From Carallia brachiata (lineage: Eukaryota; Streptophyta; Magnoliopsida; Malpighiales; Rhizophoraceae), in NCBI GenBank assembly GCA_021464245.1, contig JADCRB010000084.1:511615-575614 (forward strand): a stretch of DNA of 64,000 bases, read 5' to 3'. The notes under the pieces are model-generated. The model was not told the origin of the DNA. It made no database searches and worked only from the letters and a program-made list of their open reading frames with translations. Positions 1-64,000 of this stretch are shown here, piece after piece (positions within the stretch are counted from its first letter, which is position 1; every line of letters starts with the position of its first letter). A program made the translations under genes and the position numbers.

Positions 1-208
1 GTCGTTTATAGGGTAAGCACAAATTTCCCTCATTTATTGCAGTACTGAATAATTATGGTAATGCCAAAACTTTTCACAAGAAGGGAAAAAAGGAAAGAAT
101 GCACGTAACCACACTCTAATGCATGAAAATGTGATTCTCTCTCTCACTCTCGCTGTGTCCCTCTCTGTGTTGACACCTTTAATGTAGCTGTTACATTCAT
201 TTTTGCAG

Positions 209-1691
<1,483 letters not shown>

Positions 1692-1925
1692 CATATTGAC
1701 CAGTGCAATTGGACACCGCTTCATTTCCTGTACCAAAGCCTTCTGACCATTTCCATGGGAATGTCCAAAACCTGTAAAACGTCGTCAAATTCTTGTTCGC
1801 CCTTCTCCAGGCTATCGCAACTGCTCTTACATTGGAAGCAAAAATCCTTAAAACAGAGTTGGAAGGACGCGGTGGGGAGCATGTACACTTGTACATTGAT
1901 AGATAAATTTAGTCTAATAAAGAGT
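1692..1925 (+). other. 3' UTR of the kinase gene with poly(A) signal
   Basis: The sequence after the stop is non-coding, with a canonical AATAAA at about 1916-1921. The region after it turns AT-rich. The transcript end is inferred from the signal only. Confidence 0.5.
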
Positions 1926-2465
1926 GCTTTTTTAGTCGATTCTATGATGCGCGGTGAGCGGAAAAATCAATCCGAGAATAGTCAAGAGGTTCTTTTTATT
2001 TTTTTTTAAATAAAATTTAAATGTATTTAATATTATTCTAAAATTTAATTTTAAAAAAAAAAGTGTTTTACTGTTCTTCGGCTGATTTCGCCGCTAACGA
2101 AACTTTTCTCCTGTGTTTTCCATGCCCCATTGTCAGTCATGTTCCTTGCGGCTGATGGCTTGTGTGAGGGGCCATTGACAAGATCTTGTGGTGGTGTCTG
2201 GGGCCTGAAACAAGTCAATTATTACTTTTTCAATGTCAGAGGATCTGCCATTAAAATTTGTCCTCCCAAGTACGATGCAAAGTCACCCCAACACTGATTA
2301 CGCCATTCAATGCAGGCATTAAAGTGCGAAAGAGGACAAAGGTCGCCACGCCCACACACCGCCCTAGGCCCGTACCGCGGCCGCCCGCAACCACGACAAA
2401 ATTCCCCGCCCCCTCCAGCGGAAAAAACGAAAAAAAAAAAACCCACAAATATAAGTTGATGGCGT
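1926..2465. other. Intergenic, no gene seen
   Basis: AT-rich runs at 2000-2060 are followed by a more GC-rich stretch (2330-2420) of CCGCC and CCCCC runs. No coding, RNA or repeat signature is recognisable. Confidence 0.5.
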
Positions 2466-2725
2466 GGTTACATCAAGGTTGTCAAAACCGGACCGGCTAT
2501 CGAACCGGAAAGATTAGTGGTTCAAGGTTGAACCGGTTGAACCGGAAAGTGAACCGGTAGAACCAATTTTTTGAACTATAATATAAAAAAACTATCCTAT
2601 AGTGTATTTGCAAAGAGAAAATACTTAAAAAAAAACCAATGAAAAGTAGTATAATACATTAATTAAAACAAATCATTAGAAATACTTATATGTTTTCAAG
2701 TTCAAAAAATGTAAAAATAAAATAG

Positions 2726-5349
2726 TTATGGTAAAGATCCATCATCGTCACTCTCGTGAGCATGTAGTCCAATTTCACTTCCAATAACATTTTCAGCACC
2801 AAAGCGACGAACAGCATCAAATGAATCTATATCATGCATCTCTGGATCAACAAAGTCATCATCTTTGTCGCCTCGATCTAAAATAAACAAAATCAATAAT
2901 CATAAATTTTAAAAATATTAAAAAACAAATATATAAAGAAAATTATTCTTACATGTCATATTTATAAAAGGAGAATAAACTTTTGACTTAACAAAATATT
3001 ATAAATTATTTACTAACCATGAGTACCACCAATTGAGTTAGGATTTGCACACTCCTCATAAAGTTCTCTCTCCAATTCTCCATAGTCAAGTTCTTGAGGT
3101 GGGTCCTCTTCCTCAATCCAAAAATCAGTCTTGTCAATGCACTCATAATCAATGGGATCATATGATCTCTTATTAGAATAAAGCCTGCAAAAATATACAT
3201 AGAAACATAAAATAAATTAAATAATGAACTAATATAATTATAAAAAAATGAAAAATTCTAGCACAAAAACTAGTATACCGATGCTTCAACTTGAAGTTAT
3301 AAGTAACATAGACAAGATCATTAAGTCTCTGATGCTCCAATCTATTTCTTTTTTTGGTATGAATTCTCTCAAATACACTCCAATTTCTTTCACATCCCGA
3401 AGAAGAAGCTGTTTGACTAAGGATGCGAACAGCAATTTTTTGCAAATTAGGAGCACCATGTCCAAATAATCTCCACCATTCATCTACATTTCAAAATAAA
3501 GGAATTATCAACCAATAATATTGTAATGTAGTCAACAATTAAATATAACAATTCATAACTTACCAGGTTGAATTGTTTTGGTAGAATTACGAGCAGCTTG
3601 TCTATTAAAATTTCCTTGACGTTCCCTATATATTCGAATTTCTTTCATCGCTGAGATCTCATCATCACAAATACTTTTAATTTCAAGCAACCCATAGAGA
3701 CCATTCATAACTTGAACTGTCTCACAAAAATCTTGCTCATAAATAAAAGCTGGGTTGAGGAAATATGCTGCTGCATGTAGATCTTCCATAAAATGCTTAT
3801 CCCAACGCTGCTCAATCACTTGTGTAAAGGGTGTATAGAATCTTGCCTTATTCATAAAAATTTTCTTAATTCCATCAACAATTCTATACATACCCTCATA
3901 AACATAACCCAAAGAAGGTTTCTCATCAGAATCAACAATACGCAACAACCTTATAATTGGCCCAACAATCTTGACAATTATCAAGCAATCTTCCCAAAAT
4001 TTGTTGTCTAAGATAATGGAAGTGATAGCCTTTCCTTCTGTGCTTCTTGCAAGTTTATGACTTGTAAAAGTTTTGCAAGTCACAAAATTTTGCAAAATTT
4101 GCTTGTGATCATAAATGCTCTTCAATGTAATAAAAGTAGTAGCAAATCGAGTTGGTCCAGGACGCATAATTTCTTTCCAATCATGTTTCTTTCTCAACAA
4201 GGCCAAAAAGAAAGAATGATTGTACACAAATCGTGTAATAGCAGCAGCACGTGATGCAAGGTCAACTATTTGAGGCATATTACCAATATCCTTCAAAATA
4301 AGATTTAAGCAATGTGCAGCACAAGGAGACCAGTAAATATGCTCATATTTCTCATGAAGCAATTTTCCAGCAGCAACATAATTGGATGCATTATCCGTAA
4401 CAACATGAACAACGTTAGGAGGACCAACCCATTCTACTATTTCTGAAAACAAGTTGCACAAAGTTCGAGCATCTTTGACAACATCAGAAGCATCAACAGA
4501 TTTTATAAATGAAATTCCCTCCGAGCAATATACCAAAAAATTAATCAATGTTCTATCTCTTTGATCCTTCCAACCATCAGCCATTATAGTGCACCCACTT
4601 GAGGCCCATTTGGCCCTATAGGTATCAACAACCAACTGACACTCTTTTTTGCAATCCCTTAACAAATTAACACGTACATCATTATAAGATGGAGATTTAT
4701 ACCCAGGTCCGATTGCAAGACTAGCATCCAATGCCATTTGAAAATAAGGTGAATGCAAAGCATTAAATGGAATACAAGCATGATAAAACCACCTAGCCCA
4801 TGCCATATCAGCTCTCTTTTTAGCCTCTTTCCCAGCCAAAACACTCTTTAAACTTGGTTGAGATCCAGGGGTTGTCCTAGGAGCAAAAAAGGTGTCAATC
4901 CCATCACTAGCTTTTCTTTTTCCCTTGTTTTGCAAGATTTGTTTTCCTTTAGAAGCACTTACTTCTACCACATCATTCTCTCTTTCTTCCAATTCATAAT
5001 CACAAGCATCATCACCATACATATTTTTAATAGCCTCTTCATTTTCCTTTTTCTGTTCGGATGCTTGATTAATATACTCATTGATTCTCACTTTAACATC
5101 ATAAGGAACTTTTTTACAAGGTGCAACTTGACCTCTAATTCCAGCAAGATGTTGTTTCATTCTATGAATGCCTCCACCCTTGAAATTACTACTACAATAA
5201 AGACAAGTATAAACAACTTTACCATCCACTCCGCGATATTTAGTACAGTGCTCCCATCCAGGATCAGTCGCTTGACGGACAGATTGACTACTGGGTGTAG
5301 ACGTTGATTGCTTTTCAGATGATTGAGACTGCGCATTTGAATTCTCCAT
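2726..5349 (-). CDS. hAT transposase (BED zinc finger, DUF659, hAT dimerisation domain), four exons
   Basis: Exons on minus are 5349-3564, 3483-3279, 3184-3018 and 2877-2726, all with GT-AG introns. They total 2310 nt, exactly 770 codons including TAA, with no internal stop. The N-terminus (about residues 30-70) is a BED-type finger with the C..C...H....H spacing. The middle (about 200-400) is the DUF659/RNase-H-like core with the conserved TDNASNY and CAAHCLNL segments. The C-terminus, encoded by exon 2, has the ASSSGCERNWSVFERIHTKK-type hAT dimerisation motif. The acidic tail in exons 3-4 is common in this plant clade. The first Met gives a serine/glutamine-rich leader. The protein binds the element's ends and performs cut-and-paste transposition in the nucleus. 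Activity is inferred from intactness only. Confidence 0.9.
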
Positions 5350-5449
5350 TATCTAGTAATTTGAGAAAATTAGAATTAGTATAATTCTATTTAAATTTAA
5401 AGGGTACAATATTTCAAACCTCAAATCCAATTTATAAGGTGAATGTAGT

Positions 5450-5970
5450 TTGAAGCAATGATATTGCAGAAAACCAGTCCAGAAACTAGAATTTGCAAAA
5501 AAACAGAAAAATTGCAGTAAATTTTAGTGCAGTAGAAGTGCAGAATCATAAAGCAGAAATGTAGAACTGCTAAACAGAAATATTGCAGTAACAGTTTGAA
5601 GTAGTAACACTGCAGAAGTTGCAGTAGAAGTTCTAAAAGTGCAGTATAAAGAATTGCAGAGATGCAGATTGCAGCATTTGATAGTGCAGAAATTTTAAAA
5701 TGCAGAGCAGATTTTTGAAAATGGAGCAGAAAATCAGTTGATAGTATAGTAGAAAGTTAAGTGCAGCAGAAAATGAGAGCTGCAGATATGATAGTCAGAA
5801 TAAGAAGAGAGCTGCAGAAAATGAGCATTTAAAAACTAGATATTGGCCTAAAGGAAGAGTTTCAAACCAGTTCAAAAGCTGGAAATTGCTGCAGAAATGT
5901 ATGAAGTGCAGCAGAGGAGTTTATGCAGAAAATGAGTGCAGCAGAGTGCACAAAATGAGTGTTGCAACAG
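5450..5970. repeat. Degenerate TGCAGAA-type array inside the hAT element
   Basis: Within about 500 bp upstream of the transposase start, the words TGCAGA, GCAGAA and TGCAGT recur several dozen times at irregular spacing. The stretch has no open frame of note on either strand. It may be a subterminal or regulatory repeat block or simply an old microsatellite. Confidence 0.6.
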
Positions 5971-7125
5971 AGATGAAGCAAAACACCATTAAAGATGATA
6001 AAATTGTGTGTGTACCACAGGGCCAGATAAACAAAAAAGATAAAGTTCGAGGAATTCCCCTTATTTTCGAGCAATATGCATCAGTTAGTGTATCTGCTTC
6101 AGGAAATTAACTAGTGGATCGTACAAATCAAACTACATATCATGTAACCATGGAAACATCGTTTTAAAAACTTTCAAGGAAATTCCTCATCTCAAATAAC
6201 AAGACACGGCTTGCCAATGTGAATACAGAAGCTTTCTGCTTCATGCAGCAATAACTCCCTTTCAATATTCCTCTGATTGCATCTAAATTTAAATCATCCA
6301 AACAAATGATAATTCAATTACTCAATCTCAATCATACCCCTCTTTCGTTTTAATCTCTATTACAATCCCATAAATGTTCAAAATTTCTATTTATGAAAGA
6401 CAATGACCATCAGTTTAAGTTATTTACTCTTGTGAAAAACATCGAAAACCAAATTAGAAGAGGGCAAGAAGAAAATTAGAAGAGGGCATTCAGATCAAAA
6501 AAAAAAAAAAGGCATAAGGCATACTGTAACTGTAGCACTGCAGTTAATCAACCAAATTAGAAGAGGGCAAAAAGAAAATTAGAATTTTTGTATTACTTAC
6601 TTGGAAGACAGAGATTTGTAAGCTTGTAGTTGGCTCCGCCAGATTCCGTAGAGAGGGCCAAATGAGAGAGAAAGAGAGATAAAATAGAGCTAAACAATGG
6701 AAATTTATGGGCTTTTGGGTAGAGGAGGAATAAAAATTGCAGTGGCAGCTAGAAGATGACAGACAACATGACGGGCCAACACTGCAAAGAGCGACGGCGG
6801 CAGCAAAATAAGGAACTTGCAGACAGAAGAGTAGAAGACGATTAGGTTTTGATTCTTTTGAACGGATGGTAAAGCTTCTCACAGTCCAAAACGTCATCGT
6901 TTCTTATTTTCTTTTTTTTTTTTTATTTTTTTACCAAACCGGGAAACCCGGTCGACCCGGTACCGGTTCACCGGGTCACCGGTCGAACCGGCCGGTCGAC
7001 CGGTTTTTCCCCGGTCCGGCTTCCTCCTATTTTATAGCTTAGCCCGAACCGGACCTAAGACCGGTTACCGGTCGGACCAGTCGGACCGGCCGGTCCGGTC
7101 CGGGTTTGATAACCTTGGGTTACAT

Positions 7126-9125
7126 TAGTAATAAAGCACAAAAAAAATTACGAAAAGAGAAAATTATTTATACAAATAAAAAATATATAAGAAAAAAAGG
7201 ATAAAATATGTTGTAAAAAAAAAAGGTTACGAGAATGTAAATTTATTTGGATTAATGTATAATTTGTGAGAAAAAAATATTGATGAAAAAATAAATAATA
7301 AATTTTTTAAACTACTTTCTTTTTCCACCGTTTTCCAACAAAACCAAACAAGTCGTAAGGGCTGCTTGCTGAGGGAAAAAGTTTGACACGCCCGTATTGA
7401 AAACGATTTGGGTTCGAGGTTTGTGTGGGAATGGACTGTTCGGACGTACTCGCCTAAGTGATTTGGGTTTGGGCTTCTTGTGGAATAAATGGAATCACAA
7501 AAGCGTTTGCTCTACGTCAACGCGAAGGAGGCAAGATTATCTTTTGGGTAAACCTTCCCAATTCAATGGGAATTGGGACATGATCCTGGATGCCTTGTAT
7601 TACGGGAAAATTTTGATGAAATTTTTTTGAATGAAATATGACTAAATTTTAAAAAAATAAATAAATAAATTATCACATTGTTATTAAATAAATTACGTAT
7701 TTAATATTATATTAATTAAATACGAGTGGAATTCTTTTATTAAAATACCACTATTTACAACATGAGCAGTGGTAGGCAGGCCTATTATAACAAAAGTAAA
7801 ACCAATGTTTGCATTTTTTTTAAAAAAAATATTTAATAATTATTTTAAAAAATATAATAATTTTTTTTAACACTACACATTATAACATGTTTTACACTAC
7901 ATTTTGTTCCGAATATAGCATTGTTTTAGTTGTTTGAAAAAGGCGATTAGTCGATCTGAACTTGTCGGTCCTAATGCTTACTCAGCGCGGGCTTAGGAAA
8001 TTTGTGAATCGCCCTTAACTGCCATTCGTAGAAGCCTTGTGCTGCCTGGATGGGACACCTAAGGGGGATGGTCATATTCCCGTACCATGCACCATCGGTC
8101 GGGTGGTCAGCTCTGACCCTGGATAGGAGCCTTGCTCCACCTTGCAAACATGACTTGTCAGAGGAGTACGCAAGCACTACTAGCCAACAACCATTGGCAT
8201 ACCTCAGCACCAAGGTCCCACGGGAGAATTAATGAAGCCCGGCGGACCATCCTATAAATGAATCCCCTCACTCTGTTGTGAGCGGAGCCCTGACACTCAC
8301 CATCTTCCCTTCATTTTTTTCTCATAGACTTTAACTTAGGAATTAGAATACTCATGCAAGGCTATGGCCCCCAACACTCCTATCATTCCTTTATTTTGCA
8401 GGTCACAGGCCCTTCAACGAAAAAGACCATCATCATACACAGTAGTTAATCGTTCGCTCGTGTCCCACCAATCTCGCTTTTTAAGGGAAAAATTGTACGA
8501 CTGAAAAAAAAAAGATGTTTAGAATAATTTTTAAAATATAATTAATTAAAAATTATATGTAATTATATGAGTTTATTGTGTAATGAAAAAAATAGTAATT
8601 TTCTTTTCTTTTGATTGCACTTGTAATAAATAAAGTTATATAATAAATTTAATAAGTTGTATTACAAAAATTTTTCTAACAAATTTCTTTCTATTGTATA
8701 ACAATATCCTTCTTTTCTTTTTGGGTCCAATTACATAGTCGAGAGGAGACGGAGGACTCATGCGCAACATAATATAGAGAAAGTGCAACAACCATCGTAT
8801 AATATGTAACAAGTGGCGGTTGCACATTATATGATAATTATCACACATTCTACACTATTTACCGCGCATCTTATGCTTTCACCAAAGGAAAAAAAAAAAT
8901 CATTTTCCTCATGCGAGACCTACGGCATGCCCCGGCGTAATTGTACATATTAATAAAAAAGTTGTACTTGACACACTTCACCAATTCTGGCGTTGGGCCT
9001 ATGATCAAAGATTCAACACGAATTCAAAGCTAACTATGCTCGCAGGACGAAGAATGTAAGGTGTAGTCGTGTAGATAAGTAACGGCAGAAAATAAAGTGC
9101 CAGGAAAAAACACAAAAAGACATAA
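7126..9125. other. Intergenic, mostly AT-rich; no gene seen
   Basis: Long A/T stretches dominate (7140-7330, 7660-7900, 8520-8700). Only the LTR-like block at about 7965-8440 stands out in composition. No supported coding region was found on either strand. The right part (about 9000-9125) probably belongs to the 3' region of the clathrin light chain gene. Confidence 0.5.
7965..8440 (+). mobile_element. Possible solo LTR fragment of a Gypsy element
   Basis: This is a GC-richer island in AT-rich DNA. It contains CCTATAAATGAATCCCC (a TATA-like site at about 8250), then a U5-like segment running ACTTTAACTTAGGAATTAGAATAC...CCCCCAACACTCC...TTTTGCAGGTC. This resembles the ACTTGAGC-TCGGAG...CCCC...GCAGGTT layout common in plant Tat/Retand LTR U5 regions. 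No partner LTR, PBS or target duplication was found, so the ends are approximate. Confidence 0.35.
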
Positions 9126-9268
9126 TTTGTTAAAGCCAACAAAATGACTAGAAACCTCTTTACATATATAGGGAACCACCAGACTTAAACCTGTTTTCTA
9201 CATAACGTTGAAGTTTGTAGGCTCTAATAGGACCAGAGTAAATTGTTTCCAATCATTTTCATACACAT
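9126..9268 (-). other. 3' UTR segment of the clathrin light chain gene (distal copy)
   Basis: These 143 bp match 14283-14425 with one substitution seen (about 9217, G versus A). The right copy is continuous with the clathrin light chain stop codon, so this segment is the displaced 3' UTR on the far side of the Copia insertion. Confidence 0.8.
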
Positions 9269-9619
9269 TGTAAGTGTTTTAGAAGAGAAGAAGAATAGAA
9301 ATACTGCAGAGAATGAAGAAGAACAGAAATACTGCAGAGAACTCACACATTTTATTGAACCAATTAGCTCCTTTTATAAAGGAACTTTACATAATCTCTA
9401 AACTGAAACAAAATTCAAATTTCAAATGACATAAAATCAGGAGCCTGATCTTTAAAGATTAATCTTCCAGCTGCTCCTAGCTTGAACGAGTCAAGCATCT
9501 AAACAACTTATTCAAATTTGATTTTGTTAGCTAAATACTAACTGACTTCATCTAACTTAACAAACTGCTAAAACTTCTCTGCAATTTTTCACCAAATAAA
9601 AGTCTCAATTTCATCAACA
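9269..9619 (-). repeat. Copia 3' LTR
   Basis: This 351-bp long terminal repeat starts TG and ends CA on the + strand. It matches the 347-bp copy at 13754-14100, with two C-to-T differences and four one-base indels. In element orientation it lies downstream of the polypurine tract AAGGAGGAG (9620-9628, read on minus). Confidence 0.92.
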
Positions 9620-9727
9620 CTCCTCCTTGAGACTTTTATTTGAGACTCCTAACATCTTCCTTAACATGTAGAATCTAGATTTTGAAAGAGATTTAGTAAA
9701 GACATCTGCAATCTGAACTTGGGAACT

Positions 9728-12700
9728 TCAATGTACTAGCTTGATTTCTTCATTTCTTTCAGCTTCTCTAACTATATGAAAGTTTATATCCATATGCTTA
9801 GTCTTCCCATGCTGAACAGGATTTTCTGCAATCCCAATAGCTGACTTGTTGTCACACATAATCTTCGTTGCTTCAATCTGCTTGAAACCAAGATCATTCA
9901 AGATCTTCCTGAGCCACTTTGCTTGATTAACAGCTGATGCTGCTGCCACATATTCAGCTTCAGCAGTTGATTGAGCAATAATCTCTTGTTTCTTAGAATT
10001 CCAGGAGAACATTCCTGATCCAAGTGAAAAACTAAAACCTGATGTACTCTTGAGATCATCTTTACTTCCAGCCCAATCACTATCAACATATCCAGTTAAC
10101 TTTGCATTTTCTACAGGTTTATACCAAACTCCAAGCTGCACTGATCCTTTTAGATACCTAAGCACCCTCTTTGCTGCATCATAATGAAGGGTAGAGGGTC
10201 TTTGCATGAACCTTGATAGTAGGCTGGCTGCATACATGAGATCTGGTCTTGTGGTAGTCAAATATAACAAACTTCCAATTAAACTTCTATATCTTGAAGC
10301 ATCAGAATCTCCAGCTCCATCTTCTTTGCTTAATTGAACATTTAAGACCAGTGGTGTTGCTACTGGCTTGGAATTTTGCATCTGAAACTTGAACAAAATT
10401 TCAGTGGCATACTTCTTTTGACACACGAAGATGCCATCATCGGATTGATGCACTTCCAATCCCAAAAAGTATCTCATAGCTCCAAGATCTGACATCTCAA
10501 ATTGATTCCTCATCTCATCTTTGAATTTCAAAATTTCATCAATGTTGCTACCTGATATCAATAGGTCATCCACATACAAAGAGATTATTAAAACATCTCC
10601 ATTTGCACTTCTCTTTACATAAAGAGTAGCATCATTCTCACTCCTCCTAAAGCTCTTGCTGGTTAGAAAGGAGTCAATTTTGCTGTACCAGGCTCGAGGA
10701 GCCTGCTTCAGGCCATATAAGGCCTTGATCAACTTGTACACTTTCTGTTCCTGCCCTTTTATTGTAAAGCCTTCTGGTTGAGCTATATATATCTCTTCCT
10801 TCAAAACACCATTTAAGAATGCTGATTTAACATCTAAATGGTAGATCTTCCAGTTGAATTGTGCTGAAATGGCAATGAGAAGTCTGATGGTGTCCATTCT
10901 AGCAACTGGGGCAAATGTGTCTGTATAATCAATACCAGGCTGCTGAGAATAGCCCTTCACCACCAATCTTGCTTTGTACCTGTTAATAGAACCATCAGGG
11001 TTTAGTTTGACCCTAAACACCCATTTGACACCAAATACTTGCTTGTTATCTGGTTTGTCCACTAACTCCCAAGTTTTGTTCTTTTCTATCATGGCAATTT
11101 CCTCTTTCATGGCAGCTGTCCATTCTTCATTTTTGCATGCTTCTACATAGTTTGCTGGCTCCACCAAGGCACTTCTGCATCTTTCATAAACCTCGGTGAG
11201 AGGTCTAAAACCTCTTATAGGAACATCATCAAATGAATCTTCTTTAACTTCACCTTCAAATTCTGCAACTTTATCAACTGTTTTTCTTTGCACTTGAGAA
11301 TCTGTCCAGCTCCAAAAAGCATCTTCATCAACCTTCAAATCTCTACAGGCTTGAATCTTTCCTGTCTCAATGTTGTAGACTCTATAGCCTTTGGAAACTG
11401 AACTATAACCAACCAAAATGCCTCTTTTAGCCTTTTCATCAAGTTTTCCTCTCTTTACATCTGGAATGTGAGTATAGCACACAGACCCAAATACCTTTAA
11501 CTGCTTTACAGATGGCTTGCGTCCACTCCAAGCTTCCCATGGTGTCATTCCTTCTACTGCTTGTGTTGGTAGCCTATTTTGTAGGTAGATAGCAGTATTT
11601 ACTGCTACTGCTTCTGCCCAAAAAATCTTTGGCAATTTCTTCTCTGAAATCATGCATCTGGCCATCTCTAAGGCTGAACTATTCTTCCTTTCCACCACAC
11701 CATTCTGCTGAGGTGTGTAACTGATAGTAAGCTGGTGTTGGATACCCAAATCTTCACAAAATTGATTAAATTCTGATGAGATGTACTCCTTTCCATTATC
11801 ACTTCTCAAGATCTTCAAAGTGCAGCCACTTTGTGTTTCAACAGTGGCTTTAAACTTCTTAAACATTTCAAATACTTCTGCCTTTTGCTTCAAGAAATAT
11901 ACCCATGACATTCTAGAGAAGTCATCAATGAAAAGAAGGAAATATCTACTGCCATTCAAGGATTCAGTCTTCATTGGTCCACAAACATCTGAATGGACCA
12001 AGTGAAGTCTTTCCTTGGCTCTCCAAGCACCTGAAGTAGGGAATGACAGCTTGTGTTGCTTTCCCATTTCACAACTTTCACACACTTTTGAATATGCTTC
12101 AATAAGGGGCAAATCATGTACTAACTCATGCTTTTGAGCATACTGAATGGATCTCACATTATGGTGCCCAAATCTCTTATGCCACAGCCTTGATACATCA
12201 TCTACTTTACTGCTTTTGCATTCAGGCAAATTTATGGAGCTTAGATCTAATGCAAAACATCTGTTCTTCATATGAATAGTAATAAACTCTACTCCTTTTG
12301 GATCATAAATCACACAATTCTCATCTTTAAACAAGAAAGTAAACCCCTTTTGCATCATCTGACCAACACTCAACAAGTTTTGGTCTATTTGAGGTACTAA
12401 CAAAACATCAGTGATTGAATGAGTACCTGAAGAGGTTCTGATTTGTACAGTTCCTCTTCCTGTGACTGCAACCCTGTCGCCATTTCCAATCTTCACTGCC
12501 CCAGCTACTGGTTGAAGCTCGCTGAATAACTTGGCTTGCCCTGTCATATGATGGGTACAGCCACTGTCCAGAAACCATGACTCTTTGTTGTGTTCTGTGC
12601 CCACCAAGAAGGCAACAAATAAATGTTCATCTTGGACTTCTTCTTCTGTGTAATTTGCCTTCTGAGTTTGCTGGTTTTGAGAGCTTGATTGCCCTTGCTG

Positions 12701-12775
12701 TTGATTTTGCTTCCTCCTACAATTCTTCTCAATATGCCCAAACTTAGAGCAGAATCTGCACTGAATCTTCCCTTT
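9728..12775 (-). pseudogene. Copia pol polyprotein (protease, integrase, RT, RNase H), truncated at both ends by stops
   Basis: The frame is open from just after the in-frame TAG (12776-12778) to a TGA at 9728-9730. In order it shows a second CCHC zinc knuckle (about 12745), the aspartic protease DSG in WFLDSGCTHH (about 12570), the GAG-pre-integrase LWHKRFGHH (about 12190), the integrase core beginning HSDVCGP (about 11980), the RT with SLYVDDLLIS (about 10570) and the RNase H with DSDWAGS (about 10080). The TGA lies in the conserved C-terminal stretch just before an ADVFTKSL-like segment that continues in the same frame to about 9630, so roughly 30 residues are cut off. The element cannot be fully functional as read, unless the stops are sequence errors. 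Confidence 0.9.
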
Positions 12776-13594
12776 CTAGTAGCAGTCCTCTCCAGAATGG
12801 TTAGTTCTTTTACAAGTGGGACATGGAGGAAATTGACCCCACTTTCCAAAACTCTTTCCACTTTGTTGCTGCTGCTTTCCTTTTCCAGCTTGCTCACTTT
12901 GAGGCTTCTTTGAATCTTTAGAAGTTGCAGGTTTGAGCTTTGACTTTGCCTGCATAGCTACATCAATGCTATTCTCACTTCTCATAGTTCTTCTTTGTTC
13001 TTGAGCTTCAAGAGCTCCTAGAAATTCTGACAATGAGATTTGACTTAGATCTTTTGAGTCTTCAAGGGAAGAGATCTTAGCTTCAAACTTTTCAGGTAGA
13101 CTCACTAAAACTTTTTCAACAATTCTTCTATCTGTGATTTCTTCTCCCATAAGTCTGATTTGATTCACCACTTCCTGCAACTTAGTGGTGTAGGCTTTGA
13201 GAGTATCTGTTTCTTTCATCTTCAAGAGCTCAAATTCTCTCTTTAAATTTAACAACTTCATTTGCCTTGTTCTGTCCGTTCCTTGAAATTCATCCTTCAG
13301 TCTATCCCAAGCCTGCTTTGCTGTCTCACATGTCATAATCCGAGTAAAAATGACATCTGATAGAGCTGAATGAATGCAAGTTAATGCTTTGAATTTCTTG
13401 GAACTCTCTTCTTTGTGATGCCTTATCTGATTGAGAGTTGGATTATCGGGCAAAGGATGTGGATCCTCACCTGTTTCCACTGTCTCCCATAGATCATAGG
13501 CTTTTAAATATGCTTTCATTTTCACAGCCCACAATTGATAATTTGTGCCTGTGAATATTGGAGGTGCTGGTAAATTCACATTACCTGAGGCCAT
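12776..13594 (-). pseudogene. Copia gag (UBN2/retrotran_gag type) ending in an in-frame TAG
   Basis: The ATG at 13594-13592 starts MASGNVNLPAPP. An open frame runs to TAG at 12776-12778. It contains the copia gag fold with TGTNYQLWAVKMKAYL near the start, the helical middle with RTRQMKLLNLKREFE, and a CPTCKRTNHSGEDC zinc knuckle just before the stop. The downstream protease frame is the same frame, so gag and pol would be one polyprotein without this single codon. At this position related elements usually have an aromatic residue, so TGG to TAG is the simplest origin. No known readthrough context follows the stop. Confidence 0.9.
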
Positions 13595-13739
13595 TTTCTC
13601 ACTTTTTCTCTCGTGTTTCACTCTTCTTTTCTCTCAAACTATATACTAAAAAAAATTTTCTGGAATAGCTCTCTATAGCTCACCTCACTCTTGTTTTCTT
13701 TCTTTTTCTGTTCTCACAGTCCCTTAAAGATCATAGGGA

Positions 13740-13751
13740 GCTCTGATACCA
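13740..13751 (-). other. Copia primer-binding site (initiator-Met tRNA type)
   Basis: On minus the 12 bases read TGGTATCAGAGC, the classic plant Copia complement to the 3' end of initiator methionine tRNA. They lie two bases inside the 5' LTR. Confidence 0.92.
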
Positions 13752-13753
13752 TT

Positions 13754-14100
13754 TGTAAGTGTTTTAGAAGAGAAGAAGAATAGAAATACTGCAGAGAATG
13801 AAGAAGAACAGAAATACTGCAGAGAACTCACACATTTTATTGAACCAATAGCTCCTTTATAAAGGAACTTTACATAATCTCTAATTGAAACAAATTCAAA
13901 TTTCAAATGACATAAAATCAGGAGCCTGATCTTTAAAGATTAATCTTCCAGCTGCTCCTAGCTTGAACGAGTCAAGCATCTAAACAACTTATTCAAATTT
14001 GATTTTGTTAGCTAAATACTAATTGACTTCATCTAACTTAACAAACTGCTAAAACTTCTCTGCAATTTTTCACCAAATAAAAGTCTCAATTTCATCAACA
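13754..14100 (-). repeat. Copia 5' LTR
   Basis: This is the 347-bp partner of the LTR at 9269-9619. It begins TG and ends CA on +, and is adjacent to the primer-binding site. Confidence 0.92.
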
Positions 14101-14104
14101 ATTC

Positions 14105-14287
14105 GAACTATAACCAACCAAAATGCCTCTTTTAGCCTTTTCATCAAGTTTTCCTCTCTTTACATCTGGAATGTGAGTATAGCACACAGACCCAAATACC
14201 TTTAACTGCTTTACAGATGGCTTGCGTCCACTCCAAGCTTCCCATGGTGTCATTCCTTCTACTGCTTGTGTTGGTAGCCTATTTTGT
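14105..14287 (-). repeat. Duplicated internal Copia integrase fragment outside the element
   Basis: The 183 bp appear identical by eye to 11400-11582 inside the Copia integrase region, in the same orientation. They sit between the 5' LTR (separated by the four bases ATTC) and a second copy of the clathrin 3' UTR. The junction to that copy overlaps by five bases (TTTGT). Confidence 0.9.
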
Positions 14288-14425
14288 TAAAGCCAACAAA
14301 ATGACTAGAAACCTCTTTACATATATAGGGAACCACCAGACTTAAACCTGTTTTCTACATAACGTTGAAGTTTGTAGACTCTAATAGGACCAGAGTAAAT
14401 TGTTTCCAATCATTTTCATACACAT
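14283..14425 (-). repeat. Proximal copy of the clathrin light chain 3' UTR segment
   Basis: This is a direct duplicate of 9126-9268. To its right the sequence runs uninterrupted into the clathrin light chain stop codon, so it is the gene-attached copy. Confidence 0.88.
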
Positions 14426-14452
14426 ATTCATTCAACAGGAAGGAGTCCTCTC

Positions 14453-16123
14453 TCAAGCTGCAGCTATGACCTCAGGAGCTGATGCAGCTTCAGCGTTGGC
14501 GGAAGAAGCAGCTTCTGCTGTTGCTGCTGGTGGTGAGGTTTTAGGCTTCATGTGGGGAGGGGGATTGTGTCTGAGCTTCACGAGTATCTGTCGCATCCTT
14601 AAAAGATCAGTTGGTTTCCCAGGCTTAGGTCCCTGGATCACAACAATAGAGGGCTTCTTCTTGTCTTCATTCTTCTTCTTCCCCCTTTTCTCTATAACCG
14701 GCACCTCGTGGGGAATGAGCTCTGCAATTGCCTTCCAGTAATTCTTCTCAGCCCTCCGCGTGGAACTTTTCCTGGTTTGCTATAAACAGCTGACAGGGGA
14801 AAGCAAATAAGCAGATGATATTGCCACCCAAAGCCAATTTTTGGACGTGACTTCAAACACACAACCCATGTTCAAAAGCAAATTTCATGCACTTTTCCAT
14901 TCTTTGGGCATAGATTTCGCTAAGAACGTCACATAAATTGAAAGGTTTTTATTTATAATATGTGTATGTGCGCGCGCGCGCTGTGGCCGTGTGTGTATTT
15001 TTTAATCTTTGAGGAGAGTTTAAATCCATACAAGGGAGAGATGGAACAGTGAGAATTAAGGGCATAGGCATCGAATTCCTCCTGATGTTGCCCGCAGGAG
15101 ACAATTGTCTCTCGCCAACACAGTTAAAATCCTCATTTATTATATCAGAAATGTTACTTACAGTAACAAATTAAAAATTTAATTTGAATGTAACCGTGTC
15201 TTAATTTTTTATAATTATTATTATATTTTTTATAATAAAAAATAAAAATATATAAAAATATTTTTTAATTATAAAAAATATTAATATTAAAAAAAATAAA
15301 AATATTGTTGTTTTTATAAAAAAATTTTGGACAAAATTATTAAGTATTGTACTAATATCCTTATTATATTCTTTTTCCAACAAATGTACCAATTCGATTA
15401 GTTACTTACCAAATTCCCATAAATAATGTTTTTTTTTTTGGTTCATTGTTTGCTCACCTTTTCTTTCTCCCGGTTAGCGGCTGCCTTGTTCTCTAATGTT
15501 AACTGCCGCTTCCTGTAGAACTCCTTTTTATAATCCTCTGCTTCCCCAATAATCAGCTGCAGCATCTCTTTCTCCTTCTTCTCCTTCTCTTCCAGTCTAA
15601 TTGCGTTCTTCCTGCAAACTCACCAGCATGCATAAGAGATATGGCATCGGTCTATGAATCTTCCCCACCAAAGATTTTAACATGATTACAGGTTTTAAGT
15701 AAGAAGAGCGAGGAAGCGACATCCAGCAGCTCACCTGCGTCACTCTCTTAATGCAAAGCCCTCCTCTGTCTGCATCTCCGCTGGCTCAGGAGGCAAGATC
15801 ATCGGTCCGTCCGATAAGCCAAAGCCTCCGTCACCGTCCCGCTTGGGAGAGAACGAATAGCGTCCCCCTCTGGTCGAGTAGGTCGACGGCTGAGTTCCGC
15901 TCATCGTCTGTGGGGAGAAAGCCTCGTCGCTGGCGTCATATGACTGCTGGGAGGTGAAGATTGGCGACGAGTTTCCTCCCGAGTTCTTGACAAAGTCGGT
16001 AAACGAGTCGAATCGCTGAGAAGGAAGTCGAGGATCGTAGGCCGTGTATCCATCGTCGTCCAAGGGCCGATTGGCACTGGTGAGTCGCGACTCATCGCCG
16101 AGTGAGCCGGTGAACGATGACAT
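14453..16123 (-). pseudogene. CLC: Clathrin light chain, three exons, with a nonsense codon and a frameshift
   Basis: Exons on minus are 16123-15735, 15611-15458 and 14789-14453. The N-terminal exon is acidic/serine-rich and ends LRE. The second exon encodes the charged helix ([16 protein letters not shown]) that binds the clathrin heavy chain hub. The third encodes [16 protein letters not shown] followed by the Lys- and Ala-rich plant tail. The product coats vesicles at the plasma membrane and trans-Golgi. Two lesions are visible. The tryptophan codon expected after LRE is TGA (15740-15742). One extra G in exon 3 (about 14753) breaks the frame before KNYWK. A GT 9 nt upstream of the exon 1 donor and an AG 10 nt into exon 3 could in principle bypass both. 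Whether this is a pseudogene, an odd allele or sequence error is open. Confidence 0.85.
14960..15000. repeat. Alternating purine-pyrimidine (TG/CG)n tract in a clathrin light chain intron
   Basis: A run of TGTGTATGTG, then GCGCGCGCGC, then GTGTGTGT lies in the second intron. It is a simple dinucleotide repeat with Z-DNA-prone composition. Confidence 0.8.
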
Positions 16124-16239
16124 GAATTAATTCGATTCTCTTTCCGACCCGAGTCGTTCGCTTCACACGGCTCCGGCGAGAATCACACACACGCGTCCTT
16201 TCTGGCATCCTTAAAACACCAGTCAGGTCACTTGTTCTG

Positions 16240-17270
16240 TAAAGACAAAAAAGGCTGCACCTCAAAAAAAAAAAAAGAAGACAAAAAATGCTGATTCAGA
16301 TAAGTAACTATTACGGACTGGCTCACGTGGCTCAATTGTACATTAACAGGGTGTTAATTTAATTTTTGGAGACATATTTTTTAATAAAAAAAAAATTTCG
16401 TGAGAATATCGTCACTATTTGTATATTAAAATTAGAGTAATATCCGTTTATCAATATATTATTCAACTATCTCATAGGGCATACCTACTACTTGAATATC
16501 AATAGATTAAGCATGACTCATTTACTAGAGACCAAAACGATTATCGAATTGTATATCCAACACCGCGCTACACACTTTTGCCAACCTCTCAAGGCCACCC
16601 AGTATTCACTAGAGGGGAGTATAAGGGTTCAAACTCGGGTCGCTAACGAAAAAATACACTGACTGGTTCTTGAACTACTTTTCAAAGTGGTTTTATAGAT
16701 ATATTTATATCTTATTTTTGAAAATATGAAATTAAGTGCAAGGATATTTTTATTTTGTGCACGATAACTTTCACAATGAAAATAATAATAATTTTTTAAA
16801 TATAATAATTTAAATAATAAAATTAATAATTTAAAAAATAATATTTATTATAAATTATAATTGATCTTCTAGTCAAGTACTTAACATATTTTTATTTATA
16901 AATTTATAATATACATTTTCTAATACTAATTTAAACTACATAAAAGTAAAACGATATTCTATTTTAACAAAACAATATAAAATATTTAAAATGATCATTT
17001 ATTATTTAATCAATAATAATTAATTTTAAATTAATTAAATATTATAATATTATTTTATTTATTAATAATAGAAAGCAGCAACAACAAAACTAAACACCCC
17101 TTAATGAGGTGTTCACTTTTGAATTCATTTACTAATAATTTTTAAACACATTTATTTCAAAAGAAACCGAAAATTTAAGCTTTATGTAAAAATAGATATC
17201 AAACCGTAGATACATACTTATGAAGAATAAAATTTTATACCATTTGAATGTGGTAACTTGTTAACAAGAA
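16240..17270. other. AT-rich intergenic region, no gene seen
   Basis: Long A/T tracts are interrupted by a GC-richer patch (16560-16640) containing GGGTTCAAACTCGGGTC. No open frame of interest was found on either strand. Confidence 0.5.
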
Positions 17271-18056
17271 AATATTGTGAGCAATTAAAGCCTCTGTGGT
17301 CTAACATTGGCCCTCTGTGCTATTGGGCGCTAATATGCTTGTCTTACTTATGTCGGTGTCGTTTCCGTGTGGTTTGCTCGGCCGTTTGTCTCGTTTTTGG
17401 TGCCTCTCGGTGGTTTTGGTTCCCTGTTGTTTATCTTGCCTGTTCTCGTGGTTGGTTTTGGGGACCTCGGTACTCGGTGTCTGCTTTGACGTGGGCTGCA
17501 TGGTATTAGGAGCCGCCTCATCCCCCGCCCCCTCACTTCGCCTCGGTTGAGCGCAGGGTGGGGGAACCTCCCTCTTTTGACCTCAACAAGCCTGTATAGT
17601 TGCTGTTGGATGCAAGAACGTCGTGTTTGGGAGCTGGGGTTTGGGGGTGGAGATGTTGCCGTCGAGCGATCTATGTCAGTCGCCTCCTGGTGCAGTCAAT
17701 CCGGGCTTTATATGCAGTATTGAGGTGATGGAGGCCGGTCGACCAGCCACTGCTTTCCTTATGTCGTTCTATTTCGTGTGTCGGTGCCCTTTCTTTTCTC
17801 ATCGGCATTTTTGTTGGGTTTTGAGATGATTGCTGTCTACATCCCATTGGTGATGACCATTTTTAGTTAGACTTGGTTGGGCCTTTGAGTCTATTGGACT
17901 GCCTCTCCTCTTAACTCTTAATTTGTAGACATGAGATTCTTTTTCGCGCTGTATATTTAGAGTTTTTTGATCTCTATCGTGGGCCTTGTATTACTTTTAG
18001 TAGTTAAATAAATGAAGTCTGCCTTTTTGATAAAAAAAAAAATATTGTGAGTAATT
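17271..18056 (+). mobile_element. 5'-truncated non-LTR retroposon (LINE-like) or processed retrocopy with target duplication
   Basis: A 754-bp block (17287-18040) of clearly different, GT-rich composition ends in a poly(A) run after AATAAATGAAG. It is flanked by 16-bp direct repeats AATATTGTGAG(C/T)AATT at 17271-17286 and 18041-18056 with one mismatch. That is the hallmark of target-primed reverse transcription. No reverse transcriptase or other protein is recognisable, so it is either a LINE 3' end or a retrocopied transcript. Confidence 0.85.
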
Positions 18057-18329
18057 TTTTTTTGGTTCTTTTTAGTTTTTGGATAAGCCCGATAATAATG
18101 GTTTTACTTCAACCGCAGAAAACCGAAAGGGAAAAGGAAAGAAGAGGACACGCAAAGTGATCCAACGGTTCCGAACTTTTTTTCTTTTTTCCTAACAAAA
18201 TCACCGCCTTCCCTACGTCCACGAGTACAAGTCTGATGAGGTCGATCAGTCCGTACACGTAAGTCTTATTGGTAAATTCAGACAAAATCAACATTTAAAT
18301 CAGCGGATAATAAATACATACATACTGCC

Positions 18330-18549
18330 TATAAATACGACCCCTCCGCCTCTACTTCAAGACCGCAGGCAGAGGGGGAGAGAGCAAGAGAGAGAAAGGA
18401 GGGTTTGATAGCGAAAGAGAGAGAGAGAGAGTGAGAGAGTGGCATGTGTGAGAAAATAGGGAGAATTAAAATTTTCGGACATTTTGATTATCCTTTATTT
18501 TTTTTTACTTCCTAATTTCCGGTTATTAATTTAAAATTAGATTTAATCA
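18330..18549 (+). promoter_or_regulatory. TATA box and GA-rich 5' leader of the CPL gene
   Basis: TATAAATA lies at 18330-18337. It is followed by a GAGA-rich leader (18370-18440) and the ATG at 18550. The spacing fits a start of transcription about 30 bp after the TATA box and a roughly 180-nt 5' UTR. Confidence 0.6.
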
Positions 18550-21500
18550 ATGTCTCGTTTAGGGTTTAATAAATCCGTGGTCTACCACGGCGATGTCTGT
18601 TTGGGGGAACTGGACACTATTCCGGCGACGGACGAGAATTTCCAGTTCCCAAACAACGAGATCCGAATCCACCGCATAACGCCGCAGAGCGAGCGGTGTC
18701 CGCCGCTCTCCGTTCTCCAAACCATCTCTTCTTACTCAGTTCGATGCAAGCTCGAGTCGTCGTCTCCGGCCGACCAGCCTCATTTGATCAACCTCCACGC
18801 CTCCTGCTTCCACGAATATAAGGTCTTTTTTTTTTTTGGTTTTTGTGCACATTAACTTGTAAAAAATGGTCTGTTTGTTTGTATAGAGAATGAGTGAGAG
18901 AAAAAAAAATGTCTTAATTGACACAGCATTAGTCTTGAGAACGCCGTCGACTTGACTGTGGTTGTTGATATTGCAGACGGCGGTTGTGGTGATCGGAGAT
19001 GAGGAGATTCACTTAGTGGCAATGCCGAGTAAGCAGAAGAAGTTTCCGTGCTTTTGGTGTTTTTCGGTTCCACTTGGTCTGTATGATTCATGCTTAGGTT
19101 TGCTCAATATGCGGTGTCTTGCTATTGTATTCGATCTCGATGAGACGCTTATAGTTGCAAACACCATGAAGTCTTTTGAGGACAGAATTGAGGCTCTTAA
19201 GGCCTGGGTTGCGCGCGAGACTGATCCAATTAGAAAATCGGGAATGTCTTCGGAGTTGAAGCGGTACGCTGATGATCGATTGTTATTGAAGCAGTTCACA
19301 GAAAGTGATTCTGTTGTTGATAATGGAAAGACTTTTAAAGTTCAAATGGAGGAGGTTCCACCACCGTCGGATACTCATGAGAGGGTACTTAGACCTGTGA
19401 TTAGATTACCGGAAAAAAACATTGTCCTCACTCGCATCAATCCTGAGGTATGATCCGCTTGATGCCGTTTTGTAGTTGAAGTTATATCTGTGTCATAGAC
19501 GTTTCCGTGGGAACTATTCAATTATGACATTGATGATTATCAGAATTATCATATGAATTATGTTTTATTGAAAATAGGCTAAGGGTAGGATCTTGATGTG
19601 CCTGCCTTGTCAGGGTGAAATTAGGCGAAGATTTGTTGTTTTGATATTGTTATGGAACGACCAGAGCTTGGACATACATTATTTCAGTCAACTTGCTGCT
19701 TTTTGGTTACTGGCTACCATATGTTTAAGCTGCTTGGTAGCATATGAATCCTATGTGATGCAATATTTCTGGCTATTGCAACTTTCCATGGGTTCTTCTA
19801 TCTTTAAAATGTTGCTGTTTTGTTTTGGTGCTTTTTGTTTGGTTGTTATGTGGGAAAGTTTACCTATGTAGTTATGGATTAGTTGTATTTGTTTTCCTTA
19901 TTGCTAACACATCTGGTAAGGTTAGGTTTCACTTAGACAGGTTTCAGTTTGTTGGGTCTATTTAATCTCATCACAGCGATTTTATTTAACTCTCTTTGAT
20001 GTTCTTTTCTTTTGGTATAGAATCGAGATACTAGTGTGCTTGTGAGGCTAAGGCTGGCGTGGGAGGATTTGAGAAGTTACTTGACTGCAAAAGGTCGTAA
20101 ACGATTTGAGGTATATGTTTGTACAATGGCGGAAAGAGATTATGCCTTAGAAATGTGGAGGCTTCTTGATCCGGAGGCACACTTGATAGGTTTGAAGCAA
20201 CTCTTGGACCGTGTAATCTGCGTTAAAGCAGGCAAGAACCTTACTGTTGTTGAGAACATTTTGACTTCAATTTTTTGCTTTAACCAAGAAACTTATGATT
20301 ATCTTAATTGTGATGAAGCTCTTTTTTGTTCATTTTTCCCCCCCAAAAACTCAAATAAGAAGGTGAATCAATATGACAGACAATGCCGATAGTTTGCAAA
20401 AATTGAAGTTAGAAACCACTTTCAACCTGCGATGCAGTTTAATGTCCTTCGGTTATGATTTCAAGTTGTATAGAATACCTCTTTTATGCCGCTTTGGATA
20501 TCTTCATGGTTAGCAGGCTCCAAGAAATCTTTGTTAAGTGTCTTCCAAGATGGCATGTGTCATCCAAAGATGGCTATGGTAATTGATGACAGATCAAAGG
20601 TTTGGGAAGACAAGGATCAACCCCGAGTTCATGTAGTTCCCGCATTCACTCCGTATTATGCTCCTCAGGCGGAGGTACTAGATAATTTTCTTGTGAATTT
20701 ATTAGGTATGTTCTTTTCTTTTTCTTATTCTAATCTCTCCTTCTCTCTCACAGACAGCAAATCCTGTTCCGGTCTTATGCGTGGCAAGGAATGTTGCATG
20801 CAATGTTAGAGGCTGTTTTTTCAAGTAAGCAATGTTTGCTTTGTTTAGTTAAAGTGTTTTATGTGATTATGGGTTCATGAGGACTGTGAAAGTTCCTTAT
20901 CATGTTGTTGCATTTTTTCTAGGGAATTTGATGAGAATTTGATACGAAAAATTTCTGAAGTCTTTTATGAAGACGAGGTGACGAATTTACCTCCTTCTCC
21001 TGATGTTAGCAACTATATGATGTCAGAGGTATTTGAATTATATGTTTGCTTCTTTGTCAATTGTCCTTGAGTTGTTCTGCTTATGCTGTCATGTAATTCT
21101 TTCTGAATTGCAGGATGCTAGTTTTGTACCAAATGGAAATGGTATTGCTCCCATTACTGAAGGAATGAGTGGTGTTGAAGTTGAACAGCGATTGAACCAA
21201 ATGGTAGGTCCATAATGTCATTTGGCAGAAGATGGTTTGTTTAACCGATCCCAGTTACTAGAGATATAGAGTTACTTTTGTTGACGAAACATAGTCTTCT
21301 TTGGTGGCCTCCTTGTGCTTCTAGGAAATAAATGCAGAATGATAATGTACCAGCTGTGCTTGCAAAAAAGATATTTTCATCTGTGTATTTTCAGGATGAG
21401 AAGAATGCTACCGATGCTGTTACACATTCTGTAACAATTAACCCGGAGATGAGATCTGAAAACCCCCTACTGCCTGTTGCAGCAGTTCCAAATATTGCTG

Positions 21501-24500
21501 GAGTGACGTCTGCGACAATGCTCCTGCCTGCTCAGAGTATGGACTTTATTTTCCATCTGTTGGTCCTTGAAATTGAAGGCACACAATATAGTTTGGGAAA
21601 AAGCAAGGGCCTTTTGTGTTTCCTCTCATACTGTATACTGTTGTAATCCAGAACCTAGCTTGCTTGGAGCTCCTGGTAGACGAGATATAAGAAATCAAAA
21701 TTCGGGTCAACCCCCTCTTCTATCTAGAGTCCCTGCACCATTATCATCATCCTCTACGCAGGGAGGCTGGTTGGTTGAAGAAGATATGGTCAGAGTGCAT
21801 GTAAATAATCGACCTTCAGGGCCAGTTCAAGAAGCTGACCCATTAAAATCTGATAAACTGCGACTACAGAATCCATTTGCTTTAAGTACTTCAGCCTCAA
21901 ATCCCAATGGTTTAGCATCCCATGCATCACAAGTGAAGGGTGAAGAGGTTGTCTAAAATTGGCCTAAATTTTTTTACACTGCATTTTTCAGTTGCAATAT
22001 TGCATCATTGGAATGCAGTTTTAGTTTTGAATTCATATTTATAGTAAATGCCATGAGAACTCGCTTACATGCAGGCATTCACTGGACATGACATGCAAAA
22101 GCAAAGTCTTCTCTCTGGAAGTCAGCTGTCAGGCATGTGAATTCATAATTGCTATTGTGGTCTCTTCTATATGGTGGCAAATACATATACCTTTATTCAT
22201 TGCCGGTCAAAATATCTTGCAGAGAATGCTGTGTGTCAGAATCCGGCATCTTCTAATGGCAGACAGTTGCAGGCTGAAGGTGGGAAATTGAACCTATTGA
22301 CATCCAACTTGTCTATTGGAGTGCTGCAAGAAATTGGCCATAGATGCAACTCAAAGGTACAGTAGTTTGGCCTTGCATATGGCTTCGTTGACACTAATTG
22401 CCCTTTCTAATGGCAATCGGGTTGTGTCTTCATGTGCAGGTTGAATTCAGGACCGTTGTAAGCACTAGCAAGGATTTGCAATTTTCAGTGGAGGTCAGTT
22501 AGAAATGTGGTTTTGTAAATTTACCATCTCATGCCATGCAGATAGTGGATTTACTGTTACGAAGAGAATGTGCTTTGGTTTATTGTGCTATTGAGCTTTG
22601 GTCAAGGATTTATTTCCTCGCTTTGGTCCAAGGATTTATTTCCTCGACTCAATTTCTAAGTTTAGTAATAGGATTCAGAGTGAGACCTCTTTTCATGTTG
22701 TCTTCTGCCAACATTTTAACCTTATAATCTTCATTGAAATTTTCCTCCTTGTGTGTGAATCAGAGCATTTTTCATCAGTGAGAAAGATAAGGGATGAAGG
22801 ACCTACATATAGTTCATACTAGCATAATGACTGTATTTTCGTCTGTAGTATTCTTTTTTGACGAAAAAAAAAATATCTTGAACAACTCTGAATAATGGAT
22901 AGAGCTGCAATTGGTGTTTTTCTCACTGATACCTCTTTAATTTGTAGTTGTAATAGCCTATGCAATAATCTTGCTCCTTATAGCCTTCAAACTCATGATG
23001 TTGCTTTAAATGCTTTAGGTTTTGTTCACTGGTGAAAAGATAGGGGTTGGAATGGGCAAAACAAGAAAGGATGCACAGCAGCAAGCAGCTGAGAATGCGC
23101 TTCACAGCTTGGCAGGTAAAATAATTCTCCAGTTATTTTTTCTTGGATAGTTCTAGTTGTCGAATAAAACATTTATTTTGTGCTTGTCATGCTATTTCTC
23201 TTTTGTCTCCATTATGTAATCTCAACATGTTGTCTAGTTTAGACAGTTGTATGCTTTACATGTTCTTGCAAGTCAACCAAATCCACATTGAATTTCTTTT
23301 TGCTTGTTGGTTGAGAGGACTCATTCTAGCCTTACTTCTCTTCATAGTATTTATGATATGAAATGAGGACTCTGCTGTTTCTAGAGTTAAATTGGTGATG
23401 GGGTGTGGCTGTTGATGTATGTATTAACAAAAGTAGACATGGGTTGCCAAGTGTGTATTGGATGCAAGATTAAATTTTGTTGCTGTAATTGCTTGCATCA
23501 ATTATGGTTCTCGAACAATAAGAGCCTGGCTAATAACAATTCCCTTTTCTGTTGGATATTCTCAGAAAAATATGTAGCTTATGCTGCATCTCAATCTGGA
23601 GCGGTGGATCGCGATTTTAATAACCTTTCTCTTGGGAATGAGAATGGATTTGTATGGGACACTGTCAATCCAGGATCAAGTGAAGTTTCGCGAGAGGATG
23701 GCTTACCTAAAGAACGTACTCCTGAGGTGGGGATTTTTTGATGATGCTCTTGGTAGTTTATTTGATTTATGTGTTCAGAAACATAGGAGATGCTTGGATA
23801 AAGGGTATGTGGGCAAGTAGCTTCCAGATGAGGGGTAGTGTTTATCACGAGATATTCCACTCCTTATTTTTTGGATTGCACCAAGATATGGGAGCTAATA
23901 CAGTGAGAGGGGAGTCAGCTGGCTCCACGTCTGCTACTGCTGCCTTAACCAGGCCCCATTTATTCTTGTTAAAAAGGTAAGGACTTGGTGGTCAGACCCT
24001 AGTTTCTACCCATTATCCAAGTATTCCCATGTGTGAATCAACTTTCTAACTTTTTCACGAGGAGATTAAAAGTTCTAGTGCCTTGTGTCCATTGATGATG
24101 GCTGGGCACAATTTTGTTTAGGCCACTGCATTTGTGGTCTTCTATAACTTAAGCTGACTGCTGTTTATTGGTGTTTTTTGCTTATATTTTAAACTTTATA
24201 ACGTATCTCATGCTGCTAGGCAAACTTTATAAGGTCGGTGAAAATTTTTGTTGCTATTGAATCAGTTTTTTGGATACATGGTCAATGATTTTAAATGCTA
24301 GTCAATATGCTTTCCCTTTTTTAAATTGCCACAATATCACAAAAGTTCCTTTTTAAGACTCTAGTTTTACTTGGAATTAATGGATTTGATTAATAGTATT
24401 ACCAATTAATGGTTTACAGGCTGTTGAAACCGATCCCGGAAGTAATACATTCAATTTGGCACCTCAGCAACTCCAGAAATGTGCTAACTCCCCAAGGTAA

Positions 24501-25209
24501 ATTAAAAGGAGATTATTTTCTTCTATAACTGTGGGTAATCATCCAATTGACCTGAGGCTGATTAGTGATTGTACTTGCAATTTGGTGGTTCTGAATTAAT
24601 AGGCTTACTTGCCAGTTTTTAATAGCTTATGCTTTCTCTCTCCTGTCCTCCCCTTCCATCAATCTCTTTTTTGACTTCTTTCAGTGGATCATATTTCGAC
24701 ATAGGAATTCATGTGTTGTCCATTCTTTAGAGTTTAGGCTTGGGTGGTGGGGGTAAAGGAACTCATTTGGTGGTATTATATCGACCTTTATGGCTTATCG
24801 AGGCATTTCCATATCTCATATATCAATTTTTTTTAAATATTATATAGCATAGATCTTAGTTTGTTGATGTACAGGAGTATGCATTATGAGTTTGATCAAT
24901 GTGATTTTGCATTGCTAGTTTGATGCCCTGTTTACTTGGGATTTATGTGCTATATATGAAGTTTTTTTATATTGCAATTTGGCAAACTAGATAGTTCCTA
25001 TTTTGGTCTTATTAAGATCTGGCATTTAAACTGATTATTGTTCATTTATCTCTGATATAGTCGGTTTAGATCTGTCATATTGGTTCTTTATGATTCCTTC
25101 CAGATTGCCGCAATCTTTGCCAAGCAAAAGGTCAAAGGAAGAACTTCAGCGTAGTTCACAAGGTCAGTTGTCGTCTCGGCAACAGAAGAATGGCCATCAT
25201 ATCCCGTAA
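18550..25209 (+). CDS. CPL1: RNA polymerase II CTD phosphatase-like (CPL1/CPL2 family), about 16 exons
   Basis: Exons with clear borders include 18550-18822, 18977-19447, 20021-20231, 20517-20674, 20754-20824, 20933-21028, 21114-21203, 21395-21536, one from about 21652, several between 22075 and 22500, about 23020-23115, about 23566-23726, about 24421-24497 and 25104-25209 (TAA). The catalytic FCP1-like domain has the DLDETL acylphosphatase motif at about 19133 and continues through [11 protein letters not shown] and [13 protein letters not shown] double-stranded-RNA-binding motif ([16 protein letters not shown]...[18 protein letters not shown]) is split over the 22.3-23.1 kb exons. The protein dephosphorylates the Pol II C-terminal repeat in the nucleus and tunes stress transcription. 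The intron after 20231 uses a GC donor. The frame across the exon 8/9 junction (21536/21652) does not close as read. CPL1 versus CPL2 is not settled. Confidence 0.88.
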
Positions 25210-26037
25210 AGTGCTTGGAACATGCAAGTGTCGGGAGGAAAAAAGGTTGCGAGCTGGAGCTCTGCATCTCAGGTGTCAGATTCGATCAAAATCTGAAGTC
25301 ATAGGGGAGAATCCACTCTTTTTTCGTTTCGTTTCTCCTCAGGAAAGGCACGAAATTTTTTCGACCCTTTTTTATCGTCTTTCCGCCTCATTCTATGTGA
25401 ATGATGAGGCGGGGATTGCTTTTAGATCTTATTTGGCGTCGCGGTGGTTCAGGTTTATTCACTAGGTTTACTTTTTGTAAGTATAACGACAGCTTAAGTC
25501 CTCAAAATATCAGCTCACCCAACAATTTTGATGGGAATAGAAGCGAATGCAATTATTTTGAGTTGCTGCACTTGTGTTACTAACGCACAGTTTACTACTA
25601 TGAGAAATGGTACTATTTGATTAGGAAAAACTTCCTAGCAGCATTTAGATTACGTTTTGAAGATTAAATGAAATCATCTGTGTCTATATCACCAACTCAA
25701 AGAATTTGCAGCCTTCAAATTTCCAGTTTACCTACCCATTCGTTCACACACACGCACACTCTTTCTCACATACTGAAAAAAAAAAAAAAAGAAAACACTT
25801 GGGGTACAACACTTTTTTTGATACTCGATGTTCTCGAACACATGAATGTTACAACTAAAGCAACCAATCCAAGATAGCTGATCACAATGAAAATCGTGGT
25901 TCGAGTTGAAAAGTGTTGTACATCAGCTACAATTATGTTTCACTCACTCCTGTTTGCCATTTCCAGCAAATAACATCTGCAGAAAGCCAAGCAACACAAT
26001 AAAAGCGGTCGAATGAATACCCATCTGTTAATTGAAG
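25210..26037. other. Convergent intergenic region between the CPL and CBM20 genes
   Basis: It holds the CPL 3' UTR and the 3' end of the CBM20 gene. Some small frames exist, but none resembles a known protein. A poly(A) tract lies at about 25775-25795. Confidence 0.5.
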
Positions 26038-28948
26038 CTACAGCAATCCCAAGGTATTCAGCAGCTTTTGCAAAGTTCTACGACCCCATTGGATATCGTT
26101 TTGCAAAACCCTCCCACCGCTGGGCTCTGCCCCATTCTGCTTTTCTTCTTTGTGCTTTTCTTCTTTGGCCACTGGCCCCAGTTCGTTGTCCTGCTCCCCA
26201 TGATTCGGAAACTCTATTGTTTCTTCTTGATCATCAATTTCAGGAAACTCATGCATCTGAACAATAATAGGACTCATTTAGTTGAAAGAAGAAAATTCCA
26301 GAGAGAGAGAGAGTTCCATGCACTTTTGAGTAGAACAGCACAATGAGATACCAATTCAATGAGCATAAGCAACCAAAATTAGCTTCACATTACAGATTCA
26401 GATTGCAAATATTCTGACTTGATGGCAATGAATGGGGCAGGCAGCAAACTGCTTTCTTTTCTCAGTTTGAGCAAATTTTGTTACTCGATACCAAAAAATT
26501 TGTTCCATATGTTTATGCAGAAAATTTCAGTTCTTAGTATCACTTTGGATCGGCAACAAAGGAATTCACATCATCTTTCAAAATTGAAGGAGTTCTGTGG
26601 TACACTTGCATGCGGTTTTTGCAGTAAATACAGTAGAAATCACAGCAATTATGCTCAAGGTCAGTTCAGCAGACCATCAATCTATTGCAGAAGAGGCCGA
26701 AATGTCGAAAGGCAACGTATCCAAAAAAAACTTGATTGCTGGTCGTGCAGATAGTGCATCAATTATGTTCGAGAGTGCTCTTCATTTCCAGAAACACAAG
26801 TTATTATTTAGTCCATCAAAACACAAGTTCTCTTAATACAAGAAAACACAAACAGAAAGCATCGACTTCATAAAGGTACAAATTTATACTGATAATTTTT
26901 AAGTAGTCTAATTCTTCCATCTTTGAAAGTTGTCTGATGAAAATCTCGCTCCATTTAATGGTAGAACTAGAAGTATCAGAATTGAATGAAAAAGGTGAAA
27001 GAAACAACCAAAATAAACACAGATGGTGACATTCCTTATACCTCAGGCAATTTGCTGTCATTAGCTTCATTAACCCCAGGTGAGACATTAAATGCAACAT
27101 CTCTCTCGGATTCATAGATTGGTGCTTCACTTGGGACTGCAGATACTAGAGGCAAGCCAGGTACTAGAACAGGATCTCCTTCCGGATTAACTAAATTTCC
27201 ATGGGCATATGTGCTTGCTGTGTCGATATCTGTAGTTACTCTGCTGTTATTTCCTAGAATGCCACCTTCTACCAGTGTACTCTTCTTTGAAGTAGCCATT
27301 TTTGCACCAAGCACCTCATTACTTGTAGTTTTAGCAGGATCCTTTGCTGGGTCACTGATATTATTGGCCACAATGGCTACAGGCTTCTCTTGTGAAGAAG
27401 AAGAGTTAACAGCATTTAAAGGTTTTTCATGACTTTCTAGTAAACTTTTGTTTTCTTGGTCAAAATTTGCATCGGCAGTGGCTCTTTCCTCATCTGAACT
27501 GAGAATTTTAGCAGGATCCTTTGCTGGGTCACTGATATTATCAGCCACAATGGCTATAGGCTTCTCTTGTGAAGAAGAAGAGTTAACAGCATTTATAGGT
27601 TTTTCATGACTTTCTAGTAAACTTTTGTTTTCTTGATCAGAATTTGCATCGGCAGTGGCTCTTCCCTCATCTGAACTGAGAATTTTAGCAGGATCCTCTG
27701 CTGGGTCACTGATATTATCGGCCACAATGGCTATAGGCTTCTCTTGTGAAGAAGAAGAGTTAACAGCATTTATAGGTTTTTCATGACTTTCTGGTAAACC
27801 TTTGTTTTCTTGGTCAGAATTCGCATCAGCAGTGGCTCTTCCCTCATCTGAACCGAGAATTTGTTCCTCATCTCGATAAGTCAAGTTCTCCGCTACAATC
27901 AGAACTTCCGAGCCAAGGGTAGGCACCTCAATTTGATCATTACAAGGATCTTCCTCCGATATTTTCTGAAATGCAGCATTTTCCCAATATTCTAATACCA
28001 CAATAGTCTTCTCTGTCTCTTGAATCTCAAGTAATCGATCTGGTCCCGGTTGCCATAAAATATCCCCATCAATTCCTTTTAATATAAACTTGAAACGAAT
28101 AGTTTTTCCGGTGGGCATATCCTATTAAAAAAAAAAAAAAACACAAAGGGCTGACCATCAGTACTGGATTAAATCTCATTCGGGGTGAAAGTAATCTGAT
28201 ATGTCGTTCACAAACTCGTGCTTACCAGTTCAGCAGTCCAAACGTGATCATCTGACCAGTTCAATGATATTGCACTTGTGGGATCCCACAATCCGATGAT
28301 AGGATCATCCCCTACTATGAGGAATTGCTCGCCAAATAAGCACTCTTTCTGCAGCTGGAATTTCACACGAACAGTCTTCGATTGATCTACAAATCATAAT
28401 TGTTTCCATACTGGCACTAAGAACTTTCCCAATAGAGCTTATATAAGCAAAAGATTAACAACAAAGCGAATGAAGACTGAGAAATTACACGTTTCTTGAG
28501 ATTGTGTCTCCGTGGACTCCAATTCCACCTACAAGACAGAAATTAGAACAAATTTTCTCACTTGCTGTATATTCGAAAACAATAAATTCCCGTTGTCTAA
28601 GTGAGCAAACCAAGTTTTGATAACAAACATAAGAAAAGAACAAAACTTGCTCGAGCATAGCTTCCAATCCTGCTTGTGAATGTCAAGAAAATCGCAGAAA
28701 AACAATAAAGAAGAGAAGGGTCTACGTGCCTGGGACTCTGGGTAAGATGAAGAAACCAGAAGGATAGCTTTATTTTGTACCCGTATCAAATGCAAGAAAC
28801 CAACTTTGTTAAAAAGCTTCCTTTTTGGAAACAAGAAACTGACTTCTTGTCTGTTAAGATTAAGCTCCGTAGAAGCACAGCAAACCTTTTCTCCGATGTT
28901 CTTGTTAAAAATGAACTTGAAGCAAGGACTCCCTATAGTCTTCATCAT
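26038..28948 (-). CDS. Starch-binding CBM20 domain protein (At5g01260-like) with tandem repeats
   Basis: On minus, a first exon from an ATG at 28948 is followed by small exons. The exon at about 28387-28226 gives the CBM20 start (TVRVKFQLQ...GLWDP...NWSDDHVW). The large exon, about 28121-27044, completes the CBM20 fold ([19 protein letters not shown]) and then an acidic Ser/Glu-rich linker. The last exon is about 26257-26038 and ends [18 protein letters not shown]20 folds bind starch, and the N-terminal leader could be a plastid transit peptide. The linker contains three copies of a 59-residue unit. Exact borders and phase at the 5' end (28490-28735) are not resolved. Confidence 0.75.
27329..27859 (-). 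repeat. Three tandem 177-bp coding repeats in the CBM20 gene
   Basis: Unit starts at 27329, 27506 and 27683 are exactly 177 bp apart. The array ends where similarity fades at about 27860. Each unit encodes 59 residues containing RATADAN, DQENK, ESHEKP and [14 protein letters not shown], with only scattered substitutions, and stays in frame. Confidence 0.95.
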
Positions 28949-30631
28949 TCACCGTCCGTCAGCCAGTAATTCAATTACACCACTGCTTTTGGCTTGGTAG
29001 CTTAAGGACGAGAGCAGACAGGATGATGATGATGATGATTGCAGAAGTGGGGTTTTCTTTATCTATGTTTTTTTTTTCTTTTTTTAGTTTTTTTTTTTTT
29101 TTCTGGCTCCTTTTTCTTTTGCAAGGAGACAGATGTAGCATCTGGTTCTCGTGGTTCTAACAGTTCTAAGTATTGGTTGGGGTGGGGGTGGGGTTGGATC
29201 GCAGTGAGGGATAAATGGACGGATCCAAATAGATGGCACACAATCCAAGACTTCAATCCACCGTTTGAATATGTTAGAATCTGAATCAACATTTAATGCC
29301 CACCGGAGCCATGCGAAACTCCACCCACATTAATGTTACTGTCGGATAGCACAATCCGACGCCCCCAACCGCCAGCTCCACCCGTTTATTTATTTATTTT
29401 AAATATTATCTGCTTGCCTGTTAGGTCGTGAAGATTTTCTCTCTATTTTGAGCACAAGGGCTTTTAGAAAGACACTCGTATCGGCATATTCTGGGCTAAA
29501 TAAGTTTAATTTCGTACTTATTATTAAGTAAAAAATTGAATAAAAAGTGAATAAAAAAATGAGTAAAAAATAGTACAGTAATGATAATATTATAGTTAAT
29601 AAAAAGTAATAATTAGAATGTTATAATAAAGAAATAAATAATAATTTGTAAGAAAAAAATAAAAAGTAGTTATTTGAATTAATAAAAAATAAATAAAAAA
29701 AGAATAAAATTTTTTATTTTTTTTTTCCTTTCTCTTAAAAAATTTCCAAACATAGCTTTAATATGATCACATGTATTGAAATATTTATTGAATTTAAACT
29801 ATAAAACTGATATGATTCAATTCATTTTTATAAATTTTATTTTTTCTTTTTTTTTCTAAAATTTGAAATTAAATTAAAAAATTTGAATCGTTAATTGCTG
29901 AAGAATCTTTTGAGTAATAATTATTCCAATCTCTAATTCATGTTTAAGGGTTTTTTTTTTTTTTTCCTGTGGGATGGGCGTTAGTAATTGCAACAAACAA
30001 CACTGGGCACTGAGCACTGGGCAGTTGAAAGAAAAGCTACACGATGCGATATTCTTGGAACTAAATTAAATTTTATTGAAAACCCTCATGTAATGCTTTA
30101 TCATCTTTCTCAATAGTAAATGAATGCATCGAAAGCCGACGTTTCAGAGTTATCTCTTGTTGTTGTAATAGATAGATAAAATAGTTTTAGATTATCAACG
30201 AGACGATGGAGCGAGACAGTAAAAAATTAATTTTCAATGTACCAAAACAAGAAAAGAAAGCTTACGAAGTGGAAAGAACAAATGTGCAGAACAAAGGAGA
30301 CAAGTGAAAATACACAAAAGGGGCGAACTCACACCTTTGTAATTAAATCATTGTTGTTGAAAAAAAATAAATATATGTAATTAAAATATTAATCATAATG
30401 TTTACCTATCACTTAATTATTACTTATTATTACAAATAATTTCTTTTAAATAATTCTGACTGTGATTTGAATTTAAAATTTTTAATCATACGAATTATTT
30501 CAATACCAATTAAACGATGATTCATTAGTGTTATCACAATTGCTTTACATAAATTTATATTAGAGGAGTCTTTTTCCTCAACATCCTTGTTAACAGTCTT
30601 CCCTGGCACCAAGAATCTATTGCGTCCTTCT
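28949..30631. other. Intergenic, no gene seen
   Basis: It contains a (GAT)n run at about 29019-29038, homopolymer T tracts at 29065-29100 and long AT-rich sequence (29500-29900). The patch at 29520-29760 resembles the MITE-like sequence at 37231-37589 in wording only. No supported gene was found. Confidence 0.5.
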
Positions 30632-33600
30632 TTAGTTGCAATTATTAGATTTGAGAAATGAATTTCTAATGCCAATCAACTTGTTGACAGCAACGCTCAT
30701 ATTCATCCGATTTCCGGGTGATCTTGCGGAACATGAGAGTCCAACATTCATCACTGATATCAGGCACTCCTCTATGCCACCTTTTGTATTGCTTTGATTG
30801 ACTGAAGAATCGATATATTTGATTATTGCTTTCTCTTCTATGCCATTTTCATTCATCTCAATGCCGTCTTCTTCATGAACATCAGGCATTGATGGGTCTA
30901 TTATATCCATGACATGTTCCGGCAAAGCCATTTCAACGAACTTGTGAATGCCTAGATCTTCTGTGAACATGTCATCTGTTGGTTTTTTTTCCTGTGAACA
31001 TCTCTAGCAATAGTATTACATAGCTGTAGACATCACCAGGTATGGAAACTTGGCCACCAATTCCATACTCTGCAGTAAGATCGCAGACCGCTGTTAGTAT
31101 AAGGTTTCATATATGCTTTGGATTTAGATGCTTAGATAAAACATAGCACTTCAGAATAGCACATATAATTTAGCAGGTATATTGAACGAAAAAGAGATCC
31201 TGAGTGAGCCATACCTGGAGGGATATAGCCAACAGAACTCTTCAAGCCAGCTGACATCTCTTGATTCTTCGTGGGGTTTGTTGTTGCTTCAAAGAGTAAC
31301 CTCGCCAGTCCAAAATCACCAACATGGGCTGTCATATTTTCATCGAGGAGTACATTGCTTGGTTTAGATCGCAATGAACAATTGGAGTTTCACAATGGTG
31401 GTGGAGATAATCCAATGCATAAGCAATGTCGATGGCGATATCCAATCTCTGGATAAGGTTCAAACTCTTAGCTCGGTACTGCTCATTAGCTTGTGGATGA
31501 AGCCGTTCTGATAGATTTCCTTTGGACATAAATTCGAAAACAAGGCATTTAAAGTCATTGCCTTGATGATCAATGGTTGAACAGACAGTGATGACCTTGA
31601 GGAGATTTCGATGTCGTATGCTTCTCAATGCTGTGCATTCAAAGCTCTTTGAAGCTCCATGCTGTTGAAGATTTAAGACCTTAATGGCAACAGTTCTTCC
31701 ATCACCAAAAAAAACTCGTTTGCACACAGAACCAAAACTGCCGGAACCGATCAAATTTTTGGTGGCAAAGCTATCAGTTGATCTCACAAGGTCTGTGTAA
31801 GACACATCTCCTTGCCATTCATCAGGTGGAGGTGTTGTGGTCATCCTCCTTAAGCTTCTCGCCAAACACAGTACTGGAACAGAACACGACAGAACTGTGA
31901 CCAAAACTGCACCAATTGTTGCCAGCATTTCTGCCTTGAAGGAAAGAGGTTTTGTTCTTCCTTTGCTGGAGCATAATTGTAGATGTAATTTCGGGATGCC
32001 ACCACAGACCTTATCACTTCCAACTATGGAAAATCCGCTTGCATTTGCAAATATGCCTTCTCTTGGCACTTCACCCTCAAAGTCGTTGTAGGACAGATTG
32101 AGATGTTTGAGGGATGATAACCCCCTCAGAAATTCAGGAATCTTCCCTGAGAAATTGTTGCGCGAAACATCTAGTTCTTCTATACCTCTTAAGGCTTTCA
32201 AAGATTCCGGAATTGTTCTTTCAATTTATTACCCTGCAAATTTAGTCTCTGTAAACTATTACAACTGCCAAGGGTGCTGAGAATTTCACCTGAAAAATTG
32301 TTGTCCCATAAGTCTAACTCCACGAGCTGCACCAGCTTGCCTACTTCTGATGGTAGAGGACCGGTCAACAAGTTACGAGACAAGACCAAAGAAACTGAGA
32401 GAGAGGAAAGGCCAATGACCTCCTTCGGTATGCTTCCATTAAGACGGTTGGTTGAAAGATTTAGATTTTGAAGACTTTTACAGTTTCCCAGACTCGGAGG
32501 TAATCTACCCTCAAGTTGGTTTTCCTCCATGAGCAGCCTAGTTAGTTTAGTCAAGTTACCCAGTGCAGATGGGATTAGTCCAGAGAATCTGCTACCATTC
32601 AAAGACATAACCCCCAATTTCTGCAGCTTCCCAATAACACTGGGAATGCTGCCGTTCAGTTGGTTGAATTCGAAACCCAAACGGGTCAAGTTAACCAGGT
32701 TCTCGATCCCAGGGGGAATGTTTCCATGAATCAAATTCTCCCCCAAGGACAATGTCTGTAGCTGGGTTGAAAGGTTACCAATAAAACTTGGTAGTTCTCC
32801 TCCAAACTGGTTGTGATAAAGACCCAACACCTCCAGAGCAGTGCAATTAGCCAAAGAACTAAAAATCCAAGTCTCCAATTTTTCCATCTCCCAGGTAGTT
32901 AGCATCAAAATTAAGTCTAACCAAACTTTGCAAGCTTCCTAGATTTGTCGGAACAGATCCAATAAGACCATTCTGAGCAAAATCAAGTACCATAAGTCCA
33001 GAAGCATTTGACAGTGACATTGGTATGTATCCTGTGAAATTGTTTACTCCACCGGCAAACACTTTGAGATTGGGAAGAGTCAGGCCAACATTAGTAGGTA
33101 GTTGGCCGTGGAGCTGGTTTTGAGCAACCGAGAAATAGTAAATGGAAGAAATGTTGTAGATTGAAGTGGGGATTGTACCAGATATATAATTGCCAAAAAT
33201 TTGAAAGAACTCCAAGTTGGATAACCTGCCAAGCTGACTGGGCATGCTTCCTTTGAAATTATTCAAGGCAAGCGAAAGTCCAACAAGTGAAGAAAAGTTT
33301 CCTATCCAAGAAGGGATGCTTCCTGTCAGGTTGTCACCACCAAGCTCCAGGACAACTAACTCTGTCTAAGAGCCAAGCTGGCGTGGAATTTCTCCGACAA
33401 AGTTGTTACCAGCAACAGCAAGTACTCTAAGATCAATGCAGTTTGTGAGATTTGTCCGAATCTTGCCAGAAAAGGAATTGGAGGTCAAGTTGACTTGCTG
33501 CAACCGCTGCAGGCGGCCAAGTTCTTCAGGAAGTTCCCCGTGAAAGCTGTTATTAGTTATTACGCAGATTGATTCCAGTCAGATACGTAAGGTTTCCCAT

Positions 33601-33909
33601 TGAAAGTGGTAAAGAGCCAGACAACCTTTGCGACTCAAGCATCAAAGTTACCACTCTGCCATTGTCTGGACTGCAGGAAACACCAGTCCAGTGGCAGAAA
33701 CTGACTGAATTGTTCCATGAACTCATGATTTGCAATGGATCTTCGGTTATAAGATTCTTCAAGTCTAGTAAGGCCATGTGGTCTGACTCGTTCGCGAAGT
33801 CAATTGCAGTTGCAAGTTCCGGGACATCAAAAGTGAAGGACAAAATGAGAATCCGGTGGAAAAGATTCGAGAAAATCCTTTTGGGATTTATGCAAGGATT
33901 CCTCATCAT
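30632..33909 (-). pseudogene. LRR receptor-like kinase, subfamily XII (EFR/At3g47570-like), multiply broken
   Basis: On minus the gene has a signal/N-cap region (DHMALLDLKNLI, FCHWTGVSCS). About 20 LRRs follow, with LxxLxLxxNxLxGxIP. A transmembrane segment lies at about 31870-31930, then a kinase domain with GSGSFGSVCK, VAIKVL and VHCDL. An intron lies at 31091-31214 and the last exon ends TAA at 30632-30634. HCD instead of HRD marks a non-RD kinase, typical of pattern-recognition immune receptors. Breaks: a 7-bp tandem insertion at about 33555, TAG at 33366-33368, and frameshifts near 32875, 32205, 31370 and in the A-run at about 30985. Some may be sequence errors, but the insertion and the nonsense codon look real. 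Confidence 0.88.
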
Positions 33910-34869
33910 CTCGTTGCAAATTGCGATTACATGAAGAAGTAGAAAGGTGGGAAGAAAATGCCAGTGATGAGTGTGGCTTTAAACATTCAACTGTCTCTGT
34001 ACATTTGCGTAGTTGAGAAAAGACTGTTTACGCGGCCGAGGCCCAGGGGCTTCAAAGTTTGTGCAAACCAGCAAGTTGTTTAGTTGGGTCCCAAATGAAC
34101 TTTCGCTCGTTGTGTGATCGTGGCATCTTTAATGGCATTAATGACTGATTGAAATTTGACCCCCTTAAAAACACTGATTTAAATATTTAAAAAGAATTAC
34201 ATAAATATATTTAATAAATAGTATATTAATATTTTTAATTTTTAATTTTTTACATCTGAATTTTAAATTTTTTTGACATTTTATTTAAATTTTAAATTTT
34301 TTAATTTTTTAACTAAATCAGTCCCTCTATTTATCAAAAGTGATCAATCTATTAAAAAATAATTTTAACTTTACAAAAAAAAATTATTTAAAAAAATTAA
34401 ATATATAAATTAAATATCTTTTCTATCAAAAAAATATGTATGTTATCTATTTAATTCGTATATTTATTGATTAAAAAAATATTTAATGCGCATATTTTAT
34501 TATAACAAAAATATTTAATTCATATATTTAATATTTTTTAAATAATTTTTATTAATTTAAACTCATTTATTAATTGATTGACCACTTTTTGTAATTTAAA
34601 GGACTGATATACTATGAAATCAAAAGATTTAGAATTCAAATGAAATATCAAAAAAATTTAAGATTCAAATGTAAAAAAATTTTAAAAGTTTAGAATTAAA
34701 AATATTAAAATCTTTTTAATAAATTATTTATGTACGTAATTAATTTAATAATATATAATAATTTATTTTTTAAAATTAATATATATTTTAAAATTTAATA
34801 GTTCAGATAATTATAAGTTAACTATATATTCACAACAGTGTATCAAAAAAAAATTGATTGGAGAAACAC
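33910..34869. other. AT-rich intergenic region upstream of the receptor kinase, no gene seen
   Basis: The first 250 bp could hold the receptor kinase promoter. From 34160 on, the sequence is almost pure A/T with TTTAAT/ATATTT words. Nothing codes. Confidence 0.5.
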
Positions 34870-37023
34870 GGGCANTTTAAAGTATCTATTTATGTTTTCT
34901 AGAGTCTCTTTAGTTTCTATGTAAAAGGTTTATATTTTCAACGTTAGTTATGAATGTATCATCTTCTCCCTCTAACAAAGTGGTATTAGAGCCAATTTTT
35001 TAATACCAACATTGTGGCATTAGAGCTCTAGCATTATGTTTGGGGAATATTTGAAAAACATGAAGAAAATCCAAGAAAGAAGAAGAGGAACATCAAAGCT
35101 TCAGTGAAGTAGTCCCTCTGTCTACGAAAATCCAAAGAGGAATCCTGTCAAGAAAGGAAAAGACCAGTGGAAGTGTTTGTATCTCCAGAAGGAAGAACCA
35201 TCAAAAGACAAAGAAACCCCACTAAGAAAAGGTAAGCAAATGGAATACGAGTGATGTCTTCAGAGAATTTTGAGACTAAAAAAAAAAAAAAAAAGCATCT
35301 TTGTCAAGACAAATGAGTGTCTGAAATGGAAGGTGGAGTTCTTGCATTTGTATTTGTGCCATTTAAGTTGATGCTTAAGAAATTACTTGAAAAGCTATGG
35401 TTTTCGCCAACAAATTATTCACGTGAGAAGTTAGGGCCAGTCATTCATCAATGTTTGTGACAATAGTTACTTTTGAAGATTTTTATGGAATTCATATAAT
35501 TGATTGTTGTACAACTTTTACAAAGAAGGATGTAGAGAATGATGCTGCGTTGCTCAAAATTTTTCAAATGGATGTGAAATTTGCCTTTTTGAAGAAGTAT
35601 TTGAAAAAAGAGGTATATGTTGAACAATCTTAAGGTTTTGTTGTGCAAGGGCAAGAAGATAAAGTTTTGAGATTGAAGAAGACTCTATATGACTTAAAGC
35701 AAGCTTCAGGAGCCTCTTATAGCCCATTGATGTTTATTTCAGGAAGAAAGGATTCACAGAATGCCCTCATGAGTGTGGTCTTTATGTCAAGGAAAGGGAG
35801 AATGGTAACATGTTAATTGTTTGCTTATATGTTGATGATTTGATTTTCTCAGAAAATAATTCATCAATGTTTGAAGAATTTAAAAAAGATATGGTAACTA
35901 AATTGGATGGGCTGACATGAGTCTTGTGTCTTATTATCCTGGCATCAAAGTGGAGTAATTGATGAAGGCATCTTTGTTTCTCAAAGGAGCTATGCAAAGA
36001 AGATACAAAAAGAGTTTAACATGGAGAATTGTCAAATTGTGAGTAGTCTAATTGAGTGTGGCACAAAGTTGTCTCTGTATGATTCTAGTTAGAAGGTGAA
36101 TCCAACTTAGTTTTGAAAGCTTGTTGGAAATTTGAGGTATTTGATGTGTTTGGGCTTGATATTTTTATGGAGTTGGTTTAATCAGTCGATATATGGAGTC
36201 ACCAACTCGAGCTCACATGAAAGCTGCTAAGAGAATCTTGAGGTATGTTCAAGGTATATTAGATTATTGATTACTTTTTTGCCTTCAAAAAATTTCAGTT
36301 TGATTAGATATAGTGATAGTGATTAGGGAGGAGATATTGATGATTGAAAGAGCACATCAAGTTATTTATTTTGCATTGGAGATACAGCTTTTACTTGGAG
36401 TTCGAAGAAGAAATCAATTGTGACCTTTTCAACTTGTGAACCAGAGTATGTTGCAACTACTGCTTGTGTTTGTCATGCTACATGGTTAAGAAAGTTGTTG
36501 AAGACGATGAATATGCTTCAAGAAGAAGCTACAGAGATTTTTGTTGATAATAAGTCAACCATTGCATTGGGAAGAAATCATATTTTTTATGAGAGGAGTA
36601 AGCACATAGACACAAGATGTCATTTCATTTGAGAAAGCATATGTAAGAAGGAAGTACAACTCAAGTATGTGAAGTCTCAAGATTAAGTTGCGAATATTTT
36701 CACGAAGGCATTGAAGTCTGAAGATTTGAGAAGATTAACAGCCAGACTTGGAATTACAAAAATTCATGCTTAACGAGGAGTATTGAAGAATAATCATGAA
36801 TTTATTGTTCTAGAAATGTATGGAGTCAAGTCATTAAGTCTAGTTCATGAATGAGTTGTTCTATATGATAAAGTTTATATTTTCAAAGTGTCTATTTGTA
36901 TTTTCTAGAGTCTCTTTAATTTATCTAGAAGTCAAAATTTATTATGAATGTATCTATTTATTTAAGTGCATGTTATTATGAATATAATGGTAGAAAATTC
37001 ATATCATCTTCTCCTACAACAAC
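34870..37023 (+). mobile_element. Decayed Ty1/Copia retrotransposon relic
   Basis: A partial left LTR (about 34876-34977, cut by the N at 34875) shares AGTATCTATTTATG-TTTTCTAGAGTCTCTTTA with the right LTR (about 36784-37023). A mutated primer-binding site TGGTATTAGAGC lies at 34981-34992. In between, + strand frames show broken RT (MDVKFAFL at about 35570, CLYVDDL at about 35825) and RNase H/tail (CEPEYVA, DNKSTIALGRN, ANIFTKAL) with many stops. Gag, protease and integrase are missing. Confidence 0.85.
35400..36775 (+). pseudogene. Remnant Copia RT-RNase H coding region
   Basis: Fragments of RT and RNase H succeed each other in changing frames. The longest clean piece is 36420-36632, which matches the Copia RNase H end. 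Stops and indels are everywhere, so it is long dead. Confidence 0.85.
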
Positions 37024-37230
37024 AATGTGGTTCAAACACATTGACCGCTTAGTTATAAAACTCTGATATCATATTAAGAATTATTTTATCTAAAACCTTA
37101 AGTCATTGGATGGAACATAAGAATAGATTATATAATGAACTTTAATTATTGGATTAGAACCTCTAACGTGAAGGTCCAATAATTACCTAGGTATATGGGA
37201 GAGAGAAAAAAAATGAAAAACTGAGCTTTA

Positions 37231-37589
37231 CAGTGTGTTTGAATTGAGAAAAAAAAGGTGTATAAAAGAAAGGAATGAGAAAGAAAATTGCGAGAAAATA
37301 AAGTTTTTTGGATAAGTAGAGAAAGTTGTGAAACAAAAATAGATAGTAATTTGTGAGAGAAAAAGTTGTGAGGAAAATAAATTATTTTAATAAGCGGAGA
37401 AAGTTGTGAAAAAAAAAATGATGACAAAGAAAAATAAATAATAATTTGTGAGAAAAAAATAATGAAAAAAGTAAATTATTTATATAAGTGGTGAAAATTA
37501 AAAGAAAAAATAGTTGTGTAAAAATAACAGAATAATAATTATATATTTTTTTTCTTTCCTTTCCTTTCTCTAATTAACCAAACAGGCCA
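37231..37589. mobile_element. Possible Tourist-like MITE
   Basis: The 359-bp AT-rich block is flanked by TTA on both sides (37228-37230 and 37590-37592). Its ends are imperfect inverted repeats: CAGTGTGTTTGAATTGAG against the complement TGGCCTGTTTGGTTAATTAGAG. A GCCTGTTTGG-like end with a TTA duplication fits PIF/Harbinger MITEs. The interior is a loosely repeating motif around GTTGTGA and AATAATTTGTGAG. Confidence 0.45.
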
Positions 37590-37592
37590 TTA

Positions 37593-37924
37593 ACAACAGT
37601 AGTACAAATCTTAGTCAACCGGTTGGGAACATATTGATTGCATGTTCAAAGGATTGAATCTAATATTGTGACAACTATAAAGCCTCACTATATAAATATA
37701 TATATTTTTTATTTGTGATAATCTTTTTTTTTAATATTTAAAAAAATCTGCCACTGCCAGATATTAATTAGGATATTCATGAGTGCTCGAGCACTCAGCA
37801 GGCATGTGGTTCAATTAATGTGCACGTGATAGATGGAAGCAGGTAGGAAAGGGACCCAGAGAGATGACAAAAATGTAAACGGCTCATCCAGTAGCCACTT
37901 TTATTAAGTATTTACGTCACAAGC
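37593..37924. other. Intergenic, no gene seen
   Basis: Short AT-rich sequence with no recognisable coding, RNA or repeat signature. It is the left flank of the CACTA element. Confidence 0.4.
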
Positions 37925-37949
37925 ACACACTACGTCATACGAGACCTTT

Positions 37950-38300
37950 GGCAGCGTTCACAATCCGCTGCCTAAAGTCTAAAAACCGCTACTTATAATC
38001 TAATGCAGCGGTTCTTTGGCCGCCGTTTTCCGTTACTGCTGCAATTGGGTAAAGCAGCGGTTTCCCAAGTGTATTGCAGCGGAAACTAAACCGCTGCATT
38101 AAATTGTTTAGGCAGCGGTTTTAAGTTCTTTATGCAGCGGTTTTCTGGATTTATAGGCAGCAGTTTCATTTCTTTTATGCAGCGTTTTTCTTTTTTTTTT
38201 TTAACTTTTAGATAGCAATTTACTTACTTTAAAACAATAGTTCTTCTGTTTTAGGCAACGGTTTCCCAACTTTTAGGCAGCGGTTTCCGTACATTAAGTG
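37950..38300. repeat. Left subterminal GCAGCGGTTT array of the CACTA element
   Basis: About a dozen copies of GCAGCGGTTT and its complement AAACCGCTGC lie at spacings of 20-40 bp, becoming more degenerate inwards. In CACTA elements such motifs bind the TNPA-type protein. Confidence 0.85.
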
Positions 38301-39549
38301 GAGTTTTTAGTTTTCTTTTAAGCAATGTTTTATTTTAATAGACTAACAAGATTATTAATTGAAAACATAATGTGGCATTTATTGAAATTAGAACCTTGAG
38401 GTTCTAAAATCTCAATTTAAGATAATTCGTACAATACAAAATACATACAAATTCAAACCTAGCAAACGAAAATTTGTTTTCCATCCATAAGTATAAGGTT
38501 ATAAAGTCTAGACAAAAGAAATATAAAGATTTCATAAAGCTTCTACCACAAATTCCAACCTTAGACGTCAATTCATCATCTTCATCCTGTAATAACAGAA
38601 AAACATAAGTATTAGTTTAACTAATTATATAATCCCAACCACCAAACTACAATTATTTCTTGATATAACAAATGACAAGCACAAGGAAAAGCCGGCATCT
38701 AAATCTAAAATCAAATAGAGTCAGTCAATGAATAGCCAATTAGATAATCGACTAACAAGTGAACTATGGTGAAGTTAAAAAAATTTAACTACAAAGAGAT
38801 CTATGATATGGGATACTATAACGGCATCCAAATCCAAGCATTGTTTCCACTCCATTGGTCACCTTCAATTACCCAAATGACAAGATATACTGCTTGAGAA
38901 AGGATCATAAGTACTAAAATGATAATAATAGGCTACAATAAAAGATGTCGCCTCTGGAAATGACACCCTAAGGAAAATTAATGCAACATTAGTAAAAAAA
39001 AATTCAGATAACTTTGGCATATTGCAATCACCAGCTATGTAGAAAGAGGAAAGGAATTCTGTTTATAAAAATGCCCGCATGATACTGATGGCGGCAACTT
39101 AGCATTCTTTGACTTAAGAAATAATTTTGAGAACATTCTAAAAAATTTCAATCTGAAATATTTTAAGAACCATCCTAAATTTTCCATCACAAAAAAGAAC
39201 CATCTTAAATTTCTTTTCTCATAAAACAAATAGAATGTACACTTTTGTGTAACAAAGAGTGGCATCTAGAAAGCTAATTGAGAAACGAAAGGTAGCACTT
39301 CACAATCAAGAACAAACTGCCAATTAGATAGTTTTCAACAGAGTAGGACATAACTGGGGGTAAGGACACATCTCCAGGTGTAGCTATTGGTCCTACTATC
39401 ACCCATTTCTAGATCTACAATCAATACAGACTAATTCAGAACCACACAACATTTATGTCAAAGATCAGGTCATTGCTAATGGAGTCTCATCATAGAATAC
39501 AGTCAAATGAGGCTATAAACACTACCAATTGATTGCAACCTTTTAAGGA

Positions 39550-40122
39550 TTATGGCCAAGAAACTGGAAAATGCCCCAAGAAAATTCATTGTAACTCAAA
39601 TCAAGGATTTTTAATTTCTGGAAGACTACTGGCTCTGTCCTCAAAAAACAGCACACATATAAAGAAAACTTGTTAAAGAATTCAGAAAAATGCAACTAAA
39701 ATTTAGCATTACCTGCCAGCATTGTTAGGGAACCATTGAGGGCATTATAAGAAAGATCCAAAATATCTAAGTTCTTCAAGCTTGCTAAATCTGTAGATAT
39801 ATTAAAGGGAAAATAAATTGAGTAAGTGATGAGACCAATGAGAGCAATTTTAAATTTCATTGTTTGAGTTACTTTTCACATGGTAAATTTACATGCCTTG
39901 TGCTGGGAAGGCTCCATCCAGTTCACAATAGGCAAGATAGAGATTCTTTAGAGATGTTATAACACCCAACGATTTTAAACTGCTCTTCGTGATGGGGTTT
40001 CCTTCAAGGTTCAACACTTGTAACTTTTGCAATCTTGACAGTCCATGAACAATTATTCTAATTACATTTGCATAAGCCCAACTTAGGTCCAACTGTTCTA
40101 ATTTCTCCAAGGAAGATGTCAC
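39550..40122 (-). pseudogene. Captured exons of an LRR receptor-like protein inside the CACTA element
   Basis: Three separate minus segments encode plant extracellular LRRs. 40122-39889 holds three repeats (LEQLDLSWA, LQKLQVLNLEGN, LKNLYLAYCELDG). About 39795-39718 reads LKNLDILDLSYNALNGSL, with an AG acceptor before it and a GT donor after it. About 39640-39550 reads SLPEIK followed by a broken LRR. Keeping introns means the capture was of genomic DNA. The short LRR exons resemble RLP genes of the RLP1/Cuscuta-receptor type. There is no start, transmembrane or tail part. Confidence 0.8.
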
Positions 40123-41399
40123 ACAACAATTGCAATTACATTCTTTTCCTCATTTTCTTTTTGTTTTCCCATTGATTTATTAGAATTTTTGCACTTTATT
40201 CTTTTCTTGAGGGAATGTTCTAATCAAGTTACACTTTAGCTATCTCAGCTATAACTTTCTTAATGTTCCTTCTGCGTAGAATTCTGCTGTTGGAACTTGT
40301 ATCCTACCAACCACATGATCCTGCTTTAGCCACGGTCGGGCTATCTGACCAAATTAGGCCGTAGGTCTTGGCCTTGCTTCTTAGCTGCAAGTTTTATTGT
40401 TTATCTGCATAAAACGTTTCCTCTGTTTCATTTTTTCTTAGGTTACTGACCTCAGAAATATTACAACCGGTAAAAAGAACCTACACAATTAAGTTTCATT
40501 TTTTCCATGCCAACAATAAAAACAAACAAAAGAAACAAACAAAAACCTACTAAAGATGAATCTGTTTTATTCTTATCAACCATAATTTGATCCTACCTGA
40601 GAGTATTTGAGCTGTAAAATCATGAAAAATGCTGATTCAGAAATGCCCTCATCATCAAAACTTTTAACAGAAAAAAAAGGTGATATAAATATATATACAC
40701 AAGCTTGAATATATCACTTCGTCTTCTTGTAGTGGTTCAAACTTCAAACTGGCCAGCTATATAATACCATTAAGCTACATCTAAGCAAAATCAAAACATA
40801 ATGACCATAGATCAAACTGTTCAATCAATTCTCTACTTCCCTCTTATAAAGAAAAGCAAAAGCAAGAGAGATAAGAGCTCACAGATGAAACCATTGCAAT
40901 CAACATCAAAAATTAAAAAATTAACCTAAAAAATTAGAAAAGAAATTGTTAAGAATGTAAGTAGAGCTACTTTAAGAGAAAATTAACCTAAAATTTAGAA
41001 ATATTTGAATACCTAAGCAGAGCTAGATAGTAACGGCCGGAGACAGGGCATAATGTCGGACACGAGGCTTGATGTCGGGGATGATGAACGACCAGAGGAA
41101 TCTGCTTTAAGCGAAAGTGACTTTCTCACTTCGCTTCTCTTTTGACTCTACACGAAAGCAACTTTCACTTCTTTCTCTCGTTTTGGCCGGAGGAAGAGTT
41201 GATCGATCGGTGAAAGATAGCGGTCGGAGGAAGAGGAGTGGGTGATCGATTAAGGGATTAAGGTAGGGATTGAAGAGAGGGTCAAAAAGCTAGGGATTTG
41301 TGCTGAAGGAGTGGATGATCGATTACGATTAGAGAGGGATTTGTTCTGCTACCAGTCAAAAAGCTTGTGAGCTCTATTTTCTTTTTTTTTTTTTTTTTC

Positions 41400-41665
41400 T
41401 AAGTAAAAAACCACTGCATTAGACAATAAATTAAATAAGCAGCGGTCAGATTTGCCTTAACTAGCGTTTTAGAACTGCTACTTAAATGAGCAGCGGTCTA
41501 GACCGCTGCTTTTTATAATATATATATCGCTCTTGAAAACCGCTGCTCAAAGACCGCTGCATAAGCTTCAAATATTTAAGACAGCGGTTAAAACTGCCGC
41601 ATAAATATTTTTATGCAGCAGTCTAAAAACCGCTGCGATAAAACCGCCGTATAAAACTTAAAATG
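41400..41665. repeat. Right subterminal AACCGCTGC array of the CACTA element
   Basis: The same motif as on the left end, in inverted arrangement, close to the terminal ATGACGTAGTG. Confidence 0.85.
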
Positions 41666-41881
41666 ACGTAGTGACAGCGAACAACCAACATTACACTAAA
41701 GAAATACACGGAGCATTACAACCATTTTTATTTGCGAAAGAGTCGGTTTCCACGACTCAAAATTCAAACTTTAACAGTTGTGTAAAGATTCACCCTTCAT
41801 TACAAACACGAGATTGTCTCACATTATTCTCCCTACTGAGCACAATTAAGCTTAAATCTGTCCTCATCAAGGACATTGCAC

Positions 41882-42160
41882 CTATTGTGCATTGAAAACG
41901 CCTTCATCAACCTCCTTGGTGATACTAACCATGAAATCCAGGATGTTGTCTGGAGATGGAACATCGGGAGTCAACTCCTCACACTCAATTGTGCATATGG
42001 CAAGGCCTCCCGCGCCTTTTGGTACAAGCTTCCAGACAGGCTTGTAGACCTTGTAAATCTTGAAGACATCCCCTTCCAGACCATTAAAAGTTAGTCTTGT
42101 TTTCATCCTCATATTCAACCCTGTCCTTAGACACCTGATCACCTTTTCCATCTATGGATC
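41882..42160 (-). pseudogene. Major latex protein-like (Bet v 1 fold) second exon fragment
   Basis: On minus, an AG acceptor (about 42152) leads into a sequence matching the C-terminal half of MLP proteins: VSKDRVEYEDENKT, then after a frameshift (about 42085) TFNGLEGDVFKIYK, VPKGAGG, and PDNILDFMVSITKEVD before the stop. MLPs bind small hydrophobic ligands. The first exon is not found in the 500 bp upstream. The fragment lies only 200 bp from the CACTA end, so this is a gene remnant. Confidence 0.75.
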
Positions 42161-42681
42161 GATCATTATAAAATGATTAGCCTTATAATTATGTAGCAGT
42201 CGAATTCAAAAATACTTGATCATTAATTAATTTAGCTTAACTGTTAAAGCATGAAATTTCGATACTACGAGGTTTTCGGATGATCGAGTATTATATTCCA
42301 CTTGTCAAAATATATGTTTATTAAAAACTGCAATAATATAATTGAAAGCATATATGAAATGAGAAAACATACATGGCAGCCATAGGCTGAACAGAAAAGC
42401 ACGTGGCACGTGGGTATCACTTGTGTTAAACGTTTTTTTTTTTTTAAAAAAATTTCGAAACTTTCTGCCAAAATACACTTAATAGTGGTTTTGCAACCAA
42501 GATGATATGGCTTTTAAATGAAAAAGATAGTGGTTTGCAACCAACTAAGAAAAAAGTGTTTTTAGGTCCATTATAATTTGTGTTCGTATCCGTTGCAAAT
42601 TGCTTCGTACTTACTGGATATTAAGTATTTTTATACGGAAAGTCAATAAAAAAAAAATTTGTTATTTTGTTAAACTGATCC
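42161..42681. other. Intergenic between MLP fragment and Gypsy LTR; no gene seen
   Basis: AT-rich sequence. No exon completing the MLP fragment could be recognised on minus. Confidence 0.45.
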
Positions 42682-43367
42682 TGTAAATAAATAAATAAAA
42701 AAAAATTAAAAAAATAATTAATGATTGGCAGCCGCCAACCTTGAAGTCAAGGTTGGCAGCTGCCAACCTTTAACTTTAATGCCACCAACTAATTGGTTGG
42801 TGGCAGGCATGGGGGAGGCCTATAAATTGGCCTTCCCCCAATTTGTAATTGGGCAGAGAAAAAAAAAGAAGAAAGCGCAGGAGAAAAAAAGCCAGCAGCG
42901 AAGCAAGCGTAAAAAAAAAAAAAAAGAAAGCAGGCGAAAAAAAAAAAAAAAAGAGAGAGATAGTAAAAAAAAAAATCAAAATCAAAATATTACAAATCCG
43001 GCTGGGATTAAGCCTCATACGGCCCTCAGCAAAATTCAGGCAGCTCATCCGAGAACAAGTCCCTTCGACCCTCGGTGAAATTAAGCCAGATCGGCTCAGA
43101 TCAAGTCTCTACAGTTCCTAAACGTAGTCAAAACATTCAAATCAGATACAGTTTCAGTCTATCCAGTTCAAGAAAAAGCGGTGGAAATTATTTCTGTCAA
43201 AGATCAAGCTCGTGCAGCCCTTGACGGAGTCAAAAAAGGAACACTAATCGGAGGATCTACGGAGATCGACTCCACGTAAATTTTCTTTTATTTTTACAAT
43301 TTTTATTTGCAATTTATTTTTGTATTTTCGAGTTTAATTGTTTTAGACTCGAAATTTACGCTTTACA
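42682..43367 (+). repeat. Gypsy LTR A (686 bp, 5' LTR of the first copy)
   Basis: It starts TGTAAATAAAT and ends GCTTTACA, followed by TTTGGCACACTCGGTGGGAC, the primer-binding region. It contains three inverted repeats, with TATAAAT at about 42821-42827 in the loop of the third. The left flank GATCC is not repeated at the right of LTR B. Confidence 0.9.
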
Positions 43368-43399
43368 AATTTTTGGCACACTCGGTGGGACCTCTTAAC

Positions 43400-43555
43400 C
43401 TCCCATCTCTTGTTCCTTAAAAAAAAAAAGAGGTAAAAGGGGAGCCGAGAGAAAAAAAAAAGTAAAAGTAAAAAGTAAAAAAAAAAAAAGTAAAAAGTAA
43501 AAAAGTAAAAAAAACAGTAAAAAGTAAAAAGTAAAAAAAAAAAATTTACAGGTTT
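43400..43555 (+). repeat. A-rich (AAAAGT)n tract in the Gypsy leader
   Basis: Irregular repeats of AAAAAGTAAAAAGT lie between the primer-binding site and the gag start. The same tract, longer, is at 58920-59090 in copy 3. Confidence 0.85.
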
Positions 43556-43567
43556 TCAGCACATCAA

Positions 43568-45110
43568 ATGGCACCAAAATGAAGTATAGCTGCCGGTACC
43601 AACAAAAAGGCAACGGCTCCACTGCCTGCATCAACTACCCTACCTGGGTACGCAGGTCCAGAAACCCGAGGACAGATACAATTTCTTGCCGTCCAAACCC
43701 AAAAAAATATCGAAATGGAGAGTCCACAGCTCGCACAACAGGATCTCTCCCCTGACTCTCTTGCCGCATGGAGGAGTCGATCACCCACCCCGATCGAAGT
43801 CGGGGGCAACACGACGAAGCATGCTCAACAGAATCCAACTCATTCTGTAGAGATCCACAAAGAGGAAGCAGAAGAATTCTCTCCCCCAGTCTTTCGTGGA
43901 GCCTCATATGTTGCCGTCATGATGACCAACACAACCAGTACAGAGGAAAGAATTTCAGAATTGGAGAACAAGATTTTGCAGCTGATCAGAGTCGTGGAAG
44001 AAAAAGATCAACAGATCGCCGCTCTCAAAGGAAAGGCCCCGATCCAAGTTGATCCCGAGATCCGCGAGGAGCAAACCATATCCACCCGGTTTCACTCCAG
44101 AAGCCACACCAGCCGACGTCTTCACTGCAGAAAAGCGACCAGGTAGTTCTACACAGCTGCCACCCTCAAATTCTGTAGCTTCGCTATCTGTTCAACAATT
44201 GCAGGAAATGATAGCCAATACGATCCGACTGCAACAAGCTACATCCTTCCAAGGATCACAGATGTACGTCAAACCGTACACCAGACGAATCGAAAGTCTC
44301 AACATGCCTTTGGGCTACCAGCCGCCCAAATTTCAACAATTCGACGGACGAGGCGATCCCAAACAGCACATCGCCTACTTCGTTGAAACCTGCAACAACG
44401 CAGGGACTTATGGAGATCTCTTGGTGAAGCAGCTTGTTCGTTTACTCAGGGAGACCGCTTTCACCTGGTTCATCAATCTTGAACCAGAATCGATCGACAA
44501 TTGGGAACAGCTACAACGAGAGCCCAAACAAAGAAAAGGAGAGCCCGTTGTCGAATACATCAACAGATGGCGTGCCCTCAGCTTGGACTGCAAAGATCGC
44601 CTGACGGAGACTTCTGCCGTGGAGATGTGCATCCAAGGAATGCATTTGGAGCTGTTATACATCCTGCAGGGTGTCAAACCCCGAACCTTCGAAGAACTGG
44701 CGACCCGCGCACATGATATGGAGATAAGCATCCAGACTTCCGGAGGCACGGTTCCCATCCAGTTGGACCAGCAAGGGGGCAGAAGGGAGATTAAGAAACC
44801 CAACAGCTACGGAAAAGGAAAAGGAAAAGAAGTGATGACTGTTGAAGCCGCACCAGTAAAAGTGGGCGCCAAAGCTAAGGTAAATCCTCCGACCCAAATA
44901 ACTCAGCCAAAACAACAGGAAAGGCGGAAGGTGACATTGCGAGAGTTGGAGCAGAAGCAGTATCCATTCCCCGACTCAGACGTCCCGACATCTTGACCAA
45001 CTCTGGAGGCGAAGCTGATCGAACTCCCAGAGTGCAAGCGGCCGAATGAAAAGGATCGAGTCAGCGATCCGAGATTCTGCAAATATCACCGGATAGTAAG
45101 TCATCCAACC
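43568..45110 (+). pseudogene. Gypsy gag, copy 1 (frameshifted)
   Basis: The first ATG (43568) is in the same context as the copy 3 start (59114) but meets a stop after a few codons. The longest clean frame is 44049-44996. It shows a coiled-coil helix (ISELENKILQLIRVVEEKDQ) at about 43951-44010 in another frame, then the retrotransposon gag core (PLGYQPPKFQQFDGRGDPKQH at about 44310, WFINLEPESIDNWEQL at about 44466). A short piece that copy 3 has at 60049-60110 (around FLNRFF) is missing at about 44520. Instead of a CCHC knuckle there is a CKYHRIVSHPTEKC-type motif at about 45080-45120, usual for this lineage. Confidence 0.85.
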
Positions 45111-45115
45111 GAGAA

Positions 45116-46502
45116 GTGTTTCGTCCTGAAGGAGCTAATCATGAAGCTCAAAGCCAGAATAAAATCATTCTGGACCAGGAAGGCATAACCTCTGCAAACC
45201 AGACCACCATCACTTCAAAACCATCAGAAGAGGTGACACACCGTAAGGAGGAGCCGCTCGACAACAAAAAGTCGACAACGGAGAAGGTATATGAAGCTCT
45301 CCAAACCCTTCTCGCTAACCCTCAGCTGTTTATAGCTTTGCAATCAACAGAAGTGTGGCAAAATCAAGTCAGCAATACTCTCCAGACCTCGGCTGAATCT
45401 CAGCCATCAAATGATTCTAACTCAGCGGAGCAACAAACGGCCCAAAATCACGTCGGATGTTACTCTGCTATCTCATTTTCAGATGAGGATCTCCTGCTGG
45501 GGTCCAAACCCCACAATCGGCCGCTGTATGTATCAGGCTATGTGAGAGAACAGAAGGTCCGACGTATTCTGATCGACGATGGTTCAGCAGTCAATATTAT
45601 CCCAAAATCCACCATAAAGGAGCTCGGCATCGGTGTTAATGAATTATCAGACAGCCGCCTGATGATTCATGGCTTCAATCAAGGAGGACAGAAAGCAATT
45701 GGGATGATTCGCTTGGAGCTAACTATCGGTAATCTCACTTCTAGCACTCTATTTCACGTGATTGATGCACGTACCACATATAAGATGTTGCTAGGACGAC
45801 CGTGGATTCATGGAAATGGAGTTGTGCTCTCAAGCCTGCATCAGTTTCAAGTACTACAATGGTGGCGTTCAAAAGGTCAATGCTGACTTAAAGCCGTTCG
45901 ATGATGCTGAATCACATTTGGCGGATGCAGTCTTCTACACCGACACAGACAATCCGGAGATCATTCCATCAAAAGCTACTTGGACTGGGGGCATCCACAA
46001 AAAGGGAAAAGCTGTCGAAGAACCTGCCAATGCCCAACCCCAGGCTCCAACAAATGAAAAGCTGCCACAGCCTGCTGAACTTCGTCCGAAGGATGTTGCA
46101 TCTTCAAGCTCCACTCCAGTCCTACGCTATGTGCCGAAGTCACGACGCTCAGAAGGTCAACCCCCTTTCTCTTATTGTATTGATCTTAAACAGGAGCAAG
46201 GTCATAGCCAACCCAAAACAAAGGAGCTGCACAACCTGAAGGAGACTTACACTCTGCCGATACCAAAGATTGATCCGGTTTTGTCTTCAAAACCATTAAA
46301 AGGCTTCGTCAAACCACACACGGGGGCAGTCGAAGGCGGCTCACTTCCAGAAAGAAGAACACATGAAGGATTTGATCCTAATGCATACAAGCTTTTGGCA
46401 AAGGCGGGCTATGACTTCTCAAACCCGAGCACAATGGGTACGCTGCCGTCCACACATGGCGCCGCTTCTCAAACATCACAGTCTCGACCTGGTTTAGGCT
46501 AA
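45116..46502 (+). pseudogene. Gypsy gag C-terminus and aspartic protease, copy 1 (broken)
   Basis: The frame 45116-45886 contains the retropepsin active-site region RRILIDDGSAVNIIP (about 45558-45600) and the flap-side LLGRPWIHG (about 45787). A one-base change at about 45845 shifts the frame. The next frame, 45810-46502, carries the acidic linker to RT. The DDGS in place of the usual DTGS/DSGA is shared by all three copies. Confidence 0.85.
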
Positions 46503-46649
46503 AGAGCAGAAGCCGATCAGCTGATGCACGTGCCATCAGCACCACCACCAAACAAGACAGGCTTATCCAGTCAAACAAAGAAGGTGAAGTCAGAGGTTCT
46601 GCATTTCATGTCACAATTAGCGAGGAGGCTGATTCCGACTCATCAGATG

Positions 46650-48665
46650 GTGAAGTGAAGGAGGCTCCCCCGGAACTTGAAGATGGTGGCCAAGCAACTG
46701 TTGATGAACTCAAGGAGGTCAATCTTGGCTCTCCGGAAGATCCTCGACCTACATTTGTAAGTGCTTTACTTACTGCAGAAGAAGAGCAAGAATATGTTCA
46801 GGTATTAAGTCAATACAGGGACGTGTTCGCATGGAGTTACAAAGAAATGCCTGGACTTGACCCAAAAATTGCGGTGCATCGTCTAGCAGTAAAGAAGGGT
46901 GTCGTTCTGTCAAGCAGCCACAACGACGGTTCCGCCCGGAACTCATTCCACAAATCGAGGAGGAGGTGAACAAGCTGATCAATGCGGCTTCATCCGAGAG
47001 GTCACCTACCCAACGTGGATTGCCAACATTGTCCCGGTAAGAAAGAAGAATGGACAGTTGAGGGTATGTGTTGATTTTCGAGATCTTAACAAGGCCTGCC
47101 CGAAAGATGACTTTCCATTGCCCATAACGGAGATCACAGTCGATGCAACAACGGGTCACGAAGCATTGTCCTTCATGGATGGTTCTTCAGGCTATAACCA
47201 AATCAGAATGGCACCAGAAGACGAGGAGTTGACAGCATTCCGCACCCCAAAAGGTATATACTGCTACAAAGTTATGCCGTTTGGATTGAAAAATGCTGGC
47301 GCCACTTATCAACGTGCTATGCAAAAAATTTTTGATGACATGCTGCACAAGATTGTAGAATGTTATGTTGATGACTTAGTTGTAAAGACTAAGAAGCGCA
47401 AAGACCACCTCGAGGATCTCAAGACAGTGTTCGAAAGACTTCGGAGGCATCAGCTCAAAATGAACCCTCTCAAGTGCGCATTCGGTGTCACATCAGGAAA
47501 GTTTCTTGGGTTCGTGGTGCGCCATCGTGGAATCGAAGTTGATCAGTCAAAGGTTGAGGCAATTCAAAAGATGCCTGAACCTAAAAACCTGCACGAGCTG
47601 CGAAGTCTACAAGGAAAGCTGGCCTACATTCGCCGTTTCATCTCCAATTTAGCTGGGAGATGTCAACCTTTCCATCGGTTGATGAAGAAGGATGTCAACT
47701 TCGAGTGGGACGAAGCTTGCAGCAAAGCCTTTGAGAGCATAAAGAAGTACCTTTCCAATCCACCGGTCCTAGGTGCTCCAATTCAAGGAAAGTCGTTGAT
47801 TCTCTACATTGCAGCGCAGGAAAGATCTTTGGGAGCCTTGCTTGCACAGGAAAATGAGCAGGGAAAGGAAGTTGCCCTGTACTACTTGAGCAGAACACTA
47901 AACGGTCCGGAGCTGAGTTATTCGCCCATTGAAAAGACATGTCTAGCACTGTTCTTTGCCATTGACAAGCTGAGGCACTACATGCAAGCTCACACGGTAC
48001 GTCTCATTGCCAGAGCTGATCCTGTCAAATATATCTTATCTAGACCAATCTTGTCAGGACGACTTGCCAAGTGGGCAGTAATCCTACAAAGCTACGACAT
48101 TGTCTACGTGCCTCAAAAAGCAGTCAAAGGACAAGCTCTAGCAGACTTCCTTGCAGATCACCCTCCGTCAGATTGGGAGTTCACAGATGATCTTCCAGAT
48201 GAAGAGGTCTTTTACATTGAGACACTACCACCATGGACGATGTTCTTTGATGGTGCAGCAAGGCGTGATGGTGCTGGTGCCGGCATAGTGTTTGTCACTC
48301 CTCAACGACAAATACTACCATATGCTATCATTCTCGGTGAGTTATGTTCAAATAATGTTGCTGAATACCAGGCTTTGATCATTGGTCTTCAAATGGCTGT
48401 CGATATGAAGATTCCAACTATAGAAGTCCATGGAGATTCCCAGCTCGTCATCAACCAACTTACAGGATTGTATGACGTGAAGAAAGAGGACCTTGCGCCT
48501 TACCATCAACGTGCTCGACAGCTAATGGATGAATTTGAAAGCATCACCTTGGAGCATGTGCCTCGACGAAAAACACTCAGGCAGACGCGTTGGCTAACCT
48601 GGCCACTTCTCTTGCAAAGTCAGAAATCCAGGCTACAGTTGTTGCCGTATGCCAGAAATGGATAG
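46650..48665 (+). pseudogene. Gypsy RT, RNase H and archaeal-type RNase H, copy 1
   Basis: Two frames, broken at about 46905 by a missing base, cover the region. RT shows VCVDFRDLNKACPKD (about 47065), MPFGLKNAGATYQ (about 47274) and CYVDDLVVKTK (about 47361). The connection RNase H follows (about 47800-48140). A second RNase H of archaeal type has FFDGAARRDGAGAG (about 48243), NNVAEYQAL (about 48351) and GDSQLVINQL (about 48433). This double RNase H is diagnostic of Tat elements. The frame shifts again at about 48571. Confidence 0.9.
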
Positions 48666-48889
48666 TGCCACAAGGATGATGAAGAAACTACAGCAGCCAA
48701 CGCTGTATCTGTACGTCTCGCGGAGGACGAGGATTGGCGCCAACCAATCATTGACTACCTACAGCACGGGAAGCTGCCGAAGATCGTCGTCATAAGACAG
48801 AAATTCAACGACGAGCTCCCCGCTTCATATATCTCAAGGATGCTCTGTATCGAAGGTCTTTTGATGGAGTTTTACTTCGCTGCCTAGCC

Positions 48890-49705
48890 AATGAAGAGGC
48901 AAAACAGGCTCTCACTGAAGCACATTCTGGTGTTTGTGGCGGACATCAATCGGGCTTAAGTTGCACTTCCAACTCAGAAGGATGGGATACTACTGGCCAA
49001 CCATGGTACGTGATTCAATTGAGTTTGCTAAAACCTGTCAAGCTTGTCAATTTCATGCGAATTACATACATCAACCACCGGAGCCACTGCATCCAACTGT
49101 CTCATCCTGGCCCTTTGAAGCTTGGGGTCTCGACTTAGTGGGGCCCTTGCCAAAGTCATCCCTGGGTCACCTGTACATCCTCGCAGCAACCGACTACTTC
49201 TCAAAATGGGCTGAAGCCATTCCACTTAGAGAGGTAAAGAAGGAGCATGTTGCCAATTTCATCCGGACTCAGCTGATCTATCGCTATGGAGTCCCTCGAT
49301 TCATCATCACTGATAATGGTAAGCAGTTCTACAACAGCTTAATCGACAAGCTCTGCGAGAAGTTCAAGTTCAAGCAGTACAAGTCATCCATGTACAATGC
49401 CCCAGCAAATGGCTTGGCCGAAGCATTCAACAAGACCTTATGCAACCTGTTGCGGAAGGTAGTCTCTAAATCCAAAAGAGATTGGCATGACAGAATTCCG
49501 GAGGCATTATGGGCGTATCGTACAACTTACCGGACTCCAACACAGGCGACGCCATACTCACTTGTCTACGGTGTCGAAGCAATACTGCCGTTGGAAACAC
49601 AGATTCCATCCTGCGCATGGCTGTTCTGGAAGGACTCACACAGGAGGAGAATGCTCGCCTACGTCTGGATGAGTTAGAAGCTCTCGATGAAAGGAGGCTC
49701 GAAGC
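48890..49705 (+). pseudogene. Gypsy integrase, copy 1, cut by N
   Basis: The zinc-binding part has CQACQ (about 49040). The catalytic core has LDLVGPLPKSS (about 49132), ITDNGKQF (about 49308) and the region NGLAEAFNKTL (about 49410), giving the D,D-35-E pattern. A one-base loss near 49610 breaks the frame, and the sequence stops at the N (49706) just after the core. Confidence 0.9.
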
Positions 49706-49706
49706 N
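49706..49706. other. Single N: unresolved join between two Gypsy copies
   Basis: The left side matches copy 2 up to about 54434 (late integrase). The right side matches gag at about 44871. About 9 kb of element, including two LTRs, could be hidden here. Confidence 0.9.
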
Positions 49707-51080
49707 CCAAAGTTAAGGTAATCCTCCGACCCAAATAACTCAGCCAAAACAACAGGAAAGGCGGAAGGTGACATTGCGAGAGTTGGAGCAGAAGCAGTAT
49801 CCATTCCCCGACTCAGACGTCCCCGACATTCTTGAACTCTTGGAGGCAAAGCTGATCGAACTCCCAGAGTGCAAGCGGCCGAATGAAAAGGATCGAGTCA
49901 GCGATCCGAGATTCTGCAAATATCACCGGATAGTAAGTCATCCAACCGAGAAGTGTTTCGTCCTGAAGGAGCTAATCATGAAGCTCAAAAGCCAGAATAA
50001 AATCATTCTGGACCAGGAAGGCATAACCTCGGCAAACCAGACCACCATCACTTCAAAACCATCAGAAGAGGTGACACACCGTAAGGAGGAGCCGCTCGAC
50101 AACAAAAAGTCGACAACGGAGAAGGTATATGAAGCTCTCCAAACCCTTCTCGCTAACCCTCAGCTGTTTATAGCTTTGCAATCAACAGAAGTGTGGCAAA
50201 ATCAAGTCGACAATACTCTTCAGACCTCAGCTGAACCTCTGCCATCAAATGATTCCAACTCAGCGGAGCAACAGACGGCCCAAAATCACGTCGGATGTTA
50301 CTCTGCTATCTCATTTTCAGATGAGGATCTCCTGCTGGGGTCCAAACCCCACAATCGGCCGCTGTATGTATCAGGCTATGTGAGAGAACAGAAGGTCCGA
50401 CGTATTCTGATCGACGATGGCTCAGCAGTCAATATTATCCCAAAATCCACCATAAAGGAGCTCGGCATCGGCATTGATGAATTATCAGACAGCCGCTTGA
50501 TGATTCATGGCTTTAATCAAGGAGGACAGAAAGCAATTGGGATGATTCGCTTGGAGCTAACTATCGGTAATCTCACTTCTAGCACTCTATTTCACGTGAT
50601 TGATGCACGTACCACATATAAGATGTTGCTAGGACGACCGGGATTCATGGAAATGGAGTTGTGCTCTCAAGCCTGCATCAGTGCTTCAAGTACTACAATG
50701 GTGGCGTTCAAAAGGTCAATGCTGACTTAAAGCCGTTCGATGATGCTGAATCACATTTGGCGGATGCAGTCTTCTACACCGACACAGACAATCCGGAGAT
50801 CATTCCATCAAAAGCTACTTGGACTGGGGGCATCCACAAAAAGGGAAAAGCTGTCGAAGAACCTGCCAATGCCCAACCCCAGGCTCCAACAAATGAAAAG
50901 CTGCCACAGCCTGCTGAACTTCGTCCGAAGGATGTTGCATCTTCAAGCTCCACTCCAGTCCTACGCTATGTGCGAAGTCACGACGCTCAGAAGGTCAACC
51001 CCCTTTCTCTTATTGTATTGATCCTAAACAAGAGCAAGGACATAGCCAACCCAAAACAAAGGAGCTGCACAACCTGAAGG
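49707..51080 (+). pseudogene. Gypsy gag C-terminus and protease, copy 2 (5' truncated)
   Basis: It begins inside gag after the N. The frame 49768-50730 is clean through the CKYHRIVSHPTEKC motif (about 49915) and the protease IDDGSAVNIIP (about 50410). It shifts at about 50640, where one base is missing against copy 1 in the LLGRPWIHG segment. Its sequence is almost identical to copies 1 and 3. Confidence 0.88.
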
Positions 51081-51519
51081 AGACTTACACTCTGCCGATA
51101 CCAAAGATTGAGCCGGTTTTTCTTCAAAACCATTAAAAGGCTTCGTCAAACCACACGGGGGCAGTCGAAGGCGGCTCACTTCCAGAAAGAAGAACACATG
51201 AAGGATTTGATCCTAATGCATACAAGCTTTTGGCAAAGGCGGGCTATGACTTTCAAACCCGAGCACAATGGGTACGCTGCCGTCCACACATGGCGCCGCT
51301 TCTCAAACATCACAGTCCCGACCTGGCTTAGGCTATCAGGAGAAGTCACCTGTGCGGATCACGCTAAAGAGCCGAAGCCGAACATGCACGTGATCACGTG
51401 CCATCACCACCACCACCAAACAGACGGCTTATCCAGTCAAACAAAGAAGGTGAAGTCAGAGGTTCTGCATTTCATGTCACAATTAGCGAGGAGGCTATTC
51501 CGACTCATCAGATGGTGAA

Positions 51520-53394
51520 GTGAAGGAGGCTCCCCCGGAACTTGAAGACGGTGGCCAAGCAACTGTTGATGAACTCAAGGAGGTCAATCTTGGCTCTCCG
51601 GAAGATCCTCGACCTACATTTGTAAGTGCTTTACTTACTGCAGAAGAAGAGCAAGAATATGTTCAGGTATTAAGTCAATACAGGGACGTGTTCGCATGGA
51701 GTTACAAAGAAATGCCTGGACTTGACCCAAAAATTGCGGTGCATCGTCTAGCAGTAAAGAAGGGTGTCCGTTCTGTCAAGCAGCCACAACGACGGTTCCG
51801 CCCGGAACTCATTCCACAAATCGAGGAGGAGGTGAACAAGCTGATCAATGCCGGCTTCATCCGAGAGGTCACCTACCCAACGTGGATTGCCAACATTGTC
51901 CCGGTAAGAAAGAAGAATGGACAGTTGAGGGTATGTGTTGATTTTCGAGATCTTAACAAGGCCTGCCCGAAAGATGACTTTCCGTTGCCCATAACGGAGA
52001 TCACAGTCGATGCAACAACGGGTCACGAAGCATTGTCTTTCATGGATGGTTCTTCAGGCTATAACCAAATCAGAATGGCACCAGAAGACGAGGAGTTGAC
52101 AGCATTCCGCACCCCAAAAGGTATATACTGCTACAAAGTTATGCCGTTTGGATTAAAAATGCTGGCGCCACTTATCAACGTGCTATGCAAAAAATTTTTG
52201 ATGACATGCTGCACAAGATTGTAGAATGTTATGTTGATGACTTAGTTGTAAAGACTAAGAAGCGCAAAGACCACCTCGAGGATCTCAAGACAGTGTTCGA
52301 AAGACTTCGGAGGCATCAGCTCAAAATGAACCCTCTCAAGTGCGCATTCGGTGTCACATCAGGAAAGTTTCTTGGGTTCGTGGTGCGCCATCGTGGAATC
52401 GAAGTTGATCAGTCAAAGGTTGAGGCAATTCAAAAGATGCCTGAACCTAAAAACCTGCACGAGCTGCGAAGTCTACAAGGAAAGCTGGCTACATTCGCCG
52501 TTTCATCTCCAATTTAGCTGGGAGATGTCAACCTTTCCATCGGTTGATGAAGAAGGATGTCAACTTCGAGTGGGACGAAGCTTGCAGCAAAGCCTTTGAG
52601 AGCATAAAGAAGTACCTTTCCAATCCACCAGTCCTGGGAGCTCCAATTCAAGGAAAGTCGTTGATTCTCTACATTGCAGCGCAGGAAAGATCTTTGGGAG
52701 CCTTGCTTGCACAGGAAAACGAGCAGGGAAAGGAAGTTGCCCTGTATACTTGAGCAGAACACTAAACGGTCCGGAGCTGAGTTATTCGCCCATTGAAAAG
52801 ACATGTCTAGCACTGTTCTTTGCCATTGACAAGCTGAGGCACTACATGCAGGCTCACACGGTACGTCTCATTGCCAGAGCTGATCCTGTCAAATATATCT
52901 TATCTAGACCAATCTTGTCAGGACGACTTGCCAAGTGGGCAGTAATCCTACAAAGCTACGACATTGTCTACGTGCCTCAAAAAGCAGTCAAAGGACAAGC
53001 TCTAGCAGACTTCCTTGCAGATCACCCTATCCCATCCGATTGGGAGTTCACAGATGATCTTCCAGATGAAGAGGTCTTTTACATTGAGACACTGCCACCA
53101 TGGACGATGTTCTTTGATGGTGCAGCAAGGCGTGATGGTGCTGGTGCCGGTATAGTGTTTGTNGGAGATTCCCAGCTCGTCATCAACCAACTTACAGGAT
53201 TGTATGACGTGAAGAAAGAGGACCTTGCGCCTTACCATCAACGTGCTCGACAGCTAATGGATGAATTTGAAAGCATCACCTTGGAGCATGTGCCTCGACG
53301 AGAAAACACTCAGGCAGACGCGTTGGCTAACCTGGCCTTCTCTTGCAAAGTCAGAAATCCAGGCTACAGTTGTTGCTGTGTCAGAAATGGATAG
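51520..53394 (+). pseudogene. Gypsy RT and RNases H, copy 2, with N-marked deletion
   Basis: The frame 51520-52170 is intact across the site broken in copy 1 (about 51768). It then breaks at about 52155 (a G lost before AAAAA) and again at about 52492 and 52746. The N at 53163 replaces 136 bp of the archaeal-type RNase H (copy 1 positions 48296-48431). YVDD lies at about 52230. Confidence 0.9.
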
Positions 53395-53639
53395 TGCCAC
53401 AAAGGATGATGAAGAAACTACAGCAGCCAACGCTGTATCTGTACGTCTCGCGGAGGACGAGATTGGCGCCAACCAATCATTGACTACTACAGCACGGGAA
53501 GCTGCCCGAAGATCGTCGTCATAAGACAGAAATTCAACGACGAGCTCCCCGCTTCATATATCTCAAGGATGCTCTGTATCGAAGGTCTTTTGATGGAGTT
53601 CTACTTCGCTGCCTAGCCAATGAAGAGGCAAAACAGGCT

Positions 53640-54560
53640 CTCACTGAAGCACATTCTGGTGTTTGTGGCGGACATCAATCGGGCCTAAGTTGCACTTCCA
53701 ACTCAGAAGGATGGGATACTACTGGCCAACCATGGTACGTGATTCAATTGAGTTTGCTAAAACTGTCAAGCTTGTCAATTTCATGCGAATTACATACATC
53801 AACCACCGGAGCCACTGCATCCAACTGTCTCATCCTGGCCCTTTGAAGCTTGGGGTCTCGACTTAGTGGGGCCCTTGCCAAAGTCATCCCTGGGTCACCT
53901 GTACATCCTCGCAGCAACCGACTACTTCTCAAAATGGGCTGAAGCCATTCCACTTAGAGAGGTAAAGAAGGAGCATGTTGCCAATTTCATCCGGACTCAG
54001 CTGATCTATCGCTATGGAGTCCCTCGATTCATCATCACTGATAATGGTAAGCAGTTCTACAACAGCTTAATCGACAAGCTCTGCGAGAAGTTCAAGTTCA
54101 AGCAGTACAAGTCATCCATGTACAATGCCCCAGCAAATGGCTTGGCCGAAGCATTCAACAAGACCTTATGCAACCTGTTGCGGAAGGTAGTCTCTAAATC
54201 CAAAAGAGATTGGCATGACAGAATTCCGGAGGCATTATGGGCGTATCGTACAACTTACCGGACTCCAACACAGGCGACGCCATACTCACTTGTCTACGGT
54301 GTCGAAGCAATACTGCCGTTGGAAACACAGATTCCATCCCTGCGCATGGCTGTTCTGGAAGGACTCACACAGGAGGAGAATGCTCGCCTACGTCTGGATG
54401 AGTTAGAAGCTCTCGATGAAAGGAGGCTCGAAGCACAACAGCAACTTGAGTGCTACCAAGCCCGGCTCACCAACACGTTCAACCGCAGGGTCCGCCTCGA
54501 TCTTTTCAAGTTGGAGACCTTGTTCTTGCAGTGCGACGGCCCATCAACATGAAGCATCGG
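53640..54560 (+). pseudogene. Gypsy integrase, copy 2, near complete
   Basis: The frame 53866-54552 carries the full DDE core (LVGPLP, ITDNGKQF, NGLAEAFNK) and the following helix LDELEALDERRLEAQQQLE, then changes frame near 54500 into a GPYLVQEA-type C-terminal beta domain (about 54584). The zinc-binding half upstream is in another frame. Confidence 0.88.
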
Positions 54561-54759
54561 CCTGGTGACAAGCTTACTTCCAAATGGGACGGGCCATACT
54601 TAGTGCAGGAGGCCTACACTCACACACAACGCTTACATGCTGTCAGACCAAGAAGGCGTCCGAATCGGCCCAATCAATGGTAAATTTCTGAAACAGTATT
54701 ATGTGTAAATATGTTGAAAAAAAAAAAATTCAAAAAAAAAATCAAAAAAAAAAAAAAAA

Positions 54760-55035
54760 AAGAGTTCGGAAGTCCCGATCTGAAAGTCCAAGCGAAAACC
54801 CAAATCCAAAAGTCCGAGTTCAAAACCCAAACACTTGAGCCCAAACTCAAAACCCAACTCAAAAGCCTGAAAACCAAATCCAAAAGTCCAAGTCCAAAGC
54901 GCAAACACTCGACCCAAGTCCAAAAATCCAAGTCTAGAAGCCCAAACACTCGACCCAAATCCAATCCAAAGTCCAAAACCCAAAAATTCCAAGTCCCAAA
55001 CACAGTCCAGAACCCAAGTTCAAAATCCAATCCAA
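54760..55035 (+). repeat. Degenerate CCAAGTCCAAAA tandem tract after integrase
   Basis: Purine/cytosine-rich words CCAAGTCCAAAA, AAACCCAA and CACTCGACCCAA recur about 20 times in 280 bp. The matching lysine/serine-rich open frame is a by-product of composition. Tat elements are known to grow tandem repeats in this 3' untranslated zone. Confidence 0.8.
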
Positions 55036-55205
55036 CTCCTGAAAGTCAGCAACGGAGGGTTTGAGTCATGAAAATCCTTCATGAGTATAAACTGTGAACG
55101 GCCCAAAAATATAAAAGCAACGGAGGGTTTGAGTCTGAAAGTCAGCATCAGTCTCAACCGATCTTCACCACATACCAAGACCTTTGCTCCTCTGCCGCAA
55201 GAAAG

Positions 55206-55484
55206 ATGGAACCAGTTGCAGAACCTCAAGACAAGGGAGAAGAAAGGTCACCTCGCACAAGGTGGCAACCGACCATGGCACAACTGCAAATTTTGGAGAA
55301 AGTCTTCTACAACGATGGAGGTATTGTCCCTAACTCTACACAGATTCTCCAACTTGTCTCACGACTTCGCCCGCTAGGGGCAGTCGAAGGAAAAAATGTA
55401 TATTTTTGGTTCCAGAATCGGAGACATAGGGAAACAGTGGCGCTGAGAGATGGTATTTCCAAAGCACAGCCGTTGTTCCTATAG
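55206..55484 (+). CDS. WUSCHEL-clade WOX homeodomain carried inside a Gypsy element
   Basis: The ATG at 55206 opens a 92-residue frame. After a charged leader (MEPVAEPQDKGEE) comes a complete WOX-type homeodomain. Helix 1 has RTRWQPTMAQLQILE (about 55242), the loop has the WUS-type extra residues (YNDGG), helix 2 ends in SRLRPLG, then VEGKNVYFWFQNRRHRE (about 55386-55436) forms helix 3 with the invariant WFQNRR. The GKNV segment before WFQN is typical of the WUS/modern clade. In plants such proteins bind DNA and maintain stem cells. The frame ends at TAG 55482-55484. It lies between integrase and the 3' LTR, on the same strand. This is host-gene capture by inference. Confidence 0.88.
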   Translation: MEPVAEPQDKGEERSPRTRWQPTMAQLQILEKVFYNDGGIVPNSTQILQLVSRLRPLGAVEGKNVYFWFQNRRHRETVALRDGISKAQPLFL

Positions 55485-55816
55485 TAGATCTCACCAGTAC
55501 AGCTTCACCCTCACACATGAAGCCGCGCCAAGTTCTACCACTGCAATGGTCTCTCCACGGTACGTTCAATCAAAGCCGTAGCCTATGGGAGCATACATAC
55601 TGGTCCTGGTGGTTTCACGGAGTCAGCCAAGGGTTCATCCCTCCTAGATACTTAATCTAGGAGGAATTTTCTAGCACACAGAGTCATTCCGGCGAAATTT
55701 TGCCTCTCTTTCCAGAATATTCCGGCAGCATCAACCAGCCGGAAAGCAACATCAACATCATCGGCCCACCAGACGAGATCGAGCTTGACTTGGAGCTGCG
55801 CCTCGGGCCCCGCTAG
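55472..55816 (+). pseudogene. C-terminal half of the captured WUS-like gene: WUS-box and EAR motif
   Basis: The frame that overlaps the homeodomain end (offset by two) runs 55472-55816, with one TAG at 55658-55660. Downstream of that stop it encodes GEILPLFPEYSG (about 55697), matching the LPLFP core of the WUS-box, then IELDLELRLGPR just before TAG 55814-55816, an LxLxL/EAR-type repression motif. In WUS proteins these two motifs follow the homeodomain in the same order, near the C-terminus. The frame change and the internal TAG break the gene in this copy. Each could be decay or the one-base errors seen elsewhere here. Confidence 0.75.
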
Positions 55817-55836
55817 GACGGCCGACAAGATAAGGT

Positions 55837-55924
55837 GCAACGACTTCTGCAGCACGCGGCAATGACTTCCGCAGCACACGGCAACGACTTCTGCCACACA
55901 CGGTAACGACTTTCGTGACACGCG
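55837..55924 (+). repeat. Four tandem 22-bp units just after the WUS-like stop
   Basis: Units at 55837, 55859, 55881 and 55903 each read G(C/T)AA(C/T)GACTT...CAC(G/A)CG and are exactly 22 bp long with a few substitutions. Confidence 0.92.
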
Positions 55925-56750
55925 TCAGCCGCTGCCTCTTTTGTCTCTTATGCAGGAAAGGGACGTGGATGGCCCTACCCGATTCTGCATACCTTTTTTG
56001 ACTTTTCAAAAAAAAAAAAAAAAAAAAAAACTCTTTATTATTTGTATATATATCCTGCATGCCCGAGTTGTAATATTCACCCCTCAGCTCTTCTTTCTCA
56101 AAAGAAAATGGCTAGTCTCTGCACTTGTCTCAGGAAGTTCTTCGATCAAAAAGTTGGAGGCGCACGAGCTAAGAAAAGAAGGAGTAGTCTTCTCGAGAGG
56201 ATCCCTAAAAGCCCTCGAAACTCAGTCTCAACGCCATCGGTGTCATGGAGTTCCAACTACCTCCTTAGTTCACATCTACCACAGAGGGATGAGAAGCTGC
56301 AATTATCCTAATCTTTCTTTGGATGCAGCGACGTACAGGGAAGTTCCAACTACTCTCCTTACGTCGAAGCAGACTTGAAATCATCACTACACAGTCTCTC
56401 TGTGAGCCGGTCTTGAAGTTCCAAGGTCCGAGCCTTTCCTTGGGGAGGTTGAAGTTCTTTGCCTACCGGTCATCCTCACCAGAGCTCTGGAACTTAAGAG
56501 ATATAAAAAATCCTTTGCGGGCTATGGAAGCTCGAACGCACCTGGAGCCAAGACTTTAATTTCTATATTGGCTGGGCTGCTAACTTCTTCAAGATCATAT
56601 CGGTTTCCTATTGCGATCCAACAACAGCGGAGATGGTCAAAGATAGAAGACTCCAAGATTCAATGTTCATCAGGACTTTCCAAATTTCAAACTGGACTTC
56701 AAGACTCGGTTCGAATTATCTCTGTAAAAATCTTTCTTCTTGCCGACCCT
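55925..56750 (+). other. Gypsy 3' region between the WUS-like gene and the polypurine tract
   Basis: A small frame from ATG 56108 (MASLCTCLRKFF) and others can be read, but none resembles a known protein. GTTCCAACTACT recurs at about 56252 and 56343. A long A-run lies at 56010-56030. Confidence 0.5.
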
Positions 56751-56765
56751 TGAAGTGGGGGCATT
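56750..56765 (+). other. Gypsy polypurine tract
   Basis: GAAGTGGGGGCATT lies directly before the TG of LTR B, in the usual position and strand for plus-strand priming. Confidence 0.85.
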
Positions 56766-57450
56766 TGTAAACAAATAACTTTTTTTAAAAAAATAAATAA
56801 ATAAATAAATAAATAAAAAAAAAAAGTGGTTGGCCGCCAACCTTGAAGTCAAGGTTGGCAGCCAACCTTTAAAAGCCACCAACCAATTGGTTGGGGCAGG
56901 CAGGTTGGGGGAGGCCTATAAATGGCCTCCCCCCAAATCAATTGAAGCAGAGAAAAGAAAGAAGAAAAAAGAAAGAAGGCAGCCAGCAGGCGGAAAAAAA
57001 AAAAAAAAGAAGAAGAGAAAAGAAAAAAAAAAAAAAGAAGAGAGATAGTAAAAAAAAAAAAATCGAAATATTACAATCCGGCTGGGATTAAGCCTCTCTA
57101 CGGCCCTCAGCAAAATCCAGGCAACTCATCCGAGAACAGTCTATTCGACCCCGGTGAAATTAAGTCAGATCAGCTCAGATCGAGTCTCTACGTCTCTACG
57201 GTTCCTAAACGTAGTCAAAACATCCAAATCAGCACAGTTTCAGTCTATCCAGTTCAAGAAAAAGCGGTGGAAATTATTTCTGTCCAGATCAAGCTCGTGC
57301 AGCCCTTGACGGAGTCAAAAAAAAGGAACACTAATCGGAGGATCTACGGAGATCGACCCACGTAAATTTCTTTTCTTTTATAATTTTTATTTGTAATTTA
57401 TTTTTGTATTTTCGAGTTTAATTATTTTAGACTCGAAATTTCGCTTTACA
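56766..57450 (+). repeat. Gypsy LTR B (685 bp, 3' LTR)
   Basis: It starts TGTAAACAAATAAC and ends TTTCGCTTTACA. The inverted-repeat cluster (about 56829-56935) with TATAAAT in the last loop is present, with small losses in the first and second palindromes. Confidence 0.92.
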
Positions 57451-58184
57451 TTACGTTGAATAATTGATTTTTTTTTAAAAGAAGAAAGATTAGTTTGTTA
57501 GATATCTTTAGATAAATTGTATGACTATTTTGTTACTATTTAAATTTAAGTTATAAGTATGTAATAAAATTCTTAAACAAATATCGCCCCAGGGCCGTGA
57601 CATCACGTTTCTTGGGGGGTTTTTCTTCTTTGTGTGCATGCCCTAAGAGCTCTAGATCATCCGATCTCGGATAAGGAACGTTTTTTTTGCACGAAATTTC
57701 CACGCTATAAGATCATATAATTTTAACCTTATTTTTTAGGCCAAACTACCTTGAAATCAAAAATAACATATTTATAAAAATCATATTCAAAAATTATGTA
57801 TATCTTATTTGAATTACATATATATGACAACGTAAAAAGAGATATGTATAAAATATACAGTTTATTCAATATTATTTATTAATTTTATTTTTTTTCTAAT
57901 TCAAAATATTTTCATGGTTCAATACTGATATAATATCACTGTATTCATCACTGCATGTTCTTTCTTGTAATTGTTATGAAGCTTTACTCATCTCATTTTT
58001 ATTCAAATCTTATAATACAGAAGTCTTGTTTATTGGGAACGTCTTTTCGTTTTTTGATACCTATCCGATGGATTCACGACTTTTTAGGTTATGTGAACGA
58101 ACAAGAAAGAAGAAAACGAGACGTCACGTTTATGAGCGTCTTTTTTTTTTTTTTAACCCTCTTTTTGCTGTTGTTTGTTACAAA
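57451..58184. other. AT-rich spacer between Gypsy blocks, no gene seen
   Basis: Mostly A/T-rich unique sequence with a GC-richer patch at 57585-57690. No protein or RNA gene was recognised. Confidence 0.45.
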
Positions 58185-58185
58185 N

Positions 58186-58855
58186 AAAAAAAAAAAAAAA
58201 AAAAAATGGTTGGCAGCCGCCAACCTTGAAGGTTGGCAGCTGCCAACCTAATTAATGCCACCAACCAATTGGTTGGTGGCAGGCAGGTGGGGAGGCCTAT
58301 AAATGGCCTCCCCCAATTGAAAAAAAAAGAGCAGAGCGAGAGAAGAAAAAAAGAAAAAAAAAAAAAAAAAGGAAAGAGCAGCGCAGCGCAGGAAAAAAAA
58401 AAAAAAAGAAAAAGAAAAAAAAAAAGAAAAAAAAAAAAAAAGAAGAAAGAAAAAAAAAAAAAAAAAAAAAAAAATCGAAATATTACAAATCCGGCTGGAT
58501 TAAGCCTCATACGGCCCTCAGCAAAATCAGGCAACTCATCCGAGAACAAGTCCATTCGACCCTCGGTGAAATTAAGTCAGATCAGCTCAGATCGAGTCTC
58601 TACGGTTCCTAAACGTAGTCAAAACATCCAAATCAGACACAGTTTCAGTCTATCCAGTTCAAGAAAAAGCGGTGGAAATTATTTCTGTCCAGATCAAGCT
58701 CGTGCAGCCCTTGACGGAGTCAAAAAAGGAACACTAATCGGAGGATCTACGGAGATCGACCCCACGTAAATTTTCTTTTACTTTACAATTTTTATTTGTA
58801 ATTTATTTTTGTATTTTCGAGTTTAATTGTTTTAGCTCGAAATTTACGCTTTACA
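58186..58855 (+). repeat. Gypsy LTR C (5' LTR of the third copy, 5' end lost at an N)
   Basis: It resumes after the N at 58185 within the A-rich LTR start and ends TTTACGCTTTACA, followed by the primer-binding region TTTGGCACGCTCGGTGGGAC. It holds the clearest inverted repeats: a perfect 24-bp palindrome at 58257-58280, and arms GGGGAGGCC/GGCCTCCCC around TATAAAT (58289-58313). Confidence 0.9.
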
Positions 58856-59058
58856 AATTTTTGGCACGCTCGGTGGGACAACTTCACCTCCCATCTCTTG
58901 TTCCTAAAAAAAAAAAAGAGGTAAAAGGGGAGCCGAGAGAAAAAAAAAAGTAAAAAAAAAAGTAAAAAGTAAAAAAAAAAGTAAAAAAAAAGTAAAAAAA
59001 AAAGTAAAAAAGTAAAAAGTAAAAGTAAAAAAAAGTAAAAAGTAAAAAGTAAAAAAAA

Positions 59059-59095
<37 letters not shown>

Positions 59096-59113
59096 AGGTG
59101 TTCAGCACATCAA

Positions 59114-60600
59114 ATGGCACCGAAAAGGAGTACAACTGCTGCCACAAAAAAGAAGGCAACGGCTCCATTGCCTGCATCAACTACCCTACCTGGGTACGCA
59201 GGTCCAGAAACCCGGGGACGGACACAATTTCTTGCCGTCCAAACCCGACAAAAGTCGAAATGGAGAGTCCACAGCTGCACAACAGGATCTCTCCCCTGAC
59301 TCTCTTGCCGCATGGAGGAGTCGATCACCCACCCCGATCGAATCGGGGGCAACACGACGAAGCCTGCTCAACAAAATCCGACTCACACAGAAGAATCAGA
59401 AGAGTTTTCTCCCCCAGTCTTTCCCGGAGCCTCATCTGTTGCCGTCATGATGACCAACACAACCAGCACAGAGGAAAGATTTCAGAATTGGAGAACAAAA
59501 TTTTGCAGCTGATCAGAGTCGTGGAGGAAAAAGATCAACAGATCGCAGCTCTCAAAGGAAAAGCCCCGATCCAAGTTGATCCCGAAATCCGCGAGAGAGC
59601 AACCATATCCACCCGGTTTCACTCCAGAAGCCACACCAGCCGACGTCTTCCCTGCAGAAAAGCGACCAGGTAGTTCTACACAGCTGCCACCCTCAAATTC
59701 TGTAGCTTCGCTATCTGTTCAACAATTGCAGGAAATGATAGCCAATACGATCCGACTGCAACAAGCTACATCCTTCCAAGGATCACAGATGTACGTCAAA
59801 CCGTACACCAGACGGATCGAAAGTCTCAACATGCCCTTGGGCTACCAGCCGCCCAAATTTCAACAATTCGACGGACGAGGCGATCCCAAACAGCACATCG
59901 CCCACTTCGTTGAAACCTGCAACAACGCAGGGACTTACGGAGATCTCTTGGTGAAGCAGTTTGTTCGTTCACTCAGGGAGACCGCTTTCACCTGGTTCAT
60001 AAATCTTGAACCAGAATCGATCGACAGTTGGGAACAGCTACAACGAGAGTTCCTCAACAGATTTTTCAGCACTCGAAGGACGGTAAGTATGATGGAGCTT
60101 ACCAGCACCAAACAAAGAAAGGAGAGCCCGTTGTCGAATACATCAACAGATGGCGTGCCCTCAGCTTGGACTGCAAAGATCGCCTGACGGAGACTTCTGC
60201 CGTAGAGATGTGCATCCAGGGAATGCATTGGGAGCTGTTATACATCCTGCAGGGTGTCAAACCCCGAACTTTCGAAGAACTGGCGACCCGCGCACATGAT
60301 ATGGAGATAAGCATCCAGACTTCCGGAGGCACGGTTCCCATCCAGTTGGACCAGCAAGGGGGCAGAAGGGAGATTAAGAAACCCAACAGCTCCGGAAAAG
60401 GAAAGGAAGTGATGACTGTTGAAGCCGCACCAGTAAAAGTGGGCGCCAAAGCTAAGGTAAATCCTCCGACCCAAATAACTCAGCCAAAACAACAGGAAAG
60501 GCGGAAGGTGACATTGCGAGAGTTGGAGCAGAAGCAGTATCCATTCCCCGACTCAGACGTCCCGACATTCTTGAACAACTCTTGGAGGCGAAGCTGATCG
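59114..60600 (+). pseudogene. Gypsy gag, copy 3 (frameshifted)
   Basis: The ATG at 59114 begins MAPKRSTTAATKKKATAPLP, probably the true gag start of the family. The frame is lost near 59255. The gag core (GYQPPKFQQFDGRGDPKQH at about 59841, WFINLEPESIDSWEQLQREFLNRFF at about 59994) follows in the 59576-60187 frame and then 60028-60597. It includes a segment (60049-60110) absent from copy 1. Confidence 0.87.
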
Positions 60601-62258
60601 AACTCCCAGAGTGCAAGCGGCCGAATGAAAAGGATCGAGTCAGCGATCCGAGATTCTGCAAATATCACCGGATAGTAAGTCATCCAACCGAGAAGTGTTT
60701 CGTCCTGAAGGAGCTAATCATGAAGCTCAAAAGCCAGAATAAAATCATTCTGGACCAGGAAGGCATAACCTCGGCAAACCAGACCACCATCACTTCAAAA
60801 CCATCAGAAGAGTGACACACCGTAAGGAGGAGCCGCTCGACAACAAAAAGTCGACAACGGAGAAGGTATATGAAGCTCTCCAAACCCTTCTCGCTAACCC
60901 TCAGCTGTTTATAGCTTTGCAACAACAGAAGTGTGGCAAAATCAAGTCAGCAATACTCTCCAGACCTCAGCTGAATCACAGCCATCAAATGAGTCTAACT
61001 CGAGCAGCAACAGGCGGACCAAAATCACGTCGGATGTTACTCTGCTATCTCATTTTCAGATGAGGATCTCCTGCTGGGGTCCAAACCCCACAATCGGCCG
61101 CTGTATGTATCAGGCTATGTGAAAGACAGAAGGTCCGACGTATTCTGATCGACGATGGCTCAGCAGTCAATATTATCCCAAAATCCACCATAAAGGAGCT
61201 CGGCATCGGTTGATGAATTATCAGACAGCCGCTTGATGATTCATGGCTTTAATCAAGGAGGACAGAAAGCAATTGGGATGATTCGCTTGGAGCTAACTAT
61301 CGGTAATCTCACTTCTAGCACTCTATTTCACGTGATTGATGCACGTACCACATATAAGATGTTGCTAGGACGACCGTGGATTCATGGAAATGGAGTTGTG
61401 CTCTCAAGCCTGCATCAGTGCTTCAAGTACTACAATGGTGGCGTTCAAAAGGTCAATGCTGACTTAAAGCCGTTCGATGATGCTGAATCACATTTGGCGG
61501 ATGCAGTCTTCTACACTGACACAGACAATCCGGAGATCATTCCGTCAAAAGCTACTTGGACTGGGGGCATCCACAAAAAGGGAAAAGCTGTCGAAGAACC
61601 TGCCAATGCCCAACCCCAGGCTCCAACAAATGAAAAGCTGCCACAGCCTGCTGAACTTCGTCCGAAGGATGTTGCATCTTCAAGCTCCACTCCAGTCCTA
61701 CGCTATGTGCCGAAGTCACGACGCTCAGAAGGTCAACCCCCTTTCTCTTATTGTATTGATTCTAAACAGGAGCAAGGACATAGCCAACCCAAAACAAAGG
61801 AGCTGCACAACCTGAAGGAGACTTACACTCTGCCGATACCAAAGATTGAGCCGGTTTTGTCTTCAAAACCATTAAAAGGCTTCGTCAAACCACACACGGG
61901 GGCAGTCGAAGGCGGCTCACTTCCAGAAAGAAGAACACATGAAGGATTTGATCCTAATGCATACAAGCTTTTGGCAAAGGCGGGCTATGACTTCTCAAAC
62001 CCGAGCACAATGGGTACGCTGCCGTCCACACATGGCGCCGCTTCTCAAACATCACAGTCCCGACCTGGCTTAGGCTATCAGGAGAAGTCACCTGTGCGGA
62101 TCACGCTAAAGAGCCGAAGCCGAGCAGCTGATGCACGTGCCATCACCACCACCACCAAACAGACAGGCTTATCCAGTCAAACAAAGAAGGTGAAGTCAGA
62201 GGTTCTGCATTTCATGTCACAATTAGCGAGGAGGCTGATTCGACTCATCAGATGGTGA
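60600..62258 (+). pseudogene. Gypsy gag end, protease and linker, copy 3
   Basis: It shows CKYHRIVSHPTEKC at about 60656, then protease IDDGSAVNIIP at about 61150. Losses of single bases near 60813, 60922, 61120 and 61210 shift the frame. The clean frame 61233-62258 carries LLGRPWIHG and the linker. Confidence 0.85.
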
Positions 62259-62259
62259 A

Positions 62260-64000
62260 GTGAAGGAGGCTCCCCCGGAACTTGAAGATGGTGGCCAAGC
62301 AACTGTTGATGAACTCAAGGAGGTCAATCTTGGCTCTCCGGAAGATCCTCGACCTACATTTGTAAGTGCTTTACTTACTGCAGAAGAAGAGCAAGAATAT
62401 GTTCAGGTATTAAGTCAATACAGGGACGTGTTCGCATGGAGTTACAAAGAAATGCCTGGACTTGACCCAAAAATGCGGTGCATCGTCTAGCAGTAAAGAA
62501 GGGTGTCCGTTCTGTCAAGCAGCCACAACGACGGTTCCGCCCGGAACTCATTCCACAAATCGAGGAGGAGGTGAACAAGCTGATCAATGCCGGCTTCATC
62601 CGAGAGGTCACCTACCCAACGTGGATTGCCAACATTGTCCCGTAAGAAAGAAGAATGGACAGTTGAGGGTATGTGTTGATTTTCGAGATCTTAACAAGGC
62701 CTGCCCGAAAGATGACTTTCCGTTGCCCATAACGGAGATCACAGTCGATGCAACAACGGGTCACGAAGCATTGTCTTTCATGGATGGTTCTTCAGGCTAT
62801 AACCAAATCAGAATGGCACCAGAAGACGAGGAGTTGACAGCATTCCGCACCCCAAAAGGTATATACTGCTACAAAGTTATGCCGTTTGGATTGAAAAATG
62901 CTGGCGCCACTTATCAACGTGCTATGCAAAAAATTTTTGATGACATGCTGCACAAGATTGTAGAATGTTATGTTGATGACTTAGTTGTAAAGACTAAGAA
63001 GCGCAAAGACCACCTCGAGGATCTCAAGACAGTGTTCGAAAGACTTCGGAGGCATCAGCTCAAAATGAACCCTCTCAAGTGCGCATTCGGTGTCACATCA
63101 GGAAAGTTTCTTGGGTTCGTGGTGCGCCATCGTGGAATCGAAGTTGATCAGTCAAAGGTTGAGGCAATTCAAAAGATGCCTGAACCTAAAAACCTGCACG
63201 AGCTGCGAAGTCTACAAGGAAAGCTGGCCTACATTCGCCGTTTCATCTCCAATTTAGCTGGGAGATGTCAACCTTTCCATCGGTTGATGAAGAAGGATGT
63301 CAACTTCGAGTGGGACGAAGCTTGCAGCAAAGCCTTTGAGAGCATAAAGAAGTACTTTCCAATCCACCGTCCTAGGTGCTCCAATTCAAGGAAAGTCGTT
63401 GATTCTCTACATTGCAGCACAGGAAAGATCTTTGGGAGCCTTGCTTGCACAGGAAAATGAGCAGGGAAAGGAAGTTGCCTGTACTACTTGAGCAGAACAC
63501 TAAACGGTCCGGAGCTGAGTTATTCGCCCATTGAAAAGACATGTCTAGCACTGTTCTTTGCCATTGACAAGCTGAGGCACTACATGCAAGCTCACACGGT
63601 ACGTCTCATTGCCAGAGCTGATCCTGTCAAATATATCTTATCCAGACCAATCTTGTCAGGACGACTTGCCAAGTGGGCAGTAATCCTACAAAGCTACGAC
63701 ATTGTCTACGTGCCTCAAAAAGCAGTCAAAGGACAAGCTCTAGCAGACTTCCTTGCAGATCACCCTGTTCCGTCAGATTGGGAGTTCACAGATGATCTTC
63801 CAGATGAAGAGGTCTTTTACATTGAGACACTACCACCATGGACGATGTTCTTTGATGGTGCAGCAAGGCGTGATGGTGCTGGTGCCGGCATAGTGTTTGT
63901 CACTCCTCAACGACAAATACTACCATATGCTATCATTCTCGGTGAGTTATGTTCAAATAATGTTGCTGAATACCAGGCTTTGATCATTGGTCTTCAAATG
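62260..64000 (+). pseudogene. Gypsy RT and RNases H, copy 3 (cut by window end)
   Basis: RT motifs lie at about 62675 (VCVDFRDLNKACPKD) and 62967 (YVDD), followed by RNase H and the start of the archaeal-type RNase H (FFDGAARRDGAGAG at about 63850, NNVAEYQAL at the end). Frameshifts are at about 62474, 62641, 63354 and 63478, each a single missing base against copy 1. Confidence 0.9.

What the first reader, a model, noticed from the sequence alone, without database searches (positions are those of the whole stretch)
55206..55816. A WUSCHEL-type homeobox gene carried inside a Tat-lineage Gypsy retrotransposon
Between the integrase (ends about 54680) and the polypurine tract plus 3' LTR (56750-57450), same strand, the sequence encodes a WOX homeodomain (RTRW...EGKNVYFWFQNRR), then LPLFP (WUS-box core), then DLELRLG (EAR-type repression motif). 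Order and motif set equal those of the WUS clade, so this is unlikely to be a chance homeodomain. LTR elements rarely carry host transcription factors, and I know of no described family of this kind. A mobile WUS-like repressor could alter meristem control or serve the element, for example by promoting expression in cells that give rise to the germ line. This copy has one frame change and one internal TAG.
Basis: partly seen in the sequence, partly recalled or inferred. Interest (0 to 1): 0.93.

Follow-up and report, generated by a model that had tools for sequence, protein, structure and literature searches.

The report
Retrotransposons carrying a WUSCHEL-like homeobox gene
A family of plant jumping elements, with hundreds of copies in this genome, carries a gene for a WUSCHEL-like homeobox protein that was likely taken from the plant's own stem-cell regulator and is predicted to act as a DNA-binding repressor, which would give the elements a handle on the plant's stem cells.

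Summary
Window 55206-55816 encodes a WOX homeodomain (best solved-structure match WUSCHEL, E 2.7e-16), a WUS-box core and an EAR-type motif, between integrase and 3' LTR of a Tat-type Gypsy element; this copy is broken. In the window's own 337.5-Mb genome the homeodomain signature occurs at 651 places (reversed control 0). Of 20 element 3' ends picked without regard to the gene, 19 carry it, 5 uninterrupted. The neighbouring copy, 2 kb past the window end, has an intact 203-codon ORF. Two insertions have 5-bp target-site duplications and LTRs 98-99% identical. Forms lacking pol (or gag and pol) keep the gene. Between subfamilies the homeodomain part shows purifying selection (dN/dS about 0.3); the C-terminal part does not. 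A WUS parent is likely, not proven. I propose a captured WUSCHEL working as a small nuclear repressor on the host's stem-cell programme; expression and function are untested. The host here looks like Malpighiales, so it is a second, separate case with its anatomy worked out.

The parts
53761..54549 (+). integrase (open piece)
   Evidence: Pfam rve 5.2e-11; same strand, same N-free stretch as the WOX gene
54681..55205 (+). spacer between integrase and WOX gene, A-rich with a 41-bp tandem repeat (54798-54984)
   Evidence: TGAA 13 against 7.4 expected, P 0.01 uncorrected in one of 42 comparisons
55206..55816 (+). WOX-like accessory gene, broken in this copy
   Evidence: uninterrupted 203-207-codon ORFs in other copies
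55254..55439 (+). WUSCHEL-type homeodomain with the one-residue insertion that WUS alone has among the WOX proteins aligned
   Evidence: phmmer WUSCHEL 2.7e-16; alignment; coordinates
55691..55720 (+). WUS-box-like GEILPLFPEY (ETLPLFP in 13 of 21 subfamily-2 loci; host WUS has ETLPLFPIH)
55781..55816 (+). C-terminal EAR-type motif ELDLELRLG, then PR and stop
   Evidence: motif recognised by eye, no database hit
55817..56749 (+). region between WOX gene and polypurine tract; no Pfam domain in its longest sense frame (55866-56375)
56750..56764 (+). polypurine tract, TTGAAGTGGGGGCAT
56766..57450 (+). 3' LTR (TG...CA), 685 bp
   Evidence: matches LTR copies at 42685-43367 (86.3%) and 58182-58855 (86.0%)
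46893..48662 (+). reverse transcriptase, RNase H and second RNase H-like domain of element copy 1; its integrase runs to about 49674 and the join at N 49706 cuts off anything further downstream
   Evidence: Pfam RVT_1, RT_RNaseH, RVT_3; rve in 48919-49674
58186..64000 (+). element copy 3: LTR, gag, then stretches matching the protease and RT of copies 1 and 2; runs out of the window, its intact WOX ORF starts at C149:577588
   Evidence: LTR, gag PF03732, repeats, WOX ORF

Best explanation
This is a WUSCHEL-like homeobox gene that sits as a standing accessory gene between integrase and 3' LTR of a multicopy Tat-type Gypsy retrotransposon family, and it was likely captured from a spliced host WUSCHEL transcript and is predicted to make a small nuclear repressor that would act on the host's stem-cell genes. 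Shown: position, copy number, intact ORFs, motif order, selection on the homeodomain part, and retention in forms that have lost gag and/or pol. Inferred mechanism: the protein keeps the residues with which WUS reads DNA (Q89, N90, R94), the WUS-box core and an EAR-type motif, and lacks the acidic stretch that host WUS has before the WUS-box. [quoted passage not shown] Made in cells where the element is transcribed, it would bind WUS-like targets and repress them, mimicking or competing with host WUS, so that more cells stay in, or pass through, the stem-cell lineage that founds the germ line. Exchange of the homeodomain block between element lineages would let the target range change. Serving the element's own transcription is the nearest alternative.
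For: Identity; a profile of five intact ORFs finds 648 proteins, 120 listed, many of the best named WUSCHEL (first 1.6e-16), some WOX3. Standing gene of the family: 651 exact homeodomain-signature places, control 0; 809 PPT/LTR junctions with at most one mismatch, control 0; on contigs C1-C25, 55 of 88 signature places have an exact junction 0.8-1.4 kb downstream on the same strand, 0 within 2 kb on the opposite strand; 19 of 20 PPT-anchored 3' ends carry WOX homology, 5 of 20 uninterrupted. Real insertions: TSD TTAAG with LTRs 98.1% identical, TSD CTTAC with LTRs 98.6%. Selection: PPT-anchored uninterrupted ORFs, 6 pairs between subfamilies, dN/dS 0.50 overall (Fisher p 0.0004-0.038), codons 1-81 0.31 (p 0.0006-0.011). 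Retention: L061 and L062 (found through WOX) are LTR-WOX-LTR with no match to the gag, protease, RT or integrase pieces tried; L094-L097 (4 of the 82 places with that LTR start, taken without regard to WOX) match the end of gag and WOX but not RT or integrase in 3.37 kb, WOX present in 4 of 4 and uninterrupted in 2 of 4. WUS origin: one-residue homeodomain insertion shared only with WUS among the aligned WOX proteins; ETLPLFP in 13 of 21 subfamily-2 loci, as in both host WUS genes, where host WOX1, 3, 4 and 5 have TLQLFP or TLELFP and WOX2 EALPLFP; homeodomain and WUS-box in separate open frames in host WUS, in one frame in the element. Residue mapping. Roles of WUS-box, EAR and acidic domain, and MiniMe: passages of PMC7214502.
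Against: No expression, binding or phenotype data. The C-terminal part shows no purifying selection (dN/dS 0.78, n.s.; codon-model grid best at about 0.8, and 0.905 with free kappa); codons 134-end give dN/dS 1.5 on only 2.2 synonymous differences. Part of the signal sits in a block with dS 0.34 against 0.05 further on, so it comes from a mosaic history. Homeodomain tree: elements with WUS p-AU 0.134, with WOX3 0.327, with WOX9/11 0.080, with WOX13 0.086; none rejected, and the best tree even puts the elements on the side of WOX9/11/13 with weak support, 72/80. The LPLFP core is not WUS-only: host WOX2 has ALPLFP, and subfamily 1 reads EILPLFP. The WUS dimer contact F101 is not conserved. No LTR tested has a significant excess of known WUS sites. 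Of 20 sampled copies 14 are broken and one lacks the gene. Only one genome could be searched.
Confidence: 0.55

Rival explanations
1. Passenger: a host gene caught once and amplified with a successful element, of no use to it. The ORF looks intact only because many copies are young.
For: Copies in subfamily 1 are nearly identical (mean dS 0.016 among 19 full ORFs), so intactness there says little; the C-terminal part evolves near neutrally; 15 of 20 sampled copies are broken or lack the gene.
Against: dN/dS 0.31 in codons 1-81 between subfamilies in a sample not chosen by the gene; WUS-box-like motif in 46 and EAR motif in 45 of 51 loci, frames read apart; gene kept in forms that lost pol.
Confidence: 0.2
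2. Self-regulator: the protein binds the element's own LTR or internal region and tunes element transcription to stem cells, like a retroviral transactivator, without acting on host genes.
For: DNA-contact residues kept; forms without pol keep the gene; regulatory roles are proposed for other accessory proteins of plant Gypsy elements (PMC11963269, passages). TGAA excess in the spacer upstream of the gene (13 against 7.4, P 0.01 uncorrected, one of 42 comparisons).
Against: In four LTRs no significant excess of TAAT, TGAA or G-box (lowest P 0.07, TAAT in copy 1's 5' LTR) and no TGAATGAA site. EAR and WUS-box suggest repression, which would silence the element itself.
Confidence: 0.2
3. The parent was another WOX gene (for instance WOX3, WOX2 or a WOX9/11/13 type), and the WUS-like insertion and ETLPLFP arose by convergence.
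For: AU test rejects neither WOX3 (p 0.327) nor WOX9/11 (0.080) nor WOX13 (0.086), and the best tree leans to the WOX9/11/13 side at 72/80; subfamily-2 copy L053 is slightly closer to host WOX3 (52.3%) than to host WUS L031 (50.0%); host WOX2 has an LPLFP core too.
Against: The homeodomain insertion is in WUS rows only; exact ETLPLFP in host WUS only, of the host genes whose box was seen; many best-scoring named proteins are WUSCHEL. The long element stem makes the tree prone to long-branch pull (treekit warning).
Confidence: 0.33
4. Assembly artefact: a host WOX locus wrongly joined between Gypsy pieces.
For: The window has single Ns at element joins, and its composite of copies 1 and 2 has no TSD pair (GATCC against TTACG).
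Against: Integrase to 3' LTR lies in one N-free stretch; many same-order places; two TSD-bounded insertions.
Confidence: 0.01

Closest known systems
LTR-flanked WOX amplification in Vigna marina and V. riukiuensis (Naito, in meeting report PMC10714607, section 7 read)
   Same: WOX genes in very many copies (over 1000 in V. riukiuensis), mostly between identical LTRs with TSDs
   Different: Legumes; the few sentences give no element lineage, gag-pol content, WOX subgroup, motifs or selection. Whether that element is related to this one could not be tested; the cited preprint is not held. A WOX expansion is also noted in V. reflexo-pilosa (PMC10357499, passage) without mention of LTRs there
Plant Tat/OTA Gypsy elements with 3' accessory ORFs (Retand TRP28, Ogre plant mobile domain, Grande gene)
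   Same: Accessory ORF between pol and 3' LTR in many copies; Tat-type dual RNase H (PMC6317226, PMC11963269, PMC7264820, passages)
   Different: Retand ORFs there are mostly antisense, and no sense ORF in that region coded a known domain; here the ORF is sense and is a recognisable host transcription factor
Orchid Gypsy family with an AlkB-type m6A demethylase (PMC9289625, section 12 and passages)
   Same: A host-type gene fixed in a Tat-related Gypsy family across several subfamilies
   Different: An RNA demethylase, not a developmental regulator. That screen of 121 angiosperm genomes reports 15 extra domains; its main text has no 'homeo'
B3 DNA-binding domain in Aegilops tauschii Gypsy consensuses (PMC9289625)
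   Same: A plant transcription-factor DNA-binding domain in a Gypsy element
   Different: Only a domain hit is reported in the passage read; here homeodomain, WUS-box and EAR are all present and intact ORFs are shown
Bs1 and Rider host-gene transduction (PMC7264820, PMC13317346, passages)
   Same: Host sequence captured by an LTR retrotransposon
   Different: One or a few copies according to PMC7264820; here hundreds of copies and several structural forms
WUSCHEL and the engineered MiniMe WUS (PMC7214502, PMC7203112, passages)
   Same: Homeodomain with Q89, N90, R94; WUS-box core; EAR-type motif; short linker
   Different: Element-borne, intronless, no acidic stretch before the WUS-box, Arg at the S36 position, F101 not kept

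Membership tests
WOX transcription factors, WUS clade | WOX-type homeodomain | tested here: met
   WUSCHEL 2.7e-16; full ORFs Pfam Homeodomain 2.6e-9 and 1.2e-12
WOX transcription factors, WUS clade | WUS-box T-L-X-L-F-P (definition: PMC5578171, passage) | tested here: met
   ETLPLFP in 13 of 21 loci L040-L060 and 1 of 30 loci L001-L030; the latter mostly EILPLFP, one residue off; E.L.LFPEY in 16 of 21 and 30 of 30, in some frame
WOX transcription factors, WUS clade | Placement within the WUS (modern) clade by homeodomain tree | tested here: inconclusive
   Elements form one clade (99/95) but their neighbour is unsure; no placement rejected, best tree leans weakly to WOX9/11/13
WOX transcription factors, WUS clade | WUS-specific one-residue insertion in the homeodomain (seen in this alignment) | tested here: met
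   present in all WUS rows and all element rows, absent from the WOX1-5, 9, 11, 13 rows
WOX transcription factors, WUS clade | Binds DNA and represses through the WUS-box and EAR | not testable with these tools
   Needs EMSA, DAP-seq or a reporter assay
Tat lineage of Ty3/Gypsy | Second RNase H (aRH) between RNase H and integrase (Ogre/Retand position, PMC6317226) | tested here: met
   RVT_1, RT_RNaseH, RVT_3 in order in 46893-48662, integrase at 48919-49674; match to Pfam RVT_3, not to an aRH-specific model
Tat lineage of Ty3/Gypsy | Ogre or Retand subclade by RT tree | not tested
   No plant reference set in the tools
LTR retrotransposon insertion | Paired LTRs (TG...CA) with 5-bp TSD around the WOX-bearing unit | tested here: met
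   TTAAG for L061, CTTAC for the C70 copy; not met for the composite in the window
Fixed accessory gene (not a one-off transduction) | Present in most copies and in more than one subfamily | tested here: met
   19 of 20; two subfamilies about 80% alike
Functional accessory gene | Purifying selection over the whole ORF | tested here: inconclusive
   Codons 1-81 yes, C-terminal part no
WOX-bearing LTR elements as reported in Vigna | Homology to the Vigna element | not tested
   No Vigna sequence in reach; none of the 120 listed protein hits is named Vigna or exceeds 53% identity

The most novel reading that the evidence does not exclude
A plant retrotransposon family carries its own stem-cell master regulator, a plant counterpart of a retroviral oncogene: a captured WUSCHEL that enlarges or redirects the stem-cell pool from which germ cells come and so raises the element's own inheritance. 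It swaps homeodomain recognition blocks between lineages to shift its targets, and it is passed on even by stripped elements with no gag or pol. With the Vigna report, such elements would be a recurrent or horizontally spread kind across distant plant orders.
Probability: 0.25. Interest if true: 0.95.

Novelty: new member of a known kind. Interest (0 to 1): 0.78.

Why it matters
Accessory ORFs of plant LTR retrotransposons have mostly had no recognisable origin or function. Here the origin is legible and points at the meristem, the tissue that in plants gives rise to the germ line. A WOX gene in LTR elements of a second, distant plant group (after Vigna) suggests recurrent capture or spread, which is more than an accident. 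It makes a direct test possible of whether a retroelement can profit from steering host stem-cell identity. It also warns that WOX counts in such genomes may be element copies, and it offers natural short WUS variants with altered DNA-contact residues.

Tried and rejected
Chance homeodomain: rejected (with control 0). Assembly artefact: rejected (see rivals). Single odd copy: rejected. 'Never described': rejected on re-reading a search hit. Relatives outside this genome: none in IMG/VR with the homeodomain, the integrase or the full-length profile. Two protein searches with short queries found nothing, probably because candidate length is tied to query length; the full-length profile found 648 proteins, and none of the 120 listed exceeds 53% identity, so no annotated element ORF was seen elsewhere. 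LTR as WUS target: no significant enrichment. AlphaFold of the window's 92-aa piece without alignment was poor (mean pLDDT 52.4) and was not used for a fold search. Homeodomain tree as proof of a WUS parent: too weak. LPLFP as a WUS-only mark: dropped, host WOX2 has it. First dN/dS sets used copies ranked by homeodomain similarity, hence biased; replaced by the PPT-anchored set. Literature: ten searches (the last found nothing). The main texts of PMC11963269, PMC7264820, PMC9289625, PMC6317226 and PMC13317346 have no 'homeo' (find). PMC6482515 (passages) counts transposons near Brassica WOX genes, which is something else. Subscription papers, supplements and the Vigna preprint were not seen; Steinbauerova 2011 was known only through citations.

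Full report
WHAT WAS CLAIMED AND WHETHER IT IS THERE. Window 55206-55816 reads, on the + strand, MEPVAEPQDKGEERSPRTRW...EGKNVYFWFQNRRHRET..., then in another frame GEILPLFPEY and ELDLELRLGPR-stop. The 92-residue piece matches WUSCHEL in the solved structures at 2.7e-16 and STENOFOLIA at 5.4e-14, with all other hits at 0.18 or worse. Upstream on the same strand lies the integrase (rve, 5.2e-11), downstream the polypurine tract and a 685-bp LTR. The copy is broken: two adjacent TAG codons end the homeodomain frame, and the C-terminal frame holds one TAG. Single Ns at 49706, 53163 and 58185 mark likely joins; the integrase-WOX-LTR order does not cross one. Copies 1 and 2 in the window are probably pieces brought together at such joins, since their outer LTRs are not flanked by matching 5-mers.

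THE GENE BELONGS TO THE FAMILY. The window's own genome is held (337.5 Mb, 164 contigs). tblastn with the homeodomain gave 1,739 candidates, of which the best 150 were scored, with 150 matches. The exact codon pattern for EGKNV[FY][FY]WFQN occurs 651 times, control 0; nine host WUS-clade loci were seen and can account for few of these. The subfamily-1 recognition-helix sequence alone occurs 218 times with up to two mismatches, control 0. The PPT/LTR junction occurs 809 times with at most one mismatch, control 0. On contigs C1 to C25, 55 of 88 signature places have an exact junction 0.8-1.4 kb downstream on the same strand and none within 2 kb on the opposite strand; 55 of 77 exact junctions have the signature upstream. 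The junction (up to three errors) was found 1.1-1.6 kb downstream of the homeodomain in 30 of 30 (L001-L030) and 18 of 21 (L040-L060) element loci, and in 0 of 9 host WOX loci. As a sample not chosen by the gene, I took every fifth of the 100 listed exact junctions (contigs C1-C43): 19 of 20 have WOX homology upstream, 5 of 20 as an uninterrupted ORF, 14 broken; the one without has an N in the stretch. Among the 51 loci found by homeodomain similarity, a biased set, 19 of 30 and 4 of 21 ORFs run uninterrupted to the EAR motif (two of the last four lack an in-frame N-terminal ATG). Copy 3, next to the window, has a 203-codon ORF at C149:577588.

REAL INSERTIONS, AND STRIPPED FORMS. The C70 copy has LTRs 98.6% identical over 651 sites and TSD CTTAC on both sides. 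L061 has LTRs 98.1% identical over 967 sites and TSD TTAAG; of the gag, protease, RT, integrase and WOX pieces tried, only WOX matches the 3.1 kb between them, as a 203-codon ORF. L062 is alike. LTRs of copy 3 are 92.1% identical. At rates of 1.3e-8 and 7e-9 per site and year (recalled), the first two date to roughly 0.5-1.4 My. Eighty-two places carry the LTR start typical of these forms. So the gene outlives pol. That is expected if it helps the element in cis, but also if the region carries RNA signals needed in cis.

SELECTION AND MOSAIC HISTORY. There are at least two subfamilies, about 80% alike in the full protein. Between them, with PPT-anchored uninterrupted ORFs only (2 against 3 copies, 6 pairs), dN/dS is 0.50 overall (Fisher p 0.0004-0.038), 0.31 in codons 1-81 (p 0.0006-0.011) and 0.78 in the rest (p 0.12-0.47). 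A codon-model grid with kappa fixed at 2 on the biased set agrees: best near 0.55 overall (log-likelihood -1815.5 against -1822.3 at 1), near 0.3 for codons 1-81, near 0.8 for the rest, where 1 is not excluded. Divergence is not even along the element. In four subfamily-1 against subfamily-2 pairs, 100-base bins of the integrase mostly differ by 0-5%, the first 100 bases of the ORF by 2-5% and +400 to +800 by 2-9%, but +100 to +400 by 11-27%; the spacer upstream and the last few hundred bases before the LTR vary in all or most pairs. Two pairs within subfamily 1 differ by 0-1% at +100 to +400. dS is 0.34 in codons 34-133 against 0.05 in codons 134-end. The simplest reading, inferred, is that a block with homeodomain helices 2-3 and the linker was exchanged, by template switching, with a lineage that had long evolved under constraint.

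ORIGIN. The host has nine WUS-clade homeodomain loci (L031-L039), which I label from recalled sequence features as WUS x2, WOX1 x2, WOX2, WOX3, WOX5 x2 and WOX4, and also WOX11, WOX9 and WOX13 types. Element homeodomains form one clade (99/95) on a long stem. AU tests reject no partner: WUS 0.134, WOX3 0.327, WOX9/11 0.080, WOX13 0.086; the best tree leans to the WOX9/11/13 side at 72/80. Two characters point to WUS: the one-residue insertion in the homeodomain, seen only in WUS and element rows, and ETLPLFP, in 13 of 21 subfamily-2 loci and both host WUS genes, where host WOX1, WOX3, WOX4 and WOX5 have TLQLFP or TLELFP and WOX2 has EALPLFP. Many of the best named full-length matches are WUSCHEL proteins. 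In host WUS the homeodomain and the WUS-box lie 1.2-1.3 kb apart in separate open frames; in the element they are in one frame. A spliced WUS transcript as source is therefore likely but not proven. Host WUS is closest, among the 120 proteins listed, to Erythroxylum WUS, well ahead of the legumes in that list; I infer a Malpighiales host.

HOW IT MOST LIKELY WORKS (inferred). Mapped on WUS numbering (my mapping, consistent with Q89, N90 and R94 of PMC7203112, passages read), the element keeps all three base-reading residues, has Arg where WUS has S36, and lacks F101. In WUS, S36R raised TAAT affinity six-fold with TGAA binding kept (same passages). The protein lacks the acidic stretch that precedes the WUS-box in host WUS and keeps the WUS-box core and an EAR-type motif; 42 of 51 loci have both in some frame. 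In Arabidopsis the acidic domain activates, WUS-box and EAR repress, the WUS-box is needed for all biological functions, and a 'MiniMe' of homeodomain, WUS-box and EAR is highly mobile (PMC7214502, passages). A short repressor that mimics or competes with WUS is thus the best-supported guess. I rate identity and standing presence in the family at about 0.97 and this mechanism with a WUS parent at about 0.4; the overall figure of 0.55 blends them (lowered from 0.6 after the recount and the tree lean). Self-regulation is the main functional rival; no LTR tested shows a significant excess of known WUS sites.

NOVELTY. WOX genes in LTR elements are not unprecedented. A 2023 meeting report says that Vigna marina and V. 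riukiuensis hold many WOX copies, more than 1000 in the latter, mostly between identical LTRs with TSDs (PMC10714607, section 7). V. reflexo-pilosa is said to have an expanded WOX family (PMC10357499, passage). Neither text, as far as seen, gives the element lineage, gag-pol content, motifs or selection. Otherwise plant Tat elements are known to carry accessory ORFs, mostly without recognised domains (PMC6317226, PMC11963269, PMC7264820; passages). A screen of 121 angiosperm genomes reports 15 extra domains in Gypsy elements, among them AlkB, a B3 domain in one species and a LONELY-GUY-type domain in Citrus; its main text has no 'homeo' (supplements not seen). A 2026 review of gene capture in plants has none either. 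I therefore file this as a new member of a known, barely described kind: second plant group, with gag-pol-bearing and stripped forms, intact ORFs, selection and a mosaic homeodomain shown here. Whether the Vigna and present elements share one capture is open. The Citrus case is a suggestive parallel, since LONELY GUY acts in the cytokinin pathway.

Noticed in passing
window 49706, 53163, 58185 (also 34875): Single Ns, three of them where element pieces meet or break; the tandem of copies 1 and 2 is probably an assembly join, and the composite has no TSD.
   Followed up: partly
ORF codons 34-133 across element copies (e.g. L013 against L056): Local divergence peak within the WOX ORF (11-27% per 100-base bin) while integrase bins are mostly 0-5%: looks like exchange of the homeodomain recognition block.
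   Followed up: partly
L073 and L083: More decayed or divergent WOX homologues (about 50% identity, frames broken), perhaps a third, older subfamily.
   Followed up: no
G000 C108:37301-51803: Five 3' LTR starts of the stripped type in a row at 3.2-4.7 kb spacing on one strand: perhaps a tandem array of LTR-internal units, as also begun in L062.
   Followed up: no
window 9287-14100: Copia element on the - strand (pol frame 9731-12775) with LTR stretches of 209 bp 100% identical: a very recent insertion.
   Followed up: partly
window 27329-27862: Three 177-bp tandem repeats (94-96% alike) inside a 361-codon open frame on the - strand (27039-28121) with no Pfam domain; 177 is 59 codons, so a protein repeat is possible.
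   Followed up: no
window 3556-5352: DUF659 (hAT-type transposase-like) open frame, - strand.
   Followed up: partly
window 31335-33978: LRR receptor-like kinase in several - strand frames, possibly a pseudogene or intron-split gene.
   Followed up: no
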